Positions 1 through 64,000 of a stretch of DNA of 64,000 nucleotides are shown piece after piece (within the stretch, counting starts at the first letter, position 1; each line of letters opens with the position of its first letter). A model generated the notes under the pieces. That model had not been told where the DNA came from. It saw only the letters and a program-made list of their open reading frames with translations, and did no database searches. This DNA comes from Punctularia strigosozonata HHB-11173 SS5 (lineage: Eukaryota; Basidiomycota; Agaricomycetes; Corticiales; Punctulariaceae): positions 268,953-332,952 of the forward strand of contig NW_006767433.1 in assembly GCF_000264995.1 (NCBI RefSeq), given 5' to 3'. A program made the position numbers and the translations under genes.

Positions 1-822
1 ACTGCAGAGATTTACCGCGTCAGCAGGTGTTCCACACAGACAAGGAAGTATAACCACCTGCGCAGTTCCAGTGACCACGAGAAGACTCATGCCCTTCATT
101 GTCCACAGGCGATCCGGGATAGGCTCCTCCTCCAGGTCAAGCAGCTCCGACAACGGCGCGAGTCCGCTCTCAGGGTCGTTCAGCTTAGACGTAGGGGACT
201 GAGGCGGAGGGACAACGTTTTCGATGTACGTCGCGCCGTCGACCTTCTGATCCGGCGCACCGGCAAGCGCAGTCGAATGCCAGGATGTCGGAGCAGGCGA
301 AGAAGAGGAAGCAGAGGGCACGCCCATCACCACCGACGCGATCGGGTCCGGGACGTACACATTGGCAGGCGGGGATTCCGGGATCGTCTCTACGACGTCA
401 TGACCTTCCGCAAAGCCCTCCCTCCTACGAACCTGGCTATCGCGTCGGGCCTCCAAGCTGCTCAAAACAGGATGCAACAGATGCAGGTCGGGGCGGCGTG
501 AGCTTCCTCCGCCGGTACTGCTCGCGGTTGAGACGCGGCGGGCCGCTCCTGCCTTGAACCCGGCTCCCTCACCAGCGAGGCCGGTCTCTAGGCCGGCAGT
601 CTCGTTCTGTGTCGCGCCTTGGCTAGCGCGACGACCGTACCGTTGTGCGACGGACGAGGAGAGGCGTCTCCGAGCGGGGGCATCGTACGGAGCTTGGGTC
701 TCATCTTCGCTATCGGAGGAGTCGGTGAGAGCCGAGTCGTCGACGACTTCCGAGTGGCCCATGTCGGGAACCGGTGAAACCTTGTGCGCGGGATCTTCGG
801 GGGAGCTCCAGGAAGACATCAT
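1..822 (-). CDS. Unknown Ser/Pro-rich protein, 5' part only
   Basis: An open minus-strand frame starts at the paired ATGs at 822/819 and stays open to the left edge, so the gene continues outside the window. The visible part (about 255 residues before a probable intron) is hydrophilic and low in complexity, starting MMSSWSSPEDP, with acidic Ser/Asp stretches and Arg/Ser-rich stretches. It then becomes more ordered near the end (LWTMKGMSLLVV). A GT...AG intron is likely at 57-2, with the next exon starting at the window edge. A TATA-like run lies about 47 bp upstream of the start. No family was recognised. The disordered N-terminus would suit a regulatory or membrane-associated protein, but that is only a guess. 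Confidence 0.55.
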   Translation of the reverse strand, partial: MMSSWSSPEDPAHKVSPVPDMGHSEVVDDSALTDSSDSEDETQAPYDAPARRRLSSSVAQRYGRRASQGATQNETAGLETGLAGEGAGFKAGAARRVSTASSTGGGSSRRPDLHLLHPVLSSLEARRDSQVRRREGFAEGHDVVETIPESPPANVYVPDPIASVVMGVPSASSSSPAPTSWHSTALAGAPDQKVDGATYIENVVPPPQSPTSKLNDPESGLAPLSELLDLEEEPIPDRLWTMKGMSLLVVTGTAQVVILPCLCGTPADAVNLCS

Positions 823-868
823 GGACAAAGAGAATAGGAGGTCGGGCAAAGCTGCCCTGCGAAGAGGA

Positions 869-876
869 TATATATA
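869..876 (-). promoter_or_regulatory. TATA-like box of the leftmost gene
   Basis: The 8-bp TATATATA run lies about 47 bp upstream of the minus-strand ATG at 822. It is the only such run in this upstream region. The assignment rests on position and composition alone. Confidence 0.35.
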
Positions 877-2004
877 CGTCTTTCTGAAGGTTGCAGCAAT
901 ATGTAAACGTCGTCGAGCACGGGGCCTGCCTCGGGGCACAGGGGAGAGGATCTAGTCTCTCGGGACTCGGTATGTCGGCCAACACCATCCGGCTTCGTTT
1001 GACGATAACAATTTTTTTCATTGGAGAGAGACAGGCTCGGTTTTGTCATAATATCAAGAGTGATGAGCGCAAGGACCATGGGAGGGACGGCGAACGGCGA
1101 ACGACGGTCCGTTATCGGAAAATCTGGGCGCGATGCAGTGATTTATCACGTGTTCATTGAGAGCCACATGGATCACCGGCCCCGCGTTCCCTGCAGGTCT
1201 GGCCAGCTATTCGCTGCTATTCGTCAGGGTCATGTAGCAGGTACATTGGTCGAGGTCATTGGATGACACGATGGCAATCAACAAGCTTGAACAAAGCTAT
1301 TGCCGGGGCCTAAGATCACCGGCGACTTCAGGACGCCCAGGCCGGCCTGCGCTTTCCCCGTAAGCCCCACATGCATGCCCGCACGGACATCGCGCCGACT
1401 GACGATGCCAGGAGCGGCATCCCTCCCCATAGGCGGGGAAGAAGTCAAAAGTCGATAGCAGTAGCGGCATCCTTCGCACAGGCGCTTAAGAAGTTAAGGG
1501 CAATTGCGTTGTTGTGGTCCCATACTTTCTTCCCGAGAGCTTGAGAAGTCGGCCAGGTCCGAGGAAGCGCCATATCAAACCGCTGCTTGGATATGCTCAC
1601 GCTGAGGCTGAGCTGAGCCGCCTGAGCGAAAGCCCCACATGATGCATCATGGGCAGTAATCAACCTGTGATCCGAGCGAGAGGAGTTTCACTGAGCAAAT
1701 TTCGCTCTCGCTTTACGTCCTTTTGGCTCTGTCAATATCGGGTCAGCTTGCGAACACGCGTCATGACAGAGACACCGCGGCTGCTCACAAGTTGCGGCCA
1801 TTGCGCTTTTGCGACCGACGTTCGGGACGTCGAGTCAAAGGAATCACGGATTCCAAGGCAGACCGTTGTGGTTGCGGTTACTGTTGAGTACATCCGATGT
1901 ATAGTATCATAAACCGTAAAGCAATGCGTCCTGTCAAGAATCGCATTCACGTCAGTCCTGCGCCAGCCTTCAGAAAGAGAACATGGCAGTACCTTTTGCA
2001 TATT
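877..2004. other. Intergenic, no gene recognised
   Basis: This holds the upstream region of the leftmost gene and the 3' flank of the Nudix gene. The frames here are short, lack recognisable motifs and do not join through plausible splice sites. No RNA gene or repeat was recognised. Confidence 0.4.
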
Positions 2005-3468
2005 CTACGACTTAGCCCAATACGGCCCCTGGCCCCAGCGCTCATACTCGAATCTCCCATGCAACCTCGTCAGGATGCTGACAAAATCCGGCTCGTTGTC
2101 CGGGGTGATGAACCCGTTCCGAATCATGAAGTCGATGAGCACTGTCAAAAGAACGCGTTCATCGTTGGTTAGCACACGAGGAAACGAAGGTCGACGCCGT
2201 ACCCAGCGCCGTGTTCGGCTTGAACTCGGCCGCGCGCATCCGCGACACTGCTTCCGCCAAATCTAGGAGCTAGTGAGGTACAAGGTGTGAGTTGTCTTGG
2301 ATCTGCAGAAGCTGCTTCCGAGTGTCACGCAACGCACCTCGAAAGATTCGACTTCTCCGTCGAGCGGCTTGGGGACAAACGCGCTAGCTGCTTCGGTGCT
2401 CAGACCACGGGGTATACGCAAATCGTATACAAATCTATGAGGATAGCCTTGAGCTTTTGATACAGGCGGGTGAAATGCTCGTAACTCACTGTATCTCCGG
2501 TTGAAGCCAATCCGCCTCCGTCCTGAAGCAGCGCCTTGAGCAGTGTAAAACCGCCGACATATAAGTATGCGCTTACCTGAAGAAGTAGCTGATACTTCCA
2601 GCAGCTCGCGCATGCTGCCTAACAATGCTCTCTTCGATGTTACCCTCCTCCATTGCCTCCTTCACCAGCGACTCAAACGGTGTCATTCCGCAGGGTATCC
2701 CGCCCGCGATCGTGTTATCCAAGTATCCTGGCCACCTAGATCCCACGCATCAATACCTCATTGAGACTCGTCCAAGAACGCAGTGAGAGATCGACATTAC
2801 GTCTGCTTCGTCCTCGCTCGCCGTGGCACCCACACCTTCACCCTATTTCCATCTCCGTCCTCTTCATAAACCGTCATATGCACGCCGTACGTCACCACGC
2901 CGAACAACGCGCACGCGCTGCGTTCCATCGAGAACGCGTAGTTCGGACACCCCCTCGCCTGCTGATCCTCCTCTTTCCCGCCGACGACCATCTCCTTCTT
3001 CCCCGCCGCCTCCTCCCCTCCGGCGCGATTGACGATCCGAGCCCCGAACGGGTCACGATAGACGGGATACATCTCCGCCCTCCACTTCTTCGGGCCAATC
3101 ACGTCCGCGAAGCGCCCCTTGTCCCGCCACCGCTCGCACAGCTCCTTCATCACCGCGCTCCGCTTCGCCGGCGTATCGAGGTGCTCCTCGAACGACACCG
3201 CCACGACCGCGTCCCTGTCGCGGATGATGTACCAAGATGGGGGACGGCCGAGCGATGCATTTCGCTCGTTGTCATCTTCGAGAAGTCTGACGATAACCGG
3301 GCGCAGGAGTCCGAAGACAGGCGCTGGCTCCTTAGGCCCGAAGAATACGCCTTCGGTAAGGCGCTCGGAGAGCGTCCAGGGTACGAGAGCCTGGATGGTA
3401 TCCCCGAGGCGGAAGTTATCGGCCAGGCCTACCAGGGAGAGAAAATCAAGTGGTTCAGATCCTGACAT
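2005..3468 (-). CDS. Nudix hydrolase with DUF4743 N-terminal domain
   Basis: The ATG at 3468 opens a 668-nt exon, followed by short exons at 2735-2577, 2522-2490, from 2434, and further ones ending at a TAG at 2005-2007. Splice phases agree through exon 4. Exon 1 holds the N-terminal domain (LADNFRLGDTIQALVPW, then WYIIRDRD). The Nudix box spans exon 2: an AGGIPCGM start, then ESLVKEAMEEGNI, then HARAAGSISYFFR. The glutamate usually found before the TP motif is Met here. The C-terminal part reads LIDFMIRNGFITPDNEPDF, typical of the fungal YJR142W and plant NUDT20/24 group. Those proteins hydrolyse nucleoside diphosphate-linked compounds; damaged thiamine diphosphates are proposed substrates for some relatives. 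The donor of exon 4 (near 2333) is the least certain junction. Length, about 340 residues, fits the family. Confidence 0.85.
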
Positions 3469-3869
3469 CCTTCCTCGTTTGTCCGTCGTCGTGGACTATG
3501 TCGCGGACTTTGGGAGAGTGGTTCATCGGAGTCATCGCAGTTGGGCGCCCGAAGAGGACTGGGCTCGCAGTCGGGAGCGGCAGGTGTAGCCCTACTTTGG
3601 GGTTAGCTACTTATCGAAATTGAAAGAAAGAATTGACGATCAGTGATGGGATTTGCACGCGTTTGCGAGATTTAAGATACAATACATAATTGAAGTTCTA
3701 TACGACAGCGGGTCGGCGAGGGAAAGTGGGGAGAGGGTCACCTAAGCCGCCCGATAACCCCTTGGAGTGAGGGCATAAATATGCGATAGGTGGTCTGCGC
3801 AACTTTCGACGCAGGCCAGTTGTAGTTCCGTCATGGGACATTTCCCTCGAGTCGGCCGACCAGAAACCC
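3469..3869. other. Upstream region of the Nudix gene
   Basis: About 400 bp separate the Nudix start codon from the mariner element. I see no gene, RNA or repeat here beyond likely promoter DNA. Confidence 0.35.
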
Positions 3870-3871
3870 TA

Positions 3872-3898
3872 CAGCTAAACTCAGAACGATAGACACTG
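3872..3898 (+). repeat. Left terminal inverted repeat of the mariner element
   Basis: This 27-bp sequence is the exact reverse complement of 5298-5324. It directly follows the TA target duplication. Confidence 0.93.
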
Positions 3899-4014
3899 GC
3901 GCCAACACGCGTTCAGCAAGCCGGTGCGTGCCGAATAGAGGTAGGGGTCCCCTGGCTCAACATGACATCAGTCGCCCTTGGCTTGTTCGTGTTTCGTGGT
4001 TCTGTACTACGGAT

Positions 4015-5144
4015 ATGCCTGGCAATCGTCGACACATTTCTTCAGACATAAAAGAGCTTATAGTCAGCCTCGTCTCGCGAGGCTATAAACCAGAGAAGGT
4101 CGCGGAAATCACACAATGCAGTCGGAGGACGGTTTTCCGAGTGTGGTCGTTGGCATGTAACACTGGCAAGGTGGAAAACAAGCCTTTTCAAGCTGGTAGA
4201 CCTCGTATCTTGAATGGAGTGGACTGCGCGGTAGGTGCTAATACTCGATATGTCCACTGCTCACAAAAATGTCAGTTCATCGAAGGTTGCCTGGAGCGTC
4301 AACCGGACATGTATCTCGAAGAACTGCAACACGAATTGTTTGAGCTGCGCCAAGTGTCTGTATCCACTGACACCATATCTCGGACGCTCAAGCACAGAGG
4401 ATGGACATGCAAGGGTGTAAGTCAAGCACTGCCTCCATTCTACCACCCTCTTACCTGGCATTGTAGATCTCTCGAACAGCGATAGAGCGAAACGAAGAAC
4501 ATCGCGCAACGTACCAAATACGCATGGCGCAGCACTACCACGCGGAGCAGCTCGTCTTTGTTGACGAATCGGCATTCAACAAGCGCACTGTGATGCGCCG
4601 AAAGGGATGGGCACCGTCGGGTCACAGAGCCCGACGGAGCGACTGGTTCATTCGTGGCCGGAGGTATTCGATTCTACCTGCTCTCTGGCTCGGGGGCATA
4701 CTCCATCTTGATGTTCAAGAGCGCGCATACACTGCCGCTCTCTTCAACGAGTTCATCCGTGGTCTCCTTGACGAAATGGAGCCGTTCCCTAACCCGAAGT
4801 CAGTAATCGTGATGGACAACGCGTCCATCCACAAGTCCGAGGCTCTCAGAGACTTAGTTGAAGCGCGGTAAGTGGGTCGGCCTTGTTTCCCGCTACACAG
4901 GGCCTTACTAGTGTGCAGTGGTATGCGCATTGAGTTCTTACCCCCGTACTCGCCTGACTACAACCCAATCGAAGAGTTCTTTTCCGCGATGAAGGCCTCA
5001 ATACGGCGTGATATCGATGTTGTCCGAGCTCAGCTTGCGGGCGACCATGCTTGCGATCCTTATCGTGTTATTTGGGAGGCCGTGTTCGAGGCTGGATCCC
5101 CAGAGAATGCGGAGGGATGGTTTAGGCACTCCGGATATGTGTAG
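4015..5144 (+). CDS. Tc1-like DD34E transposase
   Basis: Three exons (4015-4416, 4467-4867, 4919-5144) with GT-AG introns of 50 and 51 bp give a 342-residue protein, the usual size for Tc1-like transposases. The first ATG in frame inside the element is at 4015 (MPGNRRHISSD). Exon 1 holds a helix-turn-helix DNA-binding region (HISSDIKELIVSLVSRGYKP, then ITQCSRRTVFRVW). The catalytic residues are visible: Asp in VFVDESAF (near 4562), Asp in VMDNASIH (near 4815) and Glu in DYNPIEEF (near 4971). The spacing between the second Asp and the Glu is 34 residues. Intron 2 falls between them. No internal stop is seen, so the protein may be functional. It would cut and paste the element at TA sites. Confidence 0.9.
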
Positions 5145-5297
5145 CGCATCAACATACCATGCTTTCTCGATTTCACAATACTGCAGCATCGCACAGCGGC
5201 GAGAGAGCAGCACTACTATCGGACCCCCTTACACGCCCCACAGGTCGGCTTCTTTTCGTCAGCGGCATGCATCGGCTTGCCTAATGAGCGTTGTCGT

Positions 5298-5324
5298 CAG
5301 TGTCTATCGTTCTGAGTTTAGCTG
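5298..5324 (-). repeat. Right terminal inverted repeat of the mariner element
   Basis: Exact 27-bp inverted copy of 3872-3898, followed by the TA duplication at 5325-5326. Confidence 0.93.
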
Positions 5325-5326
5325 TA

Positions 5327-5618
5327 ACAAGGACGTGAGTAAGAGGCGCCAAGCGCCGCATTCCGCCTCCCCTTGCAGTTTGCTCGAGTATATCAAATCA
5401 GTGTGCATACAATACAGGTGTGGTACGATAATTGCAAGGACACAGCAGGAAGCCATGACATATACATGGGCACTCACGAATTGACCATCTCTGACCGTGG
5501 GATGATCCGTCTGAACACAAGTTACTTGCCACGGGTTTACATCCGCGGACATCGGCCGTTGCCATGGTTTATCTTATCTTATCGAACAAGCGCTCAAATT
5601 TCCGTCCAGACACGGAAA
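5327..5618. other. Spacer between two transposons
   Basis: About 290 bp of unique-looking sequence between the right end of the mariner element and the left target duplication of the 7.8-kb transposon. No gene was recognised. Confidence 0.4.
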
Positions 5619-5650
5619 GTGTCATTAGGACCCCTGAATACAGGGCCAAA

Positions 5651-5795
5651 TGCCTGCCGGTAGTCCGGAGGAAAATGTGCTCTCCAGCGGTCGTAGGCCT
5701 GGTCACAATCCGGAGGAGTAGGGGGTGCCGAGCGAAGAAGGCCTGTCCCGTAGGTCCGGAGGAATATGGAGCCGGGTTAAGAGGCCTGTCCTAAG
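5651..5795 (+). repeat. Left subterminal repeat cluster
   Basis: Three to four imperfect copies of a unit combining AGGCCTGTCC with TCCGGAGGAAAAT, spaced about 40-45 bp apart, just inside the left end. The same motif in the same orientation recurs inside the right end. Clusters like this are often transposase binding sites, which is an inference here. Confidence 0.7.
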
Positions 5796-5804
5796 GTACT
5801 ACAT

Positions 5805-5990
5805 TAGCCCCATGGTGTAGTGGTTGAAATCGTCCCTGACTGATAAGCTGTGTGAAGGAGAGTAAACTAATAGGCCCTGGTTCCATTCCCCCTCTAGGTA
5901 AACATTCTGCATTTAAATGGCTCAGCGGTGCGGAGTACATCACTGTAGCGCAGGTTCAATAGATGCTCGCGTTCGAACCGCGAGCCATGC
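5805..5990 (+). other. Two tandem tRNA-like (A-box/B-box) units
   Basis: Unit 1 has an A-box match TGGTGTAGTGG (5813-5823) and a near B-box GGTTCCATTCC (5879-5889). Unit 2 has an A-box TGGCTCAGCGG (5918-5928) and a B-box core GTTCGAACC (5971-5979). Neither folds into a full cloverleaf with a matching acceptor stem, so they look like tRNA-derived relics or a SINE head rather than working tRNA genes. They lie between the transposon's left end and its protease coding region. Confidence 0.5.
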
Positions 5991-6112
5991 ATTTTAATAT
6001 GTAGCTAATGTAGTAGACAAGGCTCTGCGATAAGTTTTCGACGTGACCGATACCGTCGACTTTTTCCACCGCACCTATATCCGCTGCATTGGAACATTCC
6101 TGCCAATCCAAG

Positions 6113-8547
6113 ATGGACATCATGGACCTGTGTACCGACATTCTCTTGGAGGACTGGATTGGGAAAGGTCACACATACAAAAATACACCCGCAGCCGTCT
6201 GGGAGGCATGCGACAGGGAGCTCGACATTCCACTGCAATACAAGGATTGGCTGCCTATGCCAGACTTACCTGTCAAGGACTTCATCAAGCTCACTCTCCC
6301 CCCTATCTCGACGGATCTGGTCGTTCCGGCTGTCAACAATTGGTTCAGTATGGACATGCCGTCAAACCGTCTGTCGTCACTCCGTCACCGGATGATCCCG
6401 CCGGCACACATCGTTCAGAAGCTTCAAGGCATTGTGGGCCAGAACATCCTGGATGGGGCAAAATCAGTCGTCGACCCACGCTTTAACCAAGGGCAAGACC
6501 GCTTACCATTTTGGATCCTGAAGTTTTGGATTGAAGTCTCCGAAGCCACCCGTGCCCAGGACATGTGGAAGACGTCGTGGAACTGGTTGACACGAGAGAC
6601 ATGTGGAGCTGACCCCGAACAACGTGCAGAATGCGAACGTGCAATCACATTCTTCTCCCGTGTTGGTTGGAGGAGCCCAGTCATTGCCCCAGGCGCGCCG
6701 TCGTGCATGACAACCATGGAGTTCACTCGTATCCTCGGCGAGAACTGGCTATCCGGACAGATCATCGACATGATGATGCAGCAAATTTCGATGGATTCCC
6801 GAGGGCGCGAAGGACCTACTCTTGAATATGCCGTTGGCGACCTCATCGTCCAAGAGGAGATTCAGAAGTTTACTTCTGTCAAGGGCTCACGCCACACCCC
6901 GAAGCTCACTCGTTACGAAAAGCGTGTCGCCACAGAGGGGCTCCAACGTTTATACTTTCCGGTCAATGTCCATGGCAACCACTGGGTCGCAATGTGTATC
7001 GACTTCGTACATCAGTCTGTCGGTTATGGTGAGTGATGGAATGTATCATCGGTTTCGCCAGACTCACCATTCTGTAGGCGACTCCTTGCCACAGCTTCAT
7101 GGCCCTCTGAAGTCGGAGATACTTGCTTGCCAGAAGTATATCCGCGAACGATTTGGCTCGTGCAATGTCAGCCATGTATGGAAAATCGATCACGGCACTC
7201 AGACAGGTACCTATGAATGTGGGTTTGTGACAGCGAATACAATCGCGCACGCAGTCCTCGGAGAGACTCTATGGATGCCGGCAACACGTAGTGCATGGCA
7301 GGTTCGGTGGTTCAACACGCTTGTTGAGGCACATATGTCGATCAAGGTGAGGGGGACTACATCATGTACCGCTCAGCACCTATTCACCACTTATGCACGC
7401 AGAACATACCAGACGATCCTTCATTGTCGCACGAGTCCCACCCGCAAACGTCTGCGTACATCTTCCCCATCCATCCTGTAGCACCACTGCCTCCGTCGGA
7501 CGAGTCCACTCCCGTGGATATCAGAAGTTCCGAAGGCGAGCCGTCTCTGAGCCACGCAGACGGGACCAAGAATTCCGGCATCCCTGCGGACATGAACGAT
7601 ACGTGTTGTGACGTGGCCGGTCTTCCTGCGAAAATGGGCGGGTGCACGGAGGGCGATACGTCGAGAGCCGGCCAGGCGAACACGGATGCGATGGACATCG
7701 ACCACGGGGTGGGCAAGGTAACACACTCGAGCCATAACGATAAACTGGATGGCGGTGCTGTTAGAAAGAGTGCGCAAGGACCGGACACCGTATGCGCAGA
7801 GCCTCGTACCGGGGATCGACCTCCCGCAACCCCATACTTCTCCCACTCGCAAACGTCCGCGCTCGTCTGCCCCGTCCATATCGTAGCGCCGCTGCCTCTG
7901 TTGGACGAGTCCACTCCCGTGGAGACCAGAAGATCCGGAGGCAAGTCACCTCTGAGCTACGCAAACGGGAGCAAGGATTCCGACATCACTGCGGACATGA
8001 ACGATACGTGTTGTGACGTGGCCGGTCTTCCTGCGAAAATGGACGGGTGCGTGGAGGGCGATACGTCGAGAGCTGGTCAGGCGAACACGGATGCGATGGA
8101 CATCGACTGTGGGATGGGCGATGTAACACACTCAAGCCATAACGATATACTAGGCGGTGGTGCTGTCGGAAAGAGCGCGGAAGAGCCGGGCGTGAGCATG
8201 ATTGCACAAAAGCGGATGCGAACTCTAGAATCGTGGTTCGGCAACAGGTCACACACAGGAAAAGAGGCAACAACTCACGCGTCTGCGTCAAATGATTCAA
8301 ATAACATTTCCTTGCGGCCGGCGAAGAAAGTAAAGGGAACTGGGGATCAATCTTCGGGAGGCAGTGACTCAGCGAAGTCTGAGCGTGAACAGCGACGCGC
8401 ACGCGACAACGGCACCTTCGTCGTCAATGATGTCCGGCTTGGAAAGTGGAAGGCGAAGATTGAATGTCTTGACCAGCACTACGAAATCATCACCCCTGGA
8501 TTCGTTGTGAAGCACTCAGTATGCGGAAAGCCAGTGCACATGAAAGC
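6113..8547 (+). CDS. Ulp1/C48-like protease region with repeated linker (transposon)
   Basis: Exons 6113-7028, 7078-7346 and 7403 onward are joined by 49- and 56-bp GT-AG introns in consistent phase. The first in-frame ATG is at 6113 (MDIMDLCTDILLED). The C48 cysteine-protease triad can be read as His in NVHGNHWVAM (near 6975), Asp in YGDSLP (split by the first intron, near 7080) and Cys in GTYECGF (near 7218). Ulp1 proteases remove SUMO-like tags, and relatives are common passengers in agaricomycete transposons. After the protease the frame runs through a Ser/Thr-rich linker with a 405-bp tandem duplication. It then enters a zinc-finger-like start of the transposase (near 8500). No stop separates the two, so this may be a fused protease-transposase; two genes with an unseen boundary remain possible. 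The frame is cut at 8548 by the solo LTR. Confidence 0.7.
7433..8242 (+). repeat. In-frame 405-bp tandem duplication in the linker
   Basis: Two units of 405 bp (about 7433-7837 and 7838-8242) encode 135 residues each. For example, the segment starting GCGGACATGAACG occurs at 7586 and at 7991. Each unit encodes DMNDTCCDVAGLPAK and DTSRAGQANTDAMDID. Because 405 is a multiple of three, the frame stays open. Confidence 0.85.
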
Positions 8548-9230
8548 TGTGATGAGAAGAGAAGGACAATTTATTTTCGCATTTTTCATTTCTAAATATG
8601 GACTTATCATTTTCCTTTTCCCACCTTTCCTTTTCCAAAGTCACGTGACCTTCAGTGGCAGCAGTACAGCATCATTGACACTGCCCTACACTGCCCCGCA
8701 CTGCCTTGCACTGCCTTGCACAGCCTTGCACAGCCACCGGAGTTTTGTTCCGCTTACTCATGAACAATGACTCGTTATTCCTTCTAACTCCTTGATTCAT
8801 AATCCTGACCCACCTAAGTGGGTCGGTCTTACTCATCCTTGTGCCCTGCATGTGATTCTCTTGTACTATTCTTGGACCATGGATTTGTGTATATAAGACC
8901 CCTGTAGCTCGCCCTAAGTCCCCATCTCGACCTCTTGTGTCTTGGGGACTTAGGTGAGTAACCGTCTCTGTACTAGATACTATGCTAACTTGTGTCTTGG
9001 GGACTTAGTGTGTGACCTTGAGTCCATTAGGTGCCTATTGCGTCGCTGTCGACCTCGTGTCCAGTGACCTTGAGTCGAGCTCAGCTCCTCTTCATCTGCG
9101 TGTACTCTTGCCTAAAGTAAGTGCCGACGACGTTGCTCTTCCGTCCGACTCTACCCGATTACTTGGACATTTCGGCTGTCTGAGTAGTTGGTAACCCCAA
9201 CGGGCGTTCCCCTGCACGCCGCTCGTCACA
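8548..9230. mobile_element. Solo LTR of a retrotransposon (fossil)
   Basis: The 683-bp element starts TGTGA and ends TCACA and is flanked by AAAGC on both sides (8543-8547 and 9231-9235). A TATATAAG promoter-like motif near 8890 and a CTTGGGGACTTAG repeat near 8940 and 9000 fit an LTR. No internal coding domain is present, so this is a solo LTR left after recombination. The perfect 5-bp duplication suggests a young insertion, and it is younger than the DNA transposon it interrupts. The family cannot be named without a search. Confidence 0.82.
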
Positions 9231-9235
9231 AAAGC

Positions 9236-12200
9236 GGCGTACGACTTCTACACCTTCCGGGCGCACTGCACGAGTCAAGATCCGAAGGTCAGATGCAAAG
9301 GGCCCAATAATCCACTGTCGAAGACGCCGATGCTTGCTACGATGTCGGATCGTGGCATTTTCAGGTGGACGACCGACGACATAGATCCATCCCTTCGAGG
9401 TTTTGACAAAGCTGCACGAACTCAAGCTCCAGTGAGCGTTGCAGAGCTGGTGAAGCTTCCTTGCCCAGGCCTCACGAAGGCTGACGATCCACGTATCGAA
9501 GGATATTTGACACGTCCTAGTGGAGACGGAGGCGGATCGAGGTCATTAGCGGTTATTGCGAAGGAGCGATATGACAAACCGTTCCGTGCTCTTACTTCAA
9601 CGGAGCAGGATGTTGTTCGTGATGTGCGTGGCCATGAAGAGCGTTGGAGAAATAAACGCGAACAAGGCCGCGTCTACCATGTCGAATGCAAGAAGAATGT
9701 CGAGAGCCCGGCCGACGGTGGTGCTGGCAAACGAGTGCTACCGTGTGAACGCTGCAACTCTCTCCTCAAAGACGGTCAATTCAGGCGTGCCATCAAAGTT
9801 CCAGTGCCCAACGACGCGAATTACAAGTATACAAACAAAAAGTACACACATGAAGGCCTTGTGTCCATATACGCACGAGTGAAGGGATTGCGTGAATTGA
9901 TCGAGGATCCCGTACGTATTCATGATATTCTTTATTGTATCCTGGAGCTTACTCTCGTGTGTCAGGATTTGCATAAGAGCCCGTTCATCCAATTCGCACA
10001 GGGAGTAGCCGCAGGCAAGCCTGCATATCAGAATCATGAATTTTTCATGGGACTGGTGGATGTGTTTACGAGGAAGGTCGCACTGGAGGAAGAGGGCAAA
10101 AGCACAAGGAACTTTAAATATCCCCTCGCATACGACGAAGCATTCAATGCTCTCCGGATTCGTAGTCCGGAGGGTTTCCGGTTCCTTGGGAAAGAACTCA
10201 AAGCTAGGACAGAGCGTAGCTACCGGTTCGTTGGCACCTGCATCATAACAGATCGAGAAACTAATTGCGTCCTCAGAATGAAGGAGGCCCGTCAGCCGGC
10301 CTTCCCGATGTACATATGTGATCAGACGTTCGAACTTGTTCGAGCCCACCTCCAATCCTTGCAATACGAAGGTCCTGTAGCTTTGAGCTGCGATGACACG
10401 AAGCTTTTCCAGGATTGGCGCATATACTACGATGGGAAGCAAAAATCTTACTTCCTCGTTGGCGGCCTCGACGAGAAACCGATTCCCGTCGCTGATCCTG
10501 ACCAGGTGCGAAGCATCATAGAAGACCAAGACTTGGTTAAGGCTTCAAAGGTTCGTTATGCATGCCGTTCTACAAAAACAGGAGTCTCATTCAGGTACTC
10601 TAGGTTCGGCTGTATACCTTGCAAATTCCCCTCCCCAAAGTCGCGTCCATCATCGTTGCGGCCATCCCCAACTCGGATTCCCTCACCGTCGAGCAGGGTT
10701 ACACTCTCGCGATGCGTGTCTTGCACGGGCTTATCGACGTCAACATCGAGGTCGTCTCGTATGCGTGTGATGGAACCGAGACAGAGCGTGGTATTCAAGA
10801 TATGATCACCGAGAGGGCGGAGGATGTACATGAGTGGGCCGTGAGTTCCAATGGCATCGCCGACGATTTTTGCATCAAAGTTCCCGTCATCCACGGGCAG
10901 CCCGTCGTAATGATCCAAGACTCGAAACACGCTCTCAAGACACTCCGCAACAATTTATTCTCGGGTGCACGCCTTCTCGTCTTTGGTGAACATGTCATCG
11001 GATACGATGCAATCCACGACATCGCGTTCCGCGATGGAAGTCCCTTATATCACCGCGATGTCATCCGGCTCGACCGACAAGATGATAACGCCGCTGCCCG
11101 ACTCTTCTCCGCCTCCACTCTCTTGTTTATCATCAATAACACACCGGAGTACGTCGGTGAAGTTGTTTATCTCTTCGTCTTCGGCGAACTTGTCGACGCG
11201 ATCCAAAATCGCTCCATCTCCCATGGCCAGCGTGCTCAGATGGCTCTTCGTGCATGGCATTTCCTCCGCCTTTGGACCTCATATCTTGACCTCGCCGGGT
11301 ACGCTCATACAAAGTACTGCCTATCACGAGAGGCAATAGACATTGTGAAGAAGGTTGTTGAGGGTTACCTTGGACTTCTCCTCGTCCATCGCGAGAAAAT
11401 ATCGTTGGAACATTTTCCGTTTCTTCCTTGGCTCCATTCAAGTGAACCTTGCAAGCATGTATTCGCAGAGGCTCGGAAGATCGTCAAGGACTTCTCAATG
11501 CTCGAGTTCTACTACATGATCAAGAAGCTCCATGTGACAATCCGACAAGCAGTCGTGCGAGGACATTCCTCCGACCCAACCGCTCGAGCTCAAGGTTACT
11601 GCCACACGTACTTCGACACCACTAGCATCGACCTTCACGTTCTCGCCATCTTTCCATCCTTACAGGATCTCAACCGCATCACCTCCCTCGCCCGTTCAGA
11701 AGCTGAGAACCTCTGGTCGCTTCTCGGTGTTACGCCGACCTCCTTCCAGTCGGCCGCACTCTCCAGATCAACCGCGAGAACTTTGCCGAGTATCTCTAAA
11801 TGGTACATTGACGAATCCGAAGACGATGACGGTATCAAGAGCGAAGAGAATGAGGAGGAAGAGGGTAGTCGCGCAAAGCTCCAAAAGCTCTTCGACCTTG
11901 ACACGCGAGGAGAACTGAGACCACCGGGCGCAACGTATGCGCAAGATGCACACGTAGCACAGTTCGCGTTTGCTGCAACGGCTGTCGACTACGACGAGCT
12001 GGGCCGAATGTGCGTGAGTCTTCGAGCCTACATCGTGCCAACTGACATTCTTCGCAGTTTCGAACTTCCTGAATCGTCCACAGAAGAGCTTGCGACTATA
12101 TCGGCCCAAGAACGCCACGACATCAAGGCCTCCATCGACTGTGCCAGGGCCGACATCTCAATCTCTGCAGTAAACCTTGAAGACCATGCCGTCGAGGGTC

Positions 12201-13159
12201 TTACATCGCTGGGTTTCGCTTCGTTCGACATGTCGGCACTGGTTTCGACTCGGAAGTCTCATGAGACTCACCAGGCAAAGCGAGGAGTACGCACCGCTGG
12301 TCCTCAGAGGAGCGAAGAGAATCCAGCGGACTTGGCCCGCCGTCAGTTGCTCCGGGGAATGCATGATGTCTTGAAGGAGCAGCAAGGCCGTGGCGTCGGC
12401 ACTGGACAGGAACGTGCTGTGCGTTGGACAACACGAGATGAGCCGGCAACAGGGAATGCTGCAAATGCAGTGGTGACGGCTAATGCAGCCGCAAAGAAGG
12501 TGCGAGATTCTGTTGGACGGTTTTGGATGCATTCCACTAAGTGCGGTTGTACTTCTCCTTAGGCCCTCGTTAAACGACGCGCGGTATTCAGGAAGGCTAA
12601 AGTCTCGATTCTTGATGAATTGAGTAGCGCGAAAATGTCATCACTGACTCCATTACGTCGAGGCGAGTACGGGATCGTTCTCGCTTCCACGGGACATCTC
12701 ATGATTGCCCGAGGTGAGTGTTTCCTGGTCCGATCAAGTTGCTCTGACCGGCTCGCCATTGCAACAGTGTTATTCATCTATTCGAAGAGCGCTGGCAAGA
12801 ACGCCAAGCACGCCTCCGTCCCAGACACTCCCAACATCGGTGCTGTGTCGAATCTCGCCGTTCAGCTCTACGAACACCACTTCGGCAATCAGTTCCGGGC
12901 CATACACAGGTCGCTGGCCGACATCCAAACTCCCAAGTTCGCGCTTATACCACCAATCACCTTCCTTTGCCGGCTCGAAAGCAACAACGAGACATCGTTC
13001 CGCGGCCATGGTTCAACTCTCGAGCTCAGCGCGACATCATTCCAGCTGTTCGGCACGCTTTTGAACCAATCTGAAAGGTTGTCCATGGCCATCAAGTTCT
13101 CCCGGTCCCGCAAGTTCAACACTGCCCATCAGGCGGGCGACAATTCAGACTCGGAGTAA
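9236..13159 (+). CDS. Large DDE transposase, P/THAP9-like motifs
   Basis: Coding sequence resumes at the right target duplication with the second half of a zinc-finger-like motif (YDFYTFRAHC). Exons are 9236-9911, 9966-10550, 10604-12499, 12563-12713 and 12768-13159; two of the introns are 54 bp and stop-free. Likely catalytic positions are Asp in LSCDDTKL (near 10390), Asp in YACDGTETE or VMIQDSKHALKTLRNN (near 10765 and 10918) and Glu in SSEPCKHVFAEARK (near 11436). The QDSKHALKTLRNN motif resembles the D-x(2)-H-x(2)-K-x(2)-R-N signature of P/THAP9 transposases. The same type of protein is, to my knowledge, common and unnamed in agaricomycetes. The acidic tail and final exon (KFSRSRKFN, then a stop) are low in complexity. 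The N-terminal part lies upstream of the solo LTR. Confidence 0.75.
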
Positions 13160-13304
13160 CGAAGTTTCATTGCTAGTGTCGTTATTACATATGTAGTACA
13201 CGCGGGTTTAGTCTATGAGTGATACAAGATGTGCTGAAGGCGAACAAACGCGAATCGAAGCGAAAACCCACCGGGGAAGGCGAAAACGAGATTTTCGGAC
13301 GGTC

Positions 13305-13454
13305 TTCGAAGGCCTGTCCGTCAATCCGGAGGAAAATCGAGCAACTTGCTCGAGGCCTGTCCTAGTCCTGAGGAAAATCGGCTTCAGAGGGTGTCCTCAA
13401 TCCGGAGGAAAACCGGTCGTCAGGCCGAACTTGGGGTCAGGCCTCAGACCGTAC
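13305..13454 (+). repeat. Right subterminal repeat cluster
   Basis: Three clear copies of the AGGCCTGTCC / TCCGGAGGAAAAT unit, plus degenerate fragments, lie just inside the right end. They have the same orientation as the left cluster although the terminal repeats are inverted. Confidence 0.7.
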
Positions 13455-13475
13455 ATTCAGGGGTCCTGTGTCATT

Positions 13476-13739
13476 ACGCAGAGAATGCAAAGCGCAGTAG
13501 ACACTACGATTATGTAAATGATACCGATAAGACCGAAACAGACTTCGGCGGCTCGGCCAACTGATACATCACACGTACAGAGTGATACCAGTACATCATG
13601 TAAGCGTTCTCACACCTACAGTGTCACGCTGCTGCGTCCCATCTAAAACTAGCGCTCGTCCGTCCGATATTCGCGGATTATCACGCTTTATCACGCTTTA
13701 TCACGCTTTTGTAACGTTTTGGCTGGGGTCACACTTCTG
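13476..13739. other. Right flank of the transposon with a 10-bp triplet repeat
   Basis: Non-coding. It contains three tandem copies of the decamer TCACGCTTTA near 13681-13710. Nothing else was recognised. Confidence 0.4.
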
Positions 13740-14315
13740 TCACTGTGACGAGGCCCATGCGCAAAAACCAACTCCCTCCTTCGGGGGAGTCGGAAAAAAA
13801 ACCTGCATGAAACTTTGACCGTTGTCAGAGTTACTCACAGTATCGCAATCTTCGACGATACCTTCGAGGACGAGCTCCTCGAGCATGCCCGACTCGATAC
13901 CATTCACCCCGGTACATCCAACCAACTTCAACGTGTGGACGGCCAAAGGTTTCTTCGACGCTTGTCTCAACTGACATGAGGCGTGCCCTGGTAGTTGCGT
14001 AAAAACGACTTGTCTAGTGCTCGGGTCGCTCATTCTAAGTGACCATGTACAATGGTGTATGGAGCACGTCATAGAGAACATCCACAAGGGATCCTGATCT
14101 CCGAGGTAGATGATTGCTGCATACCTGAGGGGGGTATCGGCGAAAAAGGCGCGGTAAAAGCCAAATTGCGGTGTACGGAAGCAGCAAGGATCAACTGGAA
14201 GCAGCCGCGGGGGAGCATGCCGCCTCCTACGTGTGGACGCTGGGGAGAGTTCCAGAGAATGAATTTTGAGGCGGAGAATATGGAAGGGGAGCTGGAACAA
14301 TTGATCTGGAATCAC
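13740..14315 (-). pseudogene. Possible F-box/LRR-like remnant
   Basis: A 191-codon open minus frame contains a leucine-rich stretch (VHTLKLVGCTGVN, then LEELVLEGIVEDC) that recalls the repeats following agaricomycete F-box domains. No F-box and no plausible start were found, and the frame stops soon after. It could be a decayed gene or chance. The annotated end codon lies at 13740. Confidence 0.25.
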
Positions 14316-14414
14316 ATTTTGCCGCTCCAGATTCCTGCTGGGATCCTCAGTACGTCCTCGCCTTCATTATCTGCGCCAAGGGTTTACGTAGGGCTGAGCG
14401 AAAACTACACCCAG

Positions 14415-14500
14415 CGGACGAGGGTGATACCTGGGGTCACTTCAAAGTCAACGGCAAGAAGATGGAAGGACTATGGGCTCAGCTCGAGTTGAGAGGTATG
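14415..14500 (+). pseudogene. Remnant of the two-domain array family (C-terminal end)
   Basis: The plus-strand translation FKVNGKKMEGLWAQLEL matches the last exon of the array family at 29-39 kb and 49-55 kb, which has G-K-K-V-x-G-x-W-V-Q-L-x-V-I. No upstream exons were found. It is probably an isolated fragment left by an old duplication. Confidence 0.45.
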
Positions 14501-14998
14501 GCTTTTGTGGGCCCTCATGTGCTTCGATGATTCTAATCCGATACCCTTTGTTAGCTCACGAATGTGTTTCCTCGGATTCGGGCTAGGGACATTTAACTGA
14601 GCTCATGCATCATCCGGACGCTCGCGACTCCTCTCTGCGCTCTCCCCCGGCTTCATCATTGCATTATATTGAGCGTTCGGTTGTCATGAATCGTATTAAG
14701 GTTCGCTGCTGAGTGTATGGACACGAAGCGACCAGCATGGGGCTTGTCTTTTTGATTTTTTATTCAACATCTAGGTCCGCGAACCGGCCAACTGCGAGAT
14801 GCTGAAACTACGAGGGCAACATGAAACCTGACTGATGTGGCCGTCGCCGTGCACGTTCACAGCGAGAATCACGCCTCAATAAGCCCACAAATGGTGCGCG
14901 GAAACAATCTTCCATTTGACTGAGAGTAGAATACAACAGCAGCGCAACGCAAACGCAAGAAGATGGCTTTGCGCCCATCCGCAAGTCTAGTAGCGTTG

Positions 14999-17900
14999 TC
15001 ATGGCTTCGTCTTGATATTGCTGACAATAAGACTCTGCCAGGCCGTTCAACATCAATTCCGCGAGCGATGTGCGAATAAGGCACACCTTGTACGCTTGCA
15101 CGTCGCCCTTGAACTTCGTAACCGCGCCATCACCACATACCCATAACTGCAAATCCACCAGTCAGCACATCGGCACTGAAGCAGGGAAAACCCGCCTACC
15201 TCTTTACCGACGCTGGTGATGAATCGCTCATCGTGAGAGATGAGGATGACACCGCCGTTCCAGGTGTTAAGGGCCGCCATGAGGGCATCCAAACCCTGGC
15301 AAGTCATCAGAAAACTAGGAGCACCGACGATATATACGCGCAGAAACTCACCTCCATATCGAGATGGTTTGTAGGCTAGGTTTGACGTCAGTCACGCACA
15401 AGTTTGCTGCAATTTTGTTCGAGGACGTACCTCGTCCAACAATAACACATGCGGGTTTTGCAAAGACAGCGCTGCGAATGCGACACGGGATTTCTGACCT
15501 CCCGATAGCGTTCCAATAAGTTGTAATCTACGTGAGAGCACCATCAGGCGACTTCTCATCCATGTCGCGAATGTTCACTCACCCAGTCATACCACTGATT
15601 TGGAAGTTGCCAAGGTGTTGTCTGTACTCCTGTTCGCTCTTCCCGGGGAAGCGGGAGGCGAGGAGGGAAACCGGCGTGAGCGTTGGGTCGAGGGTATCGA
15701 CGTGGTGTTGAGCGAAGTAGCCGATGCGCAGCCGGCCGTTACGATTGACCTGTCCAGAGAGCGGTTGCAGCTCGCCGATGAGGAGCTTGATCCTGTCGTC
15801 CAGACGGATCAACCGGATGAAGTGCAAGGGTAGAAAGACGGAACGTACAATGTAGACTTGCCTGCACCGTTTGCGCCGACGACGGCCATACGCGAGTCAA
15901 GGCCGACGTCAAAGTCGATGTCTTTGAGGATGATCTTATCCGGACTGTAACCGAAGGAAACCTTGGAAAGTTGTAATAGCGGCGGTGAAATCTTCTCCGC
16001 CTCGGCGAATCTATCGACTGTCATGAGGCACTGCTGACGAACTCCATCGAATGACATCGGCTTACTTGAACTTCTCGGTCTCCTCGGCCTCTGGTGGCGT
16101 CAACTCCGGTAACTAAGATGTGGTTAAGTCATATCGAACAACGTGTAGACATCCGGGAGTCGAACCTTTTCCAAGATCTTGATCTTCGACTGGGCTTGGG
16201 CAGCTAAACCCGGAGAGTTAGCCAGGCGGTAAAGTCATTCGTGGATGGGCGAGAACGTACCCCTATTGGCGTTGTATCTCCACCTATCGATGAAAGCCTG
16301 CAGATGTTTCCTGTACTCCATCTGAGTATCGTACTCCTTTCGCAGATTGCGATCCCGCTCCGATTTGGTCGAGTAAAACTGAGTGAAATTGCTACAGGTC
16401 ATGCATCAGCCTACACATTCGCTGTCACGCCGCGTAATGCTCACCCTTTGTAATAATCGAGGCGACCAGAATGTTGGTGTATGATATCCGTCGCAACGGC
16501 GTCCCTGCAGCCATTTCTCAGTACGTGGACAGTCAACTGGTGACGAACTTCTTACAAGAATGCACGATCGTGAGATCTGTGCCGAAAGCCAGCGTTCAGT
16601 ACGGCAGGAGGCGCAGGGTATGTTCTACTTACACGACGAGAAGTGTACCAGGCCAGGTTTGGAGGTAGTCCTCTAGCCACGCCAGCGCGTTCAAATCGAC
16701 TGGAAGACAACATAAACGGTCGTGGAGTGACGAATGCAAGATGGTGACGTACTGTGATTGGAAGGCTCATCGAGCAGCAGCAACGAGGGCTTGACGAACA
16801 GCGCCCGCGCGAGCGCAAGCCGCATACTATCCAGGGATCGTCAGCTTCTCCGGACATATTCTCCGGACTTGATAGCCATTCACCGCCAACCACCACTGAA
16901 GCTCCTCGTCGGTCTCTTCTGATCCTCCTCGCTGAAACCCAATCCGGCGAGCAAGGCGGCCGCCCGCGCGGGACCACTCTCTGCTTCCATCTCCGCCAGC
17001 CTCTGGTGCACCTCCGCCAGCCTCGTCGATGCCTCTTCGCGCGCATCTTCGAATCGCTTGTCGTCGCCCTCGCCTTCCAGCTCTGCGAGTTTAGAATTGA
17101 GGATGGCTTCTTCGTGGAGGAGATGGTCCCGCCATACGTCGGCCTTGAGAACGGAGTCGAGTGCGGTGGTATCGTCGCCAACGATCTGGAGTGAAGGCGA
17201 TCAGAGGGTGGAAGTGGTCAAAAAAGGGCGCATATATGCGAACCAACCTCCTGTTCGACGAAGAGGATTGTAATGTGAGATGGAATGGGAACTTCACGCA
17301 TAGCTATATGTCGAAGTAGGGTCGACTTTCCGACACCGTTGCGACCTTTGAGCGGGTATTAGTCGATCGCGCCTTCACATCGGAACACCGATAGAAGACA
17401 AAGCGCACCAATAAGACCATATCGCCTTCCATGAGCCAATGTAAGACTTGCGCCGGACAGAATACGGTTCGAACCAAAGCTGACGTCGATAGAGGGAAGG
17501 TGGATATCCTTGCTCTTGTTCTTCGAGCCAGCGCTTGCTTCGAGGGGGTTGATCTAATCACATTGTTTTAAGAGCGACTTAGTAGGCTTTTCATATACTT
17601 CCTAGGAGACTGCTCACCTTCATAAACATTTCCTCGTATGATTGCTGCATTTCGTCGTCAGCATCAGCATACCGGTAGACACTGACATGAGAGATCTGAC
17701 CTGGTTCTTCGCCTGCTGCACCAGCTTAGAGCCCTCGTACAAGCTCTTCTTGGCCCTCTTCTCGATTTTCGCCTTGAGTTTGGCCTCTTGCTTCTCCAAC
17801 TTCTTGACATCGACACGAGAAGCCCTGTATATCAATGACACTTAGAACAGCTCCTCACGGAAATGCTTCTCTTCACACTCACTTTCCTTTGTTGATCGAT

Positions 17901-18244
17901 TCAAGATCCACGCCCTCGTTGAAAGCGAGGGTATTGCTCATAGCGCCCGTCTTGCTCATGTCCATCACCTTGTCCAGCTTCGTCAACCCCGTGGCTCCCT
18001 TAATCTTCTTCCTTTCCCGCTCCTCCAGCATGTCCGCCAGCAATGTCTGCAGCTTCGCCATGAGGTTTTGCAACACGTCTTCGCGGCCCCGAGCGACTGA
18101 CTCCAGTATGTACCGCGCGACGGCCAGGACGTCCTCATCTTCGCCGGCGTCATCTACGAGGTACCCGGACAGGTATTGTACAATTATTTCCTCTGTTCCC
18201 GGGAAAGCATTGCGGATCTCTTCTGCTATGTCGGCGGAAAGCAT
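14999..18244 (-). CDS. GCN20: ABCF ATPase, GCN20/ABCF3 type
   Basis: About a dozen exons encode a soluble twin-cassette ABC protein without membrane segments. I start it at the ATG at 18244 ([16 protein letters not shown]), the helical N-terminal domain typical of GCN20/ABCF3. The end is [10 protein letters not shown] with TGA at 14999-15001. Cassette 1 has a Walker A ([10 protein letters not shown], near 17325, split by an intron), a signature SFSGGWRMRLALAR near 16890 and a Walker [13 protein letters not shown] near 16785, where Ser and Ile replace the usual Thr and Leu. Cassette 2 has [10 protein letters not shown] near 15870, [14 protein letters not shown] near 15510 and [16 protein letters not shown] near 15440. 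In yeast GCN20 works with GCN1 on ribosomes to activate the eIF2alpha kinase GCN2 when amino acids run short. All key residues seem present, so the gene looks functional. Confidence 0.9.
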
Positions 18245-18625
18245 GGCGAAAGCAGAGCGCGAGATCTGAGATATTCTCGTGGCTGTGCCCTCCCCCCCTC
18301 TCTGTCTGCAAGAGTTTCTCTCCAAGCTTTCGACGGGAATCAGACGACCAACGAGCGCAGAAGATGGACAGTCCGGTCGCGTCTAACCATGTAGAAGACT
18401 CCGCTTCATGGGCTCGACAACGATATCATCATATCTTTCAGCACACATATCTGGCCACCCCTGCTGTCGCTGGAGTTTCTGCTGCTAATGTTACATTTTC
18501 CATTGTTGCACGTCTATATGTCGTAGGTATCGCGTGCACGCAAACACATCGCCAACGATTCGCCCACTGCTCCGTATACAGAGCACCTTTGCTCAGACAG
18601 ACGTGACTATGGTCATAGATCAGAA

Positions 18626-20081
18626 TCAGGGCGAGAGGCAGGAGTACGAAGGCGACCCACCGGCTGGAGCGAATCCCATTCGCTGATTCCCAACATCCCA
18701 GACGGAGAACCAATGTTTCAGCAAACTGCCGCCCACGAGTGTCAGGCCCTCGGACCTGTGTCAGAACCAGGTAAGATCCAATCAGATCGACGACGAACTG
18801 GCGGAGGTTACCCACACATTGATCAAGGTCTGGCATATCGTCGGGTCCTGCTCGAACGGGCCCACCGAAAGCTCGCTGCTTGGTATCGTCAAGTTGAACG
18901 CCTTCCCGCTCTGAGCCGTGAACGCGATGTCGATGCTCGCCGGCAGCTTTCCCACCTCCGAACACGGGATTCCGAACGTGCCCGGGAGCGCTGCGAATGG
19001 CTTGATATTCGGAGAGATCAGGGAGTGGATCGCGGTCGCGGTCGCGTTGTCGAAGAGGATGTTTGGCGTGCCACTGTCGAAGATGATCGTGCGCGCCTTC
19101 TTGAGCTGCGACGTCGACTTTCCGTTGACAAACATGCCCGGGGACGCAAGGCGCCAGGTGCCACTCGCGGGTGTCGGGAGGGAGGCGAAAGTGAGCGAAC
19201 CGGTGAACTTAGTCGTGTCCACGCTGCCGAAGGTGAGCGCGGCGTGGCCCTCGGCGGCGGGCGTCAAGAAGAGGGTGAAGAACTCTGGCGGCGCAGGTCA
19301 GTGGGACGCCTTTCAGGATCGGGTTGAGACCTCACGAGAGCCTGTGGGCAGCTGGGTAACGAAGCTGTTTCCCCTCGCGGACATGCCTACGATGACGCGG
19401 GTTCAACTTTCAGTTGCCAATTCAAACGGAGCTGAGTGCGCACCCAGGATTCCATCGAAGGGGTCATCAGCAAACGATGCTGTTTGGTCCGTGATCAACC
19501 CCATCTGCACGCGCTGAACGCTCAGCCCTACGACAGAGACGGTATCCTCTCCTCCATGAAGAGTCAACACGCAGTTGTTGTTGATAACCGGCGTAACGCC
19601 GATGCATGTCGCAAACGGCGCTACGGAAGTTGTACCGAGGTCGACGAACGTGGACGATGCTGCCGGGTTGAACTGGCGTTGTTTTGCGCATGGGGAACCG
19701 CACGCCGTGCTCGGGATCTCGAGGCCGCCACTTCCGGTATCGAAGACAACCTGGTGGGGATGATCAGGGTGCGTCATAGTTTGCCTGCGATGTGCGTACA
19801 TTAAACGTCTGTGGAGGCGTTCCAACTAACCGTTTTCAGTCTCCGAGCTGACAGATGAACATAGATCCACGCTCACCGGAGATATTCCCGAACCATTGCA
19901 AGTCCGTGCCATCGAAATCATCACCTAACGGGTCCGTCCTGTTCGTGCTTTGCCGCTTCGTCAGCTTCGACGTCTTGCGCGACCTCAGTTCGATCGTATG
20001 GTGCACGTCGGACGCAGCCGCCGCCGTCGAGACGAGCAATGCGCACGAGAACCAGCGGGCGGCCGAAGCGAGTCGTGCCAT
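18626..20081 (-). CDS. Secreted A1 aspartic protease (paralogue of 43.8 kb gene)
   Basis: The ATG at 20081 begins a signal peptide (MARLASAARWFSCALLVSTA). A pro-region with a Lys-Arg site (KLTKRQS) follows. The first catalytic motif is VFDTGSGG (near 19735) and the second is IIFDSGTPNIL (near 19085), so both active-site aspartates are present. The last exon (LVGGSLLKHWFSVWD) ends at TGA 18626-18628. Several short introns are needed, including one after LINV near 18805. Pepsin-like A1 enzymes digest proteins at acid pH, here probably outside the cell. It is closely related to the gene at 43776-45347, which lies in the opposite orientation. No C-terminal GPI signal was recognised. Confidence 0.87.
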
Positions 20082-21023
20082 CGTCGTCTAGCAGGCAAGA
20101 CGTCGTGAGGTTGCGCGCCTCTTGACGAGCTCAGAGATTTAAGCAGGGTCGCATGGGGCTGAAGGCTCTTCCTCATTTCGACCGACTCGAGGATACCTGG
20201 TCCCATGTGCACGAGGTGGGAAGCTAGCTCAAGTTAGCAGCGCACCGCACGACGAGGAAGGACATACGCATGACGAGGAAGACGATGCCCACGCAGTCCG
20301 CAGCAACAGCGAGCAGTGAACGTCCAGTACCAGCAGTTCTCCTCCTCCGTGTAGATATCGTGCGGTATCCTCGGCGCATCTCAGCCTTCGGACGATTCAA
20401 CGAGCGCATGAGGTTTTCGGAGTGAGAACCGGGGCATCGAACCGTGCGAAGGGGTTAGGCACGACGGCCGGAACTCGATAGGAGGACGGGGTGCATGCTA
20501 CGAGATGGTGGGGGCGATTTTTGGCTGGACCAGGTAATTCGGTATCGGCCTCGTCCTTATGTCGCATCCCATTGTTCCACTGCCAACCTCTTTAGGATGC
20601 CATCAAGGGAGATGGGAAGGGTTGTGGGAAGGTGAGCACAAAGAGATAACCCGTGGGAACTACTGATAACCAATCGGCGGACGCCCCGTCTCGAGCTTCT
20701 GCTCCCGATATGGCAATCCTTTGTGTGCGCGATCTTCAAGCGCGTTACCGCGATCATGAATTCGCCATTTGCGACGGGCGACTTGGCTTCTACGCATACG
20801 AAGCGGACATGCCCCCATTGTCCTCAAAGAGCCTACTCCTGATCGCAGTACGCAAGCAGCACCAAATACTCTGGTATAAATGCAGACTGCACCGGCGGAC
20901 GACACGAACTTGACCTCTGGTGGCTGGGGCTCAGGCTCTCCCAAGCCTCTCTCGCGCTCAGATCAACTCGGGGATCGTCAAGGACCTTGCGGATAGCTCA
21001 TTGAGATTTGGTACCTAGCCGCC
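20082..21023. other. Intergenic, no gene recognised
   Basis: Upstream DNA of the protease gene. The short frames present show no motif and no consistent splicing. Confidence 0.35.
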
Positions 21024-21350
21024 GCCCGCCGCGCACTCTCCCAGAGAGGACGCATCGCCGCACATCCGAGTTGGTGGGTATCGCCCTGTGTCACCTCGTG
21101 TTCGGATCTCCGCCGTGCTCAATTTTCGCCGTCCACGGTTTCCGCCTCCGGTTCCCTTCTACGACAGGCTTCGATCAGCCAATACTTGGCCCGCCGCGCA
21201 CTATCCCAGAGAGAGGGCGCCACCGCCGCACATCCGAGTTGGTGGGTATCACCTCGTGTTCGGATCTCCGCCGTGCTCAATTATCACCGTCCACAGTTTC
21301 CGCCGCCGGTTCCATTCTCCGATAGGCTTCGATCCGCCAATACTTATCGC
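21024..21350 (+). repeat. Two-copy ~165-bp tandem repeat
   Basis: A segment starting GCCCGCCGCGCACT occurs at 21024 and again at 21189 with about 165-168 bp spacing and small indels. Both units share CACATCCGAGTTGGTGGG and CGGATCTCCGCCGTGCTCAA. Open frames cross it only by chance. Confidence 0.75.
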
Positions 21351-22352
21351 ATCTTGGCAGGCACAAAGAGAGGACAAAGGATCTCTGTTTTGGGTAAGCT
21401 TTTGCGCGTCGTCCATACTGATAACGTCGGCGGGCATTGCTACAGATTCAAGCCTCCTAGAGAAAGACGCCAGCGCGGTGCGTACTACTATACAGGACGT
21501 TATTACAAGCGTACAGTATGCTCCAGACTCCAGTACAAGCAATCCGTACATACAACAGCCAATTCCGTGAAACGGGTATACAACAATTCGATAAAGGTAG
21601 AGTGTCTGGGTGGGCACTACGGTCGGAACGCGCAGAATTATATAATGAGTCAGTTGAAGGCCTGATGCGTCCTTGAGACGGCGAAACGGCGAAGGATACC
21701 CGGTTATTGAGAAACGACGAGAGAAGGGGACAGATTGCTGAGGCGTCGAGGATGACTTGGGCATGTGAGAGCGATGTGAGAGTGATGACGTTGGGGTTAT
21801 TGTGCGAAAGTCCTTGTCCTGTGTTGGGGGACGAAGAGGGGCGTAAACAACGACGAGCGAAGTTGGGTGGTGGCGGATGGAGAAGAAGGGCAACGTGTTG
21901 ATTCGAGGCGAACGAGTCGCATACAGAGGATGTTGAGTGAGACGACCATTTGTTGGAGCAAGATGATGAGCGCGACGACCGTGATGAGGGTTTGCAAAGA
22001 GGAGAAGATGCGTCTCTATGACGAGGATGAAGTCGAGCGTGGCGCCCGCAGGGCGCCAAATCATGAGGTGAAATCGATAGGATGCGGAATGGCTATGTTG
22101 CGGGATTGGTGTTGATGAAGAAGTCCGAGGGAACACTTGCGAGGGGGCGAGCCAAGGGCGAGCGAGGAATCATTCGGGTCATGTGGGTCATCGTCGAGGG
22201 TTCGTTCAATGAATGGATTGTGGCGGCGCTAGCAAGGCGAGTTCAGGCGCGCCCCCGCGATCTATGCACGCTATCGCGAAACTAGGTCGTCAAGAGGCGA
22301 GCTCGGGGTTGCATGTAGTCAGCGCCATGACTACTATCCGTGTCGCGCATGC
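21351..22352. other. Intergenic with hydrophobic minus-strand frames
   Basis: Minus-strand frames between about 21700 and 22180 encode hydrophobic stretches such as QTLITVVALIILLQQ. The region could hold a decayed or small membrane-protein gene, but no complete model could be built. Confidence 0.3.
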
Positions 22353-24202
22353 TTAGGAGAGCCAGGAGTTCGAGTTCATAATCGAGCGCTCGAGCATGTC
22401 TTCAAGCTGTGCAATGCTCGTGTTGGGATCGAGCTCGAAATCGCCCATATCGAACGTGATGGTATCATCCTGGGGGGGCGTCTCGGAGTCGACGTTACTG
22501 CCGATTGCAGAGGCATTGTTGGTGACATCACCAGCGCGCGTGGCAGACGCGGGGCTGAGGGGTGTGGGGGAGGAGGGATCCACGAGTGTGGACGAGGGCT
22601 GCCTATCCAATACATTTGACGAGAGGTTTGATGGTCCGGCATTTCCGACCGAGGAGAAATCAAGAGTCGCGACTTGGCTAGGTAGTTGACCGAAGTTATC
22701 TCCTTGCACCCCATCGGACGAGGAAGCGACAGCTCCTGAGCCCGCGTTAAGGATTCCGTAGCTCATCAGCGCAGCGTAAAGGGCCATGACATCGGAGATG
22801 CCGAATGCCCCGACGTTATTTACAGGGTTCCAGGTCCCATCCGGCATAGAAGATGCAGGGATGGAGAAGCTGCTGATCGGATGGAGGGGCGAAACATAGT
22901 TCGGGGCGAGGACGACGGGCTGCGGCAAGCCGGAATTGTCGATGAACGGGCCTACGTGCGGAGAGTTGGACGCTTGGGCGGGCACGAGGCCGAGGTTATT
23001 GGGGTAAATGTGGCCATGAAAGGCGTGGGGGGGAGTCGGTATGGTATCGAAGATCGCGGGACTGGTATGAGGGCCGACGTAAGGGGTATGAGGGATATTG
23101 AAAGTTCCCGTCGGCTGCGGAATGAACGCGGTAGGGGTTCGAGGAGCCGTCTGCTGTTGATCTGGTTGCTGCTGGTTGATGGGCCAATACAGCGGTTGGC
23201 CATGCTGGATGAAAGTTTGGGGAGAATGAGAGGGAGTCGCCAAGGGACATCCGAGACCGACCACTCCCTACATGACGGGTAATGATCAGCTTCGAGTAGT
23301 CTCAAGAGCAAGCGACAAAAGCGAACTTGTGAGGCTTCATTAATCGGCTTGGAGACTGGCGCGCTCGGACGAGAAAAGGGTTTGTTCAGATGAGAGCGCT
23401 TCTTGCATTCCCTCTTGGCCTTGCCTTTTTTCTTCCCCACAGTCTTCGGCGGGAGTGGAGGGTGCTGGACGAGTTGCGCGGGCTCAGGCTCGGGATCGGA
23501 GGAAGTGGCAGTGAGAATGGGCCTCGGAAGCACCCTATGTGCTACAGCTATGATCTGCTCCTTCTCGTCCAATGACTTCCTGTTCCAGGTGGTATGGTCG
23601 AGCTCAAAGGCCGAAGCCCAGCCCGCTAGAGAGGAGCCAGCATGACCGCAGTCAACGATGAGCTGCGCAATGGCATCGGACCTCGCGTTCTCGATGGGTG
23701 CAGCCGTTGACCGCTTGCGCTCGGTGACTTTACCGCTCCCAATGCCGGAGCGGAAGGGCGCCTTCTGCTCTTCAGAAAGAGCCTGCCAGCATCGTCCGAG
23801 TATCGAGGAAACCCTACCCAGATTACTCTCCACCTCTGCTGGGATGGTTCTGTATCGGATGTGCGTCATCCGAAAGCGAATAAAGCAGTTCCAATTGCTG
23901 CATTCTTCGAGTGGCAGCGGGTCCGGAAAGGCCGATTGTAGAGAAGGAAGGGACGTCGAAGTCGAAGGCGGGGAAGGGGTAGTGGCTAGCGACGAGGACG
24001 ACGATAGCGTATCGAAGAGCGGGGAGGAGGCATACGGCGAGTCGGGGGGGTCGTCGGTGGCTGAGCGATGGCTGTTAGCCACCGACGTCGGCGTCGTGCT
24101 TGTCGGCATGTAATGCACGAATGTACCGTCGGGATCCAATCTATAGTGCGACAACGCAACTTCAGTGGCTGGCCGAGATCTGGACGGACGAATGGCGGGC
24201 AT
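22353..24202 (-). CDS. HMG-box-like transcription factor 1
   Basis: The ATG at 24202 (MPAIRPSRSRP) begins a protein of two main exons, with an intron near 23275-23335 and a TAA at 22353. A Ser/Pro-rich N-terminus of about 100 residues leads to a degenerate HMG-box (NWNCFIRFRMTHI, then LGRCWQALSEEQKAPF), which keeps the aromatic and Trp core positions. A basic patch follows (VGKKKGKAKRECKKRS), perhaps a nuclear localisation signal. The C-terminal half is rich in Gln, Pro, Ser and Asn and ends acidic (FDMGDFELDPNTSIAQLEDM), resembling an activation domain. HMG-box proteins bind and bend DNA in the nucleus. A related gene lies 1.5 kb to the right on the same strand. The target genes cannot be told from the sequence. 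Confidence 0.72.
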
Positions 24203-25707
24203 TTTGTAGACGCTATGCTATGATGGGCTGCGAGAGCGGGGGCAGAATAGGGGCTTGTCGTGTTGCACGGTGTGCTCGCGTCGGGTAAGGAGGGGTACAA
24301 GATGAAGACGTGTGTCTACGATCGTAATTTAAGCCTCGCGTGTCGCGTGGTCATATTCCTACAGTCCAACTACGGGGCCGATACGCAAAGGAGTGTTGCA
24401 CCCAAGTTGCACCTCCGAAAAGAAGAGGCTTCGATCCTCCTTCCCACGGATGCCGAAGTCGGCGGGACCCCTCCGTGTTTGGACAAATCGCGGCGCGCGG
24501 ACCTGGCGTCCCGCCTCGACCTTCCTTGCGAGCCCCAACAGCGTAAAGTTGCAAGATACGTCTCCGCATATCCAGTGTTACAGGACGTACTTGTCGTGTC
24601 AACAGTAGGAGGGCTCGTACCGGCTACCTCATTTGCAAGGAGTTCGGATCATACCAATGGGAGGGACGCTCAGCCTCGACAATCGTCTTGTCGTTGTCTC
24701 TTCGTTTGGGATAATTTGTGTAAACATAAATGGCTAGGTGCGAGCTTGTGCGGAAGCTCTCTCTACACGCTACCTGCCACAGCAGGAGCTTTACCTCCCT
24801 TCAACCTTGATCGCAGAACGGCGAGTCCCCCACACTGGCCCACAACTCGTTACGTCATTGATCCAGTCTATCATTCATCACGACGATCTTGCTCGTTAGC
24901 GCCGGCCTTGAAGGTGCTCGTCGACGATGCATAAGTTCATCGTTGAGAGAGCATTTACACCATGTCGATGTTTCTTGGTTATTACCTCCAGAGCTCTGCC
25001 ATTTCCTTGACATTATTGGGGGGTCCTCTGCATCGCCAACCCTCATTTCAAAGGCGCAAAGGAGTGACTTCACCCTCTGCCCCATGTCGTTTCACAGCCT
25101 CCAGCGTCTCATTGTGCAAAGAGGAACAATGGAGGACTCTGAGGCGAGCGGAGTTTCAATCCAATGAACAATAGATTGATTGACCTTACAGCTGACTGTG
25201 CGTACGGCATTGTCGGACTTAAAAAGCGACCATGATCCTTAGACGGAGTTCAATTAACGTCGCCGTCAGCCAGCTCCGCGTAAAATTTCTGCTCTCCGAG
25301 TTTATAGGCTCTCTACTGTGCGCTTTATGTACATGTTGGAGCGCAGCGGCGACGCCCCAGCGTTCATGATGGCAATCCTCTCATACAACACAGGATTCTC
25401 GTCTTGCGAGTTCGCTCGCGATTGCATTGAATTGAGATAAGATTACATATTGTACGAAATAAATAGCTATTGCGACGTGTATGATACGATATCCTTGCTT
25501 TGTGTGATCAGTATGTTGTTATACATGTCCATGGTTCGACACTGAACAGCAACCCAGAGATTACAACCAAAGGGCGACCGGCGCGTTCAAATAATGAGAA
25601 TACAGGCACCATGAGAAGTCTTAATCTGAGAGATAAGGCCGCCAGGGCATTGCAGGTGGCTGACATCCGTGCACATTTGTCGTGTCGCGAGGGAATAAAG
25701 CTTCCGC
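24203..25707. other. Intergenic between the two HMG-box-like genes
   Basis: About 1.5 kb with only short frames. It contains the upstream region of HMG gene 1 and the 3' flank of HMG gene 2. Nothing else was recognised. Confidence 0.35.
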
Positions 25708-27431
25708 TTACTGGAGGAGCGTCCACCCGCCACTCGCGCAGTTCAAGCCTGCCGCCCAATCATAGACCGGGCCCGATTCCATCGCATGGAAGGCCCAGTC
25801 CATGTCCACGTCCATATCGGCCCAGGCCTCGCGCGCAGCATCCCCTACAGGCCAGTCCAGATCCAGCTTGGATGCGCTGTCGAAGAAGACGGGCGACGAA
25901 GTAGGAGGAGGAGGCGGAGGAGCCTCGGCCGTCATTGGGAAGACAACGCCCAGGTCGAGGTCGAGACCCAGGGCAGGCGCATCGCCCGCGATTGGTTCTT
26001 CGAAGGGCCCCGGCATCTCCGGGCCGGGAAGCGAGGTGTGGACCTGGACGTGCGGGAGCGGCGGGAGGAGCGCGGGCGCGAGCCTAGGGGCACGAGGAAC
26101 CGGAATCGCGGAAGATAGAGAGGAGACGTCGCGCTCGTACGCGGAATACGGCGCAAAGGTTGCCTGATGTGCGGCCGTACTGAATCCGTCCTGGTCGGGC
26201 GATGCGTGTCCGAAAGCGAAGGACGAAGGCGGGGCGAGGTAGAAAGCGTCCAACGGAGCGATGAGATACGGGTTCGCCGCGAAGCTCTGGAGGTCGGTTT
26301 GGTTGGTCGATCCGAAGGATGGAACGACGGGCGATACGTCCATAGGCGCTGGGGCCTGCATGGCCACGGACACATGAATCGCGGGCACGACATTGTCATA
26401 TTGATGCTGCTGCTGTATCCACTGTAGCGTGCGCCCCGGCTCAGCGAACCCGGTGGACGGAGCCAGAGAGCTATCCAGACGCTCAGCGCCGGGGGAAAGC
26501 TGCGACACAATAAGGATCAAAAACACGCGAAGTGAGCCGCTCGAAGGAACCAACTCACGAAGTCGATTTGTGGAACGCTACTATGAAGACGCACACGCCT
26601 AGCGCGCGCTTTGCCTTTGCATTCAGGCCTGTTAGCTGGAGGAGCGGGTCCGAAGGTGTCGCCGCCGAGTTCCTCGACGCACAGCGACGATAGTCCGTCA
26701 GGCGAAGGGACCAGGATCTGCATCTGCGCGCTGAACGTGTCCGTCCCGCTGTTTCGTACCGCATTTTCAATCTGAGGTGCGGAAAGTCCCAGCAAGATGA
26801 GCCGCGCGATGAGCTGCTCGCGGGGTGAGAGGGGCTGGTGCGGCTTGGATCTACCGCTTCGCCTGCGGGACGCGCGCCGGTTAGCAGACCCGTCGGCCTC
26901 GGAAACAATATCTCCGAGAGCCCTCCTCCACGCCTTGTGCTCGGCCTTGTATCTGGCCCAGTGTTCGTTGTAGAGGGCCTTCTGGTCCTCGGACAGGTCG
27001 CGCCAGACCTGAGCGTAGATCCGCACGCAGGAAGACTCGTCTGTGATGGATTCGGGGATGGGGCGCTGCTGCCGCATGATGACGTTCATGAAGTGGAAAT
27101 AGGTGTTGTTCTCCGGCTTGGACGGCGGGTACGGGGGATCTGGCAAGGCTGCGAGTAGCAGGGGCAAGGCTGCTTTAGGGGAAGAGGGACTGGGACTTGA
27201 AGAGGCAGCGCTGGATGCGACTGAGGTAGGTGGGGAGGTGACGATGGACGATTGGGAAGATAGCGCGTCGAAGAGATCTGCGAGGGGAGAAGAGACATCT
27301 GATACGGTGAGTGGAGTGCCGGAGCTCTCGACATCGGTCAGTTCCGATATATTCGAAGCCGTATCGCGGCGAGGAGAGCTGAAGGTTGGAATGCGCGTTG
27401 CGTAGGACTTCTGTTGGCGTGCAGCAGGCAT
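25708..27431 (-). CDS. HMG-box-like transcription factor 2
   Basis: I place the start at the ATG at 27431 (MPAARQQKSYATRIPTF), because the frame upstream has no better start and the neighbour also begins MPA. Exon 1 ends at 26559, a 59-bp GT-AG intron (26500-26558) follows, and the second exon ends with TAA at 25708. The order of parts matches gene 1: Ser-rich N-terminus, a degenerate HMG-box (NTYFHFMNVIMRQQRPIP, then VWRDLSEDQKALYNEHWARY), a basic stretch (NRRASRRRSGRSK), and a Pro/Ala-rich, acidic C-terminus (WADMDVDMDWAFHAM). The shared layout and strand suggest an old tandem duplication. The box is divergent, so sequence-specific DNA binding is inferred only from the family. Confidence 0.72.
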
Positions 27432-28378
27432 TGAGGTTATAATTGCTGGATCGGCCGGAGACGAGTGATCGTTCGCTGAAGGCGTGGCAGGATCGCAAGT
27501 GCGAATCAGAAACGGCGACGCAGCACCGTTCCTTCGCCGTTTTATGTATCTGAGCGCCCGGAACGAGCAGCCGCTAGCAGTCGCACCTCCAAAGGACATG
27601 CACCACCCAAAGGTGGCAATGGACAAAGGGGTGCCATGGAAGCGCCGATCCACCTTATCGGGCGAGGCTATACAGTGAAGGCCCCAAAACGCCCCCGCCT
27701 CCCGGTGATTTGATAGATTCCGCTGAACGGATTAGGCGATCAATCTGGTCGCCGCTCACGTGCCCACACATTTGTTGTCGCAGCTCGCAAGGCAGATTTG
27801 CTGGCTAGACGTTCATGAATGCGCTCGTAGCGGATAGTAAAGCATATATCAAAGCGACAGCGGCACTCGGACCTTGCCAAAGGAGCGAGAGGTCCGAGTT
27901 CAAAGGGCACAAGCCTCAGCTGGCGACCCCTGCGACCCCCGCAGGCGGAAGCTTGGTCAACAACTTGTCCCGAAGAACTCCCGACTATTATGGAAAATGG
28001 AAGCTTCGCGCTCGTGGGTATGCCTTCTTACCTGTACTCCCTGTTTGCATCCGCAACCAGGATCGTCCTTCTTGCAATATCTTTTCGCTGAACCTGACGA
28101 AAAGCGCTGTGAGCGCATATGTAGCTGTGACGGCAGCGTCGGTCAGCGAGTCAAAAGACCATTCCGGGAGGGGGAGAAGATACGGACCAACTTGAGTTCA
28201 TCCAGGAACGAAGCACGTTGGACGGACATGGCAAGAGGGGAACAGGGACATGACGTCACGATTGTGCTTTCCCTTTGTCCAAGGATAGGCACCTTCAGCA
28301 TCCGCAATCAGTTCATCACTCCAAAAAGTTCCGTATGCGCACCCTCGGTCCGCTCTGCCGATGCGATACGGCGGGGTA
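27432..28378. other. Intergenic, no gene recognised
   Basis: Upstream DNA of HMG gene 2 and unassigned sequence. Frames of 100-200 codons exist on the plus strand but lack motifs and consistent splicing. Confidence 0.35.
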
Positions 28379-28476
28379 CTTCGATCCTGGCGGTGTTGCG
28401 CTTCGATCCGGGTGTTGCGCTTCGATCCGGGTGTTGCGCTTCGATCCTGGTGGCGTTGCGCTTCGATCCGGGTAGC
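28379..28476 (+). repeat. Minisatellite, five 19-22-bp units
   Basis: Five copies of a CTTCGATCC-GGGTGTTGCG type unit follow one another, some with a 3-bp insertion. It lies in an intergenic stretch and interrupts several chance frames. Confidence 0.8.
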
Positions 28477-29200
28477 GTGACACGAGCAGGACTCGTGGCG
28501 CAAACCATATGGGACGCAGCGTAAGCAATGCGAGACAAGCGCGAGGCTCACGGATGCGGTTGCCCGTCGGGACGTCGGGTGCGTGAGGCAAGTATAGGCG
28601 CACATTCTTGTTCACAAGCGCACCGGCATGTCTTCCGACAAGAAGGGATTCATGAGCAATGGTAACATTGCATGATTCCGCTCATAAATGCATTACTGCA
28701 GGCACGCACCTCGCTGAGATACTTGAATATCGTAGTGCCAGCGTTCGTGAGTGTCCCCATCTCCGAGAGCGCAACTGGAGACAAGGAGCTCGTCAGACTC
28801 TTAGAGTCGACGAATCCGGAGGCGGTCGCCGTTTTTTGCGGACCGTTTGGACCTGAATGTGTCCATATTCGGAATTGATTGTGTCTTGTTATATTTGGAC
28901 TTGATGCCTGTCACAACCTCGGCCCAAATCCACGTCGATGGTCGTTTTCGATGTTCACAATTGTTCACCACTGCGCACTGTAATAGTAGCACTACACTAG
29001 TTCGCGCATTTACTGGAAGGCTGCAATATGACCTTGAGAGGCACGCATACAGCGAGCAAACCTCGCGCCCGCCGTCATGCGCCCTAGGCCCGAGCGGACC
29101 GTGGCGTTTCCCTCGCTTCACGTAAACACCTGTTCGCGTTTTGCCGATTCTTCCAACTGGAGGACGCTCGGCCTTGCTGGGCTCCCCACTCCCAAGAATA
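28477..29200. other. Upstream region of array copy A
   Basis: About 720 bp with no recognised gene. It probably contains the promoter of copy A. Confidence 0.3.
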
Positions 29201-31218
29201 ATGGTCATCAGCCTTTCTGACGCCACATGTGCGGACTCCGGGTACGATCTTGTGGAGCTCAAGAAGCGGGTCGAAGAGGTCGAGCGGGAATGGTGGTCAA
29301 TGGATCCCGTTGCAGAGGGCCTCCCAAGAGTAACCTGGATGTTCGAGGACGTGAACGCCCAGCATGCAGAGGGGGGAGCGGGGCCGTGGGCCCCAGAGGC
29401 GGTCGAGGGTTCCCCGCAAGAGACGTTCGACCACATCTTCCGGCGCTTCCGCGTTCAGGCGAACAAGAAGTACCGTCACCCGTTCAAGCCCGCGCTCAAC
29501 TTTGATATCATCCGCGACCCAGGCGTTCAAGCGGGGGTCAACGATGAGAAAGGCGAAGGCGCGTCCGAACCGCTCCGCATCGCGTTCGGCGACGCGTCGA
29601 ATTACACCGGCCAGCAGGTCCTCGACCTTTTCGGCGGGAGCACGACACTCACGTACGTTCGCCACGACGACCAGGACGACGCAGACCACAAAATGGGTCC
29701 GCTCTCGTTCCGTCCTTGGGACCGCAAACTGCCCCCATGGTGCACGACTCCCCCTCATTGGATTCCTCCCGCCGTTCCGCCAGGTTATGGTCACGACGCA
29801 CTCACGGACGTGTCAGACGAGTCACAATACGTTTGGCGCGCAGTGCCGACGCTCACCCTCCCGGGACTGGGGAGAAATCTACTTCCTTCGGCCACGTCCC
29901 CGTCCCTCATCGTATCCCACGTATTCGTCGTCGCGTCTGCGACAGGAAAATGCCCTACGCTTCGAGTAGAACTCGGATCCGACCACGTAGCGGAAAAGGA
30001 CAAGCGCGCGCCGACGGCGCTCACCATGCGAGCCATACGGACCCACCTGCTCGGACGCTGGATCCACGCGTCCACTAGCGCTCTGGCGACGAAGGCGTCC
30101 AACGGCGATAACGACGAATTGGCTGAACGCCCAGCGAAGCGTGCTCGCCCGGAGCCAAGTTTGGACAGGATAGGGATCGCATGGGGCTACGAGCCCAGCA
30201 CGCGCCGGTTATATTGCGTTACACTGACCAACGAGGAGTTCGTAGTCGACCTGTCCATCAAAGCCTCCGAAACGTCTTCCAAGTCGGTCGCCAATGCTGA
30301 CTGTCAAAACGAAGGACGGGCGGTCATGCGTTGCGAGTGGATTGGACCGGTGAGCTTAAGTGTGGACAGAAGGGCGATAGCTACCAGGAACGAGTTCAAT
30401 GGTTCCTGTCTCAACGAAGAGAGCGAAGAAGCGTACAATTCATGGCTCGACACATTCTATGGAAGGATCAGGGCATTTCGCGCTTCAAACGATCCCTTCG
30501 TAATAGAGGTGCGTCAATCCGGCATTCGTCGTCTTCTAGAACTCATCCGTTCTCTTGAGCCAGTTGCACGACACGGATTGCTTCGTCGCGGGATGCCTAA
30601 TGCTTGGCCCTCCTTATCACGGGTTCCACTGCACAGTAGAAGCCGCCAAGGCAGGTTCATGGTTAGTCACAGACGTCAACGAGTACTCCACCTCTCGATA
30701 CGAAGAGGAGGGCCGAGACGAAAACGGACACGTCCCCAGGGCCCTATTGACACACTCGGGCAGCACGGAGAGCGAACTCCAGGATATTGCTTGGGAAGAA
30801 GTCGCCTCTTTCTCCGTCTTTGGCGTTTGGTTCCTCCATAGTTTGAACGAGCTTCAGAGGATTGCCTTTGAATCCCGGGATTTGGAACAAGCTCTTGAAA
30901 CCATCGCCCATGGGGCATTCGAGTGGGGGGAAAGGTTACCAGATGGTATTGTTGGTACGTTTGCCTTCGCTGGCAATTCTTCGCGGTAGATTGAAACTTA
31001 CGATCACCCAGTGCACGAAGACCTAGATGACGAAACACGCTACAAAATCCTTGGCAAGAAGGTTGCCGGCGTGTGGGTGCAGCTGAAGGTTATATGTGAG
31101 CAGGGCCGAATGTCCTTGGGCGATGTATCAATGCTCATTCTCTACTTGTAGGTACAGGAGAGCTAGCTCATTCAAATGTTGTATCGCAGGACTCGGATGA
31201 GGAAGGAACCCAAATGTG
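29201..31218 (+). CDS. Array family copy A, two-domain protein of unknown function
   Basis: The ATG at 29201 (MVISLSDATCADSGYD) matches the start of copy B. Exon 1 (29201-30508) encodes a 436-residue domain with family motifs RFRVQANKKYRHPFKPALNF, LFGGSTTLTYVRHDD, GIAWGYEPSTRRLYCVT and RCEWIGPVS. A GT-AG intron (30509-30563) leads to exon 2, the C-terminal domain (DTDCFVAGCLMLG, then FGVWFLHSLNELQRIAFES). A second intron (30955-31012) precedes the short end exon (LGKKVAGVWVQLKVI). The 3' end is uncertain: a further intron near 31096 would extend the protein to a TGA near 31218. I do not recognise the N-terminal domain. The C-terminal domain resembles DUF4241 in layout, but the Asp-Ser-Gly motif seen in copies F and G is lost here. 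Confidence 0.78.
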
Positions 31219-31517
31219 AGATTTTGGCGATCCTGTTTAGCACATGCTACACGTAGACTCGGTTGCGTGTAGGGTCGATACATGCTATTTTCCATGACAT
31301 CACGGTGTGGCTGCCTAAGAAGTGAAAACTGAGTAAATATGCCAAGTGACAAGTATGTTGCTTGTGGCAGGCACAGTGCAAACTTTACATGACGAGTCCA
31401 TTAGATTGTCTCGTTCGTGTTCGACTTCAACTCTAGTTGGCGCCTCCGCGGCCAGAGCCGAGTCGTCCTCCACGCATGGACCGCTGGTGCGGGCGTCCGA
31501 GGCAATACGAAAAGGAG

Positions 31518-31639
31518 TGACGAGAGTGGGATTCGAACCCACGCCCTTTCGGACCAGATTCCAAATGTTATCTGGAAGATGTGTAGCCCTATGCTACTGA
31601 TCCTTAGTCTGGCGCCTTAGACCGCTCGGCCATCTCGCC
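31518..31639 (-). tRNA. tRNA-Leu: tRNA-Leu(AAG) with a 42-nt intron
   Basis: The minus strand folds as a class II tRNA. The acceptor is GGCGAGA paired with TCTCGTC, with discriminator A. The D-arm region is TGGCCGAGCGGTCTAAGG, the anticodon stem CCAGA/TCTGG, and the T-arm GTGGGTTCGAATCCCAC. The anticodon AAG (31603-31605, read on minus) decodes CUU leucine codons after A-to-I editing. The intron at 31560-31601 lies one base 3' of the anticodon, the usual position for nuclear tRNA introns. It sits between array copies A and B. Confidence 0.93.
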
Positions 31640-31821
31640 GTTGAGTTTAGTCGTCAATAGCCAATTATCAATTATTACCAGTCACTGGCGAGCATCGGCC
31701 GAACGGCATTGAGACCTCCGTGAGCGCGCAGGAAGTGAGTAGACCGCCAGTCATGTCCTGTATCCCGATTCATGCTTTGCCAATAAGACGACGACCTGCT
31801 GGCACTTGACTCGAAAAAATA

Positions 31822-33682
31822 ATGGCCATCCACCCTTCCGACACTACTCGCGCACACTCTGGGTACGACCCCGCAGAGCTGAAGAAGCAGGTTGAAGTAG
31901 TCGAGCGCGAATGGTGGTACACGGAGAACGTCGCCGACGACCTTCCAAAACTCACCTGGACATTTGAGGACGCGAGTGCGCAGCACGCAGGGGGAGTGGA
32001 GACATGGACATCTGAGGCGGTCGAGGGCTCCCCGCAAGAGACGTTCGACCGCATCTTCCGGCGTTTTCGCGTTCAAGCGAACAAGAAGTACCGTCACCCG
32101 TTCAAGCCCGCGCTCAACTTCGATATCATCCGCGACCCAGGCGCTCGAGCCGAAGCCAACGACGAACCGGGTGAAGACGCGTTGAAACCGCTCCCCATCG
32201 CGTTCCACGACGCGTCAAAGTACACCGGCCAGCAGATCCTCGACCTTTTCGGCGGGAGCACCACGCTCACGTACGTTCGCCACGACGACCGGGACGGCGA
32301 AGAACACGCGACGGGTCCTCTCTCGCTCCATCCTTGGGACCGCGAACTCCCCCCATGGTGTACGGCACCCTCTCATTGGCTCGCCCCCGCCTTACCTCCG
32401 GGTTTCGCGGACGAACAAACTGGCTTGAAGGAGATCCCAAAGGACCAACAATACAACTGGCGAGCGGTGCCGACCCTCGCGTTTGCAGGATCAGGGAACC
32501 ACATTCTTCCGTCCGCGACGACACCCTTGCTCATCACAACCCACGTCTTCGTCGTCGCGGGTGACCGACCCTCCACGTGCGCGTTTCAAGACCCCGACTT
32601 CGACCACGTCTTCAAGAAACACAAGCGAGCGCCAACAGCTCTCACGACTCGCGACGTGCGCGGCCAATTGCTCGGATGCTGGATACAGACGTCCACCGAC
32701 CCTCTGGAGCCGCGCGGCGACGAACGGCCCGCCAAGCGTACGCGCAAGCAGGCATCTTCGAAAAGACTAGGCATCGCGTGGGGATATGAGCCCAGCACGC
32801 GTCGGCTGTACTGCGTCACCCCTGCGAACGAGGAATTCGTCGTCGACCTGTCTGTCAAAGCTTCCGAGGCCTCTTCTTCCGACGGCGCCGAACGTCCCGA
32901 GGTCGTGTACTGCGAGTGGATAGGACCGGTTGGCGTGAGAGCCGAGGGCGAACCCGCGGGCAGCAAACGCGATACATCTGACTTCGGTTATGGGAACTAC
33001 AGCGCTTGGCAGGATAAGTTCCTTGACGAAATCGATAAACTCGGAGAAGGGGATCATCTCAAAAACTCGTATCGGTTGGAGGCGAGTAACGCTCAATATG
33101 AATCTTGCAAACGCTCATAATGTCCGCAATGTAGATTAGCCACACCGACTGCTTAGTCGTCGGAGGTCTGGCCATTGGTTCTCCTCGTCAAGGTCTGGAT
33201 CATGTCATAGAGGGACTCAAGACCGGCCCGTGGGTGGTAGCCCAGCTCGAACAAGATGACGACGCGTATTATGAGAGCGACAAGAGTGCTGAAGGCAGTA
33301 ACGCCGGAGGCGAGGTCGTCAAGCTCGTCTTGCAGCATTCCCACATCGTGGAGGATGACCTCCAAGCCGTTCCCTGGGACGACTTGTTCTCGTTCACGAC
33401 TAGAACGGGGGTCTGGTTCGTCTACAGTCTTTGTGAGTTAGAACGTATCGCAGCGGAGTCGGCAGACTTCGGAGAAGCCCTGGGATGCGTCGCCGATTGG
33501 GTGATCGAATCCGAGAACAGGATGCCGGGTGGAATCGTCGGTGCGTCCCTCGTGCCTTGCGGATACCGCTCCTTAGCTTATTCGACCTTATGGAAGTGCA
33601 CGAAATGGAGCTCGACGCCGGCTTCAAGGTCTTGGGAAAGAAGGTAGACGGTTTATGGGTTCAGCTGAAGGTCATCGGTTGA
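31822..33682 (+). CDS. Array family copy B, two-domain protein
   Basis: The ATG at 31822 (MAIHPSDTTRAHSGYD) begins a 583-residue protein. Exons are 31822-33081, 33135-33540 and 33597-33682. The first intron (33082-33134) begins GC (GAG|GCGAGT) and ends TAG; splicing there is required because the frame would otherwise stop at once. The second intron has a GT donor. N-terminal domain motifs match copy A closely, including RFRVQANKKYRHPFKPALNF and GIAWGYEPSTRRLYCVT. The C-terminal domain reads TDCLVVGGLAIG, then TGVWFVYSLCELERIAAES, and ends GKKVDGLWVQLKVIG. The high similarity to copy A in the first 150 codons indicates recent duplication or gene conversion. Function is unknown. Confidence 0.82.
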
Positions 33683-34219
33683 GTATGCTTTCTTCCTCGC
33701 GTCGGGGTGAACCGTCTGACTCTCATGTGCACGGCTGAAGGTTCGGAATATCAGCACGCATAATCCGTTCGGCGGATTAGCTGAACATGATTCCATCAGC
33801 GGTGACGACTGAGCTATCATATGTGGCATTGTCGGGACTTCGCCAGGAACCACCAATGCTAGTTGTTTGTGAAAACGTGCCGGCGAGTCAAAGTGCAATC
33901 ATACAATCTTGCGTTACACTACGTAGAAATTGAAGTACACCGACGCGCGTGCAAATTCCTACTCCTAACGTGACACGGCCTTCTCTTCGCGAATACGACC
34001 CTAGCACGATTCACTACCCGTTGCTCCGCAAGCTGTCGAGGATGACTTCCGGGCCAAGACCTGAAATGCAATCCCGATTGTATGATCACGTCGCGGTCCT
34101 CGAGAACGGCTTACACGTAAATCGACGGACCTCGTTTTTCACTGTCTCTCCAGCCCTCTCTCAAACTTCTCCCATCACCCTCGTAAACAGCCTCGAGCTT
34201 CCGACGAACTGGTGAACTG
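33683..34219. other. Intergenic between copies B and C
   Basis: Non-coding spacer of 537 bp, probably the promoter of copy C. No gene recognised. Confidence 0.4.
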
Positions 34220-36084
34220 ATGTCGACGGCTATGGATGCGGTTGCCTATGCGAGAGTGAAGGAGCAAGTCGCGGAAGTGCAGAAAAGCTGGTGGTCGGCT
34301 GTAATGGACTACGAGGAGGACGCTACACGTGTCGGATTGATCTTCGAGGACGTGAGTCCCATGCATAACGGAGAGGATACGGAGACATGGACTGCCGAAA
34401 CCGTTTTCGCAACTGCGCAGGAGACCTTCGATCGCGCGTTTCAGCGCTTTCGCGTCCAAGCCAACAGGAAGCATCGTCATCCCTTGAAGCCCGCGCTTAA
34501 CTTTGACATAATCTACGAGCCTCAGGGAGTACCTGAACCACGTCGAATTGCATTCGGCGACGCGGCCAAGTACACCGTTCAGCAGGTCGTCGAACTATGC
34601 GGGGGAAAACCGACGCTCACATACGTCCGCGAAGACGGTCCGCACCCTGAACACGACAAGGGCCCCATCGCACTTCCTCCATGGGATCGTACGCTCCCTT
34701 CTTGGTGTACCACTCCGTCCCATTGGATCGTACCGGCAATACCACCCGGCTATGGAAGGGAGCTTGGAACGAAGCTCGATTACGAGGCGACCATGTACGA
34801 ATGGCGCGCGGTTCCTACGCTCATGCTTCCGGGACTTGGACATACCATCCTCCCTCATACGACTACTCCTTCGCTTATCGCCTCTCATGTGATGCTACTG
34901 GCAGCTTCTACGCCCTGGGGGCATGCCTTCGTTTCACTCCGCGCAGATGACCTCAAAAAGGACTATGTCCAAACCGCCGACAAGCGCTCGCCGACGACAC
35001 TCACAACGAGGGAAATTCGCGCCATCCTCTTGGGGCGTTACGTCCAGGTTTCCACTCGGACTCTTGTCCCGGATGACGCGGAAGCCGACAACAATGATCG
35101 TGCTCGCATATCGCCGACGCAAGACAAGGTTGGTATCGTCTGGGGCTACGAACCCTCGACACGTATGCTGTACTGCGTGACACCCACGAATGAGGAATTC
35201 GTCGTCGACTTGTCTGTCACGATCTCGAACGCTAGTGGCGCCACCCCCCAGCCGCCGATGCCCCTTCGACCCGCAGGCAGAGAAGTCGTGCGGTGCGAAT
35301 GGATCGGGCCAGTCACCATCGAGCTTGACAGGAAGACAGGGACTCCAGGGCGTATAGGATATGCCCGGTTAACAGCATCCATGAGCCAGGCCTTCGATGA
35401 GTGGCGGGACAAATATAACGAGCTCGTCCAAGAGTTCAACCCCTCCGACCCCTTCGGCCTCGAGGTCAGTAGGTTGTCATCCGGAATACTGAGTGCGTCC
35501 GACTAAAGAATTGATCATACCTCAACGTCGCTGTCCAGATTATCCCAAATGACTGCTTGGTGATTGGAAGCCTTGACATCTCGGACCATGTTAACTGGGG
35601 GCTGGAACACACCATCGAAGATCTTGAAACCGGCTCATGGACGATCAGTAACGTTAGCAGTTCCTGGGACGACGAGGATGAGGACGAGTCCTCGCCGAAA
35701 GACTATGCCCTTCGAGCTTCGCTGCAGCATGCGGATGTTGACGAGGGCGAACTCAGTGCCGTCGCCTGGGAGAACATCGGCTCGTTCGGAGTAGACAGCA
35801 CATGGGTCATTCATAGCCTCCATGAGCTCCAGAAGATGGCTTTCGAGTCAGGAGATCTGGACGGGGGCTTGGAAAACATCGCGATGTGGGCGGAGAATTC
35901 TGCATTGTTGCGATGGCCCGGCGGTTTCATAGGCAAGTTCACGTCCGATCCTCCTATATCCACATGCCTCACCGAGATCTGTGCAGTCAACGAAGGCGAA
36001 TCCATGCATAAGTATTATATCGCCGGGAAGAGAGTTAACGGCGTCTGGGTTCAGTTACGAGTCATAAGTTGCGTGCTCCTCTGA
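34220..36084 (+). CDS. Array family copy C, two-domain protein
   Basis: The ATG at 34220 (MSTAMDAVAYARVKEQVAEV) starts a 578-residue protein with exons 34220-35464, 35539-35932 and 35987-36084. Intron 1 has a GT donor. Intron 2 (35933-35986, 54 bp) has a textbook GC donor, AG|GCAAGT, at the same place where copies A, B, F and G have GT. It is stop-free and a multiple of three, so an unspliced message would still be translated. The N-terminal domain includes FRVQANRKHRHPLKPALNF, LPSWCTTPSHWIVPAIPPGY and VWGYEPSTRMLYCVTPTNEE. The C-terminal domain reads NDCLVIGSLDISD, then VDSTWVIHSLHELQKMAFES, and ends GKRVNGVWVQLRVI plus a few residues. It shares the domain layout of the family. Function is unknown. 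Confidence 0.82.
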
Positions 36085-36512
36085 GATTTTCGATGGCAGA
36101 GTATCTGACTGTACATTCCTCTATCAAGCCCGGTCATGGGGCAACTCGGATGACCTGGAGCAGGAATAGGGACATCACAGAGCTTGCAGTACAGGTCGCT
36201 GAGCTAAATGCGGTCGGGGACACCGCGTTGATCGTATCATTTTGCGTTCATCGACCACTGAAGGAAAAGTAGAGCTTTCCCTCATGATGGTGGCCGTTTG
36301 TTCCCTGGGCGACTGCATGAAATATGTTGGTGAGTTTAAAAACGAATGCCTCCTGACGATCTCATGGAGAGAGCCCCATGGAATCCATGTCGTTGTCGGG
36401 GTTTGGGCGGTTGCCGCGGACATACGTGAGCGTGGCCTTGCCTTTGAAGAGGTCGATAACCTGTGTACTTCAATGCATCGCTGAGCGTTATCCGATCAGG
36501 TTTCCCGCGTCG
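36085..36512. other. Spacer downstream of copy C
   Basis: Non-coding region between copy C and the inverted fragment. No gene recognised. Confidence 0.35.
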
Positions 36513-36860
36513 TTACCTGTGTTTGGCCTCCATGGTTTGGCCTTGAACACAGGGTGCCGATTTTACTTCGTAGACTACCTCGAACTTGAGCGCAGGCCGG
36601 AAAGGATGCCGATGTTTCTTGTTTGCCTGGACGCGGAAGCGCTGGAAAGCGCGGTCGAGGGTTTCCTGCACGGACGCCGTAACCGTCTCGGCAGGCCACG
36701 TATTCATTTCCACTCCGTGAAGCTTCAAGATCACGTCCTCGAAAGTCAGGGTGACATTCGCGTCGTCCGTGTGCTCCGGGAACCTCCACTAGCTCGCTTG
36801 AATCTCCGCGCTGTGCGCCTTGGACTCCTCATACTCCGGATCCGCGCTCAACGGTGCCAT
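36513..36860 (-). pseudogene. Array family copy D, inverted N-terminal fragment
   Basis: On the minus strand an ATG at 36860 opens MAPLSADPEYEESKAHSAEI, then a TAG occurs where other copies have the conserved Trp of a G-W-W motif. The homologous frame continues with VTLTFEDVILKLHG, then RFRVQANKKHRHPFRPALKF and breaks off after about 110 residues. It is therefore a truncated host pseudogene lying opposite to its four neighbours, probably from an inverted duplication. Nothing of the rest of the gene is seen. Confidence 0.75.
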
Positions 36861-37476
36861 TGAAAGTAGCAGAGTAGAGATGCTCTTTCGAAGGGAGGAG
36901 ACACGGAAGCTACCACAGAGGTCGTCAAGAGCGGGAGGAGCTGCAGGGAACGCCGTTTACGTATAAGATCGCCAAACGACGCCAAGTCACAAGGCTTGCT
37001 CAATTGCGACTCACAGTCGTCCATGCAAGATAAGTATCGGTCATTCGATTTTCAAGCGTGCAACGTGATAACAGAGATATGTGTAATAATGAAAGATGAA
37101 GTCCTCTTCAATGCTGCAAAGCCTGTAAGTTACGACTTACGGTACGAACGAACCTAAAATAGAACAGACCTGCCGCATTTGGTATGCCCCTATTTAGCTA
37201 ACTGTATTTAGCTTCCTCTCGCTGCATACAGCGCAAGGCTCAAGCCCTATGAGTCTGACTCTGCACCGAGGGACGCTCACCTTGCTACGTTCTCACCGGC
37301 GATTTGTGCAATTTATCTACCATGGTCATCCCCTCGGAGAAACCGGCGACAATCTCGGCTGCGTTACACGTAAATTTCGAACGAATGACCCGCGTTCCCA
37401 AATTTCACCATCGGGGTCCAACAGCTAGCTTCCTCCCGACTAAACATAACCGTGAACTCGGCCTCAGTCTACTCTA
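36861..37476. other. Spacer upstream of copy E
   Basis: About 616 bp without a gene, more AT-rich near 37080-37210. It probably includes the promoter of copy E. Confidence 0.35.
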
Positions 37477-39529
37477 ATGGCGATTGTACCCGATGTAGAT
37501 TCATACGCGAAGCTGAAGGAACATGTTGCGGGGTTACAAGCGGGCTGGTGGTCGGGCGTCGAGGACAGTCAGGGTGACGATACCCGTACCATCTTGACGT
37601 TCGAGGATGCCAGTGCAAAACTTTGTGGAGAAGGGACGGAGACGTGGCCCGCTGGGACGGTTGTCGCATCCGCGCAGGAGACCTTCGACCTCGCGTTTCA
37701 GCGCTTCCGTGTCCAGGCGAACAAGAGACATCGTCACCCCTTCAGACCCGCGCTCAACTTCGATATTGTCTATCAGTCCGAGTCAGCCTCTGCGACTCCG
37801 TCCAGGGCTGACGAGGGACAGGAGAACGCTACAACCCGTATTCCATTCAGCGACGCGTCCAAGTACACCGTCCAGCAAGTCGTCGATCTCTTTGGGGGAA
37901 TACCCACCCTTAGCTACGTTCGCGACGACTCCGCGAATCCGGAGCACGACAAAGGTCCCATCGCGATCTCTCCGTGGGATCGACAGCTCCCTCCCTCGTG
38001 TTCCACCCCAGCACACTGGATCGCTCCGTCTATACCTCCGGGCTTCGGACAATCTAGTTCAGAATACAGATCGACAGGGATCGCTTACGAATGGCGTTCT
38101 GTGTCAACGCTGGCCCTTCCTGGATTGGGTAGCACCATTCTGCCCACCACCACGGTCCCGTCGCTCATACCTTCCCACCTCATACTTCTGGCGAGTGAGA
38201 CATCCTGGGGCTATGTCCCCGTTTCCCTCCGCGCACAGGGGGACTATGTCGAGGCCTCCGACAAGCGATCGCCCGTGGGGCTCACCACCAGAGAGATCCG
38301 CACATCCCTCCTTGGCCGATACGTCCAGATCTCCACGCGCCCTCTCGCGGCGACCGCGGAAGCGGCGATCACCGACACCAAGGAACCCTCCATCAAGTCT
38401 ACGCACGCGTTACTGGCAAGCGATAGACTCGGCATGGCATGGGGCTTCGAGCCAACGACACGCATGCTATACTGTGTCACACCCACCAACGACGAATTCG
38501 TCGTCGACTTGTCCACTGCAACGTCTGACGTCGACGCCAAGTCCGAATCGACGACCGATACCCATGCTTCCAACCCCAAAATCGTGCGGTGCGAGTGGAT
38601 CGGGCCGGTCAGCATCGCCGTCGACAGGGAGACGAGATCGCGCAGGGCGGAGGAACGCTGGGATTATCGTGGCGACGAGCGCTCGTACATTGGGAAAGCC
38701 GACAAAGACTGGGTCAAAGCGTTCTGGAAGCGAGTCAAACTTCTGAATGACTGGCCCAGGAAGCCCTTGATTGTCGAGGTTGGTCCGGTTGGATCTGTTT
38801 GATGGGCTAAGCCCGAGGCTTACACCTCTCCAACTTCAGATAACCAAGAGCGACTGTCTAGTGGCGGGGGAGCTCGATCTTATGGACCTTGAATGCTGGG
38901 GGCTGAAGAGCACCATAGAGGATCTGGCCCCTGGTCCATGGCTGGTGACCTGCCTAAACGAATGCGAGATCATCGAAGAGTATATGAACGACGATAGCGA
39001 GGACGAAGATGAAGAAGAGATCCGTCATGTCAGCAAACCACAGAAGCGAGACGTAGTCAGAGCCGCCATGCGAAACACGGACATCGGCAAGGACACCCTC
39101 GAGACGGCCACCTGGGAGCCTGTGACTTCCTTCACCGCCGACTATGACCACTGGATGATCTATAGCTTGAACGAGCTCCAGAGGATGGCCCTTGAGGCGA
39201 CGGACCTGGAATCGGCACTGGAGAACGTCGCGGAACTCGCAACGGAGGAAAATACAAAGTTTCCTGGCGGGGTAGTAGGCGCGTCCATCTCAGGTTCGCG
39301 TATTCGTATGACTCACCTGTCATGGTCCGCAGTGTACCAAGACCATGACGCACGTTTTCAACGCTTCGACGTAGAAGGCAAGAAGGTCAACGGATCGTGG
39401 GCTCAGCTTCGGATCATAGGTACAGTAGCACTCCTTAAAAGATATGGATGCGGAACATCTGATCCTTGTTGGCCTAGGCATAGACATGAAGGAGCGAGAG
39501 GATTGATCCCTCGCGTTTGGTCACTGTAA
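37477..39529 (+). CDS. Array family copy E, two-domain protein
   Basis: The ATG at 37477 (MAIVPDVDSYAKLKEHVAGL) begins a protein of about 645 residues with exons 37477-38778, 38840-39278 and 39333-39529. Intron 1 is GT-AG. Intron 2 (39279-39332, 54 bp) starts GC (GTAG|GCGCGT) and, as in copy C, is stop-free and in frame. N-terminal motifs include FRVQANKRHRHPFRPALNF, LSYVRDDSANPEHDKGP and AWGFEPTTRMLYCVTPTNDE. The C-terminal domain has a long acidic insert (DDSEDEDEEEIRH). It ends GKKVNGSWAQLRIIG, then a tail of about 36 residues not seen in copies B and F, so the true 3' end may lie earlier. Function is unknown. Confidence 0.8.
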
Positions 39530-39889
39530 GTAGGCAGCTTGACGGCAGTGCTTCTTCTCAGGCGGAGACTGCGTCGTTCCTTGCGCGCAACTCGGCATCC
39601 GGAAGCGTACGTACGTATCCAATGCCTCCTTGTGAGAGCCACGGCGCTCCATCTCGCATTTCATTAGCTCCGGACTTGCGCTGAACCATATGCTGCATAT
39701 GCTGCGAGAGCCATCCATCATCGATGAAACGCGCACGATGGGCTGAGTGAATTACGAAGGAAATGTTATGCTATCCATGAACTAAATACATACATTGAAT
39801 ACACCAGTCATCCTCCAAACGAACCAAACAAGTCATACTTCACAGTTATATAGCACATCGGCAATACCTCGCACACAAAGGAATGCGTA
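39530..39889. other. Intergenic between copy E and the BTB gene
   Basis: Convergent 3' flanks of 360 bp. No gene recognised. Confidence 0.45.
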
Positions 39890-42818
39890 TCAGACGACGC
39901 CCAACACGACCGTCGCCCTCAAGGACGCTTCCCTCCCCGCCGGCACCGGCATCTCGCCCTCGCCGAGCTCGATGTACTCCTCCGTCCTGAGCGAGCTGCT
40001 CTTCCACCCCCAGCTCTGGCTGACCGAGAACACGTCCGGCGCGCTCGTGAACCGCGTGAGCGCCGCGCCCGTCGCGCTCGCGCACGCGATGCTGAAGTAG
40101 GCCGCGACGCTCGGGCGCGGGTCGCGGTACGGCTGCGGCGGGGCGGGCGAGGGCGCCGTCACCGGGAGCGCGGGCGCGTAGGCGACGCTCGTGTTCGTGT
40201 GGCGCAGTCCGGATCCGGAGGCGGTGGGAGAAGGGAGCGAGGACGGGAGCGAGCCGACGAAGTGCGCGCGGGTGGGGCTCGAGACCGGCGTCGTGCTGCG
40301 TTGTTGGGCGGTCGGGGTCGGGGGCGGCGCGGGCGTTGAGCTGCGGGAGGGGTGGAGGAGCGTCGCGAGCCCGCTCGGGCGAGGCGCGGGGAGGGAGATG
40401 CTGGGCGTGAGCGCGGGCATCGATCCGCCGCGGTCCCTGCTGTGCGTCTGGTGCTCGGCTCGTGAAGACGTGTGTGCGGGTGTAGGGGCTGGTGCAACAC
40501 TTGTCGCGGGGGCAGATGCGGCTGGCACAGGGTCGACGGTCGACTGCCGGTGGAGGTACACGCCGAGCTGCACCGTGCCCTTGCCACCACGATTGCTTGT
40601 GGAAGCGGTGTCCTTTTTGCGCACGACCTGGACGTACACGTTCCAGAGGCTACCGGCGTAAAAGACAGTGCGCGAGTGCAGGCGCGACTTCTCCTTCAGC
40701 GCGTCCACGTCCCAGAACTCGACGGCAAAGCGGCAGGGTGGGAAGCGGGTCCAGCGGCCTGACGGGGGAGGAGATATAGAAGGAGAGGAGGTGGGAGATA
40801 GATGGAAGCGGGAGGGTGCGAGGCCGAAAAAGGTCGCCTCGGACGTGACAGCGTGCACGGCACGTTTGCTCGAGCTCTGAGTGCTAGAGACGGATGGAGG
40901 ATCGAGCAGCTCTTCGATGGTGGCGCCCTCGAGTCCTGTGCTGTCCCCGATACGCTGAGACGCATCGCCCGCGACGGCGTAGTATGCTTCGCTGCGAGTT
41001 GAGTCCCGGATTTCCGGCGAGGCGATCTTGGCTAGAACGTCGGCGGTCGTGAGTTGCAGTCCAAGTTCCTTGTCTCGTGGAGGTGGAGAGGCCGGCGAGG
41101 AAGAGTAAGAAGAGGAGGGCGAGAAGGACGAGGGGGCGGTAATGTGGTGCCGAAGGAGGGACTGGGTCCAGTGCGCGGCGTGGATGAGCGAGGGCGATAT
41201 ATAAGGTTTATGCGTCGCAGGCGAAAGTTCGTGTGATATGGCGATGAGATCCTCCATCATCTACAAAGTAGTTAGCATACTAGTGTCGTCGATGTCATGC
41301 GAAAGAACGAACCATGTTGCAATAGTATATTCCGTCCGCGAACATGTTCTCCCACTCTTTCTCCTCGCCCTCGTCGATGCCTTCCCTCCTCCGCAGTTCG
41401 ACGATTTCCTTCGCCATCTCGTACCGCTCCTTCTCGTCCCGAACGAATAACATATCCGACGCCAACACCGCGCTGGCCCACTTCGCAGTCAGCCCGCCAC
41501 GTCTCCATATCCGGGGCACATCTAGTGTCCTGCCTTCAGGGTCCGATTGTACCGGGGACAATGACGAGAGGGCAGGAGTGGTAGGGAGCGTATACGAGCG
41601 CGGACGAGACGGACCGGCGGCAGAGTGATCGCTCGATGACGCTATCTGCGACGTAGCAGAAGACGAAGAGGGCGAAGGGGAAACGGACAGCTCGTACGTG
41701 AGCACGTCCCGGCCCCACCGCGCCAGCCAGCATGCGGCGGCCTCGCCGATCTTAGTGCCCACCGCACCGTAATCGAACGCACGCTCGTCTGCTGTCTCCT
41801 CTTGGCTGTCCTCGGACGCGACGGAGAGCGCGTCAGAGGAGGAAGGGTCCTCCTTCTTGATCTTCTCGTGGTCGAGGCTGAGGTGGCCGAGATCGTCCGC
41901 CAGGTCGGCGTGCTCGAACCCGTCGTCTTCCGATTTGAGCGCGGGTGAGGCGATGCCCGGCGTTTGCGATTCCGAGATGGTGTGGGCGACGTGCTCGAGG
42001 CCGACGGCCGCTTCTGGTTCGTGATCTTGCTCGCCGGGTGCGCCGATTCCGCGGCCGATGGCGAAGTTGAGGTAGCGCACGACGGTGTGCGGGCCCATTG
42101 AACTCATGATGGCTCCTAGTGCTTGCGCGGCGACGGAGGGGATGGAGAGATAGACAGCCGTTGCGAGGAGGGAGAGCAGGAAGCGGGGCGTGGCGGGATG
42201 TTCGCCCTCAGGGGCGTCTGTTGATGTATCGGGAGGCAACGCATAGGGAAAGGCGGTCGTGAGTGGGTATGCCGGGGTCGGTACCAGGGCAGGCGAGACG
42301 TGGAGTGTGGGGCCGCCGCCGTATAGACGAGCGATGCATATTCTGAATCGAGCATTCAGTAAGGACGCGATACAGTCGACTTGAAGTAGACATACTCGAA
42401 AGCTAGGGGACAGTTAGTGCATGTAATTGCATGCAGTGACAATACACGTACCTGCTCTTGTAATATTCGGGTCGTCGAATACGATGTCGACCTGGTCTGG
42501 CCCTGCGATATGACTCGCGAACCTGTGCTTCGACTCCGAGAATCCGGAAGTGAACATCGATCGGAAGAAGCCCTAAATAACCAGATATTAGACTCTTCCT
42601 ATTATGGGACACGCTATAATGCGCTATAACGCTCTCTATTGATACCATTGAAGGAAAGCTCGTACACTCACGGATTGGATGAGCACGACGCGATGCAACT
42701 TGTACACGGCATCCCATGAACCGCGCACGCGAAGCGCGACATCTGCCGTATGGCCCTGCAACAGCGACGCGTATAGATGTTGTTGAAGCGAGGTCGGAGA
42801 CATGCTCGTTGGGAGCAT
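39890..42818 (-). CDS. BTB/POZ protein, germ cell-less type
   Basis: From the ATG at 42818 (MLPTSMSPTSLQQHLYASLL), five exons (42818-42672, 42572-42452, 42402-42396, 42342-41313, 41260-39890) give 891 residues with consistent phases. Exons 1-4 encode a BTB fold (DVALRVRGSWDAVYKLHRVV, then GFFRSMFTSGFSES). Exon 3 is only 7 nt. Later motifs include PRFLLSLLATAVYLSIPSVA and GPHTVVRYLNFAIG. The last exon has FAVEFWDVDALKEKSRLHS, a Pro/Ser-rich insert, and FSVSQSWGWKSSSLRTEEY near the end. Basidiomycete proteins with this arrangement are usually described as germ cell-less-like; such BTB proteins can act as cullin adaptors or nuclear scaffolds, which I infer from the family. A related open frame upstream of the ATG is closed off by a TAG near 42870 (see findings). 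Confidence 0.82.
42396..42402 (-). other. 7-nt microexon of the BTB gene
   Basis: On the minus strand the sequence reads CTAG|CTTTCGA|GTATG. The 7 nt join a leftover G from exon 2 and an A from exon 4 to give I-T-R-A-A-F-E-I-C-I-A-R, the expected continuation of a BTB fold. The flanking introns are 49 bp (42403-42451) and 53 bp (42343-42395). Confidence 0.75.
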
Positions 42819-43775
42819 GGCGGGGTTGTCGGTCTCGTCGTCGTCGCCGTCGATGAGAGAGTGGTGCTAGGCGCCGAGCGCGTGGTGCGGCACCGGACCG
42901 GGAACCCAGTGCGCCGAATTTGGACGGAAGTCGGCGCACGGCGTTTGCCGAGATGATCGGCGAGTCGGCGTCGATCACTCCGAGTCTTGCCTGCTCTGCG
43001 ACTTCGTCGTCGTCGTCGCAGCATACATACCTAGCAGCACTTTCACTTCGTCATTCTGCTCAGCTTCAAGACAATACAGAACTACGACATTTTCATCCAC
43101 CCCATGTAACACGCATCGAGGATCACTTGCTACAAGCCATGCGCAACCGAGTTCCAACTTGAATGCTCAACTTGCTCCCAATCTTTGACGGTTGGTATGC
43201 CTCTTGTGTCCCCTGATTGTGCTCGATTTTCTCTCTACGACACGAAAATAACATCTTTGGTGCTCACTCGTGCCCGTTGTCTTGAATACGGTTCTATCAC
43301 TGCTGGCATGGTGAAAGGACTTGCTGATCGCTTTCACCAAGTTATCGCAGGCGCTAATTTGTGATTCCGTAGCCTTTTTACCGACCAGCACATGCGCGTG
43401 CGTAGTCCGAGACCAATCAAAGAATTACGCAGATACTCTTACACTCTTACTCACAAAGAGGTGCTGTTGCACCCTCGCCGGGCGGGAGCTCTTTGCCAGG
43501 TTGAGCTGATCTCTTTCTCTTCGTGACCCGTTCCTAGCGTCGTATCTCACCGACAGCATTTGCCATAGACGACGTTCGGAATAGGGACTCTTCATTGGAT
43601 CAATTTCAACCAACCGGGAAGGCAACTGCCGAAGATTTGGGTTCACTGGACTTCTTTCTTAAGAGATCTCGCATCATTGAGTCCGTCGCACGGGAGCAAA
43701 TCGCCGTTGTATCCTTTCGAATTATCTTTAAAATCACCCGATGCACGACCCTCGCGACGTAGTCCTCGTACAACG
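42819..43775. other. Divergent upstream region, BTB gene and aspartic protease
   Basis: This 957-bp region lies between two divergent starts. The first ~120 bp next to the BTB gene hold a coding-like frame with a stop. The rest shows no gene. Confidence 0.4.
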
Positions 43776-45347
43776 ATGGCGTCCCTCGGTATGACCACCC
43801 AATGGACCATACTCTTGCTGCTAGTCCCGGCCGTTGTAGCGACGTCTGACGTGCACCATACGATGGATCTGATGTTGCGCAAGACGGCGAGGCTGGCGAA
43901 GCGGCAGAGCAGGAATATGACCATCCCGCTAGGTGATTACTTCAATGGCACGGATCTGCAGTGGTTCGGGAACATTACGGGTAAGTTTGATCTGCCGACA
44001 CCTCTCCTTGAACATGGCATTGGTAGCTGATACGGGGTGCTCAGTCGGCACGCCCCCGCAGACGTTCAGCGTACGTACGATCCCGTATGAGCCCCCGCGA
44101 CTGTATTCAAATTATCTTGTTGTAGGTTGTTTTTGACACCGGCAGCGGCGGGCTCGAGATCCCAAGCACGGCGTGCGGCGCCGCATGCGCAAAACAGCGC
44201 CAGTTCGACGCGTCGGCATCGTCCACTTTCGTCGATTTGGGCACGACGTCCACGGAGGTGTTCGGAACATGCATCGGCGTCACGCCCGTCGTCGGCAGCG
44301 ACTGCTCCCTGACGTTGCGCGCGGTGGCGGATACCGTGTCAGTCGCCGGGATCGACGTCAGCCTTGCAGGCTTTAGCTTGATCACGAATCAGACGGCGGG
44401 GTTCACAGACGATCCGTTCGATGGAATCCTAGGTGCGGATCAAGACTATTGCATTTGAAGAGGGAAATTGAGATTTACGTGTGATGGTAGGCTTACCTAC
44501 CTCCGGAGACTTCGCCACCACGCTCCCATCAGGTTCTCGTGAGTAGACGAAAACGGTATGCATACGCAACCGATTGAATTAACAGCTCCTATCACCAGAG
44601 TTCTTTACTTTCTTCCTGACGCCTGCAACCGAAGGTCACGCCGCGCTCACCTTCGCTAGCATCGACGATACCAAGTTTACCGGCTCGCTCACCTTCGCCC
44701 CGCTCGCGACGCCGGCCAGCAGCGCCTGGCGCCTCTCCTCCTCGGGCATCTTCGTGAACGGACAGACCGCCCCGCAGCTGAATGCCGAGCGCACGGTCAT
44801 CTTCGATACGGGCACGTCGAACGTCCTCTTGGACAACGCGACCGCGACGGCGATACATTCGCTGATCTCGCCGGATATCAAGCCGTTCGCACCGCTCCCG
44901 GGCACGTTCGGCATCCCGTGCTCGGAGGTAGCGGGGCTGCCAGCGAACATCGATATCGCGTTCACGGACGAGGACGGGGCGCCGTTCAACTTGACGATAC
45001 CGAGCGATGAGTTGTCGCTTGGCCCCTTCGAGCAGGACCCGACCATTTGCCAGACGTTGATCAACGTGTGAGTGGCCGTCGCGAACCCCATAGCCAACTT
45101 CGATTGGAGTCCAAGGCATCGCGGTTCTAGGTCCGAGGGGCTAACACTCGTTGGCGGGAGTTTGTTGAAGCATTGGTTCTCCGTGTGGGATGTTGAAAAT
45201 CAGCGACTGGGCTTCGCTCCGGCTGGTAGGTCGATTCAGCGACTGCATATAGCCTATAGGTCGACTCATGCCTATGTCCTCAGTGACCTCGGTCTGAGAA
45301 GAGGGGGAACGCACGATGGTCGCAGTTGGCAAAGTCTTCGCTCGTAA
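43776..45347 (+). CDS. Secreted A1 aspartic protease (paralogue of 18.6 kb gene)
   Basis: The ATG at 43776 (MASLGMTTQWTILLLLVPAV) starts a signal peptide, then a pro-region with a Lys-Arg site (RLAKRQS) as in the paralogue. Short exons carry VGTPPQTFS and the first catalytic motif VFDTGSGG (near 44135). A small exon reads GLPTSGDFATTLPSGS, and a large exon carries the second motif VIFDTGTSNVLLDN (near 44805). An intron at 45068-45130 leads to LVGGSLLKHWFSVWD. Both catalytic aspartates are present. The frame after RLGFAPAG runs on for about 40 residues to a TGA near 45345; the paralogue ends sooner, so the tail may be imprecise. It should be an acid endopeptidase acting outside the cell. Confidence 0.87.
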
Positions 45348-45632
45348 CCTTGGAGGCACATCGTTGAGCGGAGGATGCCACCGACGAGATCGCAAAGAAG
45401 GGCTTAAGTATTTCTCACTAATCGAGCAGTCGATCCATCTTGGGGGAAGTATTGCAAGTTTGCTCCAGCGGACAGTAATCGACCAAACCAGACAGTACGC
45501 ATACAGCGGGTGTATCATCGCACCCAGTATCTTCAAACGGCGTCGACAACCCCAAGCCCCTTCGTTCAGCCTTTACACGTCCTGTCAATAACTGTAGTCT
45601 CGAGACCATCATCGTGTGTCGGAGAGTAAGGT

Positions 45633-46468
45633 TCATGAATGTTTGCGACGAATTGGATCAGTCCCGGCCCGGTTCGTGGGACGTGGAGCGAGGCAACAGG
45701 CGATCATTGCCGCCCGTGCAGGTTCGGTATAGTTCTCTTGAGGTCCATTGGCGCTGGAAAGGAAAAGATGAAGCGAGTGTCGCAGGTTTGGGTCGTCAAG
45801 GGCGCGCTGTGGTAGCGTAATATTGTGTAGCGATGCGTTCGCGGTCATCTGAACAAATCGATGCGCTGTCTGTAGCTCCTCTAAGGTTGCGATGATGTCG
45901 TAGCCACTGAACTCGTCCTCGACAGCAGCGCGCCGCTGGTTCTTCATGTTCACCAGCGCTTGCATCAGAGCCTCTGTCCTGTTCGAATGCGCCTCTTTGA
46001 CCAGCTTGCTGTGAGCCTCTTCCACCATCTCGCTCGTCCAAGCTCATATCGTGCGATGATGGCTCTCCTGAGCCATGGTCATGAGGTGAGTCTTGCATCT
46101 CAGAGCCCTGCAAGGCCTTATGACGGTCGTCACTATCAAACTCCGGAGAGTTATGTCTGATACTGTTAAGTTCATGATTATCATAGTCTACCTCAAACCG
46201 ATATGCATCAGCTGCGTAGCCTCGGCGACGAGTCAATGAAACACACCTGGTCTAACAAAGGCGGTCTCCCACTACTACTCTGGGCCATCTTAACCCAATC
46301 AGAATCATCTCGGCGCCGCTCTCGCGGCGTGTTCGCACCCAGTGTCAACAGAGGCGTGGCCGTATCCTTACTAGCGTCAATGCCCTCGCTGTCATGCATA
46401 GCATGCCGTTGACGAGAACCCGTAACACGTTGTATCGAGTCGTTCCACGCGGTGCGAGTACTCGTCAT
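45633..46468 (-). CDS. Putative hydrophilic protein, unknown
   Basis: An ATG at 46468 opens a 74-codon frame (MTSTRTAWNDSIQRVTGSR) ending near a possible donor at 46246. Further charged frames follow (FDSDDRHKALQGSEMQDSPH, then MVEEAHSKLVKEAHSNRTEA, then FSGYDIIATLEELQTAH) down to a stop at 45633. I could not find splice sites that join all parts in one phase, so the exon model is open. The composition suggests a charged, partly coiled protein. No family was recognised. It might also be a decayed gene. Confidence 0.35.
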
Positions 46469-46992
46469 CGTATCCAGAATATACGCCGCAGATCCCGGAG
46501 CTCGTTCCTTGTCGTGTTTGTCCTACCACGTCGCGCGGTGTATAGGCTTCAGCTCCTTGCATAGCCGGGGACAGTCGTACCAGTACTCATAAGAGAATGA
46601 GGTGGTAGAGGTGGTAGTAGCACAGTAAAGTACTAGTACGCCGGAGTCAAGGATCGCGTGAAGTGCATGCGAGAGTGGAGCCTCTGCTCGGTGGACAAAG
46701 CGAGCCCGCTAACTCTACTCACAAAAACAACACTATGCGCAAGAAGACTTGCGCCTGATACACTGTCCGCTACGGCGCTCAGCCCTGCTCAGCATATCAC
46801 TAGTCCCCTCAGCCGCGCTCCGCTCTCATCAGACGTTCTGACTGGGGGTCATGAGCAAGAGACTTCCGAGCCACCACGTCGCGCCTGCGGTCGCATCTTC
46901 CTCCCGCAGACAATCGAAGTGTCTTGCAATCCAAGCACGATGTGCATATATACAACGATTCCGGGCGCGGGGTATGCAGACCAAAATCCAAG

Positions 46993-49222
46993 ATGAATCC
47001 CGCCTCGCGCCTTCTTGCAGCCAGTCTAGCAATGACGGCGGTCGCAGTTCCGTACGAGCAGTATATCTTGGCGCCCTCCAATCGTACGTTACACCCCGTG
47101 TCGGTCTATGGGGTCAACGGTACTGTTTTCAACGCCGAAAGCGTCATTGGCGGCGAACAGCTCGGCAACGCGACGTTCGACGGTCCTTCGTCCGTCACTT
47201 TCGACTACGGCAAGAACATCGCTGGCGTCGTCACCCTCGTCATCAGAAACGTCTCTGACGAAGACCAGTTCGTCGGCATCACGTTCTCAGAGAGCTCTCT
47301 CTGGATCTCTAGTGCGGGCAGCGATGCCACCGGCGGCATCGCCATCGACGACACGCTATGGATTCAAGCTCAAACCCCCGGGGTATACACGGTACCCAGG
47401 CAAAACGAGCGAGGCGGGTTTCGGTACCTCAGCCTGATTCACAACACCACGGGGACGTTGGACCTAGCCCGGGTGACCACCCAGTTCACCGCGATGCCAC
47501 ACTACGCGGAGGATCAGCTCAGGAATTACTCTGGTTACTTCCACTCCGACGGCAAGCATGCATATATCCACGATCTGTGGCTCTCTACTTACATTATACT
47601 TGTAGATGAGCTGCTCAATCGGATTTGGTACGCGGGTGAGTGAGCCATCGACGGTTGTTGTCTACACCGTTGCTGAACACGCAACCAGGCGCATACACGA
47701 ACCAACTGTGCACGATCGATCCACATTACGGCGATGCCGTTATACATCCCGCGAACGTCGACAGCGCCGGTACCCTGCAGTGGTGGCTGAACATTACTAT
47801 TTCTAATGGCACCTCCGTGCTGGTCGACGGCGCCAAGCGCGACAGGCTTGTGTGGGCCGGCGACATGTCCATCGCCGTGCCCAGCATTGTCACCTCGACG
47901 AATGACCTGGTATCCATCCAGAACTCCCTCAACTCGCTGTTCGCGGTTCAGGACAAGACCAGCGGTCAGCTGCCGTACGCCGGCCAACCTTTCCCCCTCA
48001 TGCTCTCGCAGACGTACCACATGTATACGCTCATTGGCGTCGCGAATTACTACTTCTACTCGGTAAGTCGGTTTCACAAACTCGGGGATCCTGCTGATAC
48101 CTTTGTAGAACGACATCGAGTATATCGTAAACATGTGGGACGATGTCAAGCTCGCCGTCGATTTCGCCCTCAGCTTTGTCGATGATAGTGGCCTGATGGA
48201 CGTGACATCTCCCAATGATTGGCTGCGATATGGAATGGGCGGGCACAACATCGAAGTGCGACCTGCCTCACTCCTAAACCTCCTCCGACCAACTCTGACA
48301 TCTCGTGCAGGCAAACGCGATCCTATACCACACCTTGAACCAATTGTCGTCTGTGGCCGCCATCCTGAACGAAAGCAGCCTCGTAGCATCGTGGGCCCAG
48401 ACTGCCTCCACCCTCAAGTCGTCCGCCAACACGCTCCTCTGGGATCACTCCGCCGGGATGTATCGCGACAACGAGACGACGACGCTCCACCCCCAAGACG
48501 GCAATGCCTGGGCCGTTGTCGCCAATCTTACCCTCAGCGCGACCCAGTCCCGCTCCATCAGCTCCAACCTCGCCGCGCGCTGGACGGCGTACGGCGCCCC
48601 GGCCCCGGAGGCGGCCGACGCGATCTCGCCCTTCATATCCGGCTTCGAGCTGCAGGCGCACGTCCTCGCGGGCAACGTCAGTGCCGCGCTCGACTTGATG
48701 CGCCTCCAGTGGGGGTTCATGCTCGACGACCCGCGGATGACGAACAGCACGTTCATCGAGGGCTACTCGACCACCGGCGCGCTGCATTACGCGCCGTACA
48801 GCCTCGACGCGCGTATCAGTCACGCGCACGGATGGGCGACTGGGCCGACGTCAACGTTGACGTTCTTGATCGCTGGGATACAGCTAACGAGCGCGGGCGG
48901 GAAGACGTGGTTGATCAAACCTGGCCTCGGAGACTTGGCGAGGGCGGAAGCAGGGTTCGTGACCAGCCTTGGCAGTTTCAGCGTCAATAACACGAGGGAC
49001 GCGGATACGGGAGCTTTCAGCGTGGCGTTTGAGACTCCGGAAGAGACGAGCGGCGCCCTGAGTGTGGAGTATCCGGACTGCGACGGGACACTAACCCTGT
49101 CACGATCTGGACAGGAGCGGCTTGTCTTGAACGTGAAGAAGGATGACGCGCCGGAGGGGCGCATCGAGCTTGATGGATTGGATGGGGGTTCCTGGCAAGC
49201 GGTCTTCACTTGTTCGTCATAA
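46993..49222 (+). CDS. Secreted GH78 alpha-L-rhamnosidase
   Basis: The ATG at 46993 (MNPASRLLAASLAMTAVAVP) encodes a signal peptide. The N-terminal beta domain includes FDGPSSVTFDYGKNIAGVV. The catalytic (alpha/alpha)6 region runs from RIWYAGAYTNQLCTIDPHYG through RDRLVWAGDMSIAVPS and FELQAHVLAGN to HGWATGPTSTLTFLIAGI, with a C-terminal beta domain after it. These are GH78-type landmarks; the enzyme removes terminal alpha-L-rhamnose from plant glycosides or pectin side chains. Introns are at 47552-47605 (GC donor, 54 bp, stop-free), about 47636-47690, after YFYS near 48063, and after GHNIE near 48260. The stop is TAA at 49220. It is about 660 residues long, typical for fungal GH78. A deleted partial duplicate lies at 51.4-52.3 kb. 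Confidence 0.88.
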
Positions 49223-49427
49223 CTTAGGTGGAAGGCAGGTGTATGGTCGAGTATTGATTCAAAGAGTCATGCATAGGTTTGGATTTAACCCTCAAGTCGG
49301 TGTACTCTACGAGTGAATATCGTATGTGTATACCATCGCTGCGAGATTGTTTCGTCTTCTCGACAAGCGCCCGGTTCAACGCGCGGCATGCTACGACAAA
49401 TCGCTGCGCGCAAGGCCTACCCCATCC

Positions 49428-50137
49428 TTAACCTAGGACCCTGAATGCGACCCACGAGACACCGACCTTCTTTCCCTGGATCGTGTATCCTCCATCGTCC
49501 CCAGAGGCTGAAAACCAAAAACCATTTGTGAGTTGTCCCGCTGGTCCCTCTATGCCAACGCACCAACGACGCCCCCCGGGAACTTCGCTCCGACGTCCAT
49601 CGCCCAGTCTGCGAGGCACTCAAGCGCGGCCCCGTGGTCTCCAGAGTCCGCTGTCATCGCCTCGATTTCGCGTAGACTGTGAAGGCACCAGCATCCGCTG
49701 TCGACGCTGAAGCTGCCCACCTCCTCCCACTGGGATGCGGCGGCTTCGTCTGCGCTGGATGAATGCTGCATGATGACTTTCACGATCCCCTCCGAGCCGT
49801 CTCCTTCGTCGTCGTCGCCGTCGTCATCGTAGAGTGTCAGACGTGTGACTGCCCATGTTCCGGGTTTGATAACACCGATGGTGCATTCGAATTCGTCCTC
49901 GGGACCTGTGGAGAGGTTGACATCTCCAGCGACAAGGCTATCCCCCTCTTTGATCTACGATGATCCGTCGCGCGAGATGGATGCATGTGAGGCAATAGTC
50001 AGCTATCATGTCCTTCTCTGCCTGGTCGAGCGTGGACAAACCTCAAAGCTGAAAGGAGTATCCGAGTTGTTCAGGACCTTGACCTTCGCCTGGTATTCAT
50101 CGAACCAGGAGTTGAAGTCCTCTTGGTTCTTTGACAT
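49428..50137 (-). CDS. Array family copy G, C-terminal domain only
   Basis: Three exons on the minus strand start at ATG 50137 (MSKNQEDFNSWFDEYQAKV) and end with TAA at 49428. Exon 1 corresponds to the last 32 residues of the N-terminal domain in the full-length copies, so this gene has only the C-terminal domain, about 195 residues. It reads EGDSLVAGDVNLS, then FSVDSGCWCLHSLREIEAM, FPGGVV, and after a GT-AG intron SGDDGGYTIQGKKVG. The D-S-G and G-D-D-G-G-Y motifs are the two conserved patches I recall for bacterial DUF4241 proteins. These motifs are intact here and in copy F but worn in the tandem array. It may be a 5'-truncated duplicate with a fortuitous start, or a functional single-domain member. 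Confidence 0.7.
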
Positions 50138-51403
50138 GCTTGAATACTGAGGAAGTGAAGATGCGACAAGTGAAGTGGGGAGAATCGAGCAGCTCGGTGT
50201 GCGTCCGTGGAACGCCAGCGCTTTACTAAGAACAACGGAAATCCTCCACGAAGGCCAATCTGGCCAGCACGGCGAACTCGTCGTAGAGGAATCGATCTAT
50301 TGGTTGCGACAAAACACCGGCGAACAAATTGCCCCGTGTATCGTCTAAAGCAGTAAACATTGTTATCATCAATCACGTCGCGTACACGAAGACGCAAGAC
50401 TCTACGATACGGAATATAACGCCAGAGAAAATGAGCTTGTCGATGTGACTCTGCGCGTGTACACAGGAACGATGTGCCGCATGGTAGGTCCCGGTAGCGG
50501 AACAGCCAACGCGCTCGGTGAAGCTACACAGCCCCTCGTCCAACTCATCTCCCGCCAACAGCGCCAACGAAGACGATAGACGGTGGGTACACTCTCGCCA
50601 TGGCCAAGGGCACGGGCCTTGGTAGAGTCATGCCACTCTCTGAGCCTGCTCAGAGAGTATGGGTCGGGAGATGGGGTGTGCGTCTATAGCGGTTGTGCCC
50701 ACCGTTGCAAGATGAACCCCCGGACGACCTGGCATGCCAACCCCCTACCATCTACGCGTCCTCACGGCGCTGTGCGGGTCTCGGATTTGTTTATACCCTG
50801 TGGGCTAGGGTATGCCGAGAATCTCCCTCACCTTCGTGAAACAAACGCGCTAATACTTGAGTTCAGCCGTGACATTGCACTTTGCAACCGACCCCGACCG
50901 GCATCCGAGGACCGCAGCGGCCGGAGCCTCCAAACACTCCAGTCGTCCTCGAACATACCGCGCCCTCCCCCAAAAAAGCCGTACGCCCACTCTTGAGCAC
51001 GCATCGTGCACACCTCAATCCGTCAACCACGCTCCATCTTTGTCATCCACGTTAACCACATCCTGCCCTTACCCTTGCCGTCAACGCGCTCTGCGGACCG
51101 TATCCCTCCCTCATTGTCAATCGTACCCCACCCCTCGTCGTCAACCGCGTCGTCAATGTTGGTGTTCGACCAACACACTCCGGAGGTACCGCGCCAGCCC
51201 CGGCCGACGGCCAGCAGCCCCTCAAGCAGTGCGCCGGCCACCATCGAAGACGCAGCTAGCGCGCCGCGCGGTGGACCAGCGCATGCCGGAAGAAGCGCGT
51301 CCTCCTCGTGCTGCAAGCACCAAGCGGCAGCGGCCAATTCTCGCTCGCGCACGAGCTCGCGGCGGTGTTCCTACCCGATCCCAGCGCAGGGTCGAAGCTG
51401 CTT
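50138..51403. other. Intergenic, no gene recognised
   Basis: About 1.27 kb. Plus-strand frames near 50860-51400 are Pro/Ser/Arg-rich and one reads LQAPSGSGQFSLAHELAAVF, but none forms a supported gene. The right end leads into the GH78 duplicate. Confidence 0.35.
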
Positions 51404-52304
51404 GAGCAAGAGGTGTTTGAGCCACCGCGTCACGCCTGCGGTCAGCTGCCGTACGCCGGCCAACATTTCCCCCTCATACTCTCGCAGACGTACCACATGT
51501 ATACGCTCATCGGCGTCGCGAATGACTACTTCTACTCGGTAATTTGATTTCACAGACTCGGGGATCCTGCTGATACCTTTGTAGAACGACATCGAGTATA
51601 TCGCAAACATGTAGGACGATGTCAAGCTCGCCGTCGATTTCGCCCTCAGCTTTGTCGATGCTTTTGGGCTGATGAACGTGACATCTCCCAATGATTGGCT
51701 GCGATATGGAATGGGCGGGCACAACATCGAAGTGCGACCTGCCTCACTCCTAAACCTCCTCCGACCAACTCTGACATCTCGTGCAGGCAAACGCGATTCT
51801 ATACCACACCTTGAACCGATTGTCGTCTTTGGCCGCCGTCCTGAACGAAAGCAGCCTCGTCGCCTCGCGGGCCCAGACTGCCTCCACCCTCAAGTCGTCC
51901 GCCAACACGCTCCTCTGGGATGACTCCGCCGGGATGTACCGCGACAACGAGACGACGACGCTCCACCCCCAAGACGGCAACGCCTGGGCCGTTGTCGCCA
52001 ATCTTACCCTCAGCGCGACCCAGTCCCGCTCCATCAGCTCCAACCTCGCCGCGCGCTGGACACCGTACGGCGCCCCGGCCCCGGAGGCGGCCGACGCGAT
52101 CTCGCCCTTCATATCCGGCTTCGAGCTGCAGGCGCACGTCCTCGCGGGCAACGTCAGTGCCGCGCTCGACTTGATGCGCCTCCAGTGGGGGTTCATGCTC
52201 GACGACCCGCGGATGACGAACAGCACGTTCATCGAGGGCTACTCGACCACTGGCGCGCTGCTCTACGCGCCGTACAGGCTCGACGCGCACATCAGCCGCG
52301 CGCT
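51404..52304 (+). pseudogene. Partial duplicate of the GH78 gene with internal deletion
   Basis: From about 51438 to 52304 the sequence closely copies 47962-48820, including the intron positions. It covers QLPYAGQHFPLILSQTYHMY through the region ending TTGALLYAPYRLDAHISR. About 35 bp before that (51404-51443) instead match the DNA upstream of the GH78 start codon (near 46853-46892). The two blocks meet at GCGGTC, which occurs at both source positions, so about 1.07 kb including the signal peptide exon was lost. A TGG of the original reads TAG here. The copy has no start and no C-terminus and is a host pseudogene. Confidence 0.88.
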
Positions 52305-53056
52305 GGTTCCTCACTAGTTTAGAATCGCTCGGTGCTACACTCCTATCAGCTCCTCTCTGCCTCCGCCACGAGGTCTTCTGCCGCCCAGAAGGCGACAGCC
52401 GTAACTTGCTTCTTGCCGGCTTGCACATTCAAATTCACGACCCGGCTTACGATGCGGCGGATCATTGTCCACGACTTCATCGCCGAAAGCCCGATTGGTT
52501 ATACCGCGCGTGCCGTGATTCGAGAGACAAACTGGCGCCGGGCGCTGCCATGTCACCCTACCGGTTGAGATGCTCAGCAGCACTCCCCTCGCGATTGTGG
52601 ACGCTTCGATAGCGACAACGATGCGCAGGGCAGCTGCCCGACAACTCTGCATGCGACGAGCGTTCTCGAAGGACCCTCAATGCTAGGACTTGAGTATCGG
52701 CAGTTAGGCTCTACATCATGTGGCTGCAGAGGCCTGGTACGCTACAAGCTCGCTCTACGTTTGCCCCGGTCTAATCGGATTTTCGCCTTAACGCAGAATG
52801 ATCGACGGGTGTTTGTCAATGTAAACCTCATGAAGCAGCCGTCCACATCTCGACCACCGACGGCCCTTCGTCCACGACAATAGATTGGCATCTGCCAATT
52901 CTCGTAGCCTGCGAGAGTGCACTTGTTCGGCTTCCATTGTGCGTCGTGAGTACATAATGTCATTTTTCCATCGCCAGCCTCTAACCCCTATTAGTCGGCA
53001 TGTGATAGATGGCTACTACATACACCAGTGCTGGTACTGCATAATATCATGCAGGT
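52305..53056. other. Intergenic, no gene recognised
   Basis: About 750 bp between the GH78 duplicate and array family copy F. Short frames only. Confidence 0.4.
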
Positions 53057-54931
53057 TTATCCCACAACTCGAAGCTGAACCCACATTCCGTCAACCTTCT
53101 TGCCCTGAACCTCGAAGCCGCCGTCGTTTCCCGAGACTACAAAGCGGATTAACTGCGTCGTTACGAGATTGCGCGATGAACGTACGAACGACACCGCCCG
53201 GTGATCTAGGTCCGAACTCCGTGCCCCAATCTGCGATAGATTCCAGCGCCGCCTCTCTATCCCCAGACTCCTGTGCCAATTTCTCAATTTCACGCAAGGA
53301 ATAAAGACACCAGCAGCCGCTGTCGACGCTGAACGAGTCGATGTGCTCCCATGCTACCTCTTCGAATCCGTTCGAGTCGAAGCTTACATGCCGGACAACG
53401 ACCCTGGGACCCGCTCGTTCGGCGACATCGCCAACCGGACCGTCCGCGAATAGGTTTACGCTGGAAACGGCCCAAGGACCAGCCCGAAGATCACCAATGA
53501 TGCACTCGAAGTCGTCTCCGGGGCCTTTGGCGATGTTGATGTCCCCAGCCACTACGCTATCGCCTTCGACTACCTGAGATGATGATAAGTAATCAGGGAA
53601 AGGGGGATCAATAGACGGCTGACCTCAAAGGCCAGGAGGGTATCTGAGGTATTCAATTCTTTGACCTTAGTTTCGTGAGCGTCGAACCAAGCGTCAAACT
53701 TGGACTGGGGCTTCGCGTCCGTAGTTCTCGCCTCGCGATCAACCCCGATACTGATCGGCCCGAGCCATTCGCACCGTATGACTCCCGGTCGTACGACATG
53801 CGCCACGCTCTCTGGATCAGGCCCAAATCCGAACTCGGAGGCTGTACAGGACAAGTCGACGACGAACTCCTTGTTGAAAGTCGTCACACAATACAACCTA
53901 CGCGTCGTCGGCTCATAGCCCCAGGCGATGCCAATCCTCTGCTCGAATGACAGTTTGCGGGTTTGGTGAGGCCGTCGTTCCGCGCCAGCGCTATTGGAAG
54001 TGTGTGGGCGAGTCGAAATCTGGATCCATCTCCCGAGGATTAGTCCACGGATCTCCTCCGTAGTAAGCGCCGTTGGCACTCGCTTGTCCGTGTTCTCGAC
54101 GTGGTCGTCTTCAGGGTCATTTGCTGATATAGTGAGGGATTGAACTCCTGCGCACGTAGGTTGCACGACTAGGAACAGATGAGAGGAGATGACCGATGGT
54201 GTCGTAGTGGAAGGGATGATGTTGGCACCCAACCCTGGGAGCAACAGCGTAGCCACCTTGCGCCACTCGTATGCCATCTCCGGGACGCCACCATTGAGTC
54301 CCGCGCGGCCGAATCCTGGGGGGGTCGATGGCTCGACCCAATGAGGCGGTGTGGTACACCATGGCGGGAGATGACGATCCCATGGCTGAAGCGAAAGCTG
54401 AGCCCTCTTGTGCTCCCAGCGCAGCGCGTGATCGTCGCGAACGTACGTGAGCTTCGTACTACCACCGAAGAGGATGATGACCTGCTGAACAGTATGTTTG
54501 GACGCGTCTCTGAAGTCGAGTTCTGCATGCTTCGCCGCTGTTCTTTGCGAAATACTTTTTCGGATTTCTTCTGGTGTCATTGGCATCAATGGGGGAGGAG
54601 GACGGGATTCCGATTGGGCATCGTTTGTCGGCTCACTGTGGCGAATGACCTTGAAGCTGAGTGCAGGCCTGAAAGGATGCCGGTATTTCTTGTTTACTTG
54701 TACGCGGAAACGCTGGAATGCGTGGTCGAAGGTTTCTTCCATGACTGCAGGGACCATTTCGGGAGCCCATGTCTCCGACCACGAGCCTTGATGTTTCGCA
54801 CTCACATCCTCAAAGATCAAGGTGATAGACGAAATGTCGTCCGGCAAAGGCTCGTTCGTCCACCAGATTTTCTCCAGCTCCTCGGCCTGTTTCTTCCTAT
54901 CCCCGTATGTGCCTCCAAGTCCAGAGCTCAT
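53057..54931 (-). CDS. Array family copy F, two-domain protein, dispersed
   Basis: The ATG at 54931 (MSSGLGGTYGDRKKQAEEL) starts exon 1 (54931-53624, 436 codons), with family motifs FRVQVNKKYRHPFRPALSF, LPPWCTTPPHWVEPSTPPGF, GIAWGYEPTTRRLYCVT and RCEWLGPISIGVDRE. A GT-AG intron ends at 53574. Exon 2 encodes EGDSVVAGDINIA, then FSVDSGCWCLYSLREIEKL and SPGGVV. After another GT-AG intron, exon 3 encodes SGNDGGFEVQGKKVDGMW and ends LRVVG with TAA at 53057. The D-S-G and G-N-D-G-G-F motifs are kept. Relative to other copies the N-terminal domain has a charged insert (RPPPPLMPMTPEEIRKSIS). It lies 14 kb from the array and on the other strand, next to the short copy G. Function is unknown. Confidence 0.82.
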
Positions 54932-55457
54932 GCTGTAGTGTCCTTGAGTTGTATGCGGTTCCGGTCGACAGGTGAGAGATGCAGGAAGACGCAAGTAATA
55001 ATTGGTGGAAACTGACACTCGACCGTATCTTACGCAATGCAGTCGCAATGCTGTTCCCGTGTGACGGGCGATCAGCTCGTGGTGGAGGGGGAACCGTGCA
55101 GGTGTCTTATCGTGACGAAAAAATAGTGTTGGAGCTCATGAACCGCGGTACAGTCATGGCCAAGATCTCTTCGCGAGAATAAACATGTCTAACTGCCAGT
55201 ACGTATACAGTGATCCGCGAACGAGAAGTTGGGAAAGTGAAGATACGCCAGGTAGCGGCGTTTCCTTGGGTGGCTAGATCCTACGATTCTTCCATTCATG
55301 ACGTACGCGAGGCATCAGGGACCGGAAACACAGTACTGCAACATGATCATTGACAGGAAATTTGTGGTGATGATGAGCACCGACATACCTGAACGTCAAG
55401 CTGGAGATTTGTGCCTGTATTCGGAGTCAGGAGCTGAAGGAATAGCAGGAAACTCAA
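54932..55457. other. Intergenic between copy F and the LysM gene
   Basis: About 526 bp holding the promoter of copy F and the 3' flank of the LysM gene. No further gene recognised. Confidence 0.4.
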
Positions 55458-58400
55458 TCACGCACATTCTTGATCAATCTCAGGATTCCATGCGAGGAAT
55501 TGAGCACTCGAAATGCCGAACTCCACTTCAATAGAGGCACAGAAATCGCCGCTTTGGACTGTGTAGTATTGCGTGCAACCTTGAGCAGGTGTGATTGTCC
55601 CGGATCCCGTAGCCGCCGCAGAAATGATCGTTGCTGTGGAGGACGAGATCGTCGAAGCTGCAGTACGGGAATATGATGAGGTGTTGTATTTCGCAGATAC
55701 GATGCCGGTAAACTCACGACCTGAGACACAGTACTGGAGTCCCGGTACGATGTTTCCGCACTGGTCATCGACCTCCGGGTTCCATGCTTGAAATTGAGCG
55801 AAGGTTATACCGAACCGGTCGTCAATCACCGCGCAAGAGTCGCCAGAGATGACGATATAATACATATCGCAACTTGTGGTGCTAGCAACAGTACTATCAG
55901 ATATATGCTCGTCTTGACGATATCTACTCACATTGTTCCGGAGGCGGTCGGGCTGGCGGCCACTGAAGTAGCTGTGGTGGTAGTCGAGGTGTCTACTGCG
56001 CCTGCTACACAGTAAGAGAGGCCTCCTTGAATATTGGTACCTATTGGACATGATGAGTGTCAATCGTGGTTCGCGTATTTCCAGCTAGTCACATTGATTG
56101 TTCCTATGTACTACCAAGTCAGAGACATGGTCTGAAGTAAGCGGGGCATTTACGTACACTTCCAGGTTCCAGGTGATGAAATCATCGAGAGTGATTGAGA
56201 ACTCCATGAATATGGCGGAGCATGAGTCACCCGGCCTATGAGGGGTGAGTTTTGATTATCAAGCGAGCGGTGTCAACGAACTGGACTGTGTAGTAAGCTA
56301 CGATGCCGTATATTAGCTCGGGCCTATACACGTTTCCGGAGAACCCACAGGAACACCCTTCCACAATTGTCCCGGGTGCAACGTCAGAGGGAACGCTGGC
56401 TGTAGACGTTGTGATAGGTGCAGGGCCAGCAACACAGTACGAGAGCCCTCCTTCAATATTAGTACCTAAAGGAGGCTCCTCGCATTCAACGGGCGTGGAA
56501 GAGAATGAACTGCGCGCTTACACTGATCGTTACTGAGTGAAGTGTATAAGAGCAATTCTACGTGAGAGTAAAACGGCTCACACTTCGGGGTTCCAAACGA
56601 TGAACTGGGAGAGAGTGATTGAGAACTCGTTGAATATCACTTCACAAGAGTCCCCGGATCTGTAAGGCGTCAGCGTCAACGAGTCAGGGTAACAAGGACT
56701 CGGAGGTAACGTACTCTACTTGGTAGTACACTAAATCACCATGCAATATGCATTAGTGTTGTGTAAATCCTGATTGGAGAGACTAACTGGAACATCCCGT
56801 CGTGATAGTACCGGGAGCGATATCTGAAGGAGTGGCCGATGGGATGGTAGTAATTGTGCCTGACGATACAATTGAAGGAAACGAGGTGGGGGTTGTGAAG
56901 ATTGGAGGGCCAAACACGCAATACGCCAGTCCAATCTGATGACAACCTTAGTACCAATATCAACATCGTGCTCGGACATCATTCAGGACAAACTTGAATG
57001 TTACTGCACGCTTCGTCAACCTACCCCAGCTCACGGTCATTAGTATCAATACCTGGTGGTGGTGGGGGGCATACCTGAGGATTCCACAAGCGCAACTCGG
57101 CATCTGATATCGCGTTGACAGTTTCGATTGCGACGCAAGTATCACCTGTCATCTTTACTCAGGCACGAGACCGGATATCAACGGCGACAATTGGTTCACC
57201 TGCCTGAACTGTATACCCTACTCATGGAACAAGTCAAGTTGTCAAAAGGTTGATTAACGAGCGAGATAATTTGTATACGATTACGTACAATCCAAACAGG
57301 ATCCGTTAGACAATGAACCCGGCGCGATTGTGGGAGCCGGTGTAGGCGTTGGGGTTGGTGTCGTTCCCGACGACGTCAAGGTACTGGCGGAGATCGACAT
57401 AGTTCCTGTGATCATAGCGTAGCCACTCCCAATAGGAAACTCAGAGACTATTCAATTTGCTTGAGTAAACACCATAATATTGACATCCTGAGACATACCT
57501 AGATACTGGATGAGTTCGGCGGAGGTAGATGTAGATGTACTCGTTGTTGTTGTCACTGTCGTCACTTCGAGGCAGGCTAAATGTTAACCTTCAAGGATCA
57601 TCAAAATTGATCATACATTCAAACAGCGCCACGCAATAGGAGAAACCGGCCAAGAGGTTACTACACTGAATAACCGTAAGCTGGGTTTTCAGTGTGATGT
57701 TCACGTTCACCCACATCACCGTTCACCATTGGGTTGAGCTATCATGTTCACGGTCATCGTTAGGTACTGGCAAAATTATACCCCAGAAGGCTGACCTGAT
57801 AGAAGGTATCGTTAGAGATGCCAAAGAACTGTAATATCTATCGTAATTCTCAGTAAATGTTCACTCTCGGGCATGGATCGTGTGCTATGCAATACCTGAG
57901 GACATGTATCTGACACGAGGCTCAGAGTCCTCCAACAAGATACAGGCTGCTATGGAGCTTACCGCCGGGTACCGCTATATACCATTCGCCGCAGACGGAA
58001 CGATCAGAACCTGGTGCAACCGGTCCCGTTGGAGTACTGTTTTCAATCAATCAGCCGTGCCCACATAGACGACTTGACGTATACGCACGCAACACGGGTT
58101 GGGGTTCCTATACAAGTCATGCCATTACTCACGTAGTTGCGTGTAACCTTCAATGAACGAGCATACCCGTGATATAAGAGACTGTGGCTGTTGGGACATA
58201 CCCGCCCCCGGGTGGACTAACACAGATTGCTTTTCCTATTTGACCGTTGATGTTGGAGCAGTATGGATTGATCTGCCTGAGAGAATCACCAATCAATTAC
58301 AACGAGTCGAGCTGGAGTGCTGAGAGGTCACTTGCGGGTTCCACATCAGTAGCTGAGACCATGTAACTCCTTGCTCTCGATAGATGGACACGCATGTGTC

Positions 58401-59687
58401 ATCCTGCTGTACAGTGTACAAGCTGCAGGCTCCAGATAAACAGATCTAAAACAGGAGATGAGCCATGATTACCACGAGTCATGAACACGCGAGCTGCATA
58501 CACTGCTTCCTGGTGCCGGGAGTATTGTACAGTTCATGTCGAAACCGTTGATAGCAACAAGCTGGTCGAACGACAGGGATTTCGAGGATGCAATGGAAGC
58601 ACACGTGTCTCCTGCCTGATCAGGTTTGGTGTTATGGACCATCATTACAGAAGCGCTGGTAAACTTTACCTCAACGGAATATGTTCCGAACACGCAATTG
58701 TCGGACGATGCACCAGGCAATGATGGCACCCTAAGACATTGCGCTCAGTTGACAGATGGCTATTCAAGACCCGGAAAGTCACGCTCACGCAGTGACGTTA
58801 TATGTGGTACCGTTCTGCGCATCACCGTCGAATAGTAGTCCAGCCGGGACGGTGTTGTTGAAGGACACGCCACAGTCAGACTGGACTATTTCCCAGTCAG
58901 AAGCACTGCTTCAAGTGTCGTGATTAAATATCTGAGCCATGTCAAGGAATACTGAACCGCACAAGTTTGAATCCCAGCCGAAGGAACTTGTCATCTGGAT
59001 ATTGAGCACTTCAAGCCGGCATGAGTCACATAGTTGATCATGCGGGAGAGACAGGATGGGTTGGTCCTCAGAGGAAAGGGATGACTATGGGAATCGTAAA
59101 TGTGTGCGGAGAGGCCATACAACATCAACGTACCTGAAGCTCAAGCGTGCAGTAGGTGGAATCTGACATTGCACAACTCTAGTTAAGACTATGAGAGTGT
59201 ATCAGCGGCGAGACGTAAAGCGCGACAAACAATGTTCCAATTGTACAAAAGCCACCGGAAGCTGTATTACAAGTGGTTAGTGCCGTCGAAATGCAACAAC
59301 AAACATGTCCTACGGTAATGACGCCACGTAGCTTGTATCCCCGAGGATGTACGGCCAATCAGAGCATGCATTGTCAACGGCAAATATCACCGATGATAGT
59401 GATGCATAACAGCCTGGTTGACAAACTGAAGCCAGATCTATCTCGGTCAGATTGCTCAGTGCAATGGACGACCCAGGAAGTGAAGAGATGAGAGTCTCGG
59501 GACAGTCTACAGACAAAGCTAAAGCATTTGCACACACATCCGAGCTAGGAGCTGGGTAGATATCGGATGCGTTGGAGAACACTTGAATCGTGCTTGATTG
59601 ACCCTGTGCCAGAACTGGATGAACGATATAGGTGGGGAGAAGGAAGGTAAGCAGCAAAGTCAGTGAGCAGCTGAGTAGTACGGGCAT
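55458..59687 (-). CDS. Secreted multi-LysM protein, many small exons
   Basis: The ATG at 59687 (MPVLLSCSLTLLLTFLLPTY) begins a signal peptide and a Cys-rich N-terminal part (DVCANALALSVDCPET). At least seven LysM modules follow, each split by introns. Examples are PDQAGDTCASIASSKSLSF (near 58600), VQQDDTCVSIYREQGVTW (58390), TGDTCVAIETVNAISD (57080), SGDSCEVIFNEFSITLSQF (56640), PGDSCSAIFMEFSITL (56200), SGDSCAVIDDRFGITFAQF (55830) and QSGDFCASIEVEFGISSAQF (55520). The last ends at TGA 55458. LysM modules bind N-acetylglucosamine chains such as chitin. Long LysM proteins of this kind are often encoded beside subgroup C GH18 chitinases in fungi, as here. The exon model is incomplete and some modules may be missed. 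The region is more AT-rich than its neighbours. Confidence 0.75.
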
Positions 59688-60549
59688 TGGGAATCAGGAA
59701 GGTAGAATCGCTCTGAAGAGATTTTTAGGTCAGGCGAGGCATAGGCGCGGACTGCATTTTCGTCGATTACCGAACTCCACCGCAATTGTGGGTCCCAAGT
59801 TCCATGAACCTGCTGCTAGACGCATCCAGGCCAGGGTCATCCAAATCAGAGCCATCACGAATGGACTGCATGAGCAACAGTTGATGGGATTGCAGTTCAA
59901 GAAGTCAAGGAGCCACACAAGCGTTATCTGGAAAGGCGCAAGATGCGAGCAATCAACATCAATTCAAGCGCGATAGCTGTCCTGAAGCTGGAATGTGGCA
60001 GACCTATTTATAATACGTCAACAACGGTACACGCGCAATACCATAGATATCCCAACGTGATGCTCGGGCCTTCAAAGGCAAGAATTTGACTGTATGTGAA
60101 CGGTAGACATTCTATTGAATCCCGATACGTGCTACGCTCTCTTTGTCAAATTTCAGCCTATCGCCTGCGCATGCACGTTATGTGTTGTAGTGACTGTTGG
60201 GCAATGCAGTCTGTAGGTCCCTTCTGAAAATTTGGTATTTTAGATAGGCCCCGGGCCGATGTATGCATATGCGACTCTTTCCCGGGATCAAGCCCTACTG
60301 GTTTCTCTGTATGAGTCAAGCTGGAAATCTCTGCGACCCGGTCAATCAATGCTCCCAGGGACTGCGTTGGGCATGACTGGACAGCATTCAGAGCTGTCCA
60401 CATATGGACGGATGCCCGAGACCGGGTGGATGCAGGAAGCCAATCTGCAGTAGAGGCCACATTTAATATACTTAGCTGCCCAAACATGTTCGCCCTCCTC
60501 CCACTTCACCGAGAGAAATCAGAGCTTGCTCACTCGACGCGTTAGTACT
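59688..60549. promoter_or_regulatory. Shared divergent promoter region, LysM and chitinase genes
   Basis: 862 bp separate the two divergent start codons. Such an arrangement suggests co-regulation, which is inferred from position. No specific operator motif was identified. Confidence 0.45.
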
Positions 60550-63500
60550 ATGTGGCGCCCTATTGCGCTCCTCATGATCTTTGCATGTCTCTATATCAAG
60601 AGCTCCACCGCCATAACCTCGTACCACTGCACCCCAGCTGTTACTCGTTATCGAAAAGAAGTTCTTGCAAGGTCTAAAGCCAGACAGTTGCAAGAATTGG
60701 TCCGGCCTGTTCCCCCGAGGTCACCACGCTCCCTTCACTCGGGTTTTACTCCATGGAAGGCGGTATTTAAATCGGCGTTCTCGTCTGCACACAAGAAGCA
60801 CTCTCGGAGTAAGCGACAGGATGCGGACGTATCATGCAATAATATCACCATCACTCCTCCTGGATTTGATGGAAGCTGTTCAGTTTTACAGCCATGCCCT
60901 AACGGGGCTTGCTGGTACGCTCACTTGCACCATTTTCAGGACTCATTCATTCGCTAACTACATTGACAGTGGTCCTTCTAATTTCTGCGGATATGGTATG
61001 TCACTCTGTAAAGTCCTCAGGTTGCGGTACTCAACGTAATGCTATTATAGGCAACGATTTCTGTGGCACCGGCTGTCAGAGTAATTGTGATGCGAAAGCG
61101 GAGTGCGGCCCCGATGCACCTGCTGGGAAGGAATCTTGCCCTTTGAACGTGTGCTGCAGTAGATTTGGATTTGTGGGTCACCCGCCACAATTTACAATAT
61201 GTTGAGCTTGCTTATGTTATATCTAGTGCGGAGCTACGGATGAGTTCTGTGGAGCAAATTGCATAGGGGAGCATTGTGGCTCGCCAAGCATTCCGTCAGG
61301 TGCAAACATTCCTGTTGCATCTCGCATTATTGGATATTATGAGGTACGCACATGACATTGAGTATTTGTTCTGACAGTTGAAGAGTCGTGTGAAAGGGAT
61401 GGTGAGTCTTTCCGGTTGACTGATACGTATGCCGCAGAACTCACAATTCACAGGGCTTCGGGTCGTCCTTGTCAAGCTTGGTATGCATGATACAACGACT
61501 ACATTGGTTTGACTGAGATACATATTTCCTAAACAGGTTCCCTTCAAATGTCCCGGCAAATGGCTACACTCACTTAAATTATGCCTTTGCATCCGTCGAC
61601 CCTGTACGCATATGTTTCGAATGCACTTGACACTTCTTGATTTTTCGTGTCAGGTAACGTTGACCGTTGTTCCTGCCAGCGCGGGTGACATACCACAGTA
61701 CACTGCATTCACAAACCTCAAGCAGTCAAACCCAAATCTGAAGACCTATATCTCGGTCGGCGGATGGTCTTTCAATGACCCTCCTACTCAGCACGTTTTT
61801 AGCAATGTCGCAAGTAGCACCTCAAACAGTCAAAGACTTGCTACATCCTTAGTGAAGTGAGCCACTGGTATGGCTTCTCTGCAAATAACGTGTCTGATCT
61901 TTGCACAGCTTCATGGTACAATATGGCTTTGACGGTGTCGACATGTATGTAACAGTTGTGACTGTTTCGACCACGCAACTAACTGTATATCAATCCCAGT
62001 GACTGGGAATACCCTGGCAAGCTTTACTTCGCGATCTATCTGATGCATTACTGATTGTTGTTCTTCAGTTGCTTGCGAACGAGGTGGCATCCCCGAGGAT
62101 AAGGTGAACATGGTATCTATGTTCAAGGTCATCCGATCGACGGTAAAGGCATATGTTCTCATCTCTGCATTACCTGATTGTGAAAAAGTTTGATGTGTCG
62201 GGTCACAATTTTGGTCTGACGTTTACGGCTCCATCTTCATATTGGTATCTACAGCATTTCGATTTGATTAGCTTGCTCAAGTACGCACACTCTGCTACAA
62301 AGACATGTAGTGGTGCTCACATACTCTTTGGAAGTTTCGCAGACTGGGTCAACCTCATGAGCTACGATCTACATGGTGTATGGGATGCCAAGGACATTTT
62401 CATCGGTAACATAGTCCAGTCGCACACTAATCTCACGGAGATAAAGGACTCGATCAATCTCTTCCAACGTGTTGGCGTTCCCCTTGATCGCATCGTACTT
62501 GGACTTGGATTCTATGGTCGCTCTTTCGAGCTTAGTGATCCAACGTGCTCAACGCCCGGGTGCTTGTTCAGTGGGCCAGCTCCAGGTGGACGTGAGTTGC
62601 TATCAAGCTCTGTTTTACTGAGCTACTAGATTGTAATGACATCTTCACAAGCGTGTACACAATCTGACGGCACTCTAAGCTTTGCTGAGATTCAAGATAT
62701 CATTCGGATGAATGGCACAAGTGACACAAATATCGTATACGATGCAATTGCCCAGGTTAAATATGTCACGTATGATACGGTGCATAACATGCTTGCCTTT
62801 CTGTGATCACATGTAACATTACCATCAGAACAATTGGGTCAGCTATGATGATTATGAGACATTGTCAGCCAAGGCGCAATTTGCAAAGGATGCTGGAATG
62901 GGTACGTCATGAAATATACAGACGTGTATGCACCTATCTCTGACTGAGGTTTAAGGTGGTCTGGTATGTTGTGTTTGCACGGTGGTCGCGCAATGCTAAA
63001 TCACCTGGCGAACAGATGATTTGGTATGTCTTCAGAGCATGTGCTGGCTGATGTGCTTCAGCTGTTCTCTATAGGAGTGCAGACCAGGATGATTTCAATG
63101 TACGTCACAGCAAACCTTACTCTTCTGATAAACTGACTCGCACATAGTCAACGGTTAGTCTGGGTATTACACACGGTGATCACACCTTCTCATGATTGCA
63201 GGCCCTATCTGCCGTCCTTGGAACGCCACTGGACAGTAAGCATATTTACCAACACAATAATATCTTACTAAATACTGTGTAGGCATTAATGTGCCTAAGG
63301 CGCAAGATGTCAACTCACAGGATGGCTCAACCTGTATCACAACAGATTGCGGCGGCAAATGCCCAACAGGATATGTTCAAATGACAGGTCATTATCCATC
63401 TCAGTTGGGTATAATGTTTGACTCATCATACACGTAGATGTGACAACCGGTGACTTTGGTATGCCCACCATTTAAACAAGAACGGATTAATTACTCATCA

Positions 63501-64000
63501 TGTTTTCAGCGAATCCTCGAAGCGGTGAGTCCGCAGACCCGTGCTACATGTCCTTTATCGGCTCATATGAACGGGCAGACTGTAAAGGCTCGATCAGAAA
63601 GGCGGTTTGCTGCCCTTCAAGGTACGTCATGCACGAGAGACATGTTAGCATTTGTACTCACCACGCGGCAAAAGCCAAGTTCCCCAGGATTGTCAATGGC
63701 GAGGGTCCGGTTCGCATACATTTCTGTCATAATACACATTACGCAGTCTCACGTAACGTTCTCTATAGCCGGGATCTGCAATGGTGTATGCGAAGGTGCG
63801 TATAGCATAATTAACCTTCCATCAGAGAATTAATATTGCTCCAGTCGGTGAGATTACACTGGCAACGGACTCTTGTATGTCTTCCGCGGATGACATCGTC
63901 TTCAGAAAATTGATAAGTCTTGATCAACTCGCTATCACAGGGGGTAATGGAGGAAAATGCACGTCTGGACACAAGGCATTTTGTTGCAAGTCAGGTCTCA
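60550..64000 (+). CDS. GH18 chitinase, subgroup C type, with chitin-binding modules (3' end missing)
   Basis: The ATG at 60550 (MWRPIALLMIFACLYIKSST) gives a signal peptide and a basic pro-region ending in KHSRSKRQ. A Cys-rich segment and a hevein-like ChtBD1 module follow (SGPSNFCGYG, NDFCGTGCQSNCDAKAECG, then NVCCSRFGF). The GH18 barrel includes TYISVGGWSFNDPPTQ, the catalytic DGVDI/DWEYP motif split by an intron (near 61935 and 62000) with the acid Glu present, DWVNLMSYDLHGVWD and VLGLGFYGRSFEL. After the barrel come Cys-rich segments (CITTDCGGKCPTGYVQM, then DCKGSIRKAVCC) that run off the right edge. Many introns of about 50 bp are needed, so the exon model is approximate. The enzyme hydrolyses chitin outside the cell, in fungal wall turnover or attack on other fungi. 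Confidence 0.82.

Follow-up and report, generated by a model that had tools for sequence, protein, structure and literature searches.

A small paralogous gene family of a fungus, evolving by birth and death and represented by both intact copies and pseudogenes, is present in the 64,000-nucleotide stretch of DNA analysed here, which is designated the window. The encoded proteins consist of two domains separated by an intron, and the C-terminal one (domain 2) is a putative distant relative of the bacterial and phage domain DUF4241 (PF14025), a relationship that is supported but not proven and is best kept in the copies F and G. An earlier note on this DNA had described full copies arranged head to tail on the forward strand (A, B, C, and E) with an inverted fragment (D) and a tRNA gene among them as well as a remnant outside the array, and all of these were recovered, the full copies at the positions given there by tblastn within the window and by spliced models, the fragment and the remnant by tblastn, and the tRNA gene by Rfam (Table 1). 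The same note had listed F and G as further full copies elsewhere, which holds for F, whereas G comprises only domain 2, preceded by a domain-1 tail of about 30 residues. The description as a duplicated two-domain family was confirmed, with no match in the libraries scanned; a literature search did not find the family either, and "undescribed" is used here in the sense of absent from that search and from these libraries.

Table 1 Copies and fragments of the family and the tRNA gene in the window; splice sites are homology-inferred predictions
Feature	Position	Strand	Description	Basis
Domain-2 remnant	13999..14094	+	96 bp, 32 aa, 53% identical to C, E 1.8e-7	tblastn
Copy A	29201..31151	+	Exons 29201-30508, 30564-30954, 31012-31151; 612 aa model	tblastn, spliced model
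tRNA gene	31518..31639	-	Intron-bearing, between A and B	Rfam RF00005, 48.8 bits
Copy B	31822..33682	+	Introns 33082-33134 (GC donor), 33541-33596; 583 aa model	tblastn, spliced model; stop from ORF listing
Copy C	34220..36084	+	Introns 35465-35538, 35933-35986 (GC donor); 578 aa model	tblastn, spliced model
Fragment D	36353..36833	-	Inverted, domain 1 only, in-frame stops	tblastn, E 2.4e-35
Copy E	37477..39529	+	Introns 38779-38839, 39279-39332 (GC donor); 645 aa model	tblastn, spliced model
Copy G	49428..49954	-	Domain 2 only, 156 aa spliced; domain-1 end upstream	tblastn, spliced model; end derived from model
Copy F	53057..54931	-	Full length, both DUF4241-like patches kept; 591 aa model	tblastn, spliced model

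The coding sequence of the family is under constraint. Pairwise identity among the five full copies amounts to 41-55% across 544-591 aligned residues of the spliced models, the nearest pairs being A-B (55%), C-E (51%), and, in domain 2, G-F (50%). According to the method of Nei and Gojobori, pN/pS ranges from 0.42 to 0.56 in domain 1 (10 pairs) and from 0.41 to 0.61 in domain 2 (15 pairs, those with G among them), which is a purifying pattern in every pair computed, and none of these 25 pair-by-domain comparisons gave a sign of positive selection. Because five full copies are conserved to this degree and all 25 comparisons fall within 0.41-0.61, the array is not a product of chance. Synonymous change is largely saturated, least so in domain 1 of A and B (dN 0.28, dS 0.85), and the degree of conservation is lower in domain 2 than in domain 1 for all 10 pairs of full copies.

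The gene structure is shared as well. The fixed intron that the earlier note had placed between the domains is indeed found there (intron 1, phase 0, 50-74 nt in the spliced models), but it is not the only one, as a second conserved intron (phase 1, 49-57 nt) is located inside domain 2 between two sequence patches, just 5' of the second. Three of the 11 modelled introns have GC donors, namely intron 1 of B (GCGAGT) and intron 2 of C (GCAAGT) and of E (GCGCGT), and all others have GT; for intron 2 of C and E (54 nt each), in-frame read-through is also possible. The two patches, V-D-S-G-C-W and G-D-D-G-G-Y, had been thought typical of the whole family and turned out to characterize F and G. In the spliced models V-D-S-G-C-W occurs in these two copies only, and after removal of intron 2 the second patch reads SGNDGGF in F and SGDDGGY in G and is missing from A, B, C, and E.

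Traces of the family extend beyond the window. The genome (33.6 Mb) was searched for domain 1 with the sequences of E and F and for domain 2 with those of C and G, and besides the copies in the window this yielded a pseudogene with stops and frameshifts on contig C12 and an 18-residue scrap on contig C4. The pseudogene shares 76% DNA identity with positions 31494-32989 of the window, tRNA gene included; the tRNA gene was duplicated together with B, and its copy on C12 still scores 48.6 bits with Rfam. ARAGORN in its bacterial setting did not detect a tRNA at 31518-31639. The scrap on C4 measures 58 bp, of which 57 are identical to positions 30174-30231 in copy A. Two more weak matches were obtained on contigs C1 (E 0.05) and C5 (E 0.34). 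Such a mixture of intact genes with truncated, inverted, frameshifted, and scattered pieces is the kind of record left by birth-and-death evolution.

Domain 1 had no match among Pfam models and PDB sequences, the best hit of a domain-1 profile in PDB having an E-value of only 0.099, and nothing credible emerged when single sequences were compared with Pfam, NCBIfam, PDB, PHROGs, and PADLOC (for PHROGs and PADLOC, the queries were domain 1 of C and F and domain 2 of F, in the case of PHROGs also that of G). Matches of copy C to ABC transporters in NCBIfam (E 0.0015 and 0.0017) were treated as noise, as were domain-1 matches in 6 of 394 actinomycete genomes (per-genome E 6e-5 to 5e-4, residues 2 to at most 115). 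A scan of viral contigs with domain 1 gave 102 pattern matches, none of which was confirmed, and domain 1 of copy C had no match in plasmids and phages at E up to 0.1. A lead was provided by structure prediction: in an AlphaFold2 model built from five sequences (mean pLDDT 41.8), residues 31-140, taken in blocks of 10, reach values of 52-81, whereas the centre of the domain (about 140-415) is modelled too poorly for fold assignment. Foldseek aligned the N-terminal model with PDB structures, and among the best 50 of 493 matches (best E 4.6e-3, none at or below 0.001) we take 46, judging from titles, to be ubiquitin-like folds, including the C-terminal domain of RING1B, the adaptor- and Ras-binding domains of PI3K, the Ubl domain of USP7, plexin, and the PB1 domain of Cdc24. 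Although sequence similarity to these proteins is absent and the fungal model is of low to moderate confidence, a ubiquitin-like (beta-grasp) fold at about residues 31-140 is thus supported, short of proof. In both domains, the mean hydropathy of 19-residue windows never exceeds 1.55, so no membrane segment is suggested, and the protein is probably cytosolic.

Our tentative reading, to which we assign a little less than an even chance, is that of a paralogous birth-and-death family in which a ubiquitin-like N-terminus is combined with a DUF4241-related acidic binding domain. The product of each intact gene would be a protein of about 580-645 amino acids, probably located in the cytosol and composed of three parts: an N-terminal ubiquitin-like module (about residues 31-140), a conserved central region between this module and intron 1, and, following intron 1, a domain of about 160 residues that is acidic and distantly related to DUF4241. 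By analogy to immunity proteins, which bind toxins, the family may sequester protein ligands via the acidic domain, which would offer a variable binding face, and the N-terminal part would couple this domain to other proteins. An ordinary intracellular adaptor or regulator, linked for example to the ubiquitin pathway, that was duplicated neutrally and has no role in conflict is a possibility to be taken seriously, albeit a somewhat doubtful one: the purifying pattern without positive selection in all pairs computed, the ubiquitin-like lead, and the lack of a PADLOC match agree with it, whereas local duplication, the many broken copies, and the less conserved C-terminal domain would suit a changing partner, yet are compatible with an adaptor too.

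The DUF4241-related reading depends on domain 2, whose resemblance to DUF4241 had been proposed in the earlier note. The resemblance emerges in a remote, end-to-end profile test for F, G, and C, but neither in Pfam nor for A, B, and E taken alone. Pfam profile searches with four domain-2 stretches and with the spliced domain 2 of F and of G did not bring up DUF4241 at E-values as high as 10, and the Pfam model had no six-frame match in the genome. The significant Pfam match that the earlier note had named as support for a fusion was therefore not obtained. The tests were chosen stepwise, a shallow profile having failed before deeper profiles were used, and all results are given here; of 85 aligned DUF4241 rows, 59 remained after dropping short and redundant ones, 26 of them long. 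In end-to-end scoring, performed by a custom script that charges a fixed penalty on entry when the first column is deleted, the scores of F, G, and C were each reached by none of 1000 shuffles (C under a second DUF4241 profile by 3 of 1000) and those of A, B, and E by 13-112 of 1000. Decoy segments, i.e. stop-to-stop frames of fetched bacterial and viral loci, many of which are not real genes, reached the scores of F in 0 of 1518, of G in 0 of 1511, and of C in 2 of 1498 cases. When both motifs were masked, some signal persisted (15 and 36 of 1000 shuffles attained it); the signal is concentrated in the motifs, whose order and spacing are colinear with DUF4241. Comparison by hhalign gave a borderline probability of at most 12% (0.2% with the shallow profile), and in four settings with 200 column shuffles each, the score of the six copies was reached by 0, 1, 0, and 0 shuffles.

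The likeness comprises the colinear order G-x-[WY]-x-V, W-E, VDSG, and SG-x-DG-x-[YF], a similar length, a strong acidity (pI 4.1-4.7 in the fungal copies, median 4.1 in the 26 long DUF4241 rows), and the location at the C-terminus of longer proteins, which is also seen in several ORFs of actinomycetes. DUF4241 members carry motifs of the types VD[SA]G and SG-[WY]-GDG-x-Y; the second motif of F and G is without the W/Y-G step. In contrast to DUF4241 itself, domain 2 lies below Pfam detection, the SG-x-DGG patch is mostly lost in A, B, C, and E, and the genes are eukaryotic, spliced, and equipped with another N-terminal part. A structure model of domain 2 was unusable (mean pLDDT 35.7), and no relative of a DUF4241 member was found in PDB. 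A plasmid search with domain 2 of G gave no match, and a viral-contig scan with a Nostoc DUF4241 protein gave none that was confirmed. In PDB, the domain-2 profile matched a circular repeat protein (E 2.2e-7) with no stretch passing alone, which looks like a repeat artefact. A fungus-specific family without a true tie to DUF4241, in which acidity as well as the VDSG and GDGGY patches arose by convergence, would account for the missing Pfam match, the low hhalign probability, the motif-concentrated signal, and the unsupported copies A, B, and E; we consider it rather unlikely in view of the shuffle and ORF-segment results for F, G, and C and the colinear motifs. Similarity of domain 2 to beta/gamma-crystallins, hinted at by the resemblance of V-D-S-G-C-W-x-L-Y to a gamma-crystallin motif, by weak Pfam Crystall matches of F (E 0.13 and 0.14), and by hits of the domain-2 profile to gamma-crystallin chains in PDB (E 0.18 and above), was rejected as highly improbable, since the matches are not significant, their best stretches span just 14-27 residues, and V-D-S-G-C-W occurs in F and G only.

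With respect to a role of the DUF4241-related family, the bacterial members offer some orientation. DUF4241 is annotated as a protein of unknown function, and a literature search returned no paper using the name "DUF4241"; text matches to "pf14025" look from their titles like other identifiers (Plasmodium/malaria, Giardia). Gene neighborhoods were inspected in seven plasmid records, six of them annotated and one, from Subdoligranulum, without annotation. In a Nostoc plasmid, a 13.5-kb gene with Ig domains precedes a pair of DUF4241 genes and a T6SS immunity gene of the Tdi1 type, an arrangement that, judged by its annotation, resembles a toxin-immunity island. The contexts in Rhizobium, Dyadobacter, two Streptomyces, and Tsukamurella showed no clear link to toxins; one Streptomyces plasmid has two DUF4241 genes near each other. 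Duplication, pseudogenes, acidity, and the one bacterial neighborhood suggest, by analogy, a role in recognition, defence, or immunity. A more specific proposal appears improbable to us, namely that in the fungus a DUF4241-type acidic inhibitor domain with a bacterial ancestor was joined to the C-terminal side of a ubiquitin-like module, and that the fusion was then duplicated and diversified into a family for intracellular recognition or immunity, a eukaryotic counterpart of a polyimmunity locus.

Tandem homogeneous polyimmunity loci, for example of SUKH proteins, are described in PMC3482391, and the family is like them in its tandem diverged paralogues and its acidic, probably cytosolic protein. 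It differs in having no known toxin partner in its own genome, and no Pfam models of SUKH, SuFu, or other Imm families were listed at E up to 10. With fungal NLRs, for which birth-and-death expansion is described in PMC10197012, it has in common the lineage-specific expansion of paralogues and the variability at the C-terminus; in contrast to NLR/STAND proteins, Pfam lists no NACHT, NB-ARC, or repeat domain in it.

If the link to DUF4241 is true, a domain whose other occurrences in this analysis are all bacterial or viral extends to a spliced eukaryotic gene family. With its multiple copies, this family could be used to look for the binding partners of the uncharacterised acidic domain, and the finding would add to the bacterial conflict-system domains known in fungi, where, according to PMC3482391, at least 13 toxin domains have been transferred and SUKH immunity domains occur. 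If the link fails, a fungal family unmatched in the libraries scanned would still have been caught in the course of birth and death, and its tRNA-carrying duplicate and several GC splice donors would remain notable.

On contig C12, a pseudogene of the family is accompanied by a tRNA gene whose halves are identical to those of the intron-bearing tRNA gene between copies A and B (31518-31639, minus strand) and whose intron has diverged from it; the tRNA, which we take to be a leucine tRNA, travelled together with the pseudogene. Contig C4 carries a 58-bp piece (L110:1430-1487) identical at 57 of 58 positions to copy A (30174-30231). The surroundings of this piece share only a 14-bp match with the window, and it represents a recent micro-copy.

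Comparison within the window revealed an 869-bp repeat (47959-48827 and 51435-52303, 96% identity), one copy of which adjoins G and the other F. Its reading frames appear to resemble a glycosidase; a Pfam scan of two of them gave no match. An inverted duplicate with 72% identity connects 18653-20014, where a Pfam aspartyl protease match lies on the minus strand, with 45233-43843, and two ORFs with HMG-box matches below threshold are perhaps a second local gene pair.

Features in the window and on contig C12
Feature	Location	Strand	Basis
Pseudogene and tRNA	L019:2717-4246 (contig C12)		comparison with window
Aspartyl protease match	18785-19297	-	Pfam, E 8.3e-13
ORF, HMG-box match below threshold	22955-24217	-	Pfam, one of E 0.0037 / 0.0062 (pair with 26520-27731)
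ORF, HMG-box match below threshold	26520-27731	-	Pfam, one of E 0.0037 / 0.0062 (pair with 22955-24217)

GC splice donors are present at 33082, 35933, and 39279, i.e., in three of the 11 modelled family introns, which is high against the usual background of about 1-2%; splicing in the family may therefore be relaxed or regulated.

Outside the fungus, short proteins on eight viral contigs (L022, L028, L034, L037, L054, L056, L069, and L070) cover mainly the second half of DUF4241, the matched part beginning at the VDSG motif (profile start about 84-90 in six contigs and about 151 in two). In actinomycete ORFs (L091-L094, L099, and L100), DUF4241 is C-terminal and preceded by about 240-300 other residues in stop-to-stop frames. 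On the Nostoc plasmid pn2 (L108, 1-7845), the genes that come after a 13.5-kb Ig-domain gene include two that encode DUF4241 proteins and one for Tdi1-type T6SS immunity; judged by this neighbourhood, DUF4241 may be an immunity domain.
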